This document shows, piece after piece, positions 1 through 64,000 of a DNA stretch of 64,000 nucleotides (its first letter is position 1; the number at the start of each line of letters is the position of its first letter). Source of the stretch: a virus. The DNA lies in IMG/VR virus record IMGVR_UViG_3300017960_001054, positions 1 through 64,000 of that record. One strand, given 5' to 3'. The translations under genes and the position numbers were made by a program. Below the pieces are notes generated by a model that was not told the origin of the DNA, ran no database searches, and worked only from the letters and a program-made list of their open reading frames with translations.

Positions 1-558
1 ACGACCGAACAGGCGGTTCAGGCGGGGTTGCGTTCTGCCTTCGAGGCATGGGCGTTGAGGCCAACACGAGGGACTGAGGAAGAAAAGAGACAAAAAAGAG
101 TCGAGTGGATCACAGGGGAGACAATCTCGGAGGACCCCGCATATTTGCGGATGTTGGAGAAATTGAGGGGAGCTGGGATGTCTGAGGAAATGATTAAGCA
201 ACGAAGTGCCGTGGCCATTGACTTGGCTGATTTAGCTAAGGAACAATTGTTGGCAGAACATCCTGGCGCAGGGCCCTTTGTCGTAGGCGGCACCATGGCA
301 GGCGCAATGGCTCCGGTACTGTTATATGGGCGCGAGGCTGGCTTTACTGGTCCTGAGCAGCCGGCGGGGGATTTTGTTGTTACCGATCGAGGTGATGTCA
401 TCAAGGCAGACCCGAGAGACACCATCGTGGGGTTCCGCGGTAGAGCAGGCGGTCCGGGCGCTGGGGCCGTGTACGTCAACATCTATGGAGGCGATCGGCG
501 TGAGGTTTACGAGACCGTGCGCCAGGCTCTCCGTGTCGCGAGGGTGGCTACTGCGTAA
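1..558 (+). CDS. Tail tape measure protein, C-terminal end (partial)
   Basis: The reading frame is open to the left window edge, so this is the end of a longer gene. The last 60 residues carry the signature of many tape measure C-termini: a short strand segment VTDRGDVIKADPRDTIVGFR, a Gly/Ala-rich linker, then VYVNIYGGDRREVYETVRQAL, a beta strand followed by a terminal helix. Before this lies a charged helical segment and a short hydrophobic Gly/Ala stretch (GGTMAGAMAPVLL). Tape measure proteins set tail length and occupy the tail tube. Its place directly upstream of the hub and spike genes fits. The stop overlaps the next start by one base. A different tail protein with the same kind of C-terminus cannot be excluded because most of the gene is outside. 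Confidence 0.72.
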   Translation, partial: TTEQAVQAGLRSAFEAWALRPTRGTEEEKRQKRVEWITGETISEDPAYLRMLEKLRGAGMSEEMIKQRSAVAIDLADLAKEQLLAEHPGAGPFVVGGTMAGAMAPVLLYGREAGFTGPEQPAGDFVVTDRGDVIKADPRDTIVGFRGRAGGPGAGAVYVNIYGGDRREVYETVRQALRVARVATA

Positions 559-1307
559 TGCCTGGCCCGATTCCCATCGTCCCCTCTGCGTTTGAGACTC
601 ATCGAGATGGTGAGCTTGGCCTCGGTAAGCGGCCTGTGGTGTTTGACATCCTCGCGTCCGATCGCGAAACGAGTCTGTTGCCCGATGACATCAAACTCGT
701 GCTGCATGTGAATCCGCGCACGATGCGGTTGAATTACCAGAAGTTGATCACTCGCCAGCAGACGCTTGGAGGGTTTGTCGAATTCCATTGGGGCGATGCG
801 CTGGAGGACATCAATTTCGAGATGGCTACTGGTGCGTTCGTTCGCCTCTACAGCGGCCTATCGAACATAACGAGCAGCCCAGGAGGACCGGGTCGGAGAG
901 AGTCGATTGCGTATGACCGCTTCCTCGACATCCTGGCTCTCTTCCATTCGAATGGAGCCGTCTACGACATCAACGGGAACATTGCCCTTCAGGGTTACCT
1001 CCAGGTGACGTTCGATGGGGGCATTTACATCGGTTGGTTTGACACGGATTTCACGCTCACTGAGAGCGCTGATTCTCCGTACCAATTCACGCTCACTTCG
1101 CGCTTCATCATCGACCGGGAGGAGCTACAGCTTCGTTCCACCATCCTCAACCCTGTTACGGACACCATCATTGCTGCGACGGGCGCTTCTCAAGCAAACC
1201 AGCCTATTGGTGGTCTGGATGCCAACCAAGTTTTTGGTGAGGTTGGTGCTGACCCAAATACCGGCGAAGTGGGAATCCGGCGTCGCTCCGGGTTCACGTC
1301 GTTCTAG
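558..1307 (+). CDS. Tail-tip/baseplate hub-proximal protein, paralogue of the next gene
   Basis: A 249-residue protein without signal or membrane segment. The ATG overlaps the preceding stop. A core at about residues 50-195 has the pattern LHVNPRTMRLNYQK, then GGFVEFHWGD, a block with FLDILALFHSNGAVYD, and IYIGWFDTDFTLTESADSPY. The next gene has the same blocks in the same order (INPM, AWGEE, LLTLFRNNGYIYD, YAGHFENFSFT), so the two are paralogues. In contractile tails the genes between tape measure and hub usually encode tube-terminating or hub-adjacent proteins (gp48/gp54- or XkdP-like positions). I infer that role from position only. The C-terminal 50 residues (QPIGGLDANQVFGEVGAD onward) look disordered. 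Confidence 0.6.
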   Translation: MPGPIPIVPSAFETHRDGELGLGKRPVVFDILASDRETSLLPDDIKLVLHVNPRTMRLNYQKLITRQQTLGGFVEFHWGDALEDINFEMATGAFVRLYSGLSNITSSPGGPGRRESIAYDRFLDILALFHSNGAVYDINGNIALQGYLQVTFDGGIYIGWFDTDFTLTESADSPYQFTLTSRFIIDREELQLRSTILNPVTDTIIAATGASQANQPIGGLDANQVFGEVGADPNTGEVGIRRRSGFTSF

Positions 1308-1309
1308 TC

Positions 1310-2476
1310 ATGGCACGGACACCACCCCCTGCGTTGTTGTACCAACCACTTCCGGCCGGGCCGGGTTGGAAACGCACGTATGAGATCCAGGCGAATGTCC
1401 CGATCGATGGGTCCAGGGGCATTCTTCGCGATTCATCCGTTGGCTCTCCCTTCACGCTCAGTGTGATTCCTCCGCCTCTTCTCATGGACGCGATGAACCG
1501 CGAGCGGAAGGAGCCCATCGATGTCATCAGTGCCTCGTTGCGGGTCAACGACGACTTCACGGCTTTCCAGGAGAAGATCACCGAGTTTCGTAGCAACGGG
1601 ATTGTCACGAAGTCGAATGTGCAACAGACTCGGCTGGAAACTCTGGTGGGGAACAACGGCATCTTCTTTGATCCGCAAACTGGCCAGACGAACCAGGCTA
1701 ACGTGTTGGGGATTGCGGATGTCACCCAAGCTCTGAGTGTCATCTCACAGCTTAACGCATTGCTGGCAACGCCGCCTCTCACGCTGTTGATCAATCCCAT
1801 GGCCTTCTCGATTGTGCGGCAGAAGAAGCAGCAGTATTCAGACCGCAATCGGAGTGGGTACATTTTCATGGCTTGGGGTGAGGAGCAGGTACGTCTCAAC
1901 GTGTCTGGTCGGATCGGAGCTTACTACGCTGGAACACGGTACTTCGATGGAGACTCTCCCCAGAATTTCCAGGGGCATGGTGGCCCGTCGCGGGGGCGGA
2001 TTTCCACGACCACATCGCCATCGGGAAATCAGTTTGCCACGATGCGCGATTCGGCGTCGTACCAGAACCTCATGAGCTTGCTGACGCTGTTTCGGAACAA
2101 CGGTTACATTTACGATCTCGTTGGCGAGAGTGAGGCGCACTGGTGGATCGGAATGATTGCGATTTCGTATGACCAGTGGACGTATGCCGGGCACTTCGAA
2201 AACTTCAGCTTTACGCACCAAGAGACCACTATGCGGGGAGGAATCGAATTCACGTTTGACTTCGTAGCCTCCTTCGTATTCGACAACGCTCAGCGAAACT
2301 TCCAGGTGCTTCCGATCCGGGCACCGACGCCGAGCCCGAGCGATCCTTTGTGGTCTGATCCGACTAAAAGACCGCTTCCTATCGGGACCACACGAGGTCG
2401 CTTACAGCCGGCCCCACGGCTCAACCCTCCCCTCTCACCCGTGGCCGATCCGCTTCGCGCACCGCTTCTGAGGTAG
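1310..2476 (+). CDS. Tail-tip/baseplate hub-proximal protein, longer paralogue
   Basis: A 388-residue protein starting two bases after the previous stop. Residues about 165-335 match the preceding protein block by block: an INPM segment, an AWGEE segment, LMSLLTLFRNNGYIYD, and YAGHFENFSFTHQETTMRGG followed by FTFDFVASFVFD. It differs by an N-terminal extension of about 160 residues, including FQEKITEFRSNGIVTK, and a Pro-rich, Arg-rich tail. Two adjacent paralogues before the hub suggest stacked rings linking tail tube and hub; that is inference. No catalytic motif is visible. Confidence 0.6.
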   Translation: MARTPPPALLYQPLPAGPGWKRTYEIQANVPIDGSRGILRDSSVGSPFTLSVIPPPLLMDAMNRERKEPIDVISASLRVNDDFTAFQEKITEFRSNGIVTKSNVQQTRLETLVGNNGIFFDPQTGQTNQANVLGIADVTQALSVISQLNALLATPPLTLLINPMAFSIVRQKKQQYSDRNRSGYIFMAWGEEQVRLNVSGRIGAYYAGTRYFDGDSPQNFQGHGGPSRGRISTTTSPSGNQFATMRDSASYQNLMSLLTLFRNNGYIYDLVGESEAHWWIGMIAISYDQWTYAGHFENFSFTHQETTMRGGIEFTFDFVASFVFDNAQRNFQVLPIRAPTPSPSDPLWSDPTKRPLPIGTTRGRLQPAPRLNPPLSPVADPLRAPLLR

Positions 2477-2479
2477 TGG

Positions 2480-5400
2480 ATGCCTAATCTTCTCGATCGT
2501 CCTTATGCAGGCAACTTCCAGCCCAACGCACGTCGGGTTGTGAAGTACACGCCTGATGCGTTGGTCTACGTCAACGGGGATCTCTCTATCCCAGGTTGTC
2601 CCAAGTGCAATGGACGAATCAACATCCAGCGGTTCGTGAAATCGGTTTCGGTCGAGGCCGGGGTGCATGCGGGAGCGGCCAGCGGCTCGATTCAGCTTGC
2701 GGTTCCCGTCATCTGGGGGGACCAGCTATTTCGAGAAGGCCGGATGCTGCTTCAGCCTGGGTTGGAAGTCCATATTTACATGCGCGGCTATTTTCCGGTG
2801 CAGGGTCAGTTTGCACATCTGGATACGGCAGATGCCGTGGGGCAGACGGGGCTGAATCAGGGAAACTTCGATAATTTCCCGACCTACCCCTACTACCATG
2901 TGTTCCATGGCGTTGTTACGTCGGCGGATTACAGCTACTCGGATGGTTTCTATTCGGCATCACTCCAACTCGCGTCGATGTTGCACTTTTGGCAATTCCA
3001 CAACATTGCCACGAACGCTGCGTTGGTGGCCGTCAAGCCAGATGGTACGAGAGCGCAGCCAAACATCTGGGGGAACATTTACACCAACATGCACCCCTAT
3101 GCGATTATCTACGATCTCTATCGGTCGATAATCGGAGCACCGGGAGGCATCGAGGGGATAGCCCGTCTTGACACATACAGGACCAACCTCAACGCAACAA
3201 TCACGACTAGAGACGGCCAGGATCGCTTGATCTACTCGATGATGCAGTTGTATTGGGAGGAGCGGTTTCGTACGTCGATTCAAAGCCTGCGCATGTATGG
3301 GGTGAACGGGAAGCTATACAACGCAGTGCAGCAGGCGTACATCGGACGGCGAAACAGCACCAAGCTCAACAAGTTACTGCAACACAACCAGCATCTCGAT
3401 CTCGATGCGCAGTCGAATGCGAAGGATCCCTTCTCTCGGAGCTTCGCAGTCGCCAAGGCTATTGGTCTTGAGGGAGCGGGTCTGGATGTCACATTTGCCC
3501 CGAGCATGGGGACAGAAGGAGCGTCAGACGAGAAGGAACCGCTCGACTTTAACATGACTTCGATCTTTGCGTTCACCTTATCGCCAGGATCGGCCAATCT
3601 CAACGTTTTCAACACGTCGTACATGCCCAAGCTCACCATCGCCCAACAGGTTTGTGAGGCGACGGGTTTCGAGTTTTACCAGGACGTGGACGGCGACTTG
3701 GTGTTCAAGCCGCCCTTCTACAACCTGGACACGCGATCGAGTCGGGTCTATCGGTTGGAGGACATCGACATCATCAGCTTCTCTGTTCAGGAGAAGGAAC
3801 CGCAGGCTACCTACTGCACCGTGAAGTCCGGGTTGATCAACAGCTTGAACACGGGTAGCGATCCGTCTGTTGGAAACAGAGGTACGTTTATCGATTGGCG
3901 GCTCGTCTGCAAGTACGGATGGCGTCCCGCTGACATGGAGATCACGTATTTCTCTAATCCCAAGTCATTGTTCTTCGTTGCGCAGCATCGGCTGGATATT
4001 CTCAACATCGACATTCACTCAGCGCAAGTGACCATTCCTTTGCGTCCCGAGATGCGGCCGGGGTATCCAGTCTACATCCCATCGCTGGATTGCTTCTACT
4101 ACATCACGGCACTGAGCCACCAGTTTTCGTTCGGCAGCGCGTGCCAAACATCGCTGACGTTGACGGCACGGAGGGCGAAGGTCTTTGCTCCCGGCCTTCC
4201 AGGGCCGCTGCAAGAGGGTGAAAACGCCATCGATCGGATCAAGTTGGATGAGCCGTGGCTGCCCGAGCGTCCTCTGGAGATCATGGACAATGGCATACCG
4301 CGTTGGGCTGGGTTTCCCAATCTGGTCATGGCGCTGGATCCTCTCAAGCTCAACCCCAAGCAGTTTGCGTTGCGGGCAGGGTTGGAGGATCTGGGGACTG
4401 AGATTCTGGGCGAGGGCAAGGTCGAGTTGCTTTTCAACATCATCAATCAGCAAGTCAAGACGACAGGCGAGGGAGCGGGGGTTTTTGCCTTGGCTGCTCC
4501 GCGAGAGGATGATGCTTCATCGCCCACCGAGCACACACGGTATGTGTTGCGTCGTTCCGGCAACCCCGAGGATGACATCGAGTTTTCGCTGGCCGAATTG
4601 CGTGAGGACTACGCTTCTTTCGACGCTGCTCGGACAGAGATTCAGAAACGACGGGGACAGGTCGCACGTCTGCGGGATGACCTGCGCCTGACGGCGAGCG
4701 GCGGCGAGCCAGGGCTTGCTCAGGAAGGGACTCTCTCACGAAGAACGGGCGGGGCTGACGCGATAGAAGCCCGGTTGAACGAAGCGACTGCCTCCCTGCG
4801 CCGCGCCACGGAGTTGTTCGCCACGGGCGTGACTGACTTCTCGGCCAATGGCGACAAGACCATCAATTCACTGGTTTTGATTGTCCAGTCTCTTCAGAAC
4901 AACGATGTGATACGGCGCTCGTTTGGCGGGATGCCAGACGCGTCAACAACGATGACATGGCTGGACATCATAGCGGACACCAAGGCCAACATGAATCCCG
5001 GCATGTCGTTGCCTGGCTACTATCGGTTCTACTCTGCTTCTCATCCTAGTCCCGAGATGCAGGGCCAGGCGACCCTGACTTTCACGGAAGGGTCAGCAGA
5101 TGACTTGTTTGTGTATCAGGATGAGACGTTGTCCGAGCCTGCCGAGACTTCGGGCGGAGAGGTAAAAAAACCTGTTGAGCCCGAGCCCGCGCCTCCCGAG
5201 GAAGTCCCTGATGATCTCAAGGTTACGGAGGATGGCCGCGTAAGGCGAAAGCAACCTGGAAGCCATATCGGTTGGTTTGACGACTACACGAGAGGAAAAG
5301 CGGGCAAGCAGGAATTCGAGGATGTGGCACGACGGGCGCAAGCTCTTGGTGTTCCAGAGTCCTACATTCGCTACATGCGTGTCCAGGTAGCGCGCGAGAC

Positions 5401-8023
5401 AGGCAACACTTGGAACACGGGGGTGGTTGCGCTCAGGTCAGGAGGCACGGCGAGAAGAGACTACAACAAGCGAAAGAAACGAGGCGCGTTCTCTGATCAG
5501 ACGGCTCCCGATGACCATTACACGATGGGGGCGTCGGGATGGTTTCAGCTTCTTCCCCCGACAGGCATGGCTACTTTCGAGGGGACGGATTGTGAAAACC
5601 ACGATCCCTATGTGTTGTTTGATCCCGACTATGCAATGGCTGCGAATTTGTCGAACATGCGTGCTCGTCAGAGAGTCATGAGTGGTCGGGTACACCAGCT
5701 TCCCCCGGACGAGCGCACTTGGTCAGCGATTGCTCGGTCTCAGCATAACCTCTGGTCTATCAATCCTCATTCGACAGCCCCAACCCATTACGTGAACAAT
5801 GGTGGCAGTTTCGCGACTAACTTACTCCGGCGGGGGGAGATGGTGACGTCAGCGCAACAAACCGATGCGCGTCTGAGAAAGTGGGCTGCGGTGGTGGGTG
5901 AAGATGAGAGCTTTCTGTTTGAGAGCGGACCGCCTTCGCGGTCGTCCTGGGGTTATCCGGCCGGCAACGTAGACAGTCGCGGTCGCCCTGCTTTCAATCC
6001 GTGTGCTTTCGCCGCCGCTTTGAAAGAGCTACGGGCACAGGAGGAGGGGGAGGCTACACAGAATCAGCTTGAGCCCCCAACACCGCAGCCTTCGAAGGGT
6101 CTCGTAGCGCAGAACGATCCTTCGCGGATAGTAGTGGCTCCGGCTAAGCTGAGCGGTGCTGCCCGGAAAGTCCAAGGTTTTATAAAGGGTGTGCTGCCGC
6201 TCGGTTCGCGGGCTGTCGAGGCAGCGCTGGGTGATGTGACCCCTACGCGCGGTATCAAGGTGCTGGTGAACAACTCTGGTCAGACCAAAGTTGTCGATAC
6301 CTCGCAGATTCAACGACTGACTTTCACTCGCTCCGAGGTTAACAAGAGTATCACTGTTGAGGGCCTCGCCAACGAACAGGGGATCTACGGACCGGCTGAC
6401 TTCGAAGCCTTCCTGACCAAGAATCTCACGCGTCGGCTCCAAGAGGAAAGCAACCCGAAGATCGAAGGGATGGACAGCACGCCCAACGATTTCCTCAAAG
6501 AGAGTTACGATCAGATACGGAACGATCTTCTGGAGGGCGCCGGGCAAGATTTCCGCGACTTCCCAGAGGCCAAGAGCTATCCCGTCTACTTTTCGATTGG
6601 AGACCAACTGGCGTCTCCCGATACGGAATACGTGATCGATGACTTTGAGGTTGTCCGTCTGCCTACGTTCGAAGATGCGGCGTTCACGAACGAGATCTTG
6701 TTGCACGATCCGTATGATACGTCTGTCGACTTTGAGACGCTGGATGATCAAGGTCAGTCGGCCGCGGGGCTTACGCTGAAAAAACTCGGGCAAGTGCCTC
6801 CCTTCCAGGGAGTCACGCTCGATGTGATCGTAGAAAAAGTCATTACTGCTTACGTCAGCACGATCGTCACGACGGTTGTAAGAGACTTCACCACGGCTCG
6901 GGACAGAGCTGGCTTCGTGGAAGGGAAACGTCCGTTCGGCTTCAGCGACCGGATGGCGATCATTACTGATGGTTTCAGCAACATCGCATTGACGGTTACG
7001 GGTGTCGAGTTTGACATCAAGGCTCAGCGTTCGGAGGCTCGCGCGCTTCGGGCAGCCAAGCGCAATCATGGGATCTACACGCCTGTGTTTCCGGTCTCTG
7101 ATTCGGGCGGCTACGAACACATTGGTGCGTTTCGGTACGGCCGAGGGCTAGAGATCGATCCGGGCGGCAACTTCGAAGTGATCAACACTGGTCTCGATCC
7201 CTTCAGGAATGTTGACGCACAGGCGGCAGAGGATTTTCTAAACGCACTGACGAGCATCAAGGGTGTTCGGCCGCCCAAGGAGGGGGAAGAGGCGAAGCCG
7301 GGGCGCGAGGCTTTCCTTGCGGAAGAAATCCGTCGTCTGACTGAGGAGCAACGGGATGTGTTGTTGGGAGTGGCGGGCGGCACGAGGGACATCGATCAGT
7401 CCACTCTGGAAAGCCTGACCATGGCGGACATCCACAGAGTTGCGCAAACGCGACTAGCCTTGCAGGAGCTACAGAAGACCAATCCCGATGCTGTGCGCCA
7501 ACTGGAAGAGGCCAACGACATGGAGCAGGGCACACTGCTCATCCGCAGCGCACGACCGAACATTTTTGAGACCAAGTTTGCCAATTACCCCGCGAACCAG
7601 CTTCAAGAGGGGGTCCTCAAGACCACGGTGATGAACGCCGCCTACAACCTTGCTGACCTGGAACCGCACATGCAGCAAAACGCCCACCAAGGCTGTGTCT
7701 GCCGGGGGAATGCTTCACAACTAGTGCTTCCTGCGTTTGGAAGGGATGACTTCGTGGCTATCGATGGGATCGATTCCAAAAGGGATCCGGCAACCGCTTC
7801 GTTGTCGGAGCAGATTCTACAGTCGCTACCAGACTATGTTGCCCAGAGGCAGGCGCTCCGCGGTCAGCAGCTTGACACAAGGCCGCCTAGTCTGAGCGAT
7901 GCTTTCAACAAGGTCAGGGATATCCGTAACCTGATCGCCGGCACGGGAGAACAACTGGCTGAGGCGGGCGAACAACTGACGGAGGTAGGTGGGCAGGTAG
8001 GCAGCCTGTTTGGGAGTGATTGA
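2480..8023 (+). CDS. Baseplate hub protein with internal lytic transglycosylase domain
   Basis: A 1847-residue protein. Residues about 35-580 read as a gp27/gpD-type hub: an early FVKSVSVEAGVHAGAASGSI block, a FHGVVTSADYSYSDGFY block, and a closing segment LRPEMRPGYPVYIPSLDCFY then ITALSHQFSFG, typical of hub ends. Residues about 930-1130 form a lysozyme-fold transglycosylase: a probable catalytic Glu at 973 in ARETGNTWNTG, GASGWFQLLPPTG near 1018, and DPDYAMAANLSNMRARQ near 1048. The remainder is long and unassigned, with heptad-like stretches near 700-780 and a helical C-terminus. There is a CPKC near residue 39 and a CVCRG near 1740. This would sit at the tail tip and open the cell wall during entry. 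The ATG follows GAGG at suitable spacing. It is much longer than usual hub proteins. Confidence 0.78.
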   Translation: MPNLLDRPYAGNFQPNARRVVKYTPDALVYVNGDLSIPGCPKCNGRINIQRFVKSVSVEAGVHAGAASGSIQLAVPVIWGDQLFREGRMLLQPGLEVHIYMRGYFPVQGQFAHLDTADAVGQTGLNQGNFDNFPTYPYYHVFHGVVTSADYSYSDGFYSASLQLASMLHFWQFHNIATNAALVAVKPDGTRAQPNIWGNIYTNMHPYAIIYDLYRSIIGAPGGIEGIARLDTYRTNLNATITTRDGQDRLIYSMMQLYWEERFRTSIQSLRMYGVNGKLYNAVQQAYIGRRNSTKLNKLLQHNQHLDLDAQSNAKDPFSRSFAVAKAIGLEGAGLDVTFAPSMGTEGASDEKEPLDFNMTSIFAFTLSPGSANLNVFNTSYMPKLTIAQQVCEATGFEFYQDVDGDLVFKPPFYNLDTRSSRVYRLEDIDIISFSVQEKEPQATYCTVKSGLINSLNTGSDPSVGNRGTFIDWRLVCKYGWRPADMEITYFSNPKSLFFVAQHRLDILNIDIHSAQVTIPLRPEMRPGYPVYIPSLDCFYYITALSHQFSFGSACQTSLTLTARRAKVFAPGLPGPLQEGENAIDRIKLDEPWLPERPLEIMDNGIPRWAGFPNLVMALDPLKLNPKQFALRAGLEDLGTEILGEGKVELLFNIINQQVKTTGEGAGVFALAAPREDDASSPTEHTRYVLRRSGNPEDDIEFSLAELREDYASFDAARTEIQKRRGQVARLRDDLRLTASGGEPGLAQEGTLSRRTGGADAIEARLNEATASLRRATELFATGVTDFSANGDKTINSLVLIVQSLQNNDVIRRSFGGMPDASTTMTWLDIIADTKANMNPGMSLPGYYRFYSASHPSPEMQGQATLTFTEGSADDLFVYQDETLSEPAETSGGEVKKPVEPEPAPPEEVPDDLKVTEDGRVRRKQPGSHIGWFDDYTRGKAGKQEFEDVARRAQALGVPESYIRYMRVQVARETGNTWNTGVVALRSGGTARRDYNKRKKRGAFSDQTAPDDHYTMGASGWFQLLPPTGMATFEGTDCENHDPYVLFDPDYAMAANLSNMRARQRVMSGRVHQLPPDERTWSAIARSQHNLWSINPHSTAPTHYVNNGGSFATNLLRRGEMVTSAQQTDARLRKWAAVVGEDESFLFESGPPSRSSWGYPAGNVDSRGRPAFNPCAFAAALKELRAQEEGEATQNQLEPPTPQPSKGLVAQNDPSRIVVAPAKLSGAARKVQGFIKGVLPLGSRAVEAALGDVTPTRGIKVLVNNSGQTKVVDTSQIQRLTFTRSEVNKSITVEGLANEQGIYGPADFEAFLTKNLTRRLQEESNPKIEGMDSTPNDFLKESYDQIRNDLLEGAGQDFRDFPEAKSYPVYFSIGDQLASPDTEYVIDDFEVVRLPTFEDAAFTNEILLHDPYDTSVDFETLDDQGQSAAGLTLKKLGQVPPFQGVTLDVIVEKVITAYVSTIVTTVVRDFTTARDRAGFVEGKRPFGFSDRMAIITDGFSNIALTVTGVEFDIKAQRSEARALRAAKRNHGIYTPVFPVSDSGGYEHIGAFRYGRGLEIDPGGNFEVINTGLDPFRNVDAQAAEDFLNALTSIKGVRPPKEGEEAKPGREAFLAEEIRRLTEEQRDVLLGVAGGTRDIDQSTLESLTMADIHRVAQTRLALQELQKTNPDAVRQLEEANDMEQGTLLIRSARPNIFETKFANYPANQLQEGVLKTTVMNAAYNLADLEPHMQQNAHQGCVCRGNASQLVLPAFGRDDFVAIDGIDSKRDPATASLSEQILQSLPDYVAQRQALRGQQLDTRPPSLSDAFNKVRDIRNLIAGTGEQLAEAGEQLTEVGGQVGSLFGSD

Positions 8024-10473
8024 TGCCACCCAGAGACTACATGCCGCCTTTCCCGCTGAATCTCCTCACGTATGGAGAAGTCTGGAGAGATTGGCAGGCT
8101 GAGAATTGGCTCAAGGATCAGGATCCTGACCAGGGAGACAGCAGGTTCTCTCTCGCGCTCGCTCGTGTGACGCGGGTGGACTATTCGCTTCACACCGTCA
8201 CGTTGATGATGATCAGCGGGACCAAGAAAACGGAGCTTCGGACTCCTGTTCCGATCAGCTATCCGGGGGCCGGCGCTCGTCATTTCCTTGGGGCAGTCCC
8301 CACCGTAGGTTCCTTTTGTGTAGTCGGGTTCTTACCTACCAAGCCCACGCACACGCCGGTTGTGCTCGCCTGGAACATTCCAAATCCGTGGATGGGACAC
8401 GACTGGATTCCCACACAAGATTTCCACCCGACAGAGTTTGATCTCACCTTCCGAAAGCAGACAGAGCTAGAAGGAATCTCTCATCGGGTTCGCCACAAAC
8501 TCCGGCACATGTATCCCGGTAACATCTGCGCCTCGTCAGACCAAGGCGCGGACCTTGTTCTCGATGAGGGTGTGCTGGTTTGTGACCGCCGCGGAGATGA
8601 ATTTCGGATTCGAGAGCAAGATGGTTCGTTCATCTTCCGTTCGCAGCAGCAATTCCATGCGGCTGGAGGCATGCGTCAGTACACGGGGATGGTCCAGCGT
8701 GACGCGAGCTTTCTTCCTATCCCAATGGTCTCGGATGGACGGCGATGGGACGGGCCAAAGGTTACCTCCAACGGCTTGCCTTCGGCTCCCTTCCAACTCG
8801 ATGAAGATCTCCTGCGCAAGGCAATGCAGATTCAGCCCCACGATGCTTTCAAGCGGGTGCAAGTGGGCGGCGTGGACCCCGACTCGGGCTATCGGATTCA
8901 GCCGAGTCTGGATCCCTATCGATTTCTTCGGAACGGTCTGTTCATTGCAGAGGATGGGCAAGTCATCAATCCCGATCTCACGCTCGCAGACGCGGAGTAT
9001 GCTGGCAAGTCGATCTTTCGCGTGTCGGCAGGGGACAACCCGGATTCGGGAGATGGGCAGCCGGCCAACGCTGCGGTCGATGCGGATGAAAAGACCTTGG
9101 TCGAGCACCGTGTCGAGATCGATCATACGTGGGATGGTCGCTTGCCCGTCACGGAGCAGACGGATGGGTTTGATGCAGATCGGTTGCCTCCGGCCCCCGG
9201 AGACGGTAGTCCTCTTTCCGCAGGGGAGCGGCCGTTCATTGAATGGGTGCTTGGAAGCGTAGTCGGCAATGACCCCTTCAGCGCTCAGGGGAGGCCGCTC
9301 TATGGCAAGCCGCTTCTTGCCAGGGTCTTCGATGACGCGGGGGCGATCGAGCCCGTGCTGGAGTCTGCGATTGGGGCCAACGTCAGCGAGCATGCTGCTA
9401 CGTTGTTCCGTCTGGACCCGCCGGTAGATCCCAACTATCTGCCGACGTTTGCCTCGTTCACAAAGGATGGTCGGCTCAAGGCATATGTCAGTGGTCCGCC
9501 GACTGAGAACAGCATCGAGATCGCAACTTCGGGAGGGATCAAGGTCAGGGCAGGCGGAGCTTTGGATCTCAGGACCGGCTCTCCTCTCATCATTGAGGCT
9601 CCTTCCGGCGACGCTAAAGACAACTTCGGATTCTGCTTCACGTCACCCACGGGTGCGATTTGCCTGACTGCCGGAGCGGCTACGACGCGGGGAAGCGTGA
9701 CGGCTCGGACGGCTCCCGAGGCTTTCGAGGAGAACACGCTGCCTGGGATTATCGTTGAGGCCCCCACAACCAGCGTGAACATCACAGCCGGGCGCAACGT
9801 GAAGATCTCCGCGGGAGGTCAGACACGCATCGAGAACAGCCAGGATGTGGTCATTTCGCCGCAAAATACAGTCAGCATTACGACAGATAAGGTGTCGCAG
9901 CAGAGTACGTCTGTCGATAAGACGGTTCTGGCGAAGGAAACCACGCTTTACTCCGGTCCCAAAAACTTCAACCCCGCCAATGCTCCCCTGCGATCAGTAA
10001 CGTTTGGGGCCAATCCTTTGACAGGACATATTGGGGGGCCCACCGACACTTACAGGATGGTCTTTGGTGATCGTGAAGAGACCTTCTTGTTTGGTAACCA
10101 TTCCACTAACGTCATCATCGGGAACCTGACCTATCAGACTGGCGTGGGAGCCTTTCGTGCGCAGGCGGGAGCCAATCTGCTCAACTTGGATACCGTTTCT
10201 GGCATGGCCGCTACCGTGACGGCGGGCACGATGTCCATGACATCGACTACGACCGCGACCATTACAGCAGTTGGTGCTGCTTCGATGTCCGCTGTATCAG
10301 GTACGGCACGCGTGAGCGGTTTGGCTACAGTCCTTGGTGGACAACTCACGCCCAAGACGAAATTCGGGGCGATCATTGCCGAGTCGGACATCGATCCTAC
10401 TTCGGGGTTGCCTTTTACCTTCTACGGGATGGGAAGCGCTACCCATCTTCTAGTGCCGCACACAGGTCCGTAA
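8023..10473 (+). CDS. Baseplate spike, gpV/gp5-like (OB-fold plus C-terminal beta-helix)
   Basis: An 816-residue protein. ATG at 8023 overlaps the hub stop (TGATG); a TTG one codon earlier is possible but less likely. Residues about 40-115 look like the OB-fold of spike proteins, with ALARVTRVDYSLHTVTLMM, PGAGARHFLGAVPTVGSFCV and VGFLPTKPTHTPVVLAWN. The last 270 residues are low-complexity beta-strand repeats rich in T, S, V and A (TAGRNVKISAGG, TVSITTDKVSQQ, TVTAGTMSMTSTTTATITAV). This is the pattern of trimeric beta-helical needles. It should form the membrane-piercing tip under the hub, and its position right after the hub gene matches that. Residues 130-470 have no counterpart in short gpV proteins and may hold inserted domains. 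No separate PAAR-type tip gene is seen nearby. Confidence 0.75.
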   Translation: MPPRDYMPPFPLNLLTYGEVWRDWQAENWLKDQDPDQGDSRFSLALARVTRVDYSLHTVTLMMISGTKKTELRTPVPISYPGAGARHFLGAVPTVGSFCVVGFLPTKPTHTPVVLAWNIPNPWMGHDWIPTQDFHPTEFDLTFRKQTELEGISHRVRHKLRHMYPGNICASSDQGADLVLDEGVLVCDRRGDEFRIREQDGSFIFRSQQQFHAAGGMRQYTGMVQRDASFLPIPMVSDGRRWDGPKVTSNGLPSAPFQLDEDLLRKAMQIQPHDAFKRVQVGGVDPDSGYRIQPSLDPYRFLRNGLFIAEDGQVINPDLTLADAEYAGKSIFRVSAGDNPDSGDGQPANAAVDADEKTLVEHRVEIDHTWDGRLPVTEQTDGFDADRLPPAPGDGSPLSAGERPFIEWVLGSVVGNDPFSAQGRPLYGKPLLARVFDDAGAIEPVLESAIGANVSEHAATLFRLDPPVDPNYLPTFASFTKDGRLKAYVSGPPTENSIEIATSGGIKVRAGGALDLRTGSPLIIEAPSGDAKDNFGFCFTSPTGAICLTAGAATTRGSVTARTAPEAFEENTLPGIIVEAPTTSVNITAGRNVKISAGGQTRIENSQDVVISPQNTVSITTDKVSQQSTSVDKTVLAKETTLYSGPKNFNPANAPLRSVTFGANPLTGHIGGPTDTYRMVFGDREETFLFGNHSTNVIIGNLTYQTGVGAFRAQAGANLLNLDTVSGMAATVTAGTMSMTSTTTATITAVGAASMSAVSGTARVSGLATVLGGQLTPKTKFGAIIAESDIDPTSGLPFTFYGMGSATHLLVPHTGP

Positions 10474-11054
10474 TGGCTGTTGATCCCGGCACGCTTGCGA
10501 AGGACATCCTGACGATCGGGCGCGTGGTTGCTCCGGGTGCTCCGAATCTGCCGAAGATAGCAGGTGCGGTCGGAACCTCGGTCTTTGCGTGGCTTCCTCA
10601 GCTTCAGAACGTGACTTCCAACGGCGTTACTGCGGGGTTGTCGGGATTGGGAACGGCCACCGGCAAGCTGTTCTTCGTCCCCGCAGGCCAGGTAGTCAGC
10701 CAGCTTTCGGCAGCGGGCTTGACGGGACCATCCAAAGCGGTTGGGTTGGCAGTTGAATTAGGTCTCGCTAAGCATCTCAATGCCCGAGCGCAATACCTGG
10801 GCACTTCTATAGGTGTTTCCTCTGGCGTTGATGTCACGAAGGTCTCGCTGTCCAACCCAGCAACGCTGATAGGGCTGCTGTCCAGCAATCTCCCGGCTAT
10901 GGGGATAGCTGGACCGTTGGCTGCTCAGTACGCCACAGGACTCGGTGTCGGCATAGCTCTGCTCGTTCAAACCGGCTTTGGCGTGGGAGGGGTTGCTCCC
11001 GTGACACCCGCGCCGCTTCCAGGAGCCGGTACTTCCATCTCGACGGTATTTTGA
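10473..11054 (+). CDS. Small Gly/Ala-rich virion-associated protein, unknown
   Basis: A 193-residue protein whose ATG overlaps the spike stop. It is rich in Gly, Ala, Leu and Val with few charges. Several stretches such as SNLPAMGIAGPLAAQYATG and GLGVGIALLVQTGFGVGG are hydrophobic enough to be membrane-active or buried in an assembly. There is no signal peptide, and the C-terminus is Pro/Gly rich. Position between spike and giant baseplate protein suggests a baseplate or tail-tip accessory role. I do not recognise the family. Confidence 0.5.
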   Translation: MAVDPGTLAKDILTIGRVVAPGAPNLPKIAGAVGTSVFAWLPQLQNVTSNGVTAGLSGLGTATGKLFFVPAGQVVSQLSAAGLTGPSKAVGLAVELGLAKHLNARAQYLGTSIGVSSGVDVTKVSLSNPATLIGLLSSNLPAMGIAGPLAAQYATGLGVGIALLVQTGFGVGGVAPVTPAPLPGAGTSISTVF

Positions 11055-11063
11055 GTCACGACT

Positions 11064-14000
11064 ATGGGATTCCCTCTCGACGGCTTCGTTCTACGTGCTC
11101 CGCGCACGGCTCCGTCCAATGCGATATCTACGGATGAGGCGGTCAATGGTGTCGAGCGCGACTTCAAGCCGCCAGTCACGTCGGCCTTCGGTGGTGGCGA
11201 AGCTCCCGAGCTAGTCGAGGTAGCGGCAGATCAGTACCGCGCAGCAGTGCTTCTGCGTCCTGACGATGGCCAGACCGAGTATCTCATCTGGGCCGCCAAC
11301 ACGGCTGATCTATCGACGCTGGAGATCTTCGAGGCCGACAGTGACGACGGCTCGATCAGAGCGCTCTATGGAACGCTTGAGGTCGAGAATCAAGTATCCG
11401 ATCCCGATCCTGAAGTCTATGAGGATGGGACGCTTCGGTTCTATGTCAGCGATAGCACCAACGCTAGCATCGCCGCCATTCTGCAATTCAAGATCGCTCG
11501 GGGTGACACCGACGATACTCTCGTTCTCACAGAAGGTTTCTACGACTTCAATCCAGTCACGAGCATCGTCACGATCACGGATGAGGCGACCATCCAAGCT
11601 CTGAGTGGTGGTTTTTCGCCGCTGCGGAGGGATCGGCTAGGTAGCTTGCGCTACACGAGAGCGGCGGTCCGCTTTTGGTGGTCCAAAAACGATCGCTATG
11701 CAACTCGGTTCCAGTGGAACGGCTTGACTCAGAGATGGGAACCGCTCAAAGGAACCGCTCCCCGAAATCTGGGTACGCTTCTCGCAGACGGAACGTACAC
11801 GGCCATTCCGAATCCCAACGTGCCGGCGGGTGAGTACCTGCCGGGGAACAGTGTCGATCCTGATTCGTACTCGATGATCCGTGTTGGTGTTCGCCCGGAC
11901 TCGGGCTCGACGCCAGTGGCAGAGCCAGTGTCGGTGACGGGCTACGGTGGGATTCTTGTCGTTGCGGATGATGAGGTCGAGGAGTACGACTTTCCCACCA
12001 ACGCTCCCACGGCAGCGGGCGTCATGGGGCAGTCGTCTGGAGAGCTACTGTGGAATCCCGGCTTCGTGAATCTGTTCGCGGGGCAGTCGGTTTTCTACTG
12101 CTACCAGAGTTTCCTAACTGAAGGAGATGCTGAGGCGGTCGGCAAGCTGGAGACGAGCGAAGAGGAGCCTCTCTTCCTTTCTCCCGTTCCGGGGGTGACG
12201 GACTATCCATTCGTGCGTATCGGCAATCGGACTCCGTTGGAAGCGCTCATGGCCGATACCGAAGCACTCTTGGCGGTGACGGCTGTCAGCGAAGGTCAAG
12301 TGGGGATTGCGCTGTCCACGGGAAAGCTCAAATTCAGCCAGGTTGACATCGACAAATCCGACCCAGAGTCAACAACTTTCGACACGAATTGGCTGGGAGC
12401 GGAAGTGTTCTACGACGGTCTCAGCCTCACGCGGAGCCCTCTCAAGACCAAGGCTCCTGTGAGACTCGTAGACGGCTCAGGAGACCCCACGACGATCTCC
12501 AAGGACCAGCGCCTCTACATTCCAGACGCGGAACCACAGCCCGCTCCGGGCGTCTCAGGCGTCCAGTTTGAACCGGATCTGACGGGAACCATCCCCGACC
12601 CGGCGATCGATCCCAGCATCCGGTACAACAAGTCCGGGCTTGTGCGCGATGTGCGCGGAGATTGGGACTTGGTGCTGTTTACGACCGAGGGACGAATCAC
12701 TTCGGTTCGCGTTGTAGACGACCCTGAAGATGAGGTTCCGAGGTTCAAATTCCGCATTCCGCAGGGCCGTGCGTACATCGATCTCAACCGAGGGTCCGGC
12801 GGCAGTGAGGTCATCCTCGGCAAGAAGGATCGGCAACGGTTTGCTGGAGAGCCCATGTGGTTTCTTCAGTCTGGAGTGCAACCGGCTGTTTATGCCAGCG
12901 AAGCACGGATTTGTTCGCGCGTGCGCGGCTCGTTTGACTTGGTGGGGACAGAGCGACTCAAGTTTGCCATCCAGAACAACATCTATCTCTGGAACGCATC
13001 GGCCGACCCCGGTGGCGTGGCTACGAGTGCTGGCGGCACGTTCACTGCCGAAGAGATAGCTACGAGTCTCGATGCCGTGATCACAGGTCAGGGATCAGCA
13101 GTAGTTGTCGGAAGCTGCGTCGTTCTGCAAACGGACTTGGAGGCCAACGGCAAGCAGTACGGTGAGATCGAGGTTGGATGGGGACCGGTAGACACGAAGG
13201 ACTTGTCTGGAGCAGCGGCGTTGGGCTTCTTGCCTGGTTGGCATGTCAGGGTCTCCAACCCGCCCTCAGTCGATGACCTTCACTTCTTGCCCGACTCGGG
13301 CACGCATCTCGGTGTGTATCGTAGTCCGCTCAACATCTCCGGCAGACGCGACGACATCGCTGACATCGGTCACCGAGATCGCCTAGAGGACACCACGTTG
13401 TCCGAGAACATCGCGCAGATACCCGTGGTGCTTCTCGACAAGATCCCTTTGGAGGACCAGCCGGGCTATGACGACGGTGTGTTTTTCCGGCTCCAGACGG
13501 GATTTTTCACTCGCGATCTTCAGAATTACGATGAGGTTCTTCACCAGTTTGGCGAAGGCAAATTCACGTGGGTTGACGAGAACAGTTTGTTCGGCTTGGT
13601 GCCACGCCCCACGACGGAGTTAGGACTAGGAGCATCCTCTCTCGTTCCCGATTCGTTCCGTTTGCCTGGCAAGGGCTTGAAGGTGTCGGCAGACGGCGGT
13701 CCCTTCGTTGAGCAAGAGCTAGACACGGACTTCAAGCTCTTGCTCGATGGTCAGCCAGGCATCGCCACGCTCATTCAGCAGGTTGGTGATCGAGTCGCTT
13801 TGGGCGCGCGAGGAACGGTTGCCGCGCGGGGAACGACATTCGAGGACAACTCCCCGGATGTGGACTTCGTGGCGCTTGGAGTTACGGAGGGCTATCAGCT
13901 CAAGTTGCTGACCGGGGCAGAAGCGATCCAGGGAACGTACATCGTCACGGCCGATGCGACCAATCCCAAGCAGCTACAGGTCAAACCGGCGTTTCTCGAT

Positions 14001-17000
14001 GATTCGTCCAGCGTGACTTGGGAGTTATTCGTCGGTGTAGATGAGGACACGAACGATCCGGGGATCGTTGCCGATGCTCACTACCTCCAATTCAACCATC
14101 TGTTGGAGGAGCCGTTCAAGATCCGCACGCTCACTGACCTGGGCGACGTACCGGTAGACGCAACGACACAGGAAGCCAGTCGTCTCCAAGCCAACATCAG
14201 CCGCGCGTTGGCTTCCGAGCGAGAGATCGACATACGGTTTGGACAACCCAACGGCAGTCCCACGGCCACGCTCAGGCGGCTAGAGCAGGAGTTTCTCGGA
14301 GAGATCGTCAACAGTGGGTTGTATGTTCCCGATCCGAGCGGTGAGAGGTTCGTCAACGAGGACTTCTCGATTCGAGTCGGGACCAAACTGTTTACGTTCG
14401 CTGCGGGAGATCTGGTCAAGGTCCCGCCACCTGTGACGTTCCCGTTGACGGGCAACATCATCGAGGTCGAGGATGGTTCGGGGCTCCTGAATTTCGGCGC
14501 TGAGGTTTTCGCTGAGCTAGCGCAGTCCGATGTCTACTACGTCGAGGAATTCGCGGACCCGGCCGCCAGCCCAACGGTCTTGCCAGCAGGAGTGGCCGAG
14601 TATCGCATTGACGATGGTCTGTTGAATTTCTCGGCAGACGACATGGCGCAGTACGGGGGAACCACGACGGCTTACTTCGTGCAGCAGATGGTCACGGAAA
14701 ACGGTCAGGATGTGACCATCAGCCCTCTTCAGGGATCGATCCTGTTCAACACTCCCATAGATGAGCAGACCATTGTCGAGGTCGAGTACTTCCAGGCCCA
14801 GGTCGGATCGGGGGAGCTAGCACTCGATAATGAGGGGGATCCGATTCAGGTCATCGAGTTTGTACCTCTGTTCGTAGATCAGGAGGAAGCGACACTACCG
14901 CCGGTTCCGCCGGGGAGCATCGTGCCTGCGGACTACGGTAGGCGATGGGATTTCAACCCCACAGAGAGGACCGTTCGTGAGGACATCGACGCAACGATCT
15001 ACGTGGGGAACAACTTGGCGAACGTCGGAGGCGCTGTTTCTCCCCAAGTCGAGATTGACTACGAGGCGAACCAACTCATTCTCAAGCAGCCGGTTGATCA
15101 GAACACGAAGGTCACGATCACGTATGCCGTCAATGAATCGTTTGGGGGCGAGCAGTCCTACACGGTGTCTACGATTCCCGTGTATCGGCCGCCTTTCCGC
15201 ATCCCGGCGAACACTGACGAGTTTGTGTTGGAGGGAGACCGGACCGGCGATGTGATCGCAGGCAAGCTGCTTCGCGTCGGTGAGTTTCCGTTCTACATCA
15301 AGGAGTCCACATACGACGCGTCGGCAAACAGCACGACGGTCGAGATTTTCCCCCCGACGCAGCCAAACCAGGAGCCCGGCACGCTTGCTCCAGGGCACGA
15401 TGTTCTTTCGCTGCTCACGGAGCGCCCCATCGCCAAGCAGTACAACACGGCGGCTGACGACGGCATTTGGAAGGACATTCCCAACGAGTATGAGCCGGTC
15501 AATCGGGGCTTCGTTTCGGTCACGTTCTTCGGCAACTTGGTCGAGGATGCAATAACGGGTTACTTGCTGGAGATCGGCGGCTACCCGTTCATCATCGCGG
15601 GCGCAACGCTTTCAGAGGACGGGAACCGGACTACGATTGATCTGACTTCGCCAACACCAGAAGGGTTTGTGGTTGGGCAGGATGCGGTCCGGGTCACGAT
15701 CCGCCCTGTGTATCAACCGGCACCGATGAATTTCCTGGGGCTCGGGCCAGTTTCCAGGGAGGACGTTGCCGAAGTAGTGCTGTTTGGAGAGACGGATGAT
15801 TCTGGCAACGTACTTCCTGGGCGCACCCTCAAGCTGTCAACGGAATACACGCTGGACTACGACTCAGGAACCATCGACTTTCTGGCGCCCCAGCAGGCTC
15901 CTCTCCGTCCTGGTCAGACGCTCTATCTCCGCCACACGCGGCTCAGGGTTCTGGCTCCGTTCGTCAGGGATGAGGTTGTCGTAACGCCGCGATACTTTGC
16001 TTCGTATGTCAATGGCATCGTGCCGTCCGAGGACAACGGCATTCTGGGCCAGGTTCTTCGTGCCGAGTACACGTTTGCCAGCCCAGACACATGGTTCTAT
16101 CGCACAGCGCCTTTGCTCGACTACTTGGGAGAGGTAGGCGAATCGCTGCAAGCGGGGATTTCAGCGCAACTGCCGTCTCGCGGTGCTGTTGTTGCGATTC
16201 CTCCGGCGGTCGAGAACGACACAGAGGGCAACTTGGGGCTCAGGGCGCAGATCAGTGATCTGGAGGACCAAGATCGTGCTGCCCGGACGTTCATCGAATT
16301 CTACAACAATGTCATCCTGGCATACGAACAGGTGTTGGAGACGATCTCTGGCAACGTCATTGGCGACCGGGATGGGAAATTCAAATTCTTCGTTGGTCGG
16401 GGAAAGGAGCTAGCGCCACCCGGATACGAGGATGCCATCACAGGCAACCTCAACACGCGCAACATCTTCTCGGAGTTGTTCTTCGCCTACAATCGCCATC
16501 TCATTCACCTGACGCGAGACCCGTTGGTAGAGCCGATCACGGCGGAGCTACAAGGCGATCAGATTGTCGGAGATTTCCTCGATCCTGATCGCCTGGCCGA
16601 CTTGTTTGGGGAGATGCGCGAGATCATCCACAACGATGTGGACGATTTGGTGCTGGTGTCTCGCACTCGCAAGCGCGTGCGAAGGAAGCCGCTTCGCTAT
16701 GAGTCGTTTGGGCGCTATGACATCGCAGGAGAGCCCAACAAATTCTCACGTCTCTTCCCCGAGCGCGCAACCGCTTTCACGCTGACCGATCCGGGGCTCT
16801 TGGCGGATCTCGAATCCGATCCGGTCGATCCGGGTGTCTACGCTTTCCGCAAGAAACTTACGAAGTGGTCGTTCAAGGGAGGGATTCAACGGCCGAAGCG
16901 CGGGAGCACGTTCCGCAAGTCCATTGGGATCATCGGGAATCCTGTGTTGGGCCAGATGACTGGGATCACGAGTATCACGGTGACCGATCGGTTGCCGAGA

Positions 17001-20000
17001 GCACGGGTGTTTGCCTACTCGGAGACGGGGTTCCCCGATCTTGATTCGAGTTTTGAGTCTGACCCGCGGCCAGCGGTGATTGCCACGGTTCTTCCGCTGC
17101 ACGAGTTTCCCATCCGTGACGATGGTTTGCCGGACGTATCGCAGTTAGAAGCGAACGGCGGAGAGTTGCCAGACCTGACGACTGGCGATTCCGACTTGAT
17201 CACGCCTGCGTTCACTACCTTCGATCGTGACGACCGAAGGTTTCCCCAGATAGCGATTGGGCGTCCTACGGGAGAAATCATCGACATCGTGTCCGCTACC
17301 AGCGTGAACATTGGGTTTGGGGACTTTACTGTTTCCATACCTCAAAAGGTGTTTGTAGGAGAGGTTCTCCAGGGCTGCATCCTCACGTTCGTGACTTCAA
17401 ACAATTCGACTGGCGATCCTATCCTCGATTCGACTGAGATTCTTGAGGCTGGCGATGAGCCCGAGGACGCGACGCCGCTCACGCTGGAGCGCGGCGATAC
17501 CATCTTCATTACGCCGCCGGACGTGGACATTGAACCGGCCGATCCCTCGGAGAACGAGCAACGGGCTGCGGAGGTAAAAGGACTCCCAAGCTATCGCGTA
17601 GACTTCGATCTTCGTGTGAACGATGGCGATGGTGTGTATGAGGACAACACGCTGCCGTCGATCCTCGATCCCAGCATCTTCTTCCTCAAGGAGCTACTAG
17701 GCCAGAAGCCTCCAGATCCACTCAGTCATCTGGAAGCTGAAGTGAGCTTCCGCAACAGCTTGACCGATCCTCTGGAGATCCCCGCGCTTACGGGTGGCTA
17801 TACGAACGACTCGGGGGACTACACGCTTCCGTATCTGTACGTCACGAATACGGAAATCGATCGCTTGGGTGAGGCAAAGGCAGCCTTCGCGACGATCGTG
17901 AGTACCGATGCCCCCGCTCCTCGGGCTGTGTATCCTGATGAGATTCAAGGAACGGATGGGCAAGTCCTCGCGTCGTTGTCGTTCGGGGGCGAGCAGCCTG
18001 CGGCGTTGCTCACGAGCCTGGATGCTACGCCCGTTACGACTGCCGGAGGCTACACACCGGGCTCGGGAGTGGGTGACGTTGCGCCTTACGATCTGCTCCT
18101 CATCGAGACTCCACAGAGCGAGATTCCGATAGGAGCGCAAGGCATCATCAACCTCGGGACGGTTGAAGGCGGCGCCTCTGGAAGTCGGCTTCATCCTGCG
18201 CGCTTCGTGACGGCGACTTCGGCAGGTGCGCGTTTTCGCTACGAGTTTCTGGCGATGCAGACCTACGTTAACCAGCCGCCGACTGTGGCTCCTCCTGGCA
18301 TGGTGGTTTCGGTAGCCGGCCCGACTACGACGTTCGATGTCACGTCTGTCTCTCCAGGTTTCATCGTGTTCAACGACGGGAATCCGCCTCCGAGTCCGAC
18401 TGGCGGTCTCAATGACATCGTTGATCCGGGCGGACCCTTTGCCTACCCGGCCAACGACAACCGCATTCGGATCAACATTTGGACGGCAGACGATACGGTC
18501 AATCCGGTCGTGTTCGTGGGATACATCGAGATCGCCATGAATGGCGTCGGAGTCCCCACGGCAGACGCACCATTCAGTGGCCTTGGGCCTCAGACGATCA
18601 CATCACCGCCGCCCTTCTTCGATCAACAAACGCTCAGTTTCCAGACGGCTGCTCCGTTTCTCACGGTGGGGTTTGGGCCGACCGACGTACCAGAGGACAT
18701 CTCGAATCCGGGGTTCTCACGGCCGCTCTGGTTCACGGTCGATGTGGACACGACATCAGCGGCTCCGTCTGGCGGAGCAAGCCTGACGGGTTACATTGAC
18801 AACGATCGAACGACTTTCCGTGAGGGCATCGACATGCGCGGTGTTCTCGATCGTGGCACACCAGCGTTGGTGGGACAACCGGTACATGGGCGTCTCAGGG
18901 TCGAGTTTGTGGAAGGCCCTGGCGGTCAGGATGCGATCACGGTCAACAACCCGGCAGAAGTGAATGGCGGCGTTCCGTTCACATTCTTGAATCGAGAGTT
19001 TTCGTTCCCGACCATAGGCAGTTTCGATCTCAACACAGGGCGTGGATCGATCAAGGTCATGGGGTTTGAGGGACACGGGAACACGCCGTTGCCCTCGACC
19101 GGGGAAGTGGTCTTCTCGGCCATTCCGTCTTGGAGTCAGGACGAGAACGGGACGATTGCCTACGGCACCGGTACTTCGGCAGCAGCCACTTTCAACCCGG
19201 ATTTCGACAATCGGGTTGCGGTGCTCACTGAGGCTGATGTGACGAGCGGCAATCTGGCTAATGTGGAGGCTGGCGACATCCTCACCATTGCCAGTAGCGA
19301 CGACACGTCTGCTAGGGCGACCACCAAGGCAGGTACCTACCTAGTCAAGCACGCGATTCAGCCCCTCGCAGGAGGTTGGCCTTTCGCTACCTACGGGCTC
19401 ACGACAAACACCAACCCGATTAACACAGGAGCCGGCTGGTTGCAGGTCCAGTTTCCGAGACTGGTCAGCGTCAACACGCTGACCAAGGAAATCACGATCA
19501 CGTCGGCTCGCCTCGATAACGGAACGGATGCGTGGCCTCCTGCCACAAACCGGATTTATCTCATCCCCGACGTGGCGGACATCGCTTCGGTTGTCAGCGT
19601 CGAGTACACGGCGGTGGACTTTGCCAACGCGGTGTTCACCTACGATGACACCACGGTTGAGGATGCGAACGGAGGGGGTTTGACTGAGGCGGATTTGGTA
19701 GCAGTGGCGGAGGACTCTTTCGTGTCTGGGTTCTGGGCTGCTGAGGTGCGGATGGATCGGGCAGGCGCAGGCTTGCCGAGGAACCTTGTGGGGTATCGGA
19801 CGCCGGGGCCTGACAACACAGCTTACGGCTTCGGAGGAGTCAGGTTTTTCAATCCCAAGGTTCCCGCAAGCACGGCAGTCATCTTGACTTTCGGAGGAGG
19901 TCAGATCATTGAAGGCGGCACACCTGCTGCGAACGAGATTCGTGTTACGGATCATACGCCCATAGTCAACACGTCCTTTGTCAACGATCCCGATGCCATC

Positions 20001-21968
20001 GTGTATCCAAGCGTGGCGGAGAATTTCTTGTGGCGGCTTAGTCAGGCTAACTGGGATTTGATTCATGACGGAGCGGCTCAAGGTGCGGCGCAGGTGAATT
20101 GTCTTTTCCCTGGCGATCAGCTCAATACAGAGACAGCCATTCCGGCATTTCGAGCGCAGGCGGGTGTGTTTCTGGAGCCGTCAATCCCGAGGCCCGTTTT
20201 CGATCTGGGAGGAGTGTCGCCCAAGGTCGTGGACGCGAACAACTCACTGCTCCCGGCTGATATCGGGTTTCGGGATGCGGTGACTTACGGCATGTCGGAA
20301 CCCGAGCGTGTGCGGTTTGAGGTACGTCGCATTCGTCGGTTCCATCTGCCGCTCACCGATGCGTCGCAAGCACTGCTGCCGCTCCAGTACGCGTACCAGA
20401 TTCGGCGTGGGGTGGTGACGACCTATGGCCCAGACACGCTGCCTCCTACGAGTGAGGAGTGGCCTTACGTCATAGAGACCATTGGCGGCACTACTCTAGG
20501 CGACTTCTTGGATGAGAACGTCAACATCAACCCCGGCGACATGTTCCGTCTGCTCGATAGCGACGGAACATTGCTCGATGAGGTCGAGATCGCGGGTATT
20601 CCAGACGAGAATCGCCTGGCTCTTGCTGCTCCGGGGATCTCGGCTGTCAGCGCGGCTAACGTGAACGGAAAGGCTTTCGAGATCTACCTGCGGGCGGTTC
20701 CGGTTCCGCACGAGCAATCGAATGAGCAGCTTCTCGATCTGGTCGCTGACGAAGTGCTGATCGAGCGCACGGCAGACTACGGTGCGCAAACCGGCGGGTG
20801 GGTTCCCATCGAAGCGTCATCGCTCGATCCTCGGCGTGTTCGTGACACGGACGGGAGCGTCAACTTCGCTGGTGCTGGAGTGGAGGAAGGCGACATCGTT
20901 CTCATCGACGGTGCGGGGGATCTGAGCGGACCAGGCGGTATTCCCATCACTGGTCAGGAAAGAGGAGCACGGCCGTTTGGGGATCGTTCTGTTCCGAATC
21001 GGACCGTGGCTACGCCTGGGCAAGAGGTTCCGTTCATCGCGGGCGCTCCGTCTGAGTTGGATGACAACCGGGGGTTCTACCGCGTGTCGGAGGTTGCTTC
21101 TGAGTCGGTGACGATAGATCCCACAACGACCTTCTCTGGAGAGAACGGCGGAAGTTTCATTACGTTTGGCGACCAAGCGGAGTATGCCGTCTACCCAACT
21201 GTGAGCGATTCGACGGCTCCGTTTGCCGATCCTCCGGGCGGTCCGGGGGTGGAAGGGCAGATGGATCTGAGGCCCACGTCGTTTGCTGGAGAGAACGGGT
21301 CTCCAGCGGATTCGTACTTGGACAATCTGTTCTCCATCGCTCCGTTCTCCTACCGCATCATCCGTCCTTCGGCTCTCCTCTCAGATGAGGCAGTGGATCT
21401 CATCTTGCTGATGCGCGAGCGAACGCTCAGCTTCATCGATGCGTTCAATGTGTTCTTCACAGGCACGAAGGAAGGGTCGTACTTCATCTTCCAGCGCGAC
21501 GCTCACATCTCTGATTTGGGGAATCCTCTTATCCCAGATGAGGGGTTGGGAGTCATGTCCAATGCTCTCATTCAGGGTGTCGCGGGACTGACCCAGATCT
21601 CGCCTTTCGCCAACACGACGGACGCACTCTCCGTGCTCGACCGGCGGTTTTGGGTAGCTGACACGCGTCTCGACGCCGAGCGCCCCCAGCCGGGAGATCC
21701 CACATACTCAACCTTTGAGACGAACGACGGCAACCCCAGCGCCGCTGTGGGCGATGGGCGTCCGGTTCTGCCCGACCGCATCACAGAGGTACTCGATAAC
21801 AGCGATCAATTCCGGCCGTTGCGGTTGTCCTGGCTGAATTTCCGCGTGAACCGAGAGGATGGCATCTTGGTCACGCTCAACATCAGCCGTAGTCGGTTTT
21901 CCAAGAACAGGCGCAGGCAGATTCGCCAGCTACAGCAGGCCAAGTCTCTAGAGGATGCGCAGTCATGA
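11064..21968 (+). CDS. Giant 3634-residue baseplate/tail structural protein, unknown
   Basis: One uninterrupted frame of 10.9 kb. The sequence is beta-rich, acidic, nearly Cys-free and modular. Near residues 632-725 is a module with FTAEEIATSLDAVI, then YGEIEVG and AAALGFLPGW. The same kind of module (AALGF pattern) occurs in the gp25-like protein at 25922. Near 1376 and 1479 are two tandem copies of a domain (GKLLRVGEFPFYI and GYLLEIGGYPFII, each followed by N-x-TT-[VI]-[ED]). A helical region around 1720-1900 carries an Arg/Lys cluster (RTRKRVRRKPLRYESFGRYD). The C-terminus is basic with a short coiled coil. No signal, protease or lectin motif is evident. It lies between spike and wedge genes, so a scaffold-like baseplate or tail-tip element is my inference. 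The start at ATG 11064 has only a weak ribosome site. Confidence 0.62.
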   Translation: MGFPLDGFVLRAPRTAPSNAISTDEAVNGVERDFKPPVTSAFGGGEAPELVEVAADQYRAAVLLRPDDGQTEYLIWAANTADLSTLEIFEADSDDGSIRALYGTLEVENQVSDPDPEVYEDGTLRFYVSDSTNASIAAILQFKIARGDTDDTLVLTEGFYDFNPVTSIVTITDEATIQALSGGFSPLRRDRLGSLRYTRAAVRFWWSKNDRYATRFQWNGLTQRWEPLKGTAPRNLGTLLADGTYTAIPNPNVPAGEYLPGNSVDPDSYSMIRVGVRPDSGSTPVAEPVSVTGYGGILVVADDEVEEYDFPTNAPTAAGVMGQSSGELLWNPGFVNLFAGQSVFYCYQSFLTEGDAEAVGKLETSEEEPLFLSPVPGVTDYPFVRIGNRTPLEALMADTEALLAVTAVSEGQVGIALSTGKLKFSQVDIDKSDPESTTFDTNWLGAEVFYDGLSLTRSPLKTKAPVRLVDGSGDPTTISKDQRLYIPDAEPQPAPGVSGVQFEPDLTGTIPDPAIDPSIRYNKSGLVRDVRGDWDLVLFTTEGRITSVRVVDDPEDEVPRFKFRIPQGRAYIDLNRGSGGSEVILGKKDRQRFAGEPMWFLQSGVQPAVYASEARICSRVRGSFDLVGTERLKFAIQNNIYLWNASADPGGVATSAGGTFTAEEIATSLDAVITGQGSAVVVGSCVVLQTDLEANGKQYGEIEVGWGPVDTKDLSGAAALGFLPGWHVRVSNPPSVDDLHFLPDSGTHLGVYRSPLNISGRRDDIADIGHRDRLEDTTLSENIAQIPVVLLDKIPLEDQPGYDDGVFFRLQTGFFTRDLQNYDEVLHQFGEGKFTWVDENSLFGLVPRPTTELGLGASSLVPDSFRLPGKGLKVSADGGPFVEQELDTDFKLLLDGQPGIATLIQQVGDRVALGARGTVAARGTTFEDNSPDVDFVALGVTEGYQLKLLTGAEAIQGTYIVTADATNPKQLQVKPAFLDDSSSVTWELFVGVDEDTNDPGIVADAHYLQFNHLLEEPFKIRTLTDLGDVPVDATTQEASRLQANISRALASEREIDIRFGQPNGSPTATLRRLEQEFLGEIVNSGLYVPDPSGERFVNEDFSIRVGTKLFTFAAGDLVKVPPPVTFPLTGNIIEVEDGSGLLNFGAEVFAELAQSDVYYVEEFADPAASPTVLPAGVAEYRIDDGLLNFSADDMAQYGGTTTAYFVQQMVTENGQDVTISPLQGSILFNTPIDEQTIVEVEYFQAQVGSGELALDNEGDPIQVIEFVPLFVDQEEATLPPVPPGSIVPADYGRRWDFNPTERTVREDIDATIYVGNNLANVGGAVSPQVEIDYEANQLILKQPVDQNTKVTITYAVNESFGGEQSYTVSTIPVYRPPFRIPANTDEFVLEGDRTGDVIAGKLLRVGEFPFYIKESTYDASANSTTVEIFPPTQPNQEPGTLAPGHDVLSLLTERPIAKQYNTAADDGIWKDIPNEYEPVNRGFVSVTFFGNLVEDAITGYLLEIGGYPFIIAGATLSEDGNRTTIDLTSPTPEGFVVGQDAVRVTIRPVYQPAPMNFLGLGPVSREDVAEVVLFGETDDSGNVLPGRTLKLSTEYTLDYDSGTIDFLAPQQAPLRPGQTLYLRHTRLRVLAPFVRDEVVVTPRYFASYVNGIVPSEDNGILGQVLRAEYTFASPDTWFYRTAPLLDYLGEVGESLQAGISAQLPSRGAVVAIPPAVENDTEGNLGLRAQISDLEDQDRAARTFIEFYNNVILAYEQVLETISGNVIGDRDGKFKFFVGRGKELAPPGYEDAITGNLNTRNIFSELFFAYNRHLIHLTRDPLVEPITAELQGDQIVGDFLDPDRLADLFGEMREIIHNDVDDLVLVSRTRKRVRRKPLRYESFGRYDIAGEPNKFSRLFPERATAFTLTDPGLLADLESDPVDPGVYAFRKKLTKWSFKGGIQRPKRGSTFRKSIGIIGNPVLGQMTGITSITVTDRLPRARVFAYSETGFPDLDSSFESDPRPAVIATVLPLHEFPIRDDGLPDVSQLEANGGELPDLTTGDSDLITPAFTTFDRDDRRFPQIAIGRPTGEIIDIVSATSVNIGFGDFTVSIPQKVFVGEVLQGCILTFVTSNNSTGDPILDSTEILEAGDEPEDATPLTLERGDTIFITPPDVDIEPADPSENEQRAAEVKGLPSYRVDFDLRVNDGDGVYEDNTLPSILDPSIFFLKELLGQKPPDPLSHLEAEVSFRNSLTDPLEIPALTGGYTNDSGDYTLPYLYVTNTEIDRLGEAKAAFATIVSTDAPAPRAVYPDEIQGTDGQVLASLSFGGEQPAALLTSLDATPVTTAGGYTPGSGVGDVAPYDLLLIETPQSEIPIGAQGIINLGTVEGGASGSRLHPARFVTATSAGARFRYEFLAMQTYVNQPPTVAPPGMVVSVAGPTTTFDVTSVSPGFIVFNDGNPPPSPTGGLNDIVDPGGPFAYPANDNRIRINIWTADDTVNPVVFVGYIEIAMNGVGVPTADAPFSGLGPQTITSPPPFFDQQTLSFQTAAPFLTVGFGPTDVPEDISNPGFSRPLWFTVDVDTTSAAPSGGASLTGYIDNDRTTFREGIDMRGVLDRGTPALVGQPVHGRLRVEFVEGPGGQDAITVNNPAEVNGGVPFTFLNREFSFPTIGSFDLNTGRGSIKVMGFEGHGNTPLPSTGEVVFSAIPSWSQDENGTIAYGTGTSAAATFNPDFDNRVAVLTEADVTSGNLANVEAGDILTIASSDDTSARATTKAGTYLVKHAIQPLAGGWPFATYGLTTNTNPINTGAGWLQVQFPRLVSVNTLTKEITITSARLDNGTDAWPPATNRIYLIPDVADIASVVSVEYTAVDFANAVFTYDDTTVEDANGGGLTEADLVAVAEDSFVSGFWAAEVRMDRAGAGLPRNLVGYRTPGPDNTAYGFGGVRFFNPKVPASTAVILTFGGGQIIEGGTPAANEIRVTDHTPIVNTSFVNDPDAIVYPSVAENFLWRLSQANWDLIHDGAAQGAAQVNCLFPGDQLNTETAIPAFRAQAGVFLEPSIPRPVFDLGGVSPKVVDANNSLLPADIGFRDAVTYGMSEPERVRFEVRRIRRFHLPLTDASQALLPLQYAYQIRRGVVTTYGPDTLPPTSEEWPYVIETIGGTTLGDFLDENVNINPGDMFRLLDSDGTLLDEVEIAGIPDENRLALAAPGISAVSAANVNGKAFEIYLRAVPVPHEQSNEQLLDLVADEVLIERTADYGAQTGGWVPIEASSLDPRRVRDTDGSVNFAGAGVEEGDIVLIDGAGDLSGPGGIPITGQERGARPFGDRSVPNRTVATPGQEVPFIAGAPSELDDNRGFYRVSEVASESVTIDPTTTFSGENGGSFITFGDQAEYAVYPTVSDSTAPFADPPGGPGVEGQMDLRPTSFAGENGSPADSYLDNLFSIAPFSYRIIRPSALLSDEAVDLILLMRERTLSFIDAFNVFFTGTKEGSYFIFQRDAHISDLGNPLIPDEGLGVMSNALIQGVAGLTQISPFANTTDALSVLDRRFWVADTRLDAERPQPGDPTYSTFETNDGNPSAAVGDGRPVLPDRITEVLDNSDQFRPLRLSWLNFRVNREDGILVTLNISRSRFSKNRRRQIRQLQQAKSLEDAQS

Positions 21969-22222
21969 AGCCACTCGATGAAGATCTGACTCCAGAAGAG
22001 GCCAAGCGACGGCTTGATGAGATGGGCATTCCAACAGACGCCTGGCAGAACACCAACCCTGATGGGGAGGTCGAGATCACAAGCATCCCAACATTCGAGC
22101 GCATGGCAGGTAGGCTCGGGGAATTGGGTGGCTTGATCGAGGAACAGATCGAGAAGGACCGGAAGCAGATCAAGGATCTACAACTCAAACTCGCGCGGCT
22201 CAAGCATGGAGGAGGCAGGTAG
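21965..22222 (+). CDS. Small coiled-coil protein, unknown
   Basis: An 85-residue protein whose ATG overlaps the stop of the giant gene. The N-terminal half is acidic (LTPEEAKRRLDEMGIPTDAW). Residues about 48-78 form a heptad-like helix (LGGLIEEQIEKDRKQIKDLQ), ending in a basic GGGR tail. The tight overlap at its start and direct abutment to the next GTG start imply translational coupling. It could be a small structural or assembly partner of its large neighbours. No family recognised. Confidence 0.6.
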   Translation: MKPLDEDLTPEEAKRRLDEMGIPTDAWQNTNPDGEVEITSIPTFERMAGRLGELGGLIEEQIEKDRKQIKDLQLKLARLKHGGGR

Positions 22223-24835
22223 GTGCCAAACCCAGAACAGGGGCCGCAACAGCAGGGGCTCGTAGGCACCTGGCAGACGGTCAATCTCGGGATTCCCGAC
22301 TTTCTGGAGGAAGTCCGCGAAGCCGTAGACCAATTCTTCTCGTTGCTCATCCAGATCCTCAACATCCTGTTGCAGATCTTGGAGATTCTCAAGACGTTCG
22401 CCATCGGTTTTCTCGATCCGATCATCGCGTTGATCGAGGCTCTCCTGGCGCTTCTTGAGGCAATTCTCAACGACCTACGTCAAGCAGGGTTGTATCTTCA
22501 CGGAGATTGGTCGCTCTTGAAAGGGCCTGAATTTCGCAACCTTCTCGGCGGATTCACGGCTTACGAGCGACGGATGATAACTCGGCTTGTTGATCGACGT
22601 GACCCGAACCGGCCGAACATCTCCAGTTTCTCGGCTTGTATTGCGGTGTTCTTGTACGTCTCGGTAGACATTTCGGCACTGGAACGACTCATCCGGCTGA
22701 TCAGAGGCATCTTGGCTCTGTTCACTCGCAAGATTCCGTTGCCGCGAAGTCTGGGGGCAGTTGTTCAACTTCGGGCGACGTATGGATACGAGGGTGCTGC
22801 GGTCACTTCGTTTGCGAAGCCGGGGTTCTTCCCGACACGCGAGCAGTTGAAGAATGAGAAGCTCTCGGATGCTTTCAACGCGGTGAACATTACGTGGCGG
22901 ATGGCTCCCACGCCCGGTAATTTCCTCACCACGTTCGCACAGCTTCCGCCCTCGGGTTTCTTGGTCGAGGTTTCCACGATCTCGCAGGGCATTACAGTCC
23001 AGTACGACAAGCCGATCAAGGGAGCGAACGAAGGACAGGAGGACAACAAGGGGCGAGACGTGGGCACGGCGGTCAACGAAGATGGGCAGCCCATCGTGTT
23101 GTTCGGTGGCTATGACCAGCTACGAGTCGAGGACAGCCTGCAATTCAACGAAGGGGTCACGGGCCAGGGACCGTTCCGACAACTCAAGCCTCTGTCTGTG
23201 AGGGTGTTCGGAGTCAAGAGCCTTTCCGACGCTGCGCCGATTCAGTTTAGCGATCTCAAGGACGCCAGCGGCAACTACTACATCCAAAAGACGTTCTACA
23301 CGAGCGGCTTTGCTGGCGCGTTCTTCCCCGGCAAGGGATACGGCATCACGATTCCGTTTGAGGAAATGCCGTTCGATGCGGAGTTTGGCTACGAGGGTGG
23401 TCTGTCCAAATTCAAGCCGACTGGACGGCCCTCCAAATTCTTCGTCCGCGTTCGGGCCGTCAGCAAAACGATCAAGAAGCCGGAGGACTTTGCCTATGAC
23501 GTTGCTCGGGTTTTCTTTGATGACGTAGGCAACCCGGTGACGCTGCCGTTGGTCCAGCCTTTTCCGTTTGAGGAAGCCACTACGCCGGGTGACGCAGGCC
23601 CTCTGTCCGCGCCTTTGGAGATCGTGTTCCCTGGCGGAGCCACCGAGGAGTATCTGCGCTGCGTCGTATCGGCTCTGGCTGTCATGGTGCTGAGTCGGGC
23701 GGACTTGCCGGTCAAGGTCGGAACGTCCTCGACGGAGGGCGATGCTCCTACGATCCACACGTTCAACTATCCGCCGACAGAGGAGGATTTGGAGTTTGAG
23801 GGAGCTAGCTCGTCATGGTCAGGCTACGAGGGACAGGCGCGCAAGTACACACAGCTTGAAGAGTTGGCTGGAGTCCTGACGCCGCAGCTTCTCGGTCGTA
23901 AGTGGCGAGTGGCGAAGTTTTACGAGTCAACGAACAACCTGGCGAGATGGCGCAAGAGGTTGTTGGCCCGGTGCGTCAACCTGACGAATCGCATGTACCG
24001 AGAGAATCGTCCTCCAGCCTCGCTGGAGGAGGTTGTGGTCTCGACTTGCAAGGACTTGTTAGACTTCAAATTCGATCTCGGCGAGTCCGTAAGCATCATC
24101 GAAGCATTGAGTAGTCGAGAGGTCAAGTCAGGATTAGCTCCCAATCCGCTCAGTATTGGCATCACATCACCAGGGCGCAATGTCGAGCAGATGGAAGATC
24201 CCGGTCTGTTGGCTCGTGCGGAGCACTTCTTTCAGATTAGCCGTAGAGGCGGGAAGAGCATTCAAGGTTCCGTAGACAAGTCGCCTGTGGTCTTTAGCCG
24301 AAGGAACAACATCGATATCGATTCGCTGGAGTTTTGTCGCAACGCATTCTCCGATGCGATCTATGAGCAAGCGGCTTTTGCTCTCCGAGTTGCGGTAGGG
24401 CCTTTCCAGCGACCACAGGAGGACGGCTGGATCGCTATTCGGCTGTTCCCTCAGGGGCTCCCCGCTATCGATCGATTCCTCGATGAGTTGCTTGCACTTC
24501 TGCGCAGCATCCGGGCTGCTCTTCAAGCAATCACGGATCTGATCAAGCGCTTCATCGAATTCTTGCAGTCGCGCATTATCGAGTTGCAAGCGTTGCTCAA
24601 CCGGATCAACGCGATGATCCAAAACCTCTTGCGGTTTTTCATTGGGATTCCGGCGGCAGCCGGTTTGGTGGTTGTTGCGCCGGGGACAGATGGGGTGTTG
24701 TCTGCTCTCGTTTCGGCAGGCAACAAGCCCTACGACAGCCCAAGAGCTTACGGTGGCGGGGTGGTCATGTTGGCTGGCGGCATACCGACGATCGCGCTGG
24801 ATCTCTTCAAAGCGCTTGTACAGGGGAGTGGCTGA
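22223..24835 (+). CDS. Large virion structural protein with amphipathic termini, unknown
   Basis: An 870-residue protein starting with GTG directly after the preceding TAG; GGAGGAGG lies just upstream. Residues 25-90 are Leu/Ile-rich amphipathic helices (FFSLLIQILNILLQILEILK), and residues about 750-800 repeat that style (LLALLRSIRAALQAITDLIK). Between them is a beta-rich region with phrases such as PPSGFLVEVSTISQGITVQ, typical of tail or baseplate proteins. The two helical ends could pack as bundles in a multimer or contact a membrane; they lack the spacing of a conventional multi-pass protein. It lies just upstream of the wedge cluster. No family recognised. Confidence 0.58.
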   Translation: MPNPEQGPQQQGLVGTWQTVNLGIPDFLEEVREAVDQFFSLLIQILNILLQILEILKTFAIGFLDPIIALIEALLALLEAILNDLRQAGLYLHGDWSLLKGPEFRNLLGGFTAYERRMITRLVDRRDPNRPNISSFSACIAVFLYVSVDISALERLIRLIRGILALFTRKIPLPRSLGAVVQLRATYGYEGAAVTSFAKPGFFPTREQLKNEKLSDAFNAVNITWRMAPTPGNFLTTFAQLPPSGFLVEVSTISQGITVQYDKPIKGANEGQEDNKGRDVGTAVNEDGQPIVLFGGYDQLRVEDSLQFNEGVTGQGPFRQLKPLSVRVFGVKSLSDAAPIQFSDLKDASGNYYIQKTFYTSGFAGAFFPGKGYGITIPFEEMPFDAEFGYEGGLSKFKPTGRPSKFFVRVRAVSKTIKKPEDFAYDVARVFFDDVGNPVTLPLVQPFPFEEATTPGDAGPLSAPLEIVFPGGATEEYLRCVVSALAVMVLSRADLPVKVGTSSTEGDAPTIHTFNYPPTEEDLEFEGASSSWSGYEGQARKYTQLEELAGVLTPQLLGRKWRVAKFYESTNNLARWRKRLLARCVNLTNRMYRENRPPASLEEVVVSTCKDLLDFKFDLGESVSIIEALSSREVKSGLAPNPLSIGITSPGRNVEQMEDPGLLARAEHFFQISRRGGKSIQGSVDKSPVVFSRRNNIDIDSLEFCRNAFSDAIYEQAAFALRVAVGPFQRPQEDGWIAIRLFPQGLPAIDRFLDELLALLRSIRAALQAITDLIKRFIEFLQSRIIELQALLNRINAMIQNLLRFFIGIPAAAGLVVVAPGTDGVLSALVSAGNKPYDSPRAYGGGVVMLAGGIPTIALDLFKALVQGSG

Positions 24836-25890
24836 TGAGTTTCGGATTCCTTGGGAGTTTTCGGCAGACGCAGTGGCGAATCTTCCGCCAATTCATCCTC
24901 AATGAACGGCGGGTCATCGATGCTCGTTTGGCTTACATCGATGCCGAGCTACAGCGTATTGGTGAGATCACGGTGTCCTATGCCCGTCGAAATGAGGATT
25001 CCTCGGGAGAAGTAACAGAGCGTAGAACCGGTTTCTCCGTGATGCCTGAAAGCTCGTCCCTGCACAAGCTCGTGCAAGCCTACATCGCTCAGGGCGGCAA
25101 TCCGTGTGAGATTTCCTTGTTCCTCAAGCCGGATCATGTGCTCTGGGAATCGGACCGTGATCCTGATGAGAACCCGGACATCGATCCCACGGCTCCGATC
25201 AACGATGAAGAAGTGGACGGCGCTCTCAGCGAACAGCCGGAGTTTGGCGTGGTGTCTCCCGAGAGCGATAACCGGTCGGTGGGTGGTCCCGATCGTGGTG
25301 GGTGGCTTCGGTGGGGACGCTATCCGTTCCGTAGAATTGGCCGCATGATCGACCTGAGTGAAGCCGATCAGCAGATTGCGTACCACGTGGATTTCGCACG
25401 TCGGTGGGCTAATCCGACGATTCAGGAGCGTCGTAACAATCTGGAGGCTCGCATCATCAAGTTGATGGATTACCGCGAGCAACTCATTCACGAGCGAGAG
25501 AATGTTCTGTCGCAAGCGGTAGGCGGAAGCGTGGATAGCGTGCCCCTAGGCGATCAACGGATGGTTCAGCCGAATCTTCATGTTGCTCTCATCGTGCAGG
25601 CTATCGACAAGATCATCTACACCCTCATTCCTCGCGGCCGTACCCGAGGAGAGTTACGGGAACAGCAGCGAAAGGAGATTACGGAACGACCCGGAGTGGT
25701 GGTTAATGCCGATGAGGCTCTTGCGAAGTTGAAAGCAGATTTGGAGGCCAGTCAAACTGCTACAGAGAGCCAGGGATTGCCAGATGAGGATCTCATTCCC
25801 GACTTCAACCAACCCAACTACGCCAACTTGGGGGAATTCGACACTCTTTGGTGGGACCATCCCGTAGAGGACGACTCCAATACTGCGTGA
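24835..25890 (+). CDS. Probable baseplate-associated structural protein, unknown
   Basis: A 351-residue soluble, highly charged protein; the ATG overlaps the previous stop. Helix-rich segments occur near residues 22-45 (RRVIDARLAYIDAELQRIGE) and 195-230 (RRNNLEARIIKLMDYREQLI), suggesting coiled coils. A middle region (about 100-150) is acidic and probably flexible. The C-terminus ends in an acidic, aromatic tail (FDTLWWDHPVEDD). It is the last gene before a small intergenic gap and the gp25-like gene. Function inferred only from position. Confidence 0.55.
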   Translation: MSFGFLGSFRQTQWRIFRQFILNERRVIDARLAYIDAELQRIGEITVSYARRNEDSSGEVTERRTGFSVMPESSSLHKLVQAYIAQGGNPCEISLFLKPDHVLWESDRDPDENPDIDPTAPINDEEVDGALSEQPEFGVVSPESDNRSVGGPDRGGWLRWGRYPFRRIGRMIDLSEADQQIAYHVDFARRWANPTIQERRNNLEARIIKLMDYREQLIHERENVLSQAVGGSVDSVPLGDQRMVQPNLHVALIVQAIDKIIYTLIPRGRTRGELREQQRKEITERPGVVVNADEALAKLKADLEASQTATESQGLPDEDLIPDFNQPNYANLGEFDTLWWDHPVEDDSNTA

Positions 25891-25921
25891 TTTGCCTATA
25901 GCAAACCCCTCGTGAACCAGC
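25891..25921 (+). promoter_or_regulatory. 31-bp intergenic gap with CTATAG hairpin element
   Basis: In an array where genes usually overlap, this gap holds TTTGCCTATAGCAAA, a 5-bp stem (TTTGC/GCAAA) around CTATA. The palindrome CTATAG also occurs in the gaps at 32014 and 51724. It may be a phage late promoter core, operator or processing site. No good -35 box is visible. The following start at 25922 lacks a strong ribosome site. Confidence 0.3.
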
Positions 25922-27088
25922 ATGACTGTCGATTTCCAGATCGGTTTTCCTTGCCCGCATCTCACCATTGAGGAGCGGGTAGCCCTAGGGGAAGATCGCC
26001 GTTCTCTGGAGACTCTTCAGCCGGTTACGTCAGGGGACTTTGTTCGGATTACGGCAAACGATGACGTGGACATTCCGAAGCAAGGTCTGGTTTCCTCTGC
26101 TCGGATTGCGGCAAAAGCTCCCGGTCCGTTTACTATCCCTTGTGGACGGAATCGCATTACGATCAGCAATGCTCGCGGGTCACTAGAAGACTTCGTGCTT
26201 CCTGTTGGTGTGCGTGTCGAGGCGGCACGCGTGGTCGGGCTTCTCTCTGCGGCTTTTCTGAATGCCCAGCTTGGCATCTTGCCGGTAAGTCGCAATGGTG
26301 TGTTGGTTTTGACGGACACGGACGATGCGGGGCCTCTTTCTCGCATAGACGTGCGCGGGACCGCTGCTGAAGCGTTGGGGTTCACGGGACAGATCGCGAG
26401 CCGAGGCCGACAGGTATACCCCGGCTGGGAGATGGCGGAGCGCGAAGATCTAGTCACCGCAACGAGCATCAATCAGTTTGTGAGCATCACGACTCGGTAT
26501 CCTCGTTTCGTTACGCCAATCAAGGCCAATCCCGTTTTCAAAGTCACCTATGCCACGATTCAACAACGGTGTCGTCGGTGTTCGATGACTGGAATCGAGA
26601 ATGACTACCGCTTCGACACTCAAGGACTCGCGCTCCTCGTACAGAACGAGGATCTGTTGAACCAGGCGCTGATCAAGATCCTCCTGACGAGACGGGGGTC
26701 CAACCCTTACCACACGTACTATGGCTCAAGACTGTCCGATTTCCTCGGCAACAAGTCAGTCAATCGGACGACGATTGGCGTCAACGAGGATGTGATTCGG
26801 ACGGTCGATACGTTCAAGCGTCTACAGACTCTCACCGGACAGTTTCAGGCAATCACCGCTCAAGAGCGGTTGTTCGCTGTGTTGTCGATCAATGTGATTC
26901 CGAAGGCAGATGATCCCAACGTGTTCAACGTGGTCATCACCGGCACCAATGCTTCGGGAGACCCGGTGACTCTCACTACAGTGTATGTTGCCCCCGGAGC
27001 AGCGGCACTTGTGGGAGCCAGCGGGAAATCCCTAGGGCTCGGGGGTGTTGGGTTGAAGGAAGATATCACCAGAGGGGATGTCTTTTAG
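25922..27088 (+). CDS. Baseplate wedge protein, gp25/W-like, with extra N-terminal module
   Basis: A 388-residue protein. Residues about 210-310 resemble the gp25/gpW wedge family: an RCRRCSMTGIENDYRFD lead-in, then QNEDLLNQALIKILLTRRGS and a YGSRLSDFLG segment. This is the helix-turn pattern of that small protein. Before it, residues about 70-165 form a separate module: RITISNARGSLEDFVLPVGV, a strand phrase NGVLVLTD, and RIDVRGTAAEALGFTG. That module resembles one in the giant protein at 11064. gp25 joins wedge proteins to the tail sheath in contractile tails. J- and I-like genes follow directly, as in P2-like gene order. The protein is two to three times the usual gp25 length. Confidence 0.72.
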   Translation: MTVDFQIGFPCPHLTIEERVALGEDRRSLETLQPVTSGDFVRITANDDVDIPKQGLVSSARIAAKAPGPFTIPCGRNRITISNARGSLEDFVLPVGVRVEAARVVGLLSAAFLNAQLGILPVSRNGVLVLTDTDDAGPLSRIDVRGTAAEALGFTGQIASRGRQVYPGWEMAEREDLVTATSINQFVSITTRYPRFVTPIKANPVFKVTYATIQQRCRRCSMTGIENDYRFDTQGLALLVQNEDLLNQALIKILLTRRGSNPYHTYYGSRLSDFLGNKSVNRTTIGVNEDVIRTVDTFKRLQTLTGQFQAITAQERLFAVLSINVIPKADDPNVFNVVITGTNASGDPVTLTTVYVAPGAAALVGASGKSLGLGGVGLKEDITRGDVF

Positions 27089-27091
27089 CTG

Positions 27092-30000
27092 ATGTCGTTG
27101 ACTCCCAAAATCCTCGGTCCAGACGGCATAGCTCGTGAGAATTCCATTTTCACGACAACGCTGCCGCAACGCTTCTTCCAGGGCACTGTCGACGCCTCGA
27201 CGGTGGACATGCAGATCAGTGTTCGTGGTGAGGCTTTCACATCGAATCCCGACCTGATCATCTTCGAAGGTGAGTCGTTCCAGATTCCCAATCCTTCAGT
27301 GTATCCCGAGGGATTGGAGTTGGCGCCTGGTCTCAACGTCATCGAGGTGCGTGCAGTCTCTTTCTCGGGAGCGGTATCACCAGCCGCTCGCGTTGAAGTG
27401 ACGCTCGTACAGGAGGCCGACGTTTCCTTCATTCCCGATCCTCCGACGAACATCACGGTGGAACGGTTCGATGAGGAGATTGAGATCTCTGTGCAGATGC
27501 CCACGGACGCGCGCGTTCGGGGGATCAACTTCTATGCTTCGGAGTTTTCGGGCGGCGGTGCTATCGGATATCAGCGCATCAATCTCGATCTTGTACAGGA
27601 CACGGTAGTTGTAGAAGAGACCGATACCCTCCACACATTGGAGGTCGACAGCTCCATCGCGACGAACCCGGATGGTACTCCTGCGGCCGACCCTTTGTAT
27701 GTGCAACTGCGGGAGACCCAGACCAAGGGTGGAGACACCATAGAGAGACTGGAGGACGTGACGCTGACGGATGAGTTGGCGGCAGCGATCACGTACAACG
27801 AGCAAGAGAATCTGCTCAAGACTGATTTCCTCGATGTCTTTGAAGTCCCCGAGACGGTCCAGAACATCCGCACTTCCGTGTCGGTCGCTTCTGTCACGCA
27901 GGTTGTCTTTGCCAAATTCAGGCACAACCGCACCGCCGGCCCATCGAGCACGCCTCCCACGGTAGCCGTAGGCGTGTTCGCGTCTACTCCCATTAGCGAT
28001 CCGCTGTACTACGTCGTGACGGCGGTGGCTTTCGATGAATCGACGCAGATTGAGTCGGAGTCGGCTTTCTCGATCGAGGTCTTCGGCAACCCCGTCACTG
28101 TCAACCTCCAGGTGGGTGCTTTTCCGGTGGTGTCGAGGTCGGACATCACACAGCAGACGATCACATCCATCTTGCGGACGAATCCAACCCAGGCTCTCGC
28201 GCCTGGCGCCGTGATTCGTGACACGGTTGTTGATCCGTCCTCCAGTGAGGCAGAGCGGGTCCGCTTTATCGTGGACTTCTTGCATCGCGCACAGTCCTTT
28301 GATTCTCTGTTGCGGGTTGATGGTATCGACGCGAACGGTGATTCCATTGCCGTCCAGAATTCGGCTTACAAGCAAGCGCTTCAGCGTGCCTTTGGGAACA
28401 TCAGTACGCAGCAAACTCAGGCCATCATTGATGCGGCTTTTGAGCAGGAAGCTGCGAGGGTTGGCGAATCTCGTCGGCCTGGTATTTACTCACGCGGGCT
28501 TCTCACCTTCTTCACTTCGAGACGGCCCAAGCAAACGATCCAGATTCCTCTCGGCACGCGGGCTGCTATCGGTGGTGTCTTTTTCAGCACAACGCAGTCT
28601 GCGTCAATGCCTCTTGATAGCGTGGCATCGTTTTTCAATCCGGTCACAGGGCTATTTTCTCTCGACGTGCCCATCCGTGCCGATGAGGTAGGGACGCAAG
28701 GGAATGTGGCGCGCGGGCAGATTCGGACACTCGTTGATCAGGTCGGCGGTCTCCAGGTAGTGAATCCAGGGCCGACGTTCGGTGGTCGGGGTGTGGAGAC
28801 GAATCTGCAATTGGCGACGCGAGCCAGGAATGCCGTGGCTGGGTCTGATACAGGAACCGAGGCGGGATATCGCCAGACTCTAGCAAACATTCCAGGAGTT
28901 GAGCAGGCGAAGGTTGTCACGTCGGGTAACACGTTGATGCAGCGGGACTTCGATCCTGCTTCGGGACGACACGTCGGAGGGAAGGTTGATGTCTATACCC
29001 GTGGCGATGTCCTCGCTACCGTCACGGACACGTTCGCCTTCACTTTCGAGATCGCCTACAACATCCAATTCAAGCTCTTTGGCAACCCGGCAGAGCTTAA
29101 GTTTGAAGCCATGGACCCAACACTCTCGGTGGACAATCCGATTGCCGAGATGTTGGATTTCCCCGACGCAGGGTTGGGACTCCGTAATGCTTCGCAGTCG
29201 GCTGCATACGACCTGACGGATGTGCAGATTCTCGACTACAAGACAATTCAGTTGAGCGATGCGGTCCCGCAGCCGGTGATCACGGCTCTCAGCGATGTGG
29301 TCCTTGGGGACTATCGTTACGTGGTCAGTCGCAAGTTTGTGTTGCCACGGCAGCCTACACGAGAGGTGTTGTCGGTCACGGGGGCTGTGACCGGCGTTCT
29401 CGATGAAGACAACTACCGCTTCTTCAAGACGGAATCGCCGTTGTTGGACGGCCTCTCGACGGAATCGCAATCCTATCTCCAGATCGATGAGGTCAATGGT
29501 CAGCCGACCGGCGAGGTTATCCCTGTAGAGGATGAGGTTCATGTCATCATTGGCGAGTTTCCCGAGTCTTTGTTCAACCTGGGTGCCAATGTTCTGACGG
29601 TAAAGGTGTACAACGAGGATCGCACGGTTCTGTTCCGCGGTCCCTTCGATCCCAGCGGCATCAGCGATTACACGATTATCCCCGGTAGCCAGACGACTCC
29701 GGTCAAGATCAAGCGTGTCGAGTCGGGGGCGATTCTCTCGGGCCAGCGTCTCAGTGTTGACTACTCGCACGATGAAAACTTCGTGGTCGAGTACACGATC
29801 AACCTGGCGGTACGCACTGCCCAGGACGCGGTCGATGCCCAAAAGCACGCTACGGCGGACATCTTGATCAAGGAGGCCATTCCGGTACTCGTGGACAGAA
29901 CCGCTACTGTGATCAAGGAGTCGGAGGCAGCCACGTCTACGGTAGATCGGAGCATCCGATCGAACCTGAAGGTGTTTTACGAAGGGTTGTCTCTGGGTGA

Positions 30001-30622
30001 CTCCGTTCGTCAGTCGGATGAGGCGGCAGAGATCAACCGGAGCGTTGGTGTCGCGTATGTGACGGTTCCCTTCACAAAACTCGCGCGACAGCCTGGCTCT
30101 GCCGTGCTGCGAGAGTCGCTCACGACGGCACAGAACGCAGACATTACCTACCTATCTGAGTACTCCACGGAGTCCGTGCTCGTTTGGCTCATCGAAGAGG
30201 AGTTGAACGCGGCGACGACTACAGGCGGCGGAGATGCGACGGAATTTCGCGAGGTCACGCAGGATGATCTGGCGATGGATTTGCAGATCGTGGATCTTCC
30301 TTCGATTGGATCCGGTGCGAGTCGTGCGTACATCATCGGGGACGCGGGGGCATCGATCATGGGCTACACGGACGATGTAACTCTTGAGGAAGAATTCCCC
30401 ACGGCGACTCCTCAAGAGCGAAATCAGGTCCGTAGAGATCGGACGGCAAACCGAGTAGTCATCTCGCTTGCCGTTGGGGATAGTCCCACGAATTACAAGT
30501 ACACGGTCAGCTACATCGTTGGCTCGACCAACGCTGGCGTGAAGAACCTGGATGCCTTTGACATCGAGTACTTCACGCTCGGAAACGTCAACCTCACCAT
30601 CGTGGATGAAAAAGACCAGTAG
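27092..30622 (+). CDS. Baseplate J-like wedge protein (gp47/gpJ type) with FN3-like N-terminus
   Basis: An 1176-residue protein. Residues about 475-640 carry the J-family signature: IQIPLGTRAAIGGVFFSTT, a strand LDVPIRADEVGTQGNVARGQ, then QVVNPGPTFGGRGVETNLQL followed by a basic R-x-R helix. The first roughly 420 residues are beta-sandwich-like (VEVTLVQEADVSFIPDPPTN, ITVERFDEEIEISVQMP), suggesting Ig/FN3-type domains. The C-terminal 450 residues include a DYSHDENFVVEYTIN strand block. J proteins form the outer wedge ring that triggers sheath contraction. The gene sits between the gp25-like and I-like genes, which strongly supports the call. It is far longer than P2 gpJ. Confidence 0.78.
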   Translation: MSLTPKILGPDGIARENSIFTTTLPQRFFQGTVDASTVDMQISVRGEAFTSNPDLIIFEGESFQIPNPSVYPEGLELAPGLNVIEVRAVSFSGAVSPAARVEVTLVQEADVSFIPDPPTNITVERFDEEIEISVQMPTDARVRGINFYASEFSGGGAIGYQRINLDLVQDTVVVEETDTLHTLEVDSSIATNPDGTPAADPLYVQLRETQTKGGDTIERLEDVTLTDELAAAITYNEQENLLKTDFLDVFEVPETVQNIRTSVSVASVTQVVFAKFRHNRTAGPSSTPPTVAVGVFASTPISDPLYYVVTAVAFDESTQIESESAFSIEVFGNPVTVNLQVGAFPVVSRSDITQQTITSILRTNPTQALAPGAVIRDTVVDPSSSEAERVRFIVDFLHRAQSFDSLLRVDGIDANGDSIAVQNSAYKQALQRAFGNISTQQTQAIIDAAFEQEAARVGESRRPGIYSRGLLTFFTSRRPKQTIQIPLGTRAAIGGVFFSTTQSASMPLDSVASFFNPVTGLFSLDVPIRADEVGTQGNVARGQIRTLVDQVGGLQVVNPGPTFGGRGVETNLQLATRARNAVAGSDTGTEAGYRQTLANIPGVEQAKVVTSGNTLMQRDFDPASGRHVGGKVDVYTRGDVLATVTDTFAFTFEIAYNIQFKLFGNPAELKFEAMDPTLSVDNPIAEMLDFPDAGLGLRNASQSAAYDLTDVQILDYKTIQLSDAVPQPVITALSDVVLGDYRYVVSRKFVLPRQPTREVLSVTGAVTGVLDEDNYRFFKTESPLLDGLSTESQSYLQIDEVNGQPTGEVIPVEDEVHVIIGEFPESLFNLGANVLTVKVYNEDRTVLFRGPFDPSGISDYTIIPGSQTTPVKIKRVESGAILSGQRLSVDYSHDENFVVEYTINLAVRTAQDAVDAQKHATADILIKEAIPVLVDRTATVIKESEAATSTVDRSIRSNLKVFYEGLSLGDSVRQSDEAAEINRSVGVAYVTVPFTKLARQPGSAVLRESLTTAQNADITYLSEYSTESVLVWLIEEELNAATTTGGGDATEFREVTQDDLAMDLQIVDLPSIGSGASRAYIIGDAGASIMGYTDDVTLEEEFPTATPQERNQVRRDRTANRVVISLAVGDSPTNYKYTVSYIVGSTNAGVKNLDAFDIEYFTLGNVNLTIVDEKDQ

Positions 30623-32013
30623 TGTCCAACGGCGACGACAGAGCAGATCGGTTTCTGCCGTTTAGCATCGAGCAGAACCCCGCACCGACTCGCCTTGAGG
30701 GTCAGGACAGCACCAACCAGATCCAAGACTTGACGGACTCGATCATGGAGACGTTCCTGCGCGTTCTCCCATCGAATTACGTCAGTCAGATTAATGGCCC
30801 GTACTACACTACGCAGTTTCGATCGCTAGCCGAGGTTCTAGCTCGGGTGCAGGTCACGGCTGAGCAAGCTGCTCTCGACGGCTACATCAACTTCACACGT
30901 CCAGAGTATCTGTGGCAGGTCATTGGTGCGTTGGCCTTTCCTGAGGCCAAGTCGAATCGGGACGTGCCCACCATCCCAGGGGATGTCTCGTATCGAACCT
31001 TCCTCAAGAGAATCATCGAGCTACTCTTGGAGGGAGCCAAGCTGGAAGTCCAGAAGGAAGGCATCGAGGCGCTGACTTCGGCCGTCGTGTCGGTGTTGGC
31101 GAAGGTTGCCTACCAGCGTGACCCCAACACCGCGTGGGGTTTCCCCGATCAATTCACGTTTGAGATCAACGTCAGCGATCGGACGGTTTGGACAGACCCA
31201 GGTACAGGCGATCTGATCGAGGGGGACATCGGTACGGGTTTCCCCGATCTTCCTTTCGTGCTTCAGAAAAACGTCGGAATCGTGCTCCGGGCTCTCAAAC
31301 CGGGCCACGCAATCTACGATTACCGAAACCTGTTTCTGGAATCCTTTGACACGCTGTTTGAAGATACGGTTTCCTTTGACTTCGACACGTTCTACTACGA
31401 GGACTTTCGGAAATTCTGCACCGGGGCCAAGGAAGTCACCGGTACAGAAGGTGAGACGCTGACCGATCGTTTCCTCTTCTCGGACCCCACGCGTGAGTTT
31501 CGGTGGATCCTACCTGGAGCGATTCTGGAGGTTCTGTCAGGCCCCAATGCCCGTCCCACGCTCGGAGGCGTCGATCAGGCCACGTTGGGGCGTTACCGTG
31601 TCCGTGAAATTCTCCGTATGCCCATCGGTGCGGAGACAACGCCTCGAAGCTATACAACCTCGCCTACAGGTTTGGTGGGCACGGTAACGATTCTGGATGG
31701 TGGTGAGCTAGAAGATCTCAGCCAGGATTGGTCTCTGGCCGAGGAAGGTGAAATTCTGACCCTCAGCGATGGCCCCAATGGGGGCCGCTACCGCTTGGAA
31801 ACGTTGCTTGGCCCGGATGGCGGCTCTGTGGGATTCGTGCCTTCGGGGTCAGGCATAACCAACGTGCGTGTTTCGCCGAGTCTCCTTCGCTTGGAGACGA
31901 TCATGCCGGAGACGGCAACAGACCAGATCTACCGTGTGGGAGTTGATCGTCTTGGCGTCAGACGCCCTCAGGTCGTTACGGGGGAAGATGTTTCTGCGCA
32001 GTTTTACCTGTGA
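30622..32013 (+). CDS. Baseplate wedge/tail protein I-like
   Basis: A 463-residue protein with a GTG start that shares its G with the stop of the J-like gene (TAGTG). The N-terminal third (YTTQFRSLAEVLARVQVTAE, then a PEYLWQVIGALAF segment) has the helical organisation of gpI-type proteins, which begin by placing polypeptide along the J ring. The rest is beta-rich with acidic loops. In P2-like phages the W, J, I order is conserved; here the same order is kept. It probably links the wedge ring to the fibre network downstream. The family assignment rests mainly on gene order and the N-terminal style. Confidence 0.6.
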   Translation: MSNGDDRADRFLPFSIEQNPAPTRLEGQDSTNQIQDLTDSIMETFLRVLPSNYVSQINGPYYTTQFRSLAEVLARVQVTAEQAALDGYINFTRPEYLWQVIGALAFPEAKSNRDVPTIPGDVSYRTFLKRIIELLLEGAKLEVQKEGIEALTSAVVSVLAKVAYQRDPNTAWGFPDQFTFEINVSDRTVWTDPGTGDLIEGDIGTGFPDLPFVLQKNVGIVLRALKPGHAIYDYRNLFLESFDTLFEDTVSFDFDTFYYEDFRKFCTGAKEVTGTEGETLTDRFLFSDPTREFRWILPGAILEVLSGPNARPTLGGVDQATLGRYRVREILRMPIGAETTPRSYTTSPTGLVGTVTILDGGELEDLSQDWSLAEEGEILTLSDGPNGGRYRLETLLGPDGGSVGFVPSGSGITNVRVSPSLLRLETIMPETATDQIYRVGVDRLGVRRPQVVTGEDVSAQFYL

Positions 32014-32082
32014 GATGGGCCGATATAGGCCCTATAGCCGAGCCAAGATAAGGGCCGCTACAGGTCTCTTTGGAGAAGTTTC
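32014..32082 (+). promoter_or_regulatory. 69-bp intergenic region with inverted repeat TATAGG-C-CCTATA
   Basis: TATAGG (32024-32029), one C, then CCTATA (32031-32036) makes a perfect 6-bp inverted repeat. GGGCC at 32018 can pair with GGCCC at 32028 as an alternative hairpin. CTATAG is shared with the gaps at 25891 and 51724. A ribosome site GGAG lies at 32072-32075, ahead of ATG 32083. This is the junction between wedge and fibre genes, a sensible place for a promoter or RNA-processing site. Confidence 0.4.
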
Positions 32083-35000
32083 ATGGCCATCCAAAGCCTC
32101 GTAAACGGAATCAATCCTCTGACTGACACCAGCCGGAATGATGCACGTTCTGGCGATGTCATCACGCTGAATTACGTCGGTGGTCCGTTTGTCACGATCG
32201 GTTGGTCGTTGACATTCACACCGGATGCTCCAGACGGAACGCCATCAACCGCAGTCTTGTCGGGTACGTCTGGTCCTGGTCCGATCACCTTCACGATCGA
32301 TAATGAAGGTTCCTACATGGTTCGGCAGGTGGTGGACGATGGCGTGTCTATCACCGAGACCTATGTGCGGATTCGATACCTTACCTTCTTTGCCGATCTC
32401 AAGCTGGTAGCGGGTGGGGAGCGTATAGATCCTCCGCTTCCTCCGATTCCGGTTGATGCGACTCCAGAGGGATGGGCCGACGATCAGAACCAGAATCTCC
32501 AGACGTTGCTGGGGCTCATCGAGCACGTCTCCGCCAGCGGTCGCATCATCTACGTCGATGCCAACCGTGGCAAGGACTACTCCAACACTCCCAGCGATCC
32601 CACGGTTGCCGAAGGCTTTGCCGACTTCGACTCAGTTGACAATGCGATCCAGGCAGCGTTGTTCGATCCCACGTACAACGGTGGTGTTTCACCATCCCCG
32701 ACTGACCCGGTGATTGTTGCGGTTCGCCCTGGTCTGTATGATGAGGCGGTCACCTTTGAGCCCTACGTGCATGTCATCGGGTGGCCTTCGACGGGTGGTT
32801 TCCTTGGCGATACCGATCAGTCAGTCCGCATTCGTACCACATCAGGCTCGCCGCATGTTCTCAACATGACGAGTGGCGGTGAATTCTGCCACATCCATGC
32901 AGTGTTGCTGGAGAATAATGCGTCCACAGCAAGCGCCGCGGTTCGCAAGGTAGGTCTTGGTCAGGCGTATCTCTCCAACAGCCGAGTCTTGCAGAACGGA
33001 GACAGTGTAGGGCAAGGGCCAGCGGTGGCCATCGATGTGGGTCGTCTCGTGTTTCACGAGTGCAAGGTGATCCAGAATGCGACTACGGATGACACGGCTG
33101 TAGCTCTACAGCTATCCCCCACAGGGCCGAACACGGCCGAGGTCGTCGCGACGCGCAGCGAGTTTCGCGGCACAAGCAGCGCGATCTTGGATTCCAACCA
33201 GGCTGGGTCCACGACGGAAGCCAACTTCCGCGACTGTGACTTCGTACAGGTTGGTGCTGGAGTCACTTCGTTCTGCGTGGACTCCTTTGCACCGGCAGCA
33301 CGGTTTGAGGATTGTCGCTTCATCATGGAGAATGCTGCTACGGACGCGGTTCGTGGTAACCCCGGCGCAGTGGGAACGCCAGGCGACCTGCTCATCGCAC
33401 TACGCGGTTGCATCGTAGGCGGGCCGAATCCCTCGGCCTATCTGGGTATCAACGTAGACGATACGGGTGTCACGGGTACGCCAACGCTCCAGCTTGGATC
33501 GTCCGAGTATGGAACGCTCACTCTCGGTGGTACGGTTGTCGAGACTGCTCTTACACTTGGCACGTCGTTGTTCTACGACAACTCGGTTACGACGATCACG
33601 GCCACGAATGTTCAGGACGCGATCGATCAGGTCTCTGCTCAGGCGACATCCATCGCAGATCTCGATGATGCCTACGACGGCTACGACTTCACGACCACAC
33701 CGCCGACACGTCTCATCGGGGGTGGGCGAACGATCACGGCCGATGCCGATGCTGTAGAGATCCATGGTTCGGGTGTCCCCACCAATCCTCCGCCACTAGA
33801 GGATGCGACCGGGGACGGAACGCTTCGTGTTGTAACGGCTACCGAGATCGGAGCGATCAACGCGCCGGAGATGGCGTTGCGCTCCAACTTCTTCGGCAGT
33901 GGCCCGATGATTGAGCTTGGCAACTTGATCTGGAGCGATAGCTCGGTCGGAGCAAACGGTCTGATCATCGCGGGCCAGAACACCCCAGGCGGGGCGTTGT
34001 TCCGAAACTACAATCTGCGGCTTCAGAGCTACAGCGGCCAGGGGAACACGGCAACAGGCGGTGCTTCTCCCGCTATGGGGTCGGTCATCGTCATGGGCGG
34101 ATCGGCCTATGCCATCGCTGGCGTGGATTCTCCGGCAGGCGGGACCGTCTATGTCATGGGCGGCAACGTAGACTCCAACGCGGTTGGGCTCGCTAGTATC
34201 GCGGGAGATATCTTCCTTGCACCGGGCATTACGGCAGCCCCTTTAGCCACCGAAGCGTTTGGGACCGTCCAGATCCCGAATCCAGAGACGGCGACGCCTG
34301 CAACACTCGTTGCGGGTGCAAACTTCGTAGACTCCGGTGCTCCCGCTGGAATCATCACTTTCGCTACGAGCAACGGAAAGGCGGACATCACGTTCACGGG
34401 TGGTGAGGTTTGGGCCGGGCCTGGAGGTATTCAGGAGGCGCTCCAACTCAACACGGGAATTTTGGCGACGTGGCCCGGCGCTGGAAACCCGATTACGTTG
34501 ACAACGACGCATACGGGGCCGACTGCCGATCTGGTGTTTATCTCGGACTCGATAGCGGGAGCGCTCAATACGTTCCTTGGAGACTTCACACCGGGCGGCG
34601 GGGCTCTTTTTACTGCGGGCACCTATCCAGATACGGCACGGTTGTGGGGAGCCACCAACCAGATTCTTACGCTGGACGCCGTTCTCAAGATGCCTCAGAT
34701 CGCGCACACGACTATCCCAGCGGGTCAGTCGGGTATCTTCGTTTCGGACGGCACAGCTCCGGCCAGTGTACCTGGGGTGCCCTGGTACAAAGATCCGGGC
34801 GGGATTCTCTTCGATTTGACGGCGGGTGGCGGCGGAGGAGCGCCAATCTCGGCTCCTTATGTCACCTTCAGTGGCCCTGTTGGTGCGCTCACGAACAATC
34901 GGGTGCTGACCGGAACGCCGGGGCGAATCAGTGTTGTTGTTGGTGGCGCGGATGACGGTCCGGCCACAGTGGACATGATCACGACCGGAGTCGTTCCCGG

Positions 35001-35325
35001 CGCGTACACGAACACCAATCTCACAGTTGATGCTTATGGGCGGATCACCGCCGCGGCCAACGGAGTAGGAGCAACTGCGGAGAAGCTGCTCTCGCGTCAG
35101 ATGTTGATTCCGGTCGGCGTACCGGCTCCCAACACGATCCGTGAGTATGACATTCTTCAGTTTTCGGCAGGGTTTACTCCGGTAGCGGTGTCCGTGATGG
35201 TAAACATAGCTGTCACGCCTGTGTTTCCTCCGGGTAATATAACCATCAGTATTGACGTGAGAGACCCAGTTGGTGTTTTAATTGGGGCGTTGATTACTCC
35301 TTTTGACGTGACCACTGGCCCCTAA
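32083..35325 (+). CDS. Tail fibre/spike protein with Ig-like N-terminus and beta-helix domain
   Basis: A 1080-residue protein. Residues about 20-105 look like a PKD/Ig-type beta sandwich (GPITFTIDNEGSYMVRQVVD). Residues about 160-480 have the look of a right-handed beta-helix: RIIYVDANRGKDYSNTPSDP, VIVAVRPGLYDEAVTFEPYV and successive short strands ending in N, D or G (EFRGTSSAILDSN, CDFVQVGAG). NVQDAIDQVSAQ near 507 is a common fibre-shaft motif. Near 977 the phrase YTNTNLTVDAYGRITAAANG is a well-known fibre repeat. It likely binds or degrades a surface glycan, though no catalytic residues can be assigned. The last 100 bases are more AT-rich than the rest. Confidence 0.7.
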   Translation: MAIQSLVNGINPLTDTSRNDARSGDVITLNYVGGPFVTIGWSLTFTPDAPDGTPSTAVLSGTSGPGPITFTIDNEGSYMVRQVVDDGVSITETYVRIRYLTFFADLKLVAGGERIDPPLPPIPVDATPEGWADDQNQNLQTLLGLIEHVSASGRIIYVDANRGKDYSNTPSDPTVAEGFADFDSVDNAIQAALFDPTYNGGVSPSPTDPVIVAVRPGLYDEAVTFEPYVHVIGWPSTGGFLGDTDQSVRIRTTSGSPHVLNMTSGGEFCHIHAVLLENNASTASAAVRKVGLGQAYLSNSRVLQNGDSVGQGPAVAIDVGRLVFHECKVIQNATTDDTAVALQLSPTGPNTAEVVATRSEFRGTSSAILDSNQAGSTTEANFRDCDFVQVGAGVTSFCVDSFAPAARFEDCRFIMENAATDAVRGNPGAVGTPGDLLIALRGCIVGGPNPSAYLGINVDDTGVTGTPTLQLGSSEYGTLTLGGTVVETALTLGTSLFYDNSVTTITATNVQDAIDQVSAQATSIADLDDAYDGYDFTTTPPTRLIGGGRTITADADAVEIHGSGVPTNPPPLEDATGDGTLRVVTATEIGAINAPEMALRSNFFGSGPMIELGNLIWSDSSVGANGLIIAGQNTPGGALFRNYNLRLQSYSGQGNTATGGASPAMGSVIVMGGSAYAIAGVDSPAGGTVYVMGGNVDSNAVGLASIAGDIFLAPGITAAPLATEAFGTVQIPNPETATPATLVAGANFVDSGAPAGIITFATSNGKADITFTGGEVWAGPGGIQEALQLNTGILATWPGAGNPITLTTTHTGPTADLVFISDSIAGALNTFLGDFTPGGGALFTAGTYPDTARLWGATNQILTLDAVLKMPQIAHTTIPAGQSGIFVSDGTAPASVPGVPWYKDPGGILFDLTAGGGGGAPISAPYVTFSGPVGALTNNRVLTGTPGRISVVVGGADDGPATVDMITTGVVPGAYTNTNLTVDAYGRITAAANGVGATAEKLLSRQMLIPVGVPAPNTIREYDILQFSAGFTPVAVSVMVNIAVTPVFPPGNITISIDVRDPVGVLIGALITPFDVTTGP

Positions 35326-35326
35326 T

Positions 35327-35473
35327 GTGCCAGCCATTCTGCCTCTTATTCCGCCTTTTCCTTTGTTGATTCCACCCAATAGCACCATGGAGATTCGCAT
35401 GGATCAGCCTCCGGGCGCTTCGACTTTGCTCACGGGGGATGGCCTTGTCGTAGCCGTTACCGGAACGGCGTAG
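35327..35473 (+). CDS. 48-residue GTG-start protein between two fibre genes
   Basis: A short frame begins with GTG two bases after the preceding TAA and ends three bases before the next ATG, filling the gap exactly. The product begins MPAILPLIPPFPLLIPP, a hydrophobic Pro-rich segment, followed by a short polar beta-type stretch (STLLTGDGLVVAVTGTA). It has no hallmark of a membrane helix because of the prolines. A small fibre-associated or trimerisation peptide is possible. The tight packing supports it being real, but its size makes this uncertain. Confidence 0.5.
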   Translation: MPAILPLIPPFPLLIPPNSTMEIRMDQPPGASTLLTGDGLVVAVTGTA

Positions 35474-35476
35474 TGT

Positions 35477-38400
35477 ATGTCGAATGGCTTTGGACACGTT
35501 CCGTTCGGTTCGGGTCCTTACGGGTCCACGGGTGGCGTCCTTGTGCCTGCGCCTCATGGGGTCGGGAGCGGCTACGGGGGCATTCCGTATGGCGTAGGAG
35601 CATACGGAGCTACGACGCCTCCGCCCTTCGCGTTTCCGATCATGGGCGGCTACGGAGGGACGGCCTACGGGTTGGGATCCTACGGCAGCTTGGGGATGGT
35701 CGCGGGCACCGTCACGAGTGTCACGTCGATCAACGGGTTTCAGACTGAGGTTTTCTTCTCGACTGCGGTGGCCGAGAACACGGCTTTCTTCAATCCCGCA
35801 AGCTACGTTTTCACGCCTGTCTTTGGTGCCGCGCCGACTACAGCCGTGAGCGTTGCGGTGGGAACGACGGATGCGTATGGCCCCACGTCGGCAATTGTCA
35901 CGCATACGGGTACGACGCTTGGTGGTCGCTACGACATAGAAGCCCTCGGGATCAAAACGTGGTCAGGCCAGCCGTTGATTCCGCCAGGAAGCATCGCTTC
36001 CTCTGTGTTGACGAAGGGCGATCCTCCTTCGTACACGATGACGCCGCCTTCCGGCGACACGGTGGAGATTACCTTCGATGAGATCATGCTCACGGAGGCT
36101 CAGTTTACGCCTGGCATCAAGGACAAAACGGCGTACCAATTCAACTCGTCCTATCCCGTTCCTCTGACGATCAACACGATCACCCATCCAACTGGAGGGG
36201 ATGCTTCGGTTGTGACCTTGGATGTGCAGGGCATGACTTCCGTGTCGTACAACACGGTGATCAGCCCGGCTGATGCCATCATCTTCGACGGCACGTACCT
36301 CCCGAGCACGGCAACCACTTTCGCGGGAGTCGAGATAGGAACCGGAACCTCTACTATCGGTGCCGGTCGACTGTTGCTGACCAAGACCCCTACTGCCGGG
36401 TACGGATGGCAATTCATCGATACCAGCGGGAAGGTTCTGCCAGCTTCTTCATTCCGATGCGAGGTCACGATCGATGTGCCGTCTGCATCGTTCGTGCCTC
36501 CGTTGTTCGATACGACGCTAGCGACTTTCAGAATCTCAGATGGCGCAGTCGAAGCCCTCTTCACGCTCAAGCGCATCGCAGGAATCGATCACATCGAGGT
36601 AACGAGCGGGGCGTACTTTATCTCATCTCCGACGAATTGGAGCACGGCTGGCCCTTACACGTTTGGTCTCGTTCGCAATCAGAAGGCGGATACGTTCACG
36701 ATCTTGGTGGACGGAGCACCCATCGCCTCCGCGCTCACGGGCTCCTTTACGGGAGCCGCGACTATTCCCGGCGGTGCGGAATTCATACTCGACCCGACCG
36801 GAGCCTACGACGTTCAACTGTTTCCGCTCCAGAGCGTGGACTTCACGTCCTCCCAGACCGTGTTCTCTGGGGCCTGGAATTTCTTGCACGGCCAGGGCGC
36901 GACGTTTCAGGGGAATGACGGAATCACCAACGATACGCTCCTTGTCGATTGCGGGCCGCTGGTGAAGGGATGGGGCGATGCGACTCCTGCCACGAAGCAG
37001 GATGTCACGGTTCGTGTCAACGGGACTCCGGTAGAGGTCTCTTCGGTCAACCCGTACCTCGGTGTGATTACGACCACCATCCCGATCCCGTTGATGCCGC
37101 CGGGGACGATGACGGTGGGGGTAGACTACACGTGGTTCCCGTCACCCGTCTTCGAATTCGCAGGGCTGAATACGTTGGGGGTCGTGCTCAACAAGTACGA
37201 CATCCACCCAGGGAACAACACGGTCTTCTCTCCCGCGGCGATGTTGCCGGGAGGGGGATCCAAAGAGGGCGAACGTTTCCAGTTTGGGCTCGTGCTCGCT
37301 CCGCAGACTCCCCGCGAGCCGCTGTACATCAGTCATCGGTTCCTGGGGTTTGAGAAGGCATACACGGCAGCGTTGAACAGCCCGACCACGTTGCTGTTGA
37401 ACCGCAGCAATCACACGGTCGCGCTGCCAGACAGAGAGATCGAGGCAGTTGGAGAGTCAGTTGCCTACGATGGCACGACCGATCCTGTCGAGGCTGATCC
37501 CGTTTGGTCGCTGCTTGGAGTCAATGCGCAGGATGAGAACCCGGACGACATCGCTACGTCGGGTATCTTCCCCGTCGATGATGCGCTGACAGGATCGTAC
37601 AGCACCGGACAGCCGACGATCTACTCGCGTGAGATCAACACGTCGCTTCCCTCTACCGTGATCGTTGTCCCGCGGTTCGTGGTTGACAGAGGGAACACGG
37701 AGGTTCCGTTCCAGACGGATGGCGTGTTTACCGGGGTGGGGTTCGGAGCACACAACGACGATCACTTGTACCTTGTGGGCGCGTTGCTCATCAACGACGT
37801 GCAGCACATAGGTATGCTGACTGAGCCCACTCGGCCCGAAGAAGTCGAGTCTTGGGAGATTGCGCTCGCGACCGAGATCACGATTACGTCGTCTACCACG
37901 TTCACCATGCTGCAATCGGACATTCCGTCAATCGTCCGCGAGCATGTTTTCTGCGCCGAGGGTTCTCGTATTCAGATTCTTGAAGGCACTCAGGCTGGTG
38001 TCTACGAGATCGTGGAGATCGTGGACAACACGGACGACACGGCGACGGTCACGGTTTCTGACAGCACAGCTTTCCCCAACGATCCGTCCTTGTTCGGCAA
38101 TGCCTTCTTCACTGGCTACTTTGAGATCAAGTGGGACGGCGATGGTGACCTGTCGAGTGCGATAACCTATCGCCTGGTCATCCTGAATGACATCAAGGAC
38201 ACTCCCGAGGGGTGGGCGCAACTCTACGTCGGCGGCAGTCTCACGGGACTTGTCTTGACGATGGAAGGTGGCGTGCCGAGGCTTCCCAAGCCCGCAGATT
38301 CGGTGCTGCTGTTCCCCACGTCGGATCGTGGTCAGGTGTTCTGGGGATCGCTCAGTCGGAAGGCGACAGGGCGAAGTTTGTGGAGCTTTGTCCGGTACGG

Positions 38401-40921
38401 AGTCGAGGATGCCGCAACGGTTCACCACTTCCGCGGCGTCGTGGTCGCGGCCGAGATGAACGACAAGCCAGAGGACGATCCAAACAACATCTGGTTTGTC
38501 AGTCAGGAGTTCGGCTTCTCCGAGATCGATTCGAGCGCCGACACGCTGTTGCTCAAGAGCACGTCGGACAACAACCAGCCCGGCGTCAATGGTATCGACC
38601 TGACGTTCGGGTACGGCCGAGTGGAAGCGTTCCTCGATAGGACTCAAGCACTCGACCTAGACGCCACCTACCGAGTCGAGAGCGGTCTCCGAGGATCAGG
38701 AGATGCTCACATCGTTGTCCGCGATGGAGAGCGTGAAGTCCGTCTTGCGACGTTGGCCTACGAAGAAACCGTAACTGAGCGACGGCTGATTGGCACTCTT
38801 CCCTCCATTTCACTTTCTGGGCTGCTTCTGCCCGAGCGGCAAGTCACGGACGATGGCGATGGGTGGGTCAAGGCGGGATCGTTGACACTGGAATCCGTCC
38901 AGGGCCAGCGGATTCAGTATCAGCAAGTAGCTGGAGAGACGCTCTCCTACGCGGTGAAATTCACGGACTACTATCCTGACCCGCTCCCGAGCAAGGGGCG
39001 CATCATGGAGATGCGTCTCCGGGTCGGGTCTCTGACGACGGCTGACGTATCTGGCAACACGGGGCTCTACTGGACCACGGATGCAGATGATGTCGGTATC
39101 ACACGTGGCGTCGGCATAACGTTGCGTGTGCCTGTTGGTCTCAACCCTGCTCGCGTTGTGTTGTTCGATGTCAACTCCGGGGCTGACGTTGCTACTTACG
39201 ACTTCGATTGGCAAGACGGAGATCTTCACACCTATCGAGTGCTCATCGATCCAGACTCGGATGCCGTCACTGTAGTCCTTGATGATACGGTGGTCGGCAC
39301 AGTCACGTTCTTCGCCAATTTCACGTTCACGCCTACTGATGGTGTTGCCTATGGGTTCGGCGGCAGTACGACAGCGGCAACGGCTGAGCTAGAGAGTTTT
39401 TCTGTGGTCGTTACGCCGCCTGCAACGGTCAAGCGCACGTTGGGTGTTTGGCTTGGGGGCGACTTCGCAGACATCGACAATTGGGAGATCCCACGCACCG
39501 ATTCGTTGACGGTGCCAAATAGTGATCTTTCAGCCGTGGTCGAGGAGATGGATTGGCGCTCTACCATCAAGGTTCGCATCCATCGCGATCCGACATGGGG
39601 TGTCACGATTCTTCGCCCAGACTTGCCCCCGCCGCCTTACTTCACGGGAGACTTCGCGACGCAGATCACAGAACCAAGCGCAGGCTGGATCAACGTCGAG
39701 TACAGGCATCTTCCTCAGCTAGATAACCCACAGCTTCAGGACACGTTGCTCACGCAACTCATGTCGCTGACGCCCCCGCACATCGGGTTTGTGGCCTTTG
39801 GAGCGCTCGACCCAGCGTCGGTCACGCAGCAGCGATGGGGAGAGGTTCGCTATCGGATCTACGAGTATCCGAGCGAAGATCTGATTGCGCCGCACCACAT
39901 GGTGCTCAATCAGTACAACGTCGTTTCGGGTGGTGAGCTTGGTGCGGATGTCTCCGTAGAAGAAGTCACGGTGACGACGGTCAATGCGACAACCATTTCG
40001 CTCAGAGTCACCAACATCACTGCGGACAGGGTGTTCAACCTTGAGTATGTGGATAGTGAGGGGGAGGTCGTAATCCTCACCCCGGATTCGTTCACATTCA
40101 ACCGCGAGCTACAAACCATCACGCTCAACGACGGGCTGACCTTCCGTCCGTTGTTGATTGCGCCTCCTGATCCTAATTTTGATCCGAATGCCTCGATCAA
40201 CCCCGAAGCAAATGATGCCGGGGTGGTCGTTGATCCCGCCTCTGTTCACATTCCCGCCACGGTTCGCGCCGCACCCGGCGAGCCAGTCACGACATCCTAT
40301 CTGACTTCGCAGCCTTTGCTGGAAGGCATCACGCTGCTCAATGAAGGGACTCCGCCCTTCACCAAGAGTCTCGTGACGGGAACGGAGCCGGTGCCTACGT
40401 TTGGGTCGAAGGTCAACGATCCCACGGACACGCTCAGCACCGATCCCGACTTCATCCTGAATGACCCGTATCGTTACGTCGATTTCGCGATGACGCTGCC
40501 GGAAGGGATGTACGAGAACATCGACTTCTTGGAAGTGGATAATGGAGGATTGACCGGTCGGCTTTCTTCGTTCTGTGACAGCCAGGGAAAGCTGGCTGGC
40601 CTACATGAGCTTTCCCTCGACGGCCTGGCGTTCACGGAGGTTGACAAGATCACGTTCACGGATGGCACTCCTGGGGTGGCTCCGGCCGGCGGAAGTGCTT
40701 TCCAGGTTCCGAATCAGGTCATGGCCTGGAGCGGCGGGAGCGCAACCACATACGGGAATCTCAATCAGGGGGCTTGGGGGCCTCCGCCTCCAATGCTGCC
40801 TCCAACGGGCTCTGGGAGCCTCTCCGGTATGGTGCCGATGGGTGTCATCGGGTTCCTCTACGACACCCTCGGAGGCACGACTCAAGTCCTCTACTTTGGC
40901 AAGCAGGTGCCCTATCCGTAG
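35477..40921 (+). CDS. Large fibre/baseplate protein with Gly/Tyr-repeat N-terminus and lectin-like domains
   Basis: An 1814-residue protein. The first roughly 80 residues are GFG/PYGS-type repeats (FGHVPFGSGPYGSTGG, GVGSGYGGIPYGVGAYG), a known style of phage fibre N-terminus that may dock to the baseplate. Two regions look like concanavalin/LamG beta sandwiches: about residues 310-460 (ending LVRNQKADTFTILVDGAP) and about 1150-1310 (DGDLHTYRVLIDPDSDAVTV). Such domains usually bind glycans. Between and after them lie beta-rich repeats and an acidic shaft. The C-terminus ends with a glycine-rich segment and LGGTTQVLYFGKQV. No protease or hydrolase motif seen. Likely a whisker or receptor-binding component. 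Confidence 0.65.
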   Translation: MSNGFGHVPFGSGPYGSTGGVLVPAPHGVGSGYGGIPYGVGAYGATTPPPFAFPIMGGYGGTAYGLGSYGSLGMVAGTVTSVTSINGFQTEVFFSTAVAENTAFFNPASYVFTPVFGAAPTTAVSVAVGTTDAYGPTSAIVTHTGTTLGGRYDIEALGIKTWSGQPLIPPGSIASSVLTKGDPPSYTMTPPSGDTVEITFDEIMLTEAQFTPGIKDKTAYQFNSSYPVPLTINTITHPTGGDASVVTLDVQGMTSVSYNTVISPADAIIFDGTYLPSTATTFAGVEIGTGTSTIGAGRLLLTKTPTAGYGWQFIDTSGKVLPASSFRCEVTIDVPSASFVPPLFDTTLATFRISDGAVEALFTLKRIAGIDHIEVTSGAYFISSPTNWSTAGPYTFGLVRNQKADTFTILVDGAPIASALTGSFTGAATIPGGAEFILDPTGAYDVQLFPLQSVDFTSSQTVFSGAWNFLHGQGATFQGNDGITNDTLLVDCGPLVKGWGDATPATKQDVTVRVNGTPVEVSSVNPYLGVITTTIPIPLMPPGTMTVGVDYTWFPSPVFEFAGLNTLGVVLNKYDIHPGNNTVFSPAAMLPGGGSKEGERFQFGLVLAPQTPREPLYISHRFLGFEKAYTAALNSPTTLLLNRSNHTVALPDREIEAVGESVAYDGTTDPVEADPVWSLLGVNAQDENPDDIATSGIFPVDDALTGSYSTGQPTIYSREINTSLPSTVIVVPRFVVDRGNTEVPFQTDGVFTGVGFGAHNDDHLYLVGALLINDVQHIGMLTEPTRPEEVESWEIALATEITITSSTTFTMLQSDIPSIVREHVFCAEGSRIQILEGTQAGVYEIVEIVDNTDDTATVTVSDSTAFPNDPSLFGNAFFTGYFEIKWDGDGDLSSAITYRLVILNDIKDTPEGWAQLYVGGSLTGLVLTMEGGVPRLPKPADSVLLFPTSDRGQVFWGSLSRKATGRSLWSFVRYGVEDAATVHHFRGVVVAAEMNDKPEDDPNNIWFVSQEFGFSEIDSSADTLLLKSTSDNNQPGVNGIDLTFGYGRVEAFLDRTQALDLDATYRVESGLRGSGDAHIVVRDGEREVRLATLAYEETVTERRLIGTLPSISLSGLLLPERQVTDDGDGWVKAGSLTLESVQGQRIQYQQVAGETLSYAVKFTDYYPDPLPSKGRIMEMRLRVGSLTTADVSGNTGLYWTTDADDVGITRGVGITLRVPVGLNPARVVLFDVNSGADVATYDFDWQDGDLHTYRVLIDPDSDAVTVVLDDTVVGTVTFFANFTFTPTDGVAYGFGGSTTAATAELESFSVVVTPPATVKRTLGVWLGGDFADIDNWEIPRTDSLTVPNSDLSAVVEEMDWRSTIKVRIHRDPTWGVTILRPDLPPPPYFTGDFATQITEPSAGWINVEYRHLPQLDNPQLQDTLLTQLMSLTPPHIGFVAFGALDPASVTQQRWGEVRYRIYEYPSEDLIAPHHMVLNQYNVVSGGELGADVSVEEVTVTTVNATTISLRVTNITADRVFNLEYVDSEGEVVILTPDSFTFNRELQTITLNDGLTFRPLLIAPPDPNFDPNASINPEANDAGVVVDPASVHIPATVRAAPGEPVTTSYLTSQPLLEGITLLNEGTPPFTKSLVTGTEPVPTFGSKVNDPTDTLSTDPDFILNDPYRYVDFAMTLPEGMYENIDFLEVDNGGLTGRLSSFCDSQGKLAGLHELSLDGLAFTEVDKITFTDGTPGVAPAGGSAFQVPNQVMAWSGGSATTYGNLNQGAWGPPPPMLPPTGSGSLSGMVPMGVIGFLYDTLGGTTQVLYFGKQVPYP

Positions 40922-40967
40922 CCGGTAGCGAGCCTATGAAATTCCACAATCGACAGCGGAGATCCTC

Positions 40968-41615
40968 ATGCTCAAACACGACTCCATAAGGCGCGCCAAA
41001 ACGGCGATGAAATTCGCCTTGCACAACCAGCATGAGGAAAACCTCGGGTTGCGTGTGAAGGGCTTGGTGACCTTTGACATGCGTGACGCACGGACCGGTG
41101 AGGTTCTTTGCTATTGGCAAAAGGACAACATCGTTCTTCTCGATGCGGGGATTCTGACTGCGCGTCTCTACAAGGACAATGCCGAGCCGCCGCACGGAAT
41201 CAACATGCTTGCCGTGGGCACCGGAGCACTCGGGGCCATTCTCAATCCCGATGCGCCGCCGGTCGAGCAGAGAAGGCTCAACAACGAGATCGAGCGCAAG
41301 GCATTCGATTCGACCACGTTCCGCGATAGCTCTGGAGCGGCAGTGTCGATCCCAACGAACGTGGTGAATTTCACCACCATCTTCAACCAGTCGGAAGCGG
41401 TTGGTCCTCTCAACGAGATGGGGCTGATGTCCACCATCTCGGACAACCCAACCGTCACGAACCCGAACCCCAACTTCGCGGGGCAAGGAGGGCAGCCATA
41501 CGATCCGACGATCGATGTCACGCTCTACGACATGCAGGTCAACTACCTGACTTTTGAGGTCATCTCGAAACCCGCGACAGCGGTGTTGGCAGTCACGTGG
41601 AGGCTTTCTTTTTGA
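40968..41615 (+). CDS. Conserved small tail structural protein, unknown function
   Basis: A 215-residue protein; GGAG in GCGGAGATCCTCATG gives a good ribosome site. The pattern is typical of a widespread phage structural family: a strand block GLVTFDMRDARTGEV, an N-I-V-L-L-DAG segment followed by LTARLY, then MLAVGTGALGAILNPDAPP and a basic E-x-x-R (LNNEIERKAF), ending in alternating strands (LAVTWRLSF). Proteins like this are often annotated near tail fibres without a known role. It sits between two giant fibre genes and is probably a fibre or collar accessory. Confidence 0.6.
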   Translation: MLKHDSIRRAKTAMKFALHNQHEENLGLRVKGLVTFDMRDARTGEVLCYWQKDNIVLLDAGILTARLYKDNAEPPHGINMLAVGTGALGAILNPDAPPVEQRRLNNEIERKAFDSTTFRDSSGAAVSIPTNVVNFTTIFNQSEAVGPLNEMGLMSTISDNPTVTNPNPNFAGQGGQPYDPTIDVTLYDMQVNYLTFEVISKPATAVLAVTWRLSF

Positions 41616-41621
41616 AACGAT

Positions 41622-41660
41622 GTCCTTCATGTCTCGTCCCGAAGGACGAATCTGAATTCG
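41622..41660 (+). promoter_or_regulatory. Tandem hairpins in intergenic gap
   Basis: GTCCTTC (41622-41628) pairs with GAAGGAC (41641-41647) over a 12-base loop. CGAAT (41647-41651) pairs with ATTCG (41656-41660) over four bases. There is no U-run, so this is not a standard terminator. RNA processing or attenuation is possible. Confidence 0.35.
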
Positions 41661-41691
41661 GCAAATGCAAGAGCCGGAGGGTGGCCTAGCG

Positions 41692-44600
41692 ATGGCGCGC
41701 CACGAAAGATATTTCCCGTCCTCGACGCTTTCTCGGTATCTCCTGCCGGGAGAGACGGCGTGGGACACTCTCGTTTACCAGAGCACCAAGCCGATTCTGG
41801 ATGCCGAGGGTGTTCTCCAGCAGGACGTTCGCGAGCTATTCCAGCGCCACGTGCTCCAGCACAATGTCCACTCGGGATGGTTGCGTGGGCAGACGCGTGC
41901 TGACCCCTACGATGACTTCAGCTTCGATGCGCCGTGGCTTCCCGGTCCCGTGCTCAATCCAGACTTCACCGCGAACACATTTCACATGCGGAGAAGGCAA
42001 GCGCTTGTCGCAGGGCACTACGTGGATGTCGAATTCACGAACACGGACACGCCAAACGACAATCTGATCACACTCAACGCTCCAACGGTGTACGACGGGA
42101 CGCCGCCTTCGTTCAAGCGAACAGACTTTGTTTTCCTAGAGGTTTGGTTGGCTGAGGTTCGCGACAGCCCCAATGCCACGGGAACGATGTTGGTCGTCAG
42201 TCCGCAGACGGTGAACCCCGGCGACTTCGTTACGGTAGATGGGATCGTTCTCACGGCTGTGATAGGGCCTCCTGGTTTGAATCAGTTTCAGATTGGAGGC
42301 ACGGCGCCGGCTACCGCAGCAAACCTGGCCGCGTCGATCACGGCCAATGTAGGAACCGTTCGGACGCAAGTGGTCGCCAACTTGGTGACCATCATTGCTC
42401 TCGTGTCGGGTACGGCAGGAAACCTGATTGGCATTTCGTCATCCGTACCAGCTTCGATCACCCCCTCGGGCTTGAACCTCACAGGCGGCGTCGATACGGT
42501 CAACAAGCCGACGCAGGACTTGATCTACCGACATGGCAATGTGCAATCGTCTACTACGGTCGCATTGCCGGATGACTTGGCCGATCCCGCAATCAACGCC
42601 GAGACGGCGCGTAGGGTCCAGGTCCAGTATCGCATTCGCGTAACGGGCATTCCCGAAGGCATCAACTACAAACTCCAGCCAGACGGCTTCAGCAACCCAG
42701 CCATCATGGCACAGGGAGCGCAGACGGCTCCGGTAGCTTTGTATCCGTTTGTTCCTGCCGATCTGACGACGGTCATCAACAACTCAGACGCGCGAGACGA
42801 GGTTGGAGGTCCGGGGATTGGCTACGGCATTCGGGACAACGGTCTCTACATCGCAGGCAACGGAACCTCGGCATCGTCGGTTGCTCTCGGGACGGTGGAT
42901 GGCTACTGCTATGCGATTCCAATCGGTTTTGTCTTTCGCCGGAACGATGCATACAACGGCGGTCTGGGCGGTGGCTGGACACCAGCTACGAACACCAACG
43001 GGGCATTGACGCACGACCATGCCTTGTTCACGAATCCGAATCTCTACGATCCAGTAGACGTAGCCGAGTCTGATCGCCCGGACAAGTACTTCGCGGACGC
43101 CATTGTCGAGACGGACTTGCTCGACCTTCGCCGCCACGTCAATCTCATGGGTGTTGATCTCGCGGCAGAGCTACAGTTTCAGATGAAGGCTCTGCTGGAC
43201 GGAAACTTCCGCACGTGGGCGATCGATACGGCTGACAAGCAAGTGATGGGAGCCGGGACGGGGGACGTTTCGACACAATTCCTCGTTTGTGACCAGATCG
43301 GCCGCACGGAGACCAATCCTCCGGGGCTCAACGGAACGCCGCCTCTGTCTGGCGACACCACAAACGGTGAGACGATCCGAAACTTCGATCATGTCTGTCG
43401 GAGGTTTGGCGATCAGTCCGTGGTCGAGCACTTCGTGCTGGAATTGTCTCCCACGGACGACATTGGCTCGAATGCAGGCAAGTACGTCGCACGAGCCGCG
43501 TATGCTGGCGCGTATCTCGGGTGGGCCGAAGAGGACACTATCCATATCGACTTGGCTGCTCTCAACGGATCGACGCTGGGCAACTTCAATCCAGCAGACG
43601 CGACGTTGCCCACGGGAGACATCTTCGACTTCATGCCCGCAGGGACGCAGATCACGGACATCCTGTCCGTTTTCCACGATGACGGAAACTTCGATGTGGT
43701 CGTGGCTCAGGAGGCCCAGGTATCGGTGATCACCGGGCTGGGAACGGAGCATGTGACGGTCCAGATCGATGCGAACACCACTCAGGTCAATGGCGGCTTG
43801 CCTGGAGCTACGCATGACATGGTGGGAACCCAAGCATCGGGCGACGTTGGATCTCAGCGCCGCATCTTCGTGGAGTTGGAGATCACGTATCCGCCCGGTG
43901 GCGGCTCGACCTGCACGCCAGACGTGGAGTTGACGGACCAAGACACCGATCCGTTCCCGTTTGGGCCGTATGTCGAAAACGACATTACGTTGACGCAGCG
44001 CCCGAGGGACATGGAAAACCCCATCGCTCCAGCGTTCCGCTCGGGGTTCCGTGAGATCAACCTGGAGTACATTGCCAACGATCCCTCTGGCGGTGGTGGG
44101 AATGCTGGGGCTCCCATCGGCTCGATCACGCCCGAATTGCTCGTGAGCCGAGACAATCTCACCTTCGTGCTTCCACGTCGAGCCTGGGGATCGTTTGTCA
44201 CGTCCATGAGCCTGACGGACCAGAACGACTTGGGCGGCCGAGTGATCGATGACGGGAACACCGACTACGGTAGCTCGTCTCGCTTCGTGCAGCTTGCCAA
44301 TACGGGAATCATCCCTGCGGTTCCGCTCTCGGGAGCCGGGCAGACGTTGGTAGCCGTGGCCTGGTTTGGGCAAGATGCGATTCCGCAGGCCGGACCGGCG
44401 GGTGCGGGCTATCAGGTCGGTGTGTACTATCGCTCCAATGCGCCGCAGACGGCGGGAGTGAAAGAAGGCACGATTCACACGACGATCACCAGTTTCCCAT
44501 GGACCGGAGCGGGTGGTCCGATGCCCGCGGAAGTCGTTGTCGAGCCTCTGGCGATCTCTCCCGAGCTTTGGACAGGGACCGTGGGAATGGGAGGAGTCCA

Positions 44601-45144
44601 GCTACCGTATCCGTATGTAGCTCCGCTCGATCAGATTCCGGTCAACGACGGAAGCTCTAGCTCGCAACCGCCTCCTCCGGGCGATGAGTTTCCGGGCGAG
44701 TGGTACTTTGTGGCGACGGCAAACATCAGCATTGATGACTTCGATGCGGACACCGGGCTTCTGTCGCTGCATCCGATGGTTCCGGCGGATGGAACGCAAG
44801 CCTACACGGTAGGCGGCGTTGGAGCGGATCAGCTTCCGGTCAAGGACATCGAATTCCGGTCCTGCTACCCGATCATCAACCCAGACACCTACCGCCCTTC
44901 GGCGTTCTCACAGCCTTTGAGCGGTGTGAATCGGCACAAGGTGTTTTTACCGCTCCTGGCGAGGTCCACACAAGACACGATGTTGTTCCGCAAGGATGAG
45001 ATGCTGTTGGTTGTGATCACTCGTTGGGCAGAGCTAGATGAAGACAACACGATCAAGTTTCTCGACGTTACGAACGACAACCGCTCCTGCGCCGGTATCT
45101 ACCGAACCAAAGGTCTCTTGCTGACGGTTGGAAATGGAGAGTAG
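41692..45144 (+). CDS. Large fibre-type protein, paralogue of the 52614 gene, carrying an inserted module
   Basis: An 1150-residue protein. ATG 41692 (MARHERYFPSSTLS) is preferred because GGAGGG lies ten bases upstream; an in-frame ATG at 41665 has no ribosome site. It shares blocks with the protein at 52614: VYQSTKPILDAEGVLQQD, NVHSGWL, TDFVFLEVW, YRHGNV, RVQVQYRIRV, DGYCYAIPI and FRRND. Residues about 163-268 hold an extra module absent from the paralogue at that site: VNPGDFVTVDGIVLTAV, ATAANLAASI, GTAGNLIGISS, LTGG. This is a common phage structural domain. It probably forms part of the fibre network; no enzyme motif is visible. Confidence 0.62.
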   Translation: MARHERYFPSSTLSRYLLPGETAWDTLVYQSTKPILDAEGVLQQDVRELFQRHVLQHNVHSGWLRGQTRADPYDDFSFDAPWLPGPVLNPDFTANTFHMRRRQALVAGHYVDVEFTNTDTPNDNLITLNAPTVYDGTPPSFKRTDFVFLEVWLAEVRDSPNATGTMLVVSPQTVNPGDFVTVDGIVLTAVIGPPGLNQFQIGGTAPATAANLAASITANVGTVRTQVVANLVTIIALVSGTAGNLIGISSSVPASITPSGLNLTGGVDTVNKPTQDLIYRHGNVQSSTTVALPDDLADPAINAETARRVQVQYRIRVTGIPEGINYKLQPDGFSNPAIMAQGAQTAPVALYPFVPADLTTVINNSDARDEVGGPGIGYGIRDNGLYIAGNGTSASSVALGTVDGYCYAIPIGFVFRRNDAYNGGLGGGWTPATNTNGALTHDHALFTNPNLYDPVDVAESDRPDKYFADAIVETDLLDLRRHVNLMGVDLAAELQFQMKALLDGNFRTWAIDTADKQVMGAGTGDVSTQFLVCDQIGRTETNPPGLNGTPPLSGDTTNGETIRNFDHVCRRFGDQSVVEHFVLELSPTDDIGSNAGKYVARAAYAGAYLGWAEEDTIHIDLAALNGSTLGNFNPADATLPTGDIFDFMPAGTQITDILSVFHDDGNFDVVVAQEAQVSVITGLGTEHVTVQIDANTTQVNGGLPGATHDMVGTQASGDVGSQRRIFVELEITYPPGGGSTCTPDVELTDQDTDPFPFGPYVENDITLTQRPRDMENPIAPAFRSGFREINLEYIANDPSGGGGNAGAPIGSITPELLVSRDNLTFVLPRRAWGSFVTSMSLTDQNDLGGRVIDDGNTDYGSSSRFVQLANTGIIPAVPLSGAGQTLVAVAWFGQDAIPQAGPAGAGYQVGVYYRSNAPQTAGVKEGTIHTTITSFPWTGAGGPMPAEVVVEPLAISPELWTGTVGMGGVQLPYPYVAPLDQIPVNDGSSSSQPPPPGDEFPGEWYFVATANISIDDFDADTGLLSLHPMVPADGTQAYTVGGVGADQLPVKDIEFRSCYPIINPDTYRPSAFSQPLSGVNRHKVFLPLLARSTQDTMLFRKDEMLLVVITRWAELDEDNTIKFLDVTNDNRSCAGIYRTKGLLLTVGNGE

Positions 45145-45146
45145 CC

Positions 45147-48100
45147 ATGCCTCGCAGCGGAGATCCCAACGACATCAAGACGGGCACTGGTAAGGCCAAC
45201 CAGAACAGTGTCGATGCAAATTCGTTTACCAACGATCTCGCCACGGGCGCTGGAGGCTTGCCTGGGCTCCGAGCCCACGTTAACGATCCGCAGGCTGCCC
45301 ATCCCGCGTCAGCGATCTCGACAACGACTACGGACGGTTTCTACGACAACGATGACGTGCAGGGTGATCTGGACGAGATCGCTGCTCTGATTCCTCCGCG
45401 TCCAGGCACGGTTGGCAACTGGCAGACCAATCTTGAGACGGTCTCGATCATCTCCGGTGTGCCCGATTGGGGCGTGCTCAAACTCAACGATGCGGGTCAC
45501 ATCGCGCGAGGAACCGTCACGCCGCCAGATCCGAATGACCCCAACGACGATCTGGCGGTCTACCCCTACTACAACTACATCCCCGAGGTCGCTTCCGATA
45601 ATCCTCCATTCGATCCGGGTGGGAACGATCCAGAGACAGACCCCACGTTCAACATCGATCCGGCCGGAACGCCAGATCCCACCTACACTGGTGGAGGCGT
45701 GGGTTGGTGCCATCAGGGTGGTTTCACACGACCGCAAATGGGCGGTAGTCCGATCATCGAGACTACACGGATCTTCCCCACTGCGGGTGGTGCTTTCCAG
45801 CCGGTGGTCGTTTCGGGAATGCTCTATCCTGCCGATCGGGGTGTTCTGGCTCTGTTGCATTGGCCCGCTGGGGGCTCGATCGGTGACTTCCTGGCGCAAC
45901 CTCTGACCAATCGCGTTGTCGCAGCCGTTCTGTGCGGACAAGGCATCTTGGACGATTGCGATGGAGCGCCCGGAGGGATCTTCACAGAGGGCGATCCCAA
46001 CATCTTCGCCTATCCGGGCCGCGCGGCGGGTCAGTATCAGCTTCGTGAGCTACACACGGGCTTGGTGCAAGGCTCTGGGGCTCCTTTGCCCGCTCCCTAC
46101 AACGTGCCCGACCCCGGAGCCGGACAGGTTCGCTTGGGCACAGATCCCAACGCGGGTGTCCCGGTGGTGGTCGGTGGAATCCCCATCTTGGGAGGCACGA
46201 CTGCGGCGACCGGCGGAGGCAACGACAACAACTTCTTCCGCTACAGGCTTCCGTATCTGAGTGACTACAGCGATACGGCTGATGGCTTTGGTGGCGTCAC
46301 CGGGCTTCCCTACACGCCCGCGACTGAGAAGTTTCGCTACTTCGACAAGCCAGACGTGTCAGCCGACTTCGCGACGCTCTTGATACAAGCGGGAGACTAC
46401 GCGGACTTGCCAGACGACTATTGGCAATTCCAGCTTGCTCGCTATCGCCACCGGTTCACGTTCCAGCACAACGTCTGGCCCGCGCCGACCGATCACGGAT
46501 CCTGGTTGCTCGTTCATTTCCAGAAGGAGGGGGACTTTGAGAAGTGGGCACGAGACGGCATCTTGCCGGACGATGTGACGGACGGATACGAGATCTATAG
46601 CTCCAGCTTGCTCGACTACTCGTCTCCCGAGAGCACAGACAATCTGGCTGAGCCCGCTCCTCCGTTTGACGTGTCGCCGGGATACCACGTGGTGCGTGGT
46701 GCCATCTACGAAGATCCAGACGACTTCACGACGTTCACCATCGATGCCATTGGTTACGACGTGTTCGTGACTGTGGACGAAGTGATGGCGGTTTCGGGGA
46801 TCAAGTATTGGGTTCCTGGGACGGTGGGTTCCAAGTGGACGATTCCCAACATGAATCTCACGCTCAGCGATGTGTGGGAGAACAGCTACAGATTAGGGAA
46901 TAATCCAATAACATCCGTTGAGGTCTCTTGGGGGATATGGCATCAAGATCCTCTGTTCGTGTTTCAGGGTATCTTCGGTGCCGAGCCCGGTAGCACGAAC
47001 GCACCGAGTGCCACGGCTACTTTTGCTGGCACGGTGAGTGGTGGTCCGGGTGGTGAGCGTATCGAATTCCGCTACGATCAGCTAGATAGCGCAAGCGGTC
47101 ACGGTCCTTGGAGCGTTCTTAATGGTCCTCTTCCGGCGGATACGGCCGACCTTCTCTTGGTTCCGGCTGATCCAATGACGTTCAACGGGGACCAGAATCT
47201 TCCGCACTTCTCGACGGATGCTCGCATTCGAGCTTTCTTCCGAAAGCCTCTTGGGCATCAGCTTCCTGCGGACACGGTTCTTGAGGCTCTGTTCCCCCGT
47301 CCTGGCGGCACTCTCTTTCTGTTCCACAGCACGAGCCAGAACCCAACCGATGACATCGGCGTGTATGGCAACTTCCAAACAGGCGGCTCAGGTAGTCCCG
47401 CACGCGCGAGCCTGGAGACTTCTCTCAAGGACACCGAAGAGAGGTTCTTGGATGAGGTCTATCGCTACGCAATTAACACATTTGATGCCGGAGCCTTTGA
47501 CCCGACTTGGGATGGGTCGAAGGGTAACTTGGCTGGGCCTGGATTACCGTTTGGTCCGAGCGGTTTCATCGATGTTCCTGTTCGTGTAGGAGCAAACGGT
47601 ACTGCCACGATACTTTCGTTCATTCAGCAAGACCACTACACGAAAGATTTGGCTACAGCGCCGACCGTTGCATCAGAAGCTCAAGTAGCAGGGTTGCCCG
47701 ATCGCAACCCGCCAATCTCGGATGGGGTGATAGCGCCGCTACCTTCCCGTGGGATTGTCCTTTACCCGCATATTGACTACACGGTTGGCTATCGTCCCGC
47801 CAGTCCGGGCGATGTCACGCCAACGCAGTTTGACTACAGCGGAGTCGCTGACGCACAGCGAGAGTACCTACGTGCTTTCGATCTCGGTTTCTCCAGGGAC
47901 GCGAGCCCGATCGTAGGGCAGGTTGCTGGGCAATCGTTTTTCCGTGTTCGCGTTCACGGGTTGAATCTTTCCGACTACGAGTATGCTGCGCCGGGGCCCG
48001 GATCGGTTTTCATGGCCATCATGGTCAAGGTGCCAGGGCTCACGACTTGGATGGACCTTGGGCGGCGGGATGGTTTTGGGCCGTCGAAGCAAGATCCCTT

Positions 48101-48368
48101 ACTCGACGGAGCTGGATGCAAGGTCATCGGAACGCAAACGGTCGATAGCCGCGACGCACAGTACGGACACCGGATAAGCGATGTGCTCGTCAACGTAGGG
48201 CCCGCGATCAACTTGGCCGTGAACAGCGATGGTGAGGTCCCCATTCTCGTTCGTGTCATCATCAAACAGGCTGCGGCAACCGTTTTGGATTGGGTGTCGG
48301 GCGGTCCAGATGACAGCACGGCTAACATGGTGGGTCTGGTAGGCATCGAGATTCTCCGGCCGGAGTAG
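45147..48368 (+). CDS. Large fibre-type structural protein
   Basis: A 1073-residue protein; GGAGAG precedes the ATG. The N-terminus has the fibre-shaft style HVNDPQAAHPASAISTTTTD followed by a DDVQGDLDEIAALI helix, a pattern also found in the beta-helix fibre upstream. The rest is Asp/Pro/Gly-rich and beta-type, with aromatic clusters such as YWQFQLARYRHRF. Near the C-terminus VRVHGLNLSDYEYAAPGPGS and VFMAIMVKVPGL suggest a compact beta domain. A patch around 46890-46950 is visibly AT-richer than its surroundings. No catalytic motif recognised; likely a fibre or whisker subunit. Confidence 0.58.
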   Translation: MPRSGDPNDIKTGTGKANQNSVDANSFTNDLATGAGGLPGLRAHVNDPQAAHPASAISTTTTDGFYDNDDVQGDLDEIAALIPPRPGTVGNWQTNLETVSIISGVPDWGVLKLNDAGHIARGTVTPPDPNDPNDDLAVYPYYNYIPEVASDNPPFDPGGNDPETDPTFNIDPAGTPDPTYTGGGVGWCHQGGFTRPQMGGSPIIETTRIFPTAGGAFQPVVVSGMLYPADRGVLALLHWPAGGSIGDFLAQPLTNRVVAAVLCGQGILDDCDGAPGGIFTEGDPNIFAYPGRAAGQYQLRELHTGLVQGSGAPLPAPYNVPDPGAGQVRLGTDPNAGVPVVVGGIPILGGTTAATGGGNDNNFFRYRLPYLSDYSDTADGFGGVTGLPYTPATEKFRYFDKPDVSADFATLLIQAGDYADLPDDYWQFQLARYRHRFTFQHNVWPAPTDHGSWLLVHFQKEGDFEKWARDGILPDDVTDGYEIYSSSLLDYSSPESTDNLAEPAPPFDVSPGYHVVRGAIYEDPDDFTTFTIDAIGYDVFVTVDEVMAVSGIKYWVPGTVGSKWTIPNMNLTLSDVWENSYRLGNNPITSVEVSWGIWHQDPLFVFQGIFGAEPGSTNAPSATATFAGTVSGGPGGERIEFRYDQLDSASGHGPWSVLNGPLPADTADLLLVPADPMTFNGDQNLPHFSTDARIRAFFRKPLGHQLPADTVLEALFPRPGGTLFLFHSTSQNPTDDIGVYGNFQTGGSGSPARASLETSLKDTEERFLDEVYRYAINTFDAGAFDPTWDGSKGNLAGPGLPFGPSGFIDVPVRVGANGTATILSFIQQDHYTKDLATAPTVASEAQVAGLPDRNPPISDGVIAPLPSRGIVLYPHIDYTVGYRPASPGDVTPTQFDYSGVADAQREYLRAFDLGFSRDASPIVGQVAGQSFFRVRVHGLNLSDYEYAAPGPGSVFMAIMVKVPGLTTWMDLGRRDGFGPSKQDPLLDGAGCKVIGTQTVDSRDAQYGHRISDVLVNVGPAINLAVNSDGEVPILVRVIIKQAAATVLDWVSGGPDDSTANMVGLVGIEILRPE

Positions 48369-48372
48369 AGAC

Positions 48373-51300
48373 ATGGTTGACTTCACCGATCTCGATGAAG
48401 AGAAACTCGAAGAGCTACGCAAGGCGCTGGCGAAAGCTGCGGCCACGACTACTTCACGTCAGCCTTGGCAGGAGCACTTTGAGCGCGAAACCTCCAGTAC
48501 GGCGGCTAGATCGGTACTTGCGGCCGACATTATCCGTGGGTTTTCGGGTTCGTGGGCGGCTTCGTACAACTACGGATACGGTGCTGGGATCACGGCGAAT
48601 GCGACCAACGAGGCCAGGGCTGACACGAGTGAGGTTCCGATTCCGATCCGTGCCAAGACGACCAAACTCGGTCGTCGGGGCGTGCCAGACATTGACTTTG
48701 TGCCCTTCAATTGGCGAACCAATCGGTTTGGGTACAAAGGTCCGGCTCTAGTCGGTCATCCGATCAGCTACGAAGTTGTAGGCCCTACGCTCAAATCGCC
48801 TTTCTGTGACTGGACCTGGCAAGTCAATCTCGCTACGGGTCCGAATGGTGGCGATGAGCTTACGATGTTCACGCGACCGGATGGAAACCCCGCAGTCGCC
48901 TCTACGTTGGCGGACGGCTACGGTGCAGACATTCCAGTGTTCACGATCGGAGATTCGGCTGAGCCGAACGGTGGCTTGTATGTCATTATCACAGATGACG
49001 GAGCCAATGCAGGCTCGATTCCAGCCGGCGAAACCGCAATGGGAGCGCGGCCGGAGTTTATCGACACGGCACGCTACGAGATCTTCCGTGTTGCCAGCGC
49101 GACAACAGACACGCTTGAGCTACATCCGAACAAGTCGCTCGCGCCCTACTTCGATCTGACGGGCCCATTTCCGCGAACGATTCGTGCGATCACGGTCATC
49201 AAGCCCTACGTGACACGGCTTGCAGCCATTCCCGACTCGGGTCCTGGGCCAGGGCAAGAACGTGTGTTTGCTGTAGTGTCGCCCGAGGTCTCAGCATCGT
49301 CCGATCTGTACCCTCCGTACGATGGGGGCTCTGGAGCATGGCGGCAGGGAGGTTTTGACGCCAACCCAGGCGAGACGCCTTCGGGTGTTCTAGGGAGCGC
49401 GGATAGGTATCTGGGTCGGATGACGATGCCGATTCCGATTCCCTTGCGCAAGGGACTGGCTCAAGTAGACACCACGGCTGCGGCGACGCCCACGAATGAG
49501 ATTGGTCTGACGTTCATCTCCGACCATCCTTCGACGCCGATTGCATCGAGCGGCGCGGATGTTGGCCGCATTCTTCGGGTCTACGACATCCAGTCTGAGG
49601 ATGACACGGATCTGACGTTTGGTACTCCGGCCGCGACGCTTGGATGGTTCCCTTGCTACGACGTGGAGGTAGGGCCTCCGACTGGTTTCGTGTTGGGTCG
49701 TACCGCAGAGGTTGCGCCCGAGACAGGCCACACGTACTTCGGCCCTGGGCCGTTCTTGCAGGATGCCGTAGGCCCCAAGCATGACTTGGTGTACACGGTT
49801 CACGATCCGGTTTCCGATCTCTGGCAAGGGCCGTTCAATGTTGACAAGGTGGAAGCCTGTCGGCTCCAGAACCTCATCGATCCCCACGAAGTTGCTCGTT
49901 TCGAGAAGCAGATTTCTCAGGGCGTAGCGGGTACATCACAACCTGGCGGGTCGAGTTTCTCTGGGCCGGACAAGGCGATCTGGGACACGTCCAAACGGGT
50001 CGTTCCCGCAGCGCTTGATGAAGCCCCGAATCCGGGCAGCTTGCTCGATCTGGGCTTCCGCATGGTCTTGTATCCGGCGAAGAATGACGGCTCGGACAAT
50101 CCGATTCCCGACTTTGACAAACCTATCGAGACGCGCGGCAATCTCGTGATCAGTCCTGCGGTCACCGAGGACCAGTACCTTGAAGTTGACTATTCTGCGG
50201 GTCTCGTTCGGCTGAGCCATGAGCCGCCTGTTGTTTCCAATGGTGGCGTGGGCGACATCATTCCCAACGGGATCATCGGAGGAGCCGGGACGACAAATCC
50301 TCGGCTGGAGGTTGTTCTGTTTGCTGCTTGCGTGCCCTTCTCGATGGAAGAAAGCCAGCTTGGTACGGGTGCGCGAGTAGTTGGTCGCCCTGGAACAGAC
50401 GACATCGATCTCTACAGCGGTCGTGTCCGCGCGGGCATCGATCTCGCCAACACGAACGCCGCTGGTACGCCTACGCCTCCATACGTTGGGGCGAGTGGTG
50501 TTGCTCCGAACCCTGTAGAGATCGTGCTCGATCAGATCTGGACCGGACCGAGCACTGGCGTCTTTGAGATCCTCGATGACACCGACACCGGAGCTAGCTT
50601 CGGTCTCTGGGGTTACTCGGAGACGCGCGATGTTTCGGTTCTGGGTCGGCAAGTGACGGCTCTTGGGGGAATCACGAGCCTTCCAACTACGATCAGCGAT
50701 CCTGGTCTCGGAGGCTCGACTCCGCGAGTGGTTGTGCTTCGGCGTGAAGTGTTCTTCGCGGAGAAGTCAGGCTCAAAAGACTTTGGCGTTGACAACGCGA
50801 CCAACGACACTGCTTACGGGTCAGCGGCTCGTGCCAAGACGGTTCGTTTCGACAACGCCACGCTGCTTCCCGAGCTAGATGGTTCTGTCACCGTGCGGCA
50901 GAATCAGGCTCCGCGGTTTGCCGACTGGATTGGTCTACTGACCGCATCGACCATCGTTGATATTGTGGGGCCGCCAGCGACGTATAAGTTGTCTCAGAAT
51001 GGCGTGTTTGAGGACACCATCTACGAGGATACGGGTAATCCGACCGGCGGCCCTTCACAAGCTATCCTCTGGCCTACCCTAGGACATCAAGAAGGACCTA
51101 TTCTAGTTTTCCCTGCGACCAACCCGGCAGGTGATTATAGCGGTTTTCTGACCAAAGCGAGCCGTATCCGCTTGGATCAGGTTTGTCGTTTGGTGTTCAA
51201 ATTTGGTCTTGTACATGAAGTGGTAGCTGGTGAGATGGTTGCCTATATTGGATTGGGGGAGGGAGAGCTTTTCAACACTGTTGGAATCACTCCCGCATTG

Positions 51301-51723
51301 GTGAATATCCTGACGCCAGGTTTTCCTCCTCCTGTTCCTGGTAACTATGTTGGAATCCGTGTTGATGGTAATGTCGGGCCGCCAGCTCCAGCCCAATTCC
51401 GATGGATTACTGGTCGTTTGGCACCCTCGTCATGGCAAGCTGTGGATACGGGAATTATTCCAGAAGACAATGGCGATGTCTTCTATCTGGTCATCGAAAC
51501 ATCACGGACAGGTCTGGTTGTCAAGATGGCATTGTTCAATGCAGACATGGATCGTTTAAGTGATATTTCGTTTCCAGCTTCCAATCCTGGGATCCCTCTC
51601 TTGACTGCGCCCATGGAAGTTGTGGCTGGTGTGTACAACACAATTGGAGGCGGGATGCACGGAGTTGCGCCTTGGTGGATCTCGTATCTGAACCGGATTG
51701 ACCTTCCGTACCCCGTTTTCTAG
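48373..51723 (+). CDS. Large fibre-type structural protein with AT-rich C-terminal domain
   Basis: An 1116-residue protein starting four bases after the previous stop. The N-terminus is an acidic/basic helix (LDEEKLEELRKALAKAAATT), followed by beta-rich sequence. From about residue 890 (nucleotide 51040) codon use shifts to T- and A-ending codons. This last segment reads as a beta-sandwich, lectin-like domain (RIRLDQVCRLVFKFGLVHEV, FYLVIETSRTGLVVKMALFN). Terminal domains of receptor-binding proteins are often exchanged between phages, and the composition shift fits that. The operon pauses after this gene with a 70-80 base gap. Confidence 0.6.
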   Translation: MVDFTDLDEEKLEELRKALAKAAATTTSRQPWQEHFERETSSTAARSVLAADIIRGFSGSWAASYNYGYGAGITANATNEARADTSEVPIPIRAKTTKLGRRGVPDIDFVPFNWRTNRFGYKGPALVGHPISYEVVGPTLKSPFCDWTWQVNLATGPNGGDELTMFTRPDGNPAVASTLADGYGADIPVFTIGDSAEPNGGLYVIITDDGANAGSIPAGETAMGARPEFIDTARYEIFRVASATTDTLELHPNKSLAPYFDLTGPFPRTIRAITVIKPYVTRLAAIPDSGPGPGQERVFAVVSPEVSASSDLYPPYDGGSGAWRQGGFDANPGETPSGVLGSADRYLGRMTMPIPIPLRKGLAQVDTTAAATPTNEIGLTFISDHPSTPIASSGADVGRILRVYDIQSEDDTDLTFGTPAATLGWFPCYDVEVGPPTGFVLGRTAEVAPETGHTYFGPGPFLQDAVGPKHDLVYTVHDPVSDLWQGPFNVDKVEACRLQNLIDPHEVARFEKQISQGVAGTSQPGGSSFSGPDKAIWDTSKRVVPAALDEAPNPGSLLDLGFRMVLYPAKNDGSDNPIPDFDKPIETRGNLVISPAVTEDQYLEVDYSAGLVRLSHEPPVVSNGGVGDIIPNGIIGGAGTTNPRLEVVLFAACVPFSMEESQLGTGARVVGRPGTDDIDLYSGRVRAGIDLANTNAAGTPTPPYVGASGVAPNPVEIVLDQIWTGPSTGVFEILDDTDTGASFGLWGYSETRDVSVLGRQVTALGGITSLPTTISDPGLGGSTPRVVVLRREVFFAEKSGSKDFGVDNATNDTAYGSAARAKTVRFDNATLLPELDGSVTVRQNQAPRFADWIGLLTASTIVDIVGPPATYKLSQNGVFEDTIYEDTGNPTGGPSQAILWPTLGHQEGPILVFPATNPAGDYSGFLTKASRIRLDQVCRLVFKFGLVHEVVAGEMVAYIGLGEGELFNTVGITPALVNILTPGFPPPVPGNYVGIRVDGNVGPPAPAQFRWITGRLAPSSWQAVDTGIIPEDNGDVFYLVIETSRTGLVVKMALFNADMDRLSDISFPASNPGIPLLTAPMEVVAGVYNTIGGGMHGVAPWWISYLNRIDLPYPVF

Positions 51724-51802
51724 GCTCCCAGGGCCCATTTTCCATCCTATAGGAGCGCACTTGTAGGACAGCTTGCGCTCTGGCGCAGGTATCGTGATTT
51801 CG
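51724..51802 (+). promoter_or_regulatory. Intergenic region with CCTATAGG palindrome and 7-bp hairpin
   Basis: CCTATAGG (51746-51753) is a perfect palindrome sharing CTATAG with the gaps at 25891 and 32014. GAGCGCA (51753-51759) pairs with TGCGCTC (51774-51780) over a 14-base loop. No U-run follows. A promoter/operator or an mRNA processing hairpin is possible. The ribosome site for the next gene is weak. Confidence 0.4.
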
Positions 51803-52594
51803 ATGCGCATCCTAGTCGATCGGGCAACAAACGAGATCCTTCAAGTCGAGAAGGTTCCTTCCGAGGGCGAGACGGTTCCGCTCAATGGGAAGTACATTCT
51901 TCCGACGCCCGAGGGAGTCACGGTTCACGTCGATTCGGATTCGTTCGTTTTGCCTTCCTCCGATCCTGGGTCGGTTGTTGCGCAAGCCTACGCAGGACTA
52001 CTTGCTCAATTTCCGCAGTACGAGAACGTCTTGTATAATCCTCTCTTGCTGGATACGGATGTTGACGATCTGGATCTGACCGGGTTGTTCATCGATCCAG
52101 ACACGAGCGACGAATTCACGACGCGCGCACAGATGGGCCGTGGAACGGGAGGCCCTTGGACTTCTGGGCAAGCGCCGATCAATACGGCGATGCTGGAAGC
52201 CAACGGGGTCACGTCTCCAACGCGGCCGGGGCTCTTGATCACGGACACCATCGACATCAGCCCCTTCACTCTGGACCCTTTCGGGATTCCGGTAGGCACC
52301 GATGAGTTTGTCGTCTACTGGTACATCTACGAATGTGAAACCACTGAAGACATTCACTCCGACTTTGGCGCACAAGCAGGAGTGAACAATCCGGCGTTTC
52401 GCAACGTGATCGAGACGGACCAGGAGCCGGCCGATCTCCAGGTCTACATCAGCATCAACGACGGCACGACTTGGGTCGAAGTCCAGCGGCTTCTTCCCGT
52501 GGCGTTCTGCAACAAAGGGAAACTGATACGTCTCGCGTTTCGCAACAACGGCACCACGAAGGTCTATCTAGCTGCGTATGCCATCCTTTTCTGA
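51803..52594 (+). CDS. Structural protein in fibre cluster, unknown
   Basis: A 263-residue protein beginning MRILVDRATNEILQVEK. A GTG at 51794 with AGG five bases upstream is an alternative start. The first 70 residues form an extended segment with LPTPEGVTVHVDSDSFVLP, followed by acidic loops (LLDTDVDDLDLTG). The C-terminal half is beta-type: FVVYWYIYECETTEDIHSD, LQVYISINDGTTWVEVQRLL and KVYLAAYAILF. This reads like a jelly-roll fibre tip or capping domain. It lies between two of the largest fibre-type genes. No family recognised. Confidence 0.55.
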   Translation: MRILVDRATNEILQVEKVPSEGETVPLNGKYILPTPEGVTVHVDSDSFVLPSSDPGSVVAQAYAGLLAQFPQYENVLYNPLLLDTDVDDLDLTGLFIDPDTSDEFTTRAQMGRGTGGPWTSGQAPINTAMLEANGVTSPTRPGLLITDTIDISPFTLDPFGIPVGTDEFVVYWYIYECETTEDIHSDFGAQAGVNNPAFRNVIETDQEPADLQVYISINDGTTWVEVQRLLPVAFCNKGKLIRLAFRNNGTTKVYLAAYAILF

Positions 52595-52613
52595 TGGGCC
52601 GCGGAGTTGAGCC

Positions 52614-55600
52614 ATGACAACAGATTTCGGACCCGGAGTTTCTCGCACCCTTGAGGCGTTGGCGCGTCAGTTTCAGATCACTGTTTTCCAGGCTGGAAAA
52701 CCGCCGCTGGACTCAGAGATTAATCTGCTCCAGCAGGCTGACTCTGAGGCATTTCAGCAGTTTGTCCGCAGCCAGATCCACTCAGGGTTTTTCCTCGATC
52801 CAACGCGTCCTCAGGATGACTTCGTAACCGATCCTCTCAACAGCAATCAGTTTCGTTTCGGTCAGCAGAAGCGCGATGACAATGGTGCGGTAGAGGAGCT
52901 AGCTCCGATCGTCTGGGCGAACGTCAACGGGATGATCATTCCGGTGGTGGGGACGGCCAACACCGAGGCCGGGGCCACGGACAACATCGTTACCCTCAAT
53001 CCGCCGCCCGACTCCGATACTCGGATCGATTTCATCTTCCTAGAGGCGTGGCGCGTCCTGGTTGCTCCCAACCCTTCGCCTGACAACAAGCCCGCGGCAG
53101 ACAAGATCTGGAAGTACGGCAACGTCGAGTACGGACAGACCAACATCGATGATGATCTGATCGATCCCGCGATTGGGTTTGAGACGACGGAGCGCGTCCA
53201 GATTCAGTATCGCATTCGCGTCGTTGGAGAGGGCTCGGGAGCTGGTGTGAGCCCGGCGCTGGATGTGTACCCGGATGGTCTGGATGACCCCAATGTCCGC
53301 GCTCAGGGGCCTTTGAGCACCCCGAGCACGCAGGCATACGCCGTCTGGACCAACATGCGTGAGGAGCTAGGAGATCCTAGCTTGTGGCGTGCGGGGAACG
53401 GAAATCCGACCAACGACTTCGGGACGATAGACGGCTACATCTATGCGATCCCCATCTGCGCGATCTTCCGGCGCAACAATCAGCCGTTCGTGGCGGTCAA
53501 CCTATCGGGAAATCCGAACCAAAACGGAGCTTTCAATCGGAATCCATCTGCTGCGCTTCTGACGAATCCGCGGGAAGGGGCCAAGCTGCTCACGCAGATG
53601 ACTTTGGTCAACGACATGGCGGCGGCGCAATTCACCCTGGATACGGACATCGAAGTAGACAATCTCATCGGTTCTGGGTTCGATGACTCCAACCACACAC
53701 TTTCACAGGTGTTCATGGTCATCGACAATGAGGTCATCGGGATCTCTTCCATCGACACGACCGTATCTCCTGCTACTGTTCGTGTTCCTGCCGGTGGTCG
53801 TGGTCGTTGGGGGACTGACCCGTTGTTCCACGGTGGCCGTGAGCTACCTGGCAATGTCGTGGGGTCGGGAACGCCGGTCTACTTCTTCAACACGAGACCT
53901 GGAAGCATCGGGAAGTACGCTGACGAGATTCACGAAGACGATTTCCTCGACATGCGACGGGGCGTCAACCTGGGCGATTGGGATTACGAGCGCCTGATCT
54001 TGCACAACGTGTCGGCTCTCATGCGCAACCGACTGCGCTCTACGTGGAAGCAGTCGGGTGTTCCTGGCGGAGATACGGAGGGAGTCTTGGTTCAAGAGGT
54101 TGACTATCTCGACCAAGACGGCGCTACTCCCAACCCGAACGGGACGGAAGCCCTGGACGGCCCGGATGGTATCCGTGAGATCTGGAGCGATGCCGCTACC
54201 ATCCAGACACGTGTCACGTCGTTGCTGGACAACGATGGCACGATGAGCAGTGGTTTCATCCAGACCTTCGACGACTTGACTTTCTGGGGTGCCGGTGCGG
54301 ACTTCAAGCCAGCGGGCTTCATGAACAACTTGAACAACACGACGCCCGGCTTCATGAACGGGACGACTATCTTCATGTACATCGGTGGAGATAGCGGCAG
54401 TGTTGGCGCACGAAAGACGTTCCGTGACGGCACGACTCGTGCGGTTCGCTTCATCAATCCCAAGGAATTCTGGAAGGCTGCGGACGCCTCGACTTCCGAA
54501 GTGGGAATGCAGCATCCCGTGACGCTTCTGTGGACGAGCACGGATCAAGCGAACGCGGGCGTGCAGACGGCCGGTGCCGGGCTCCAGGCTCTCATTCCAG
54601 CAGGACCGGGTGAGACGCCCTCCGAGCATCCAGGGGCCATGTATCCTCTTCGCTCGTTGGATTTCGAGAAGCCCTTTATCGTTCTCGGAGGGGTCGTCAA
54701 CAGCGTTCTCAATCTCACGGGCATCGATCCGACCGCCGACTTGCACGATAACAGCACCGATCCGGGCACGATTCCGGCAGGCGAGGGAGAGATCGAGCTT
54801 ACGGGCTTTGACTTCGACGCGGCAGGGGACTGGTACAGCCTGACAAGCAGCGGCGACTTTGCCAACGATCCGAGCTTGGTCGTGTATCCGTTGGTCCGTG
54901 GCTCGCGAACCTTGTACGACATGCTCACTGCGGGCGGCAAGGATGAAACGGGATCGTCCTCTGAGCTTTACCTCATCATGTATGGGGATGATCAGAGCAC
55001 GCAGAACAATGGAGCCTTCCAGGTCATCGGCGCTGGAACGGTTGGCTACACGACCAAGACCACGGGCGCGGTCAATCGTTTGCGTGTACGATTCTTGAGC
55101 GAAGGGGTCACGCTGTTCGATGTGACTTCGACCGGCACCCTGTCGGCCGAGGGGCGCTCCATGGAGCACAACGCTGAGGATGGCGAGGGCTCTGCTTCTG
55201 GTCCGGCGGCGATGACCATTACGTTGACGGACATCGAAGCGGTTGCTGGCGGCGGCGCAAATCCGTGGAATGCGGCCAACATCAACCCGTTGACCGCTCC
55301 CGGCAAGACTCTGGAGGAACCGTACAACTACAAGTGTCTCGTCAACATGACGTTGCTCTATCACCCTGGGCGTGGAGGAATGGCGCGGGTTGCTGACAAG
55401 ATCGAACGGGTGACGATGCAGAGCCCTCCGGCTCAGATCCTACAGCAGACAGGGGTTGCTCTGGATTCGACATTCCCGGCTGCTACGGGAGCGCCAGGGA
55501 ATCCACCCGAGGCAAACTTCACGAAGGTTCACATCCAAACGTGGAATCGCCTTCCGAGCCTCGGGCTCGATGCCCCGACAGCACCAGCTTACGGTGGCAA

Positions 55601-58232
55601 CGTCGTTCTGAATTCCGAGATTACGCGTGACACGGAGGCTTTCTTCGATCGTGGCTCCAAATCGTTGCTGTTCCGTCCGTTCCAAGATCTGAGCATGACC
55701 ATGCAGGGTGTCACGACGGATGTTCCGCAGACACTCTTTGGTCCCAGCGGCTACCCGAACCCGGCTCTCATCCCGAACGGATGGGATGGTCCAAAGGACG
55801 ATGCTCAGATCTTCACTGCGGGTCTCAAGATGGGCTACGCGGTGCCGCATCAGTGGATGCCACGATTCGGTCGGCAAGACATTCCCTACTACCAGGACAA
55901 AGGCCCGGCATACGGGATTGGAAGGTTCTTGGATGGAATCAGCCATCTGTTCACGGATGGAACGGATGTCACCAATCCGGTCTTCTACGTCATCGGTGGA
56001 GCGGACAACCAGTCTGGCGGTAACTTGGTCACACGAATGTTGCTCCAGACGGGCACGACTTCAGGTTTCAAGTACGGTCAGTATGGAACGATCACGGGAC
56101 CGACGACTCCAGCGTACCAGGGTCGTTTGACCAGCACGATTGGTACGGGAACGCCCGAAGCGGCTGAGGTCACGAGCTATCTCGCGAGTGTCACGTCGAG
56201 CGACTTCGGCAAGGGATTGACCGGCATCCAATTCCCGCCCTACCTTGGGATGGCTCGCCTCTACGGTGTCTACGATCGACGTGACTTCGTGGCAAAGGGT
56301 GGCGTCACTTACGACACGGATCGGGTGACTCCTCTAGCGAGCAACGCGGTCAACCTGTTGCGTCGTGACGCACGCAAGCAGACTCTCTTCTTGTGTGAGG
56401 ATGGTGCCTACGATCTCACGGGTGTCCGGGGCGATCACACGTACATCATTCCGTTCGATGCCATTGACATCAACAAGTCTCCGTCGTACATCGCTGGCGA
56501 AACGCCCGAGGATCTGGAGTACGTGGTCGAGTTTACGTGCTTCGGTTTCGCCCGCGGTTGGGTCACTGAGAACAACTTTGTCATGGCTCGACGCCACAAC
56601 GGCGAAGGAACGCTCGTCTCCGACACGGACAATCCCGAGCTAGAGAATCTCCGCATGACCATTCCTCATGCGGCTCCTGAGTCGAGCGTGTACGTCGCCT
56701 ATGAGCGGACTGTCTACCAGGGTGACCCATACATGACTCGTGCGGGTGCGACTCGGACGACTTCGGACTACGAACACACCTACGGGCAGATCGCTCAGTC
56801 GGATGCCTATGGGCTCAATACGAGCATCCAGCAATTTGATGCCGCTGGAGTGCAGATTCCCGAGCGGCCCAATGCACGTTCGTTCCAGGTACTCGCGTCC
56901 CTGGACTTCTACACGACGCTGGGAAGCGGGAACATCGGTGGAGCGCTCTATCCGGGCACCGAGACGGACGTGTGCTACACGGAGGACACCCCGATCGCTT
57001 CGACGCGGACTCCTCCGTTGGTAGATACGCCTGCGTTCCGTGTGCTTCCCAGGGCGTTCTCGGAGGGACAGAAAGAGAACGTCAGCCGGGCAAGACTCGA
57101 TCTGCGCATCGATGGCAACAACGCTACGTTCAACTTCGGCACATCACACGTCGAGATCAGAAAGCTCGACGGGTCACTGATTCTTTTCACGGCATTCAAC
57201 GGTGTCACGGTTCAGCCTGATGAGTTTGATGCGTCTTCGCCGGATGAGGTGGTCATTGCAAAGGAGTTGACGGCCAAGATCAACGCACGGACGGAGCTAC
57301 TCGATACGCTGGTAGCTCAGAACGATCGCGATTCACAGGTCATTCATCTGATTGCACGCCCGGTGGGTGAAGAGGGCAACGGCATCCGGGTGTCCATCAA
57401 CGACACCACGAATTTCACGTTGCTCGTGCCCACGACGGGTGAAGAGACCGTCGATGCCGTGATCACTTCCGACTTCATGTCGGGCGGCATGGATTTGAGG
57501 ATGAACGCGGGCAACGGCGGCACTAAGCTGGACTTGTCGGGCATGATCGAACGATTCCCTCTGGGGATTCTGGCGAGAGACCAGGACTTCATCGGAGAGA
57601 ATCCTCTGGGAGACACGGCGAGTGCTGTCCAGACGACTCTGGGCGGCATCCGGCCCAATCAGCAGTTGCTACCCCTGACGGAGAGCGGTGGAGAGGAATT
57701 CACACCGTTCACGGGTGGACCGGGAGAGCTAGCCGGACAAGGCGACGGTGGAATCCTTCAATACGAAGCGTACACGGACACGACTCCGGGCGGATCGAGG
57801 AAGTATCGTATCTTCCGTGGCGGTGGTTCGGTGTTCGTGCTCAGTGGCAAGAACCCCGGTGGTCCGATCGATTGGGTGAGCGGGGATCTGGCGGGAGCGT
57901 TGCAGCCTGTTCTCAAGGGAGGGTTGCTCGCCTGCAAGGCACTCCTTGTTCGGAATTTCGAGGAGGTTGCTTTTGCTACGGAGGACCAGACGACAACGGG
58001 CGATGAGATCCAGATGGTGGTTCTGACGCACGGCATCTTGGGTGACGGCAACGTGACGCAAGAAGGTGTCGAGATAGACGGCATCATTTCGCCCACGGGA
58101 TATGGAGAGGGGCTCACGGCGTCCGATCGCTACAGGCTCAGCGGAAAGCCGATGTATACGGGTAGGGTGCGTGTGACTCCAGACCCGGCAACGATTCCTC
58201 TGGCTGTGTATCCTGGAAGAGATAGCGAGTAG
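52614..58232 (+). CDS. Very large fibre-type protein, paralogue of the 41692 gene
   Basis: An 1872-residue protein; GGAG in GCGGAGTTGAGCCATG is its ribosome site. The N-terminal 300 residues match the protein at 41692: VFQAGKPPLDSEINLLQQ, QIHSGFF, IDFIFLEAW, YGNVEYG, RVQIQYRIRV, DGYIYAIPI, FRRNN. The middle is long and beta-rich with Gly/Asn loops. Near 1545 lies a module (VVIAKELTAKINA, VIHLIARPVGEEGNGIRVS) resembling the one inserted in the paralogue. The C-terminus has LSGKPMYTGRVRVTPDPATI. Such N-terminal blocks probably serve to attach to the same baseplate site. No enzymatic motif visible. Confidence 0.65.
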   Translation: MTTDFGPGVSRTLEALARQFQITVFQAGKPPLDSEINLLQQADSEAFQQFVRSQIHSGFFLDPTRPQDDFVTDPLNSNQFRFGQQKRDDNGAVEELAPIVWANVNGMIIPVVGTANTEAGATDNIVTLNPPPDSDTRIDFIFLEAWRVLVAPNPSPDNKPAADKIWKYGNVEYGQTNIDDDLIDPAIGFETTERVQIQYRIRVVGEGSGAGVSPALDVYPDGLDDPNVRAQGPLSTPSTQAYAVWTNMREELGDPSLWRAGNGNPTNDFGTIDGYIYAIPICAIFRRNNQPFVAVNLSGNPNQNGAFNRNPSAALLTNPREGAKLLTQMTLVNDMAAAQFTLDTDIEVDNLIGSGFDDSNHTLSQVFMVIDNEVIGISSIDTTVSPATVRVPAGGRGRWGTDPLFHGGRELPGNVVGSGTPVYFFNTRPGSIGKYADEIHEDDFLDMRRGVNLGDWDYERLILHNVSALMRNRLRSTWKQSGVPGGDTEGVLVQEVDYLDQDGATPNPNGTEALDGPDGIREIWSDAATIQTRVTSLLDNDGTMSSGFIQTFDDLTFWGAGADFKPAGFMNNLNNTTPGFMNGTTIFMYIGGDSGSVGARKTFRDGTTRAVRFINPKEFWKAADASTSEVGMQHPVTLLWTSTDQANAGVQTAGAGLQALIPAGPGETPSEHPGAMYPLRSLDFEKPFIVLGGVVNSVLNLTGIDPTADLHDNSTDPGTIPAGEGEIELTGFDFDAAGDWYSLTSSGDFANDPSLVVYPLVRGSRTLYDMLTAGGKDETGSSSELYLIMYGDDQSTQNNGAFQVIGAGTVGYTTKTTGAVNRLRVRFLSEGVTLFDVTSTGTLSAEGRSMEHNAEDGEGSASGPAAMTITLTDIEAVAGGGANPWNAANINPLTAPGKTLEEPYNYKCLVNMTLLYHPGRGGMARVADKIERVTMQSPPAQILQQTGVALDSTFPAATGAPGNPPEANFTKVHIQTWNRLPSLGLDAPTAPAYGGNVVLNSEITRDTEAFFDRGSKSLLFRPFQDLSMTMQGVTTDVPQTLFGPSGYPNPALIPNGWDGPKDDAQIFTAGLKMGYAVPHQWMPRFGRQDIPYYQDKGPAYGIGRFLDGISHLFTDGTDVTNPVFYVIGGADNQSGGNLVTRMLLQTGTTSGFKYGQYGTITGPTTPAYQGRLTSTIGTGTPEAAEVTSYLASVTSSDFGKGLTGIQFPPYLGMARLYGVYDRRDFVAKGGVTYDTDRVTPLASNAVNLLRRDARKQTLFLCEDGAYDLTGVRGDHTYIIPFDAIDINKSPSYIAGETPEDLEYVVEFTCFGFARGWVTENNFVMARRHNGEGTLVSDTDNPELENLRMTIPHAAPESSVYVAYERTVYQGDPYMTRAGATRTTSDYEHTYGQIAQSDAYGLNTSIQQFDAAGVQIPERPNARSFQVLASLDFYTTLGSGNIGGALYPGTETDVCYTEDTPIASTRTPPLVDTPAFRVLPRAFSEGQKENVSRARLDLRIDGNNATFNFGTSHVEIRKLDGSLILFTAFNGVTVQPDEFDASSPDEVVIAKELTAKINARTELLDTLVAQNDRDSQVIHLIARPVGEEGNGIRVSINDTTNFTLLVPTTGEETVDAVITSDFMSGGMDLRMNAGNGGTKLDLSGMIERFPLGILARDQDFIGENPLGDTASAVQTTLGGIRPNQQLLPLTESGGEEFTPFTGGPGELAGQGDGGILQYEAYTDTTPGGSRKYRIFRGGGSVFVLSGKNPGGPIDWVSGDLAGALQPVLKGGLLACKALLVRNFEEVAFATEDQTTTGDEIQMVVLTHGILGDGNVTQEGVEIDGIISPTGYGEGLTASDRYRLSGKPMYTGRVRVTPDPATIPLAVYPGRDSE

Positions 58233-58234
58233 CG

Positions 58235-58654
58235 GTGAAGCATATTGCTCAACAGAGCATCGATTCCAAGATCCGTCGTCCTTGTCTCCAGCGATGGCGA
58301 CAAGAGCTTAGGACCGCGCTCCAGAATCCTGCACTTCCTCCAGAGCAACGGAAGTTGCTAGAGGAACGACTCGCACGTGCGGGGCAGCCCAGGATCTATC
58401 GTGCGGACGATCCGGCTCCGCCAGGAGCCATTGACTCTGGGCCGATGCCCACCAAACCGAGGACTCCGAAGCCAGTCGAGCTAGTGGAGTTTTCCTACGA
58501 ATCTCTAGCACAGAAGCCCAAGGTCATGTTGCTCGCGTATGCGGCAGCGAATGACATCGAGCTTGAGCCAGCTTGCACGAAGGCTCAAGTCATTCAGGCC
58601 ATTTTGGCCTGCTGCTACAACGATTACAACCAAACCAAGGAGATGGATGCATGA
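58235..58654 (+). CDS. Small protein with C-terminal SAP/HeH-like motif
   Basis: A 139-residue basic protein with a GTG start three bases after the previous stop. The N-terminus is helical (RRPCLQRWRQELRTALQN; PEQRKLLEERLARAG). A Pro-rich linker follows. The C-terminal 50 residues, with LLAYAAANDIELEPACTKAQ then VIQAILACC, resemble a HeH/SAP-type helix-extended-helix motif. This motif is common in small phage proteins and often binds nucleic acid. It lies at the end of the virion operon and overlaps the next ATG (ATGA). Function unknown. Confidence 0.55.
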   Translation: MKHIAQQSIDSKIRRPCLQRWRQELRTALQNPALPPEQRKLLEERLARAGQPRIYRADDPAPPGAIDSGPMPTKPRTPKPVELVEFSYESLAQKPKVMLLAYAAANDIELEPACTKAQVIQAILACCYNDYNQTKEMDA

Positions 58655-59226
58655 GTCGCCTGATGTTGAGTGCGCTGTTGGCTTTCTTCCTGATGCCTGT
58701 GGCGACTTTGGCCGCAGGTCCCGAGGCTGAGGCCAAAGCTGCGGTCGAGACCAAAGAGGATGCCAAGGCCGATGCCAAGGCGGACGTGAAGGAGGACGCC
58801 AAGGCTGAGGAAGGCGAGGCAGAGAAGCCCGAAGCAGAGGAACCAAAAGAGGATGCCGAGGGTGACGTTGCGCCGACTGAGGAGCCCGAGCCAACGGCGG
58901 AGGAGATGGTCGAGATGGGTAAGGGCATCGTCGCAGCCGCTCGGTCACACGAGTGGGCTTTGATGCTCGCGGGCATCATCATGTTGATCCTGAGTTTGGC
59001 TCGCCGGTTCAAGCTGCTCGCGAAGCTGCCGACCAAGGCAGTGCCGTGGGTCTCTGCGGCGCTGGGTGTGCTCGCTGTTCTAGGGGATGACCTGGCAACG
59101 GGCGGGGCGATCACGGTCTCACGGCTCGTACAAGGGCTGCTCGCCGGGCTTGCGGCCTCTGGGGCATGGGGATTGATCGGCAGGCATCTGCCGATGATTG
59201 GAGCCCAGAAAGCCGAAGAAAGCTAA
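58651..59226 (+). CDS. Signal-peptide membrane protein, holin-like candidate
   Basis: A 191-residue protein. ATG 58651 is chosen because AAGGAG lies eight bases upstream and the N-terminus MSRLMLSALLAFFLMPVATL with AAG is a clear signal peptide. Residues about 25-85 are Ala/Glu/Lys repeats (AKADAKADVKEDAKAEE), likely a flexible periplasmic or extracytoplasmic segment. Then come three hydrophobic segments: EWALMLAGIIMLILSLA, AVPWVSAALGVLAVLG and LVQGLLAGLAASGAWGLIG. The last two resemble the hairpin found in many holin-type phage proteins. A long charged domain before them is unusual for a holin. It is the last gene before the terminator. No endolysin lies beside it; the only wall-degrading domain seen is in the hub. 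Confidence 0.5.
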   Translation: MSRLMLSALLAFFLMPVATLAAGPEAEAKAAVETKEDAKADAKADVKEDAKAEEGEAEKPEAEEPKEDAEGDVAPTEEPEPTAEEMVEMGKGIVAAARSHEWALMLAGIIMLILSLARRFKLLAKLPTKAVPWVSAALGVLAVLGDDLATGGAITVSRLVQGLLAGLAASGAWGLIGRHLPMIGAQKAEES

Positions 59227-59243
59227 GGATCCTTGTACGTTGG

Positions 59244-59278
59244 AGGCCGGGTTCCTTCGGGAGCCCGGCCTTTGTTTT
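59244..59278 (+). terminator. Rho-independent terminator with UUCG tetraloop
   Basis: GGCCGGGTTCC (59245-59255) pairs with GGGAGCCCGGCC's last 11 bases (59260-59270) around a TTCG loop closed by C-G, the very stable UUCG form. A TTTGTTTT tract follows at 59271-59278. It ends the long virion operon. Confidence 0.9.
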
Positions 59279-59305
59279 GGTTGCGTGCGGTTTTCGCGCC
59301 GAAAT

Positions 59306-59335
59306 GTAAACTTCTGAGGGAATGTCGCGTAGAGG
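59306..59335 (+). promoter_or_regulatory. Promoter-like element, copy 1
   Basis: A -35-like TAAACT (59307-59312) and a -10-like TAGAGG (59330-59335) are spaced by 17 bases. The element matches copy 2 at 60553 in 20 of 29 positions with identical spacing, including GT-AACTT and GCGTAGAG. It lies between the terminator and the next gene. The ribosome site AGAGGGG overlaps the -10, so an operator role cannot be excluded. Confidence 0.6.
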
Positions 59336-59342
59336 GGTCAAG

Positions 59343-59501
59343 ATGATCACCTACGCAGCCCTCATGCTCATCCCCGCTGTTTCCTCACTTTTGGTGTTTG
59401 TGGTGGCGCGTGAGGTCATTCCTCTCTTTGTCGAGCCCCACGAGCCCGCGCCCAAGCGGCGGAAGCGTCGCAGGATTCGGCTTTCAGCGAAGGCGGCATG
59501 A
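59343..59501 (+). CDS. 52-residue membrane protein with basic C-terminus
   Basis: ATG 59343 is preceded by AGAGGGG. The product starts MITYAALMLIPAVSSLLVFV then V, one clear transmembrane helix (about residues 4-26). It ends in a strongly basic tail KRRKRRRIRLSAKAA. The topology is probably N-out with a cytoplasmic basic tail. Its stop overlaps the next start. A small early membrane protein, or a lysis accessory, is possible. Being so short, it is easily missed. Confidence 0.55.
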   Translation: MITYAALMLIPAVSSLLVFVVAREVIPLFVEPHEPAPKRRKRRRIRLSAKAA

Positions 59502-59749
59502 CGATGGCTTGCGAGAATCTGGCCGAGCGTCGTGAAGCCGCGAAGGCCAAGGCCCGTCGAGCCCGAGCGATGAGGAGTCTCAACCCGCGAATCATTCCTT
59601 CTGGGTCGCGAGTGTGTCAGATCGGGCACTGTCGCCTCGATGCGGTTGTTGAGATCGACTCCACCGTGGGGCGAGGCCGCTTGCACGTGTGCCAGCATCA
59701 CGCATACAAGTCGGCCCGGTGGGTCGAGATAGGCGAGGGGACACCATGA
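59498..59749 (+). CDS. Small zinc-finger-like protein
   Basis: An 83-residue protein; the ATG overlaps the preceding stop (ATGA). The N-terminal third is a basic helix (ERREAAKAKARRARAMRSL). The C-terminal half has CQIGHC and, about 25 residues on, HVCQHH, the spacing of a small Cys/His metal site. Many phages carry early proteins of this type that bind nucleic acid or host proteins. The next ATG overlaps its stop. Confidence 0.55.
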   Translation: MTMACENLAERREAAKAKARRARAMRSLNPRIIPSGSRVCQIGHCRLDAVVEIDSTVGRGRLHVCQHHAYKSARWVEIGEGTP

Positions 59750-60102
59750 AGCCTCTGGTCAGATTCAAGCGCGGCGAGCGTGAGAAACGAACCAAGTCTG
59801 GCGAGCCTTGCGGAGATCTGGTGCGTCGGTCCCACTGTGGGCTGTGGAAGATCGTTCGGAGGGAGTACGTCCTTCCAGTTGCTTGTACGTCCTACGAGCT
59901 TTACTTGCTCGACGCCGATGGCAGCGTCCTCTGGAGCGAGAAGAACGCGGATTCCTTAAAGGAGGCTCGCGAGGAAGCCGAGGACATCACCCGCAATCCT
60001 TGCGAGCACTTTGGTGAGGGCAGCATCGAGGCTACGCGCATCGCGACGGTGTTAGGAGAGAAGCTGGATGAGGCTCTCGATGGTTGGGAGGGGTCACGAT
60101 GA
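59746..60102 (+). CDS. Small soluble protein, unknown
   Basis: A 118-residue protein. ATG 59746 is chosen because GAGGGG lies upstream and it overlaps the previous stop. The N-terminus is basic (VRFKRGEREKRTKSGEP), then come strands (YELYLLDADGSVLWSEK) and a C-terminal helix (LKEAREEAEDITRN). Four cysteines are present (PCGD, HCGL, ACTS, PCEH), possibly a metal site. No family recognised. Confidence 0.55.
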   Translation: MKPLVRFKRGEREKRTKSGEPCGDLVRRSHCGLWKIVRREYVLPVACTSYELYLLDADGSVLWSEKNADSLKEAREEAEDITRNPCEHFGEGSIEATRIATVLGEKLDEALDGWEGSR

Positions 60103-60536
60103 GAATCGATCCAGATCCAGACCCTCATTTTGAGTACCAGATTCAGGCGCTCGTCAGATTCACGGCCGGGGAGTTGCGACTACTTCGGCATTTCGCTGAG
60201 CAGCACTACGATCTCAAGTGCCGGTCGTTCTTTCAGCCTGGCAGTTGGGGCAACGCTTGGCGTACCTACTTCGTGAAGGATGGCGATTTTCTGGATCCCT
60301 TCGATGAGTCGTGTCCGGCAGATCTTGAGAGCGAGAGCGTGACGGCAACAGCTTCCGTGCATCATCTCGATACGTGCCTGAAGATTCTGGAAGGGATCGC
60401 GTTTGAGCGCGACAGGACTTTCATCGAGGCTGCGCTCAAACTCCGTCAAGACATTCTGAAGATCGTTGATGCGATCTATGCCGAACACAAGCGCATCCGT
60501 GGGGAGGCTGTGGCCGTTTGCCTGGGCGCTGAGTGA
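60099..60536 (+). CDS. Small soluble protein, unknown
   Basis: A 145-residue protein. ATG 60099 overlaps the previous stop and follows GAGGGG; an upstream TTG at 60084 is less likely. The sequence is helical, with FTAGELRLLRHFAEQHYDLK in the first half and RTFIEAALKLRQDILKIVDA near the end. It has four cysteines, one near each domain edge. It is the last of four tightly coupled small genes before the promoter-like element of the PARP gene. Confidence 0.55.
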   Translation: MRIDPDPDPHFEYQIQALVRFTAGELRLLRHFAEQHYDLKCRSFFQPGSWGNAWRTYFVKDGDFLDPFDESCPADLESESVTATASVHHLDTCLKILEGIAFERDRTFIEAALKLRQDILKIVDAIYAEHKRIRGEAVAVCLGAE

Positions 60537-60552
60537 AAATTTGCCCAGCGAA

Positions 60553-60582
60553 GTTAACTTTTCCGCCGATTTGGCGTAGAGC
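60553..60582 (+). promoter_or_regulatory. Promoter-like element, copy 2 (upstream of PARP gene)
   Basis: TTAACT (60554-60559) and TAGAGC (60577-60582) are 17 bases apart. The element matches copy 1 at 59306 in 20 of 29 positions. It lies 17 bases upstream of the PARP start, with the ribosome site AGAGGA between them. The PARP gene therefore seems to have its own promoter. Confidence 0.62.
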
Positions 60583-60599
60583 ACCACACGAGAGGAACC

Positions 60600-62297
60600 A
60601 TGCCACGAAAGCTCGGACGTAAGGAATTTCCCTCTGCCCACAGCGCCGACGACTTCACCTACCAGGGTCGTCCCGCGAAGGACCAGGACGACTTCGGCAG
60701 CGACGTTGGGCTCGCTGACATGAAGTGCGTCAACCAGTTTGGCAGCAACAACAACAAGTACTACCACGCTGGAGTGGTGAAGGCGTCGGACGGTTCGTGG
60801 TGGGTCTACTTGGAGTGGGGTCGCGTCAAGTCAGGCAAGTCATGGAACGGAGGGTTCACGGGACAGGACTTCCAGTTTTGGGCGTGTACGTCGGAGAGCG
60901 AAGCTCGCGAGGCTTTCGAGAAGCAGTGCCGCAGCAAGAACATCAAGCGGCTGGAGCAGAAGGACGGCATCTGGGTTGGTCGGAAGGGCAAGGATGGTTA
61001 CGTCGTCCAGAAACTCGCCACTCGTGAGAACGGGCTGCCCGATGCCTACACGATCAAGGATGCAAGCGGCGTTTCTGGCGAGAAGAAAGCCGCCAAGAAG
61101 AAGGCCACCAAGAAGACCGCGAAAGCGAGACCAACGCAGAGCTACCATCCGCAGGAAGTCAAGCTCGTACAGGATCTCGTTGGCGGTACTCAGACATACG
61201 TGCAGCGAGCCGTCACCGAATCCGGTGGCGTGACTCCGACGCTCGATGCCATCGAGGAGGTTCGGGATACGCTCATTCCGAAGGCGATGAAGCACATCGC
61301 TCGCGTGTCCAAGAACACGCCGCAGGGCGCGATGGCTCAGGCAGCCTACGATCACAGGCTGGCCGTTGCTTGCACGAAGGACAAGAAGCTACAGGAGCTT
61401 TCCAACTACGTGGCGTCTTTGGTACCGCGACCAGACCCAGGGCGGTCGGCGGACGCAGAAACGCGAGCACTGGCTACGGTGTTGTCGTCGGGCAACATTC
61501 TCACTCTACAGCAGGATCTCGATACGTTCGTGTCTGCGCTGGAGAATGAGGATTTCGACGTGGCCGATCAGAGGCAAGTCGTGGGCGTCGATGTGGACGC
61601 TCGCCTGAATGCGCAGGTTCGTTGGCTCGATCCCAAGGGCAAGATGGGCAAGTGGGTCGAGGCTACCTTCTGTGCGATGAGCAACAATCGCCACAGCCAT
61701 CTGCGTGGGCGGCTGGTGATCAAGAACATCTTTTCGGTGGTACGGCCAGACCGCGATGCCAAGTTTGTGGCCGCGGTCAAGAAGGTGGCGAAGGCACGGA
61801 AGGGCAACTTCAGTCACTTCGCGCGCATGCAGCCGAGGCGGCGGCAAGACCTGTCGGATCTCTCAGATTTGGCGGCGCAAGCCAATGTGTTTTTGGGCAT
61901 CCATGGAACGCGCGCAGTCAACGTGGCTCCCATCGTCCAGACTGACTTGCGGTTGCCTCGATCACTGCCGGGTGCTCTGCTCACGGGAGCGGCTTTCGGC
62001 CACGGGATCTACGAAGCGACGGACTGGCGCAAGAGCCATGGCTACACGGGCCACTCTTCCTCCTATTGGGCGAGCGGCGGCACGATTCGAGGCCGGGGAT
62101 GGTTCATGTTCCTTCAGGACGTGATCATGGGGCAGGCGTACATGTGTCGCTCGACGGGTTCGTGGTCCACGCCGCCGAACAAGTGCGACTCGGTTGCGGC
62201 CTATCCCGAGTTTTCCAGTGTCGTCAACGATGAGCACATCGTGTTCGATCCCCACTATCAGAGGATCAGGTACATCATCGAGGGCGACATCAAGTGA
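60600..62297 (+). CDS. WGR-domain poly(ADP-ribose) polymerase-like ADP-ribosyltransferase
   Basis: A 565-residue protein; AGAGGA precedes ATG 60600. Residues about 40-118 form a WGR domain (YYHAGVVKASDGSWWVY then LEWGRV), the part that senses DNA breaks in PARP1-type enzymes. A Lys/Ala-rich linker (160-180, KKAAKKKATKKTAKAR) looks nucleic-acid-binding. A helical region (185-320) takes the place of the PARP regulatory domain. The catalytic domain (about 370-565) has HGTRAVNVAPIV with His435, LTGAAFGHGIYEATDWRKSH with Tyr471, and NDEHIVFD with Glu545. This is the H-Y-E triad of poly(ADP-ribosyl)ating PARPs. Expected reaction: ADP-ribose from NAD+ to protein or nucleic acid. It probably acts inside the infected cell; targets are unknown. 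It is unlike T4 Alt/Mod enzymes, which are R-S-E type. Confidence 0.85.
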   Translation: MPRKLGRKEFPSAHSADDFTYQGRPAKDQDDFGSDVGLADMKCVNQFGSNNNKYYHAGVVKASDGSWWVYLEWGRVKSGKSWNGGFTGQDFQFWACTSESEAREAFEKQCRSKNIKRLEQKDGIWVGRKGKDGYVVQKLATRENGLPDAYTIKDASGVSGEKKAAKKKATKKTAKARPTQSYHPQEVKLVQDLVGGTQTYVQRAVTESGGVTPTLDAIEEVRDTLIPKAMKHIARVSKNTPQGAMAQAAYDHRLAVACTKDKKLQELSNYVASLVPRPDPGRSADAETRALATVLSSGNILTLQQDLDTFVSALENEDFDVADQRQVVGVDVDARLNAQVRWLDPKGKMGKWVEATFCAMSNNRHSHLRGRLVIKNIFSVVRPDRDAKFVAAVKKVAKARKGNFSHFARMQPRRRQDLSDLSDLAAQANVFLGIHGTRAVNVAPIVQTDLRLPRSLPGALLTGAAFGHGIYEATDWRKSHGYTGHSSSYWASGGTIRGRGWFMFLQDVIMGQAYMCRSTGSWSTPPNKCDSVAAYPEFSSVVNDEHIVFDPHYQRIRYIIEGDIK

Positions 62298-63565
62298 TGC
62301 GCACGCACTCTGGCAGCCCAGCCAAGAAACTCTGCCAGGCTGAGGGTGTTCTTGGCGCGATTGCACGACGCACAGGATGGTACGACGTTATCGGGAACGT
62401 ATCCTCGTGTGTTGTCTATGCGGTCGACTCCCAAAGCTGGGTTGTCTCCACAGTAGGCACAAGGAGAACGAAACAGAGCCACGCAAAAAGCGCTGTCGAG
62501 AGCGAATTCGTAGCCACGGTTGCTTGCGCTCCACTTGCATTTTCTGAGTCGCTTTCGCTCCGCAGGCGTGGGTGCAGAGGTCGAGGGCGAGACAACGGGG
62601 CTCCAGTCATTCAATGGTACAATTCGAGATATCCACTGAAGGAATTCTTTGACCGACTTGGTTCCTTTTGCGAGATTGCAGGTTTTGCAGCAGGGTACGA
62701 TGTTGTTTTTGACGTAGCCCAGACGATTGTCCAATCGGTCGATTCCGTTGCAGCGGTAGAAACCGTAGAGCGACGTTCTGCTCACAATTCGAGGTTTCGC
62801 CCCGCAGTAGTGGCACGTTTGTTTGAACAGGGTCTCAGCTTCAATGAGCGAGATCTCGAATGGCAGGTTCCGTTTGCGTGCGTTTTTGAGGTAACCGTAG
62901 AATACATTGTTGCGGACGGAGACTCCGAAAGGTTTGCGGGCAGTTTCATCGCGGAGGCAGCCACAACTGCGCGTTGTTCCTTTGTACAAGGTCGAAGACC
63001 CCACCAAAGTCTCTCTGCCGCAGTCGCACCGACAACGATAGGCCCAACCAGGGCCGGATTTGGGCCGGATTTTCTCAAGAACAGTGAGTCGCCCAAATCG
63101 GGTGCCGGACGGGATCGTCGGCGATCGAACACAGCCACAGCTTTTGACCGATCCCGAGCGAAGGCTCCCTGGGAGCACGACGGTTTCATTCCCACAGTCG
63201 CATCGGCAACGAAACGCCGTCTGGTGTTTTCCCGAAGCCGAGGTTTGGGTGACGGGCTTCAGAACTATGAGGTTTGCAAATCTTTTGCCAACGAGATCTG
63301 CTTTGCGGCTACAGCCGCAGCTTCGGGTTCGGGGAAGGTTGCCTCGTGTAACCCAGTGCTCTTTGCCACAATCGCACCTGCACAAACACTGGGCAGGAAA
63401 CGAACCTTTCTTTCCTTGAAACTCAGCAATGACTACGAGGTTTCCGTGACGTTGCCCAACCAATGTTCCCGGTCGGTCCTTCGGCAGTTGGCGCCCTCGG
63501 GTCTTTGCAACGCTGGGTTTCATTCCGTTGTTGCAGATTATACCAGGGGAGACACTGATGAGCAT
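62258..63565 (-). CDS. Double-HNH endonuclease with three zinc-knuckle-like repeats
   Basis: A 435-residue protein, the only convincing gene on this strand. Three repeats lie at about residues 30-205. Each runs G-x-R-[FH]-x-x-L-x-V, then CRCDCG and SCGC (for example CRCDCGNETVVLPGSLRSG). They probably bind metal and DNA. Two HNH-type units follow: CHYCGAKP then GIDRLDNRLGYVKNNIVPCC, and CAYCGDNP then GVDRIDNTRGYVPDNVVPSC. Both keep DR[LI]DN and the second Cys pair with N-x-AK. Phage HNH proteins of this build are usually homing or nicking enzymes. Its 3' end overlaps the PARP gene by 40 bp. The start is uncertain: ATG at 63565, or ATG at 63523 (MKPSVAKTRG), which lies just after a TATAAT box. 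Confidence 0.8.
   Translation of the reverse strand: MLISVSPGIICNNGMKPSVAKTRGRQLPKDRPGTLVGQRHGNLVVIAEFQGKKGSFPAQCLCRCDCGKEHWVTRGNLPRTRSCGCSRKADLVGKRFANLIVLKPVTQTSASGKHQTAFRCRCDCGNETVVLPGSLRSGSVKSCGCVRSPTIPSGTRFGRLTVLEKIRPKSGPGWAYRCRCDCGRETLVGSSTLYKGTTRSCGCLRDETARKPFGVSVRNNVFYGYLKNARKRNLPFEISLIEAETLFKQTCHYCGAKPRIVSRTSLYGFYRCNGIDRLDNRLGYVKNNIVPCCKTCNLAKGTKSVKEFLQWISRIVPLNDWSPVVSPSTSAPTPAERKRLRKCKWSASNRGYEFALDSAFCVALFRSPCAYCGDNPALGVDRIDNTRGYVPDNVVPSCASCNRAKNTLSLAEFLGWAARVRAHHLMSPSMMYLIL
62289..62299 (+). repeat. 11-bp direct repeat, left copy
   Basis: ATCAAGTGATG spans the PARP stop and the following ATG-like triplet. The same 11 bases recur at 63635-63645 in front of the next plus-strand gene. 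The pair brackets the HNH gene, apart from its 3' overlap. Confidence 0.55.
63537..63542 (-). promoter_or_regulatory. -10-like TATAAT box for the HNH gene
   Basis: A perfect TATAAT on the minus strand, 13 bases before the ATG at 63523. No convincing -35 box is seen 16-18 bases upstream. If used, the leader would be very short. Confidence 0.3.
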
Positions 63566-63623
63566 TTTCCGGGTAGGCGGCGAAGCACGTGTGAACGAAG
63601 GGCGGAACGAATCGCCGGGGTGA
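63558..63623 (+). CDS. Possible 21-residue peptide or gene remnant
   Basis: ATG 63558 follows AGGGGAGA at six bases, a strong ribosome site. The product is short (MSIFRVGGEARVNEGRNESP then G). It lies opposite the start of the HNH gene and ends just before the ribosome site of the next gene. It may be a remnant of a gene disrupted by the HNH insertion, or chance. Confidence 0.25.
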   Translation: MSIFRVGGEARVNEGRNESPG

Positions 63624-63634
63624 CGGGCGAGGAG

Positions 63635-63645
63635 ATCAAGTGATG
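63635..63645 (+). repeat. 11-bp direct repeat, right copy
   Basis: ATCAAGTGATG identical to 62289-62299. A GGGCGA hexamer stands just before both copies, at slightly different distance (one base and four bases). Here the repeat contains the start codon of the next gene. Confidence 0.55.
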
Positions 63646-63852
63646 TATCTCGACAAGAAAACGAGCGACAAGGATCAGATGAAGAACCCGGCTCCCTTTG
63701 GGCCGGGCTTCTCGGAGGATCAGATCAAGGAGGCGGCGACGATGGAAGTGTGGGCAACGGGTTTCTCTGATCCTGGTCCCGATTACTGCGAGTTTCGGCT
63801 GTTCGATGCCGATGGCAAGCGTATTGCGACCCGGCGAGTAGACGGGTACTAG
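63643..63852 (+). CDS. Small acidic soluble protein, unknown
   Basis: A 69-residue protein. ATG 63643 is eight bases after GAGGAG; a GTG one codon earlier is also possible. The product starts MYLDKKTSDKDQMKNPAPFG. Its second half is a beta-type stretch (MEVWATGFSDPGPDYCEFRL, FDADGKRIATRRVDGY) with a single Cys. Without the HNH gene, its ATG would overlap the PARP stop in the same TGATG arrangement seen between other genes here, so it may originally have followed the PARP gene directly. Confidence 0.6.
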   Translation: MYLDKKTSDKDQMKNPAPFGPGFSEDQIKEAATMEVWATGFSDPGPDYCEFRLFDADGKRIATRRVDGY

Positions 63853-63923
63853 AAGGTTTGATTTTTGGCGTATTATCCTCACAGACAACAACCAACTTGG
63901 GCCACGATCCAAGGAGAAAGAAA
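63853..63923 (+). promoter_or_regulatory. 71-bp leader with -10-like TATTAT and strong ribosome site
   Basis: TATTAT (63871-63876) follows TTTGGCGTA, a partial match to promoter element copy 2. No matching -35 box lies at the right distance. AAGGAG at 63911-63916 is a strong ribosome site seven bases before the ATG. Confidence 0.4.
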
Positions 63924-64000
63924 ATGACAAACGCAACCTCCACGAAGGAAGCAGTCAAGGACAGCGGAAACTGGCGCGATGCAGTGGTCGATATCGTCGG
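63924..64000 (+). CDS. N-terminus of an unknown gene (cut by window edge)
   Basis: ATG 63924 follows AAGGAG at seven bases, the best ribosome site in the window. The 25 visible codons begin MTNATSTKEAVKDSGNWRDA followed by VVDIV, a polar N-terminus leading into a hydrophobic start of helix. The frame is open to the edge. Too little is visible to name it. Confidence 0.6.
   Translation, partial: MTNATSTKEAVKDSGNWRDAVVDIV

Follow-up and report, generated by a model that had tools for sequence, protein, structure and literature searches.

The window analysed here, a 64,000-nucleotide stretch forming part of a 141,560-base IMG/VR record (G000), encodes a PARP with a WGR domain, a predicted helical domain (HD) and an ART catalytic domain carrying an intact H-Y-E triad. 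With a probability of roughly 0.6, this protein is a nucleic-acid-end-activated, reversible WGR-HD-ART ADP-ribosyltransferase of the DNA-repair PARP type. What is new is a divergent PARP family common to jumbo phages, Nannocystaceae and Planctomycetota. Also new are a nearby winged-helix partner gene, the co-occurrence of ADP-ribose erasers, an NAD+-resynthesis cluster and a link to type XIII retron operons; this neighbourhood, including the retron relatives, had been overlooked in the first-pass annotation.

The PARP gene and the predicted fold of its product

The gene and the parts of its product were located as follows.

60600..62297, + strand: WGR-HD-ART PARP gene, 565 aa, ATG start (Pfam, AlphaFold2, Foldseek, VIA-align)
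60654..61052, + strand: WGR domain, residues 19-151 (AlphaFold2 model, Pfam WGR, alignment)
61149..61607, + strand: helical regulatory-like domain (PARP HD), residues 184-336 (AlphaFold2 helices, VIA-align)
61614..62294, + strand: ART catalytic domain, residues 339-565 (Pfam PARP, AlphaFold2, Foldseek, VIA-align)
61902..61904, + strand: His435 codon, PARP1 H862 position, in HGTR
62010..62012, + strand: Tyr471 codon, PARP1 Y896 position, in GIYEA
62232..62234, + strand: Glu545 codon, PARP1 E988 position, in NDEHIVF

There is a genuine open reading frame at 60600-62297, and its product is a WGR-PARP. Its ATG is preceded by GAGAGG at -10 to -5. The landmarks listed in the first-pass annotation were all confirmed in it, namely the WGR core at residues 73-75 (W73, G74, R75), a Lys-rich linker (9 Lys among the 34 residues 151-184) and the catalytic residues H435, Y471 and E545, spaced by 36 (H435-Y471) and 74 (Y471-E545) residues. 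The WGR domain also holds NNNKYYH at residues 50-56.

The Pfam PARP family matched residues 421-532 (E 5.7e-10, 39.5 bits against a cut-off of 26.7). For Pfam WGR, hmmscan of the protein gave 19.1 bits over residues 48-114, below the cut-off of 22, while a six-frame search gave 22.2 bits (E 1.6e-5), above it. The sole PHROG listed for the protein, phrog_23333 ('polymerase', E 3.4e-11), is confined to residues 425-560. Matches to PDB sequences by phmmer were weak, the best being PARP2 (E 0.013); in that alignment NNNKYY, WGRV, HG(S/T)R, GIY and E(Y/H)IV are paired, and Glu545 falls opposite the Glu of NEYIVY.

The AlphaFold2 model, based on 25 aligned rows, reached a pLDDT of 79.8 and a pTM of 0.76, with low confidence in the linker between the WGR domain and the helices. 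Its top Foldseek match was human PARP1 WGR-CAT on a DNA break (E 9.8e-20, 575 columns), followed by PARP2/HPF1 bridging a DNA break (E 1.5e-17). VIA-align yielded Z values of 24-27 to PARP1, 2, 3 and 4 over model residues ~177-565 (HD and ART), and of ~26 to PARP1 660-1008, a span containing the PARP1 HD. Matches in BFVD extended over 553-591 columns (A0A8D9PE85 (Bacteriophage sp.), A0A7D0KXT7, a Bodo saltans virus protein). The WGR domain is borderline by sequence and clear in the predicted fold. The layout is read as WGR-HD-ART because of the AlphaFold2 helices and the PARP1 alignments, despite the lack of a Pfam PARP_reg match in the protein. The WGR and ART domains had been recognised earlier, whereas the helical domain at residues 184-336 had been missed.

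Like the DNA-dependent PARPs of clade 1 (PARP1/2/3-like), the protein has an H-Y-E ART domain, a WGR domain N-terminal to it and, on the predicted fold, an HD between the two. The WGR profile scored above cut-off in 16 of the 18 related records and gave no match in the other two (G004, G006). Human PARP1 and PARP2/PARP3, its best structural matches, share this domain order and triad. The window protein differs from human PARPs in its low identity (16-19% to PARP1-3 in the Foldseek rows), in the 36/74 triad spacing, in an HD that Pfam PARP_reg misses, and in having no Pfam match to a zinc-finger or BRCT domain.

When the window protein was aligned with 24 relatives, H435, Y471 and E545 were invariant in all 25 sequences, as were N543 and R75, with W73 and G74 nearly invariant. 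The triad was retained in all 14 phage rows. Residues G436, S479 and Y482 presumably correspond, by motif, to G863, S904 and Y907 of PARP1; the first and the last of them are invariant and S479 nearly so. Comparison with the 73%-identical L015 gave a dN of 0.225 and a dS of 2.11 (dS near saturation), and the gene is under purifying selection.

The record and the surroundings of the gene

An identical protein (100%) was found in contigs of 372, 497 and 46 kb. Matches to baseplate-wedge PHROGs, together with a sheath-initiator match under cut-off, were located at 25922-27085 and point to a contractile tail. The record is regarded as a piece of a contractile-tailed jumbo phage (jumbo myovirus). 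Neither tRNAs nor Rfam families were found in the 64-kb window. Terminase_6N matched in 5 of 18 records, and gave no match in G000, in its long copies G001 and G002, or in G004-G006. Because of this absence, the label 'phage' rests on the IMG/VR record, the baseplate and sheath-initiator matches and the phage-like neighbours.

The first-pass annotation had proposed WGR and PARP folds in a phage-encoded protein. AlphaFold2, Foldseek and VIA-align agree on both folds, Pfam PARP lies over its cut-off, and the record is phage-like with baseplate matches. Since both folds were found in a phage-like record, the lack of a structural match that was to speak against the proposal did not occur.

Downstream of the PARP gene, two further features were recorded.

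62258..63565, - strand: HNH-type endonuclease gene between PARP and partner, IscB profile over the HNH part
63924..64000, + strand: start of the winged-helix partner gene, which continues past the window end (269 aa from this ATG; L051 3925-4734)

The HNH gene overlaps the last 40 nt of the PARP open reading frame on the opposite strand, and its IscB match (23.8 bits, E 2e-5) is far under the cut-off of 175. The listings for L015 and L028 show no such gene between PARP and partner; it is probably a homing insertion, outside the PARP system.

Relatives in phages and bacteria

A viral scan with a two-row alignment query returned 16 loci, 15 of them full-length and one catalytic-only; a second viral scan added locus L028. 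Three of the 15 full-length loci are 100% copies, and the contigs reach 618 kb. One genome scan also returned 16 loci, 3 from Nannocystaceae, 12 from planctomycetes and a fragment from Desulfobulbaceae. The family is rare in Planctomycetota, where 4 of 392 sampled genomes matched, 2 of them at full length and both previously found.

In the tree, clade A (window-type phages and Nannocystaceae) and clade B (other jumbo phages and Planctomycetota) are separated by a branch with 100/100 support. The five planctomycete PARPs in the tree that are linked to a reverse transcriptase (RT) form one sub-clade (100/99). The final tree omits the outgroups L009 and L011, whose branches were very long. Nannocystaceae and Planctomycetota were placed among the phages; however, AU tests did not reject trees in which the phages were held together (p 0.183 for clade A and 0.427 for clade B), and for this reason no direction of gene transfer is claimed.

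The WGR-PARPs of Nannocystaceae (Plesiocystis pacifica, Enhygromyxa salina) are 57-58% identical to the window PARP over the full length. The partner gene lies beside PARP in all three loci, as in window-type phages, and the contigs are bacterial. Two phage queries for ADP-ribosylglycohydrolase (ARG) gave no match in the 6-kb flanks of these PARPs. A Plesiocystis PARP was previously listed in PMC4245714, which also describes the bacterial PARP of Herpetosiphon aurantiacus as needing DNA and making long PAR chains; the window protein is likened to the latter by description only.

Among GenBank phages, 13 of 50,697 records matched. LR756511 did so over 99% of the query; in the remaining 12 the match was confined to the catalytic part. 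Both Pfam WGR and Pfam PARP score over cut-off in the PARPs of Klebsiella phage 05F01, XacN1 and Cellulophaga phage phi17:2; the first-pass annotation had suggested looking for this pairing in phage proteins. In the PARP of viral contig L027 the Pfam WGR match was under cut-off. The PARPs of XacN1, 05F01 and the Cellulophaga baltica phages phi17:2/phi4:1 are 383-426 aa long and match the window PARP only in the catalytic part, at 28-41%. Phage PARPs of Aeh1 and phi4:1 appear in PMC4245714, that of Aeh1 also in PMC1266365, and that of XacN1 (BBA65562.1) in PMC7824862; the term 'WGR' did not turn up when the text of PMC9503650 was searched. Given these published cases and the GenBank Pfam matches, neither phage PARPs nor phage WGR-PARPs in databases are new. 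The first-pass annotation, which assigned WGR plus H-Y-E domains to eukaryotes and some bacteria and R-S-E to the classic phage enzymes, is to be corrected on this point, as H-Y-E PARPs of Aeh1, phi4:1 and XacN1 were already in print.

The winged-helix partner gene

Beyond the HNH insertion, the partner is the next + strand gene with relatives after PARP. In its model the N-terminus forms a winged helix and the C-terminus resembles MraZ/AbrB. VIA-align gave modest Z values of up to 6.6 to MraZ and values of ~3-5 to winged-helix regulators, below the trust level of the tool; plain Foldseek of the model returned nothing at E 0.001. Homologues were found within 3 kb after PARP in the window-type phage loci L012-L017 and L028 and in the clade-B phages L006, L020, L021 and L023-L026. 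No homologue turned up in L018 or L019; L022 stops 0.3 kb past PARP. The partner probably positions or regulates PARP on DNA.

In planctomycetes a similar domain forms the N-terminus of the reverse transcriptase. The clade-B partner matched the N-terminal domain of the retron RT at up to E 8e-18 by tblastn and at 99.8% (E 3.5e-30) in profile-profile comparison, and window-type and clade-B partners matched each other at 96.2% (E 2.2e-9, 209 columns). The direct profile-profile comparison of the window-type partner with the RT domain was weak (28%, E 6e-4), and tblastn with the RT or with the clade-B partner of L023 found nothing in window-type loci. A direct tie between the window-type partner and the retron domain was accordingly set aside; the connection runs through the clade-B partners.

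ADP-ribose erasers and the NAD+ cluster

ARG was found in 11 of 18 PARP-bearing records and in 10 of the 12 that are at least 188 kb long. The two long records without it, G007 and G008, carry Macro, and ARG or Macro is present in all 12 PARP-bearing records of at least 188 kb searched for both. Record G017 (322 kb), searched for Macro only, gave no Pfam Macro match; in its locus L028 a DarG-like Macro open reading frame lies ~7.5 kb downstream (26.7 bits, cut-off 250). Neither ARG nor Macro gave a match in the 141.6-kb record to which the window belongs.

Because the base rates of the two families in jumbo phages differ, at about 5% for ARG and 56% for Macro (PMC9503650), only ARG is informative. 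The control consisted of 28 terminase-related records without WGR-PARP (0/28 with the family alignment; the same query reached E 3e-260 elsewhere). ARG was detected in 4 of them, and among records of at least 188 kb in 1/6 as against 10/12 PARP-bearing ones (Fisher p 0.013), the counts being small, the contigs fragments and the rows non-independent on both sides. One of the four control records with ARG, G042 (sample 3300044451), may be the same phage as L021.

The position of the ARG gene varies with the phage type. Each of the seven clade-B phage records that have ARG carries a copy on the same strand as PARP, 2.4-7.5 kb downstream of it. In the window phage type (G002, the 497-kb contig), ARG occupies L052 5488-6483 on the minus strand, ~234 kb from PARP. 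It is clustered there with two Nudix proteins, of which one is NtrR-like, and with genes resembling those for NAPRTase, NadE and NadD. Pfam matches over cut-off in this cluster were NAD_synthase, CTP_transf_like, NUDIX, NrtR_WHD and ADP_ribosyl_GH, and NCBIfam matches were NAPRTase (1.6e-26), NadE (3e-26), NadD (1.7e-21) and NtrR (3.4e-36). The substrate labels are provisional, since among the NCBIfam matches the curated cut-off was passed by the TIGR00552 nadE domain alone.

By reading alone, G005 has NrtR- and NadD-like open reading frames ahead of ARG, and in G006 ARG has an NrtR-like one beside it. The open reading frame at L052 8846-9544, which we take from its motifs to be PncA-like, matched no Pfam or NCBIfam profile.

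Type XIII retron operons

A reverse transcriptase lies directly upstream of PARP in 7 of the 12 planctomycete loci (L035, L036, L037, L039, L043, L044 and, in part, L040), preceded by SWIM and HEAT genes where the contig reaches that far. The L035 operon is that of Neorhodopirellula pilleata. Macro directly follows PARP in 5 of the 12 (L035, L036, L037, L039, L042). Loci L032, L033, L034 and L038 have at least 5 kb upstream of PARP, and no RT is there. The combination of RT, HEAT and SWIM that marks type XIII retrons was found in L039, with PADLOC E-values of 9.7e-182 for HEAT-ARM_XIII, 1.5e-180 for SWIM_XIII and 3.7e-154 for RT_XIII. It was also found in a second arrangement, L146, in which a canonical WGR-PARP_reg-PARP, Macro, HEAT/WGR_XIII, SWIM_XIII and RT_XIII stand in a row on one strand. 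Although 14 of the 15 PARP-bearing bacterial genomes matched the RT_XIII profile, so did 3 of 14 control genomes, and the profile also matches other retron RTs. PARP and Macro themselves matched no PADLOC model.

The planctomycete operons thus hold a homologous WGR-PARP and also an RT whose winged-helix domain is a homologue of the clade-B phage partner. These relatives inside bacterial anti-virus operons tie the phage gene to those operons. In the window phage and its relatives, RVT_1 was detected in 1 of 19 records, only that of L027, and HEAT and SWIM queries gave no match in the phage loci read. Among the matches listed in a literature search covering few subscription papers, no PARP-retron link was seen in print.

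In L148, RT- and SWIM-type genes were found together with an 845-aa WGR_XIII/HEAT-ARM_XIII protein and Macro. At the edge of that stretch there is a short match resembling a PARP C-terminus.

Proposed mode of action and alternative explanations

In the preferred reading, the WGR domain would dock on a nucleic-acid end, such as a DNA break, and the docking would relax the helical domain. The ART domain, through H435, Y471 and E545, could then move ADP-ribose from NAD+ onto the enzyme itself, onto nearby proteins or onto DNA ends, as mono- or poly-ADP-ribosylation. The phage-encoded ADP-ribosylglycohydrolase or Macro would strip the mark, which would make it transient. In the window phage type, the cluster of NadD, NadE and nicotinate phosphoribosyltransferase would refill NAD+, and it carries a putative repressor resembling the ADP-ribose-responsive NrtR. 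The purpose suggested by such an enzyme is DNA-end handling or signalling during infection.

There is a minor though appreciable chance that the protein is instead a weapon in defence or superinfection, that is, an NAD+-consuming or macromolecule-modifying effector directed against competing phages or aborting rival infections. It would be a stand-alone relative of the type XIII retron gene, restrained by partner and eraser. The planctomycete PARP that follows HEAT, SWIM and RT genes with type XIII scores in L039, the upstream RT (7/12) and downstream Macro (5/12), the arrangement in L146 and the match of the clade-B partner to the RT domain all suit this idea. It fits less well with the 4 of 12 planctomycete loci that lack an RT despite at least 5 kb of upstream sequence, with an RT in a single phage record of 19 (that of L027), with the failure of PARP and Macro to match PADLOC models, and with the weak similarity (28%, E 6e-4) of the window-type partner to the RT domain. 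A packaged or early enzyme that takes over the host by marking its proteins, for example RNA polymerase, in the manner of T4 Alt, is unlikely. A run of very large genes, with a baseplate-wedge match among them, does end 2.4 kb ahead of the PARP gene. According to PMC9503650, ~44% of phage ARTs lie in contexts suggesting head packaging (section 3.7.1), and T4 Alt, ModA and ModB are phage ADP-ribosyltransferases of the R-S-E catalytic class. The window PARP, however, has H-Y-E within its Pfam PARP domain, with no other ART family listed, and bears WGR and HD domains. The T4 enzymes are not known to have either of the latter. Moreover, neither Pfam nor PHROG revealed a virion-domain fusion in the window PARP, no family was matched by the closest of the large genes (52614-58232), and the clade-B neighbours read as metabolic or repair genes. 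As for a recently acquired or decaying host gene with no role in infection, the identity of 57-58% to the closest full-length cellular relatives, those of Nannocystaceae, is what could be said for it. It is very improbable in view of a dN far below dS, of a triad intact in 14/14 phage rows and of a partner gene that stays nearby.

A wider reading can be offered tentatively, with the odds against it. WGR-PARP and eraser may constitute a portable module that senses nucleic-acid ends and is found both in jumbo phages and in type XIII retrons of a PARP-bearing kind. If so, DNA made by the RT would keep an end in place for the WGR domain or present one to it, with PARP as effector and Macro as brake. 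In the phages, PARP and the homologue of the RT winged-helix domain, encoded apart and with no RT, would serve as a weapon against other phages or would be components captured to blunt the retron. The refilling of NAD+ and the ADP-ribose sensor would then let the phage survive its own PARP.

Break-linked PARP signalling is usually seen as belonging to eukaryotes, bacterial cases being sporadic and of obscure purpose. A phage family with WGR-HD-ART, an eraser and, in one type, NAD+ refill makes the purpose of bacterial and phage PARPs testable in a simple system. The retron operons offer a concrete candidate role for PARP in bacterial immunity, and the common winged-helix domain would be a physical link between retrons and phages that is open to testing.

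Further neighbours

A toxin-antitoxin pair of the DarT-DarG type does not fit the window record, as G000 has no Macro and the neighbour of PARP is a winged-helix protein. A partnership with DNA ligase was rejected as a general rule, ligase being present in only 5 of 18 records. In individual cases, a DNA ligase gene lies two genes from PARP in phi17:2, adjoins PARP in LR756511 and, by coordinates, falls within 1 kb of PARP in G016.

Other Genes of the PARP-Bearing Phages

The PARP gene and its winged-helix partner are separated by an HNH-type endonuclease gene, and a chaperonin gene follows in the window genome (L051), beyond the window itself.

Window, 62258-63565 on the minus strand: gene for an HNH-type endonuclease, between PARP and partner
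L051 5499-7073: GroEL-type chaperonin gene (524 aa), about 3 kb after PARP
Window 11064-21968: 3634-aa ORF within the tail gene region
L052 4262-11939 (376-384 kb of G002, the 497-kb contig with an identical PARP): putative NAD+ resynthesis cluster of the window's phage type

The endonuclease gene matched IscB only weakly, below the cut-off and in its HNH part; it contains three CRCDCG repeats. The chaperonin was matched by Cpn60 with an E-value of 4.5e-48, as determined for its copy in locus L013. In the putative resynthesis cluster, NAPRTase-, NadE- and NadD-like genes were observed together with an NtrR-like repressor, a Nudix gene and an ADP-ribosylglycohydrolase gene.

Neighboring genes were also recorded in two other phages.

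L006 9968-11116: ATP-dependent DNA ligase gene directly after the WGR-PARP, 595-kb phage
L028 14987-16588: gene encoding a Ro60/TROVE RNA-binding protein, some 5 kb beyond the PARP, 322-kb phage

The N-terminal stretch of the ligase appeared WGR-like by eye; nevertheless, no second WGR match was found in the record of this 595-kb phage.

Bacterial Relatives

A PARP piece encoded on a Desulfobulbaceae fragment (L041) shared 65% identity with the window protein over residues 408-545, and in this stretch it is nearer to that protein than the Nannocystaceae PARPs are overall. On a plasmid of Pseudomonas sp. FeN3W (L011), the WGR-PARP gene adjoins a gene annotated as RNA 2'-phosphotransferase.

In Planctomycetota, WGR-PARP genes were located inside type XIII retron operons (L035, L036, L037, L039, L043, L044, L146 and L148), which exhibited two arrangements and often included a Macro gene. 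In the two loci tested, L039 and L146, PADLOC models matched neither the PARPs nor the Macro genes.
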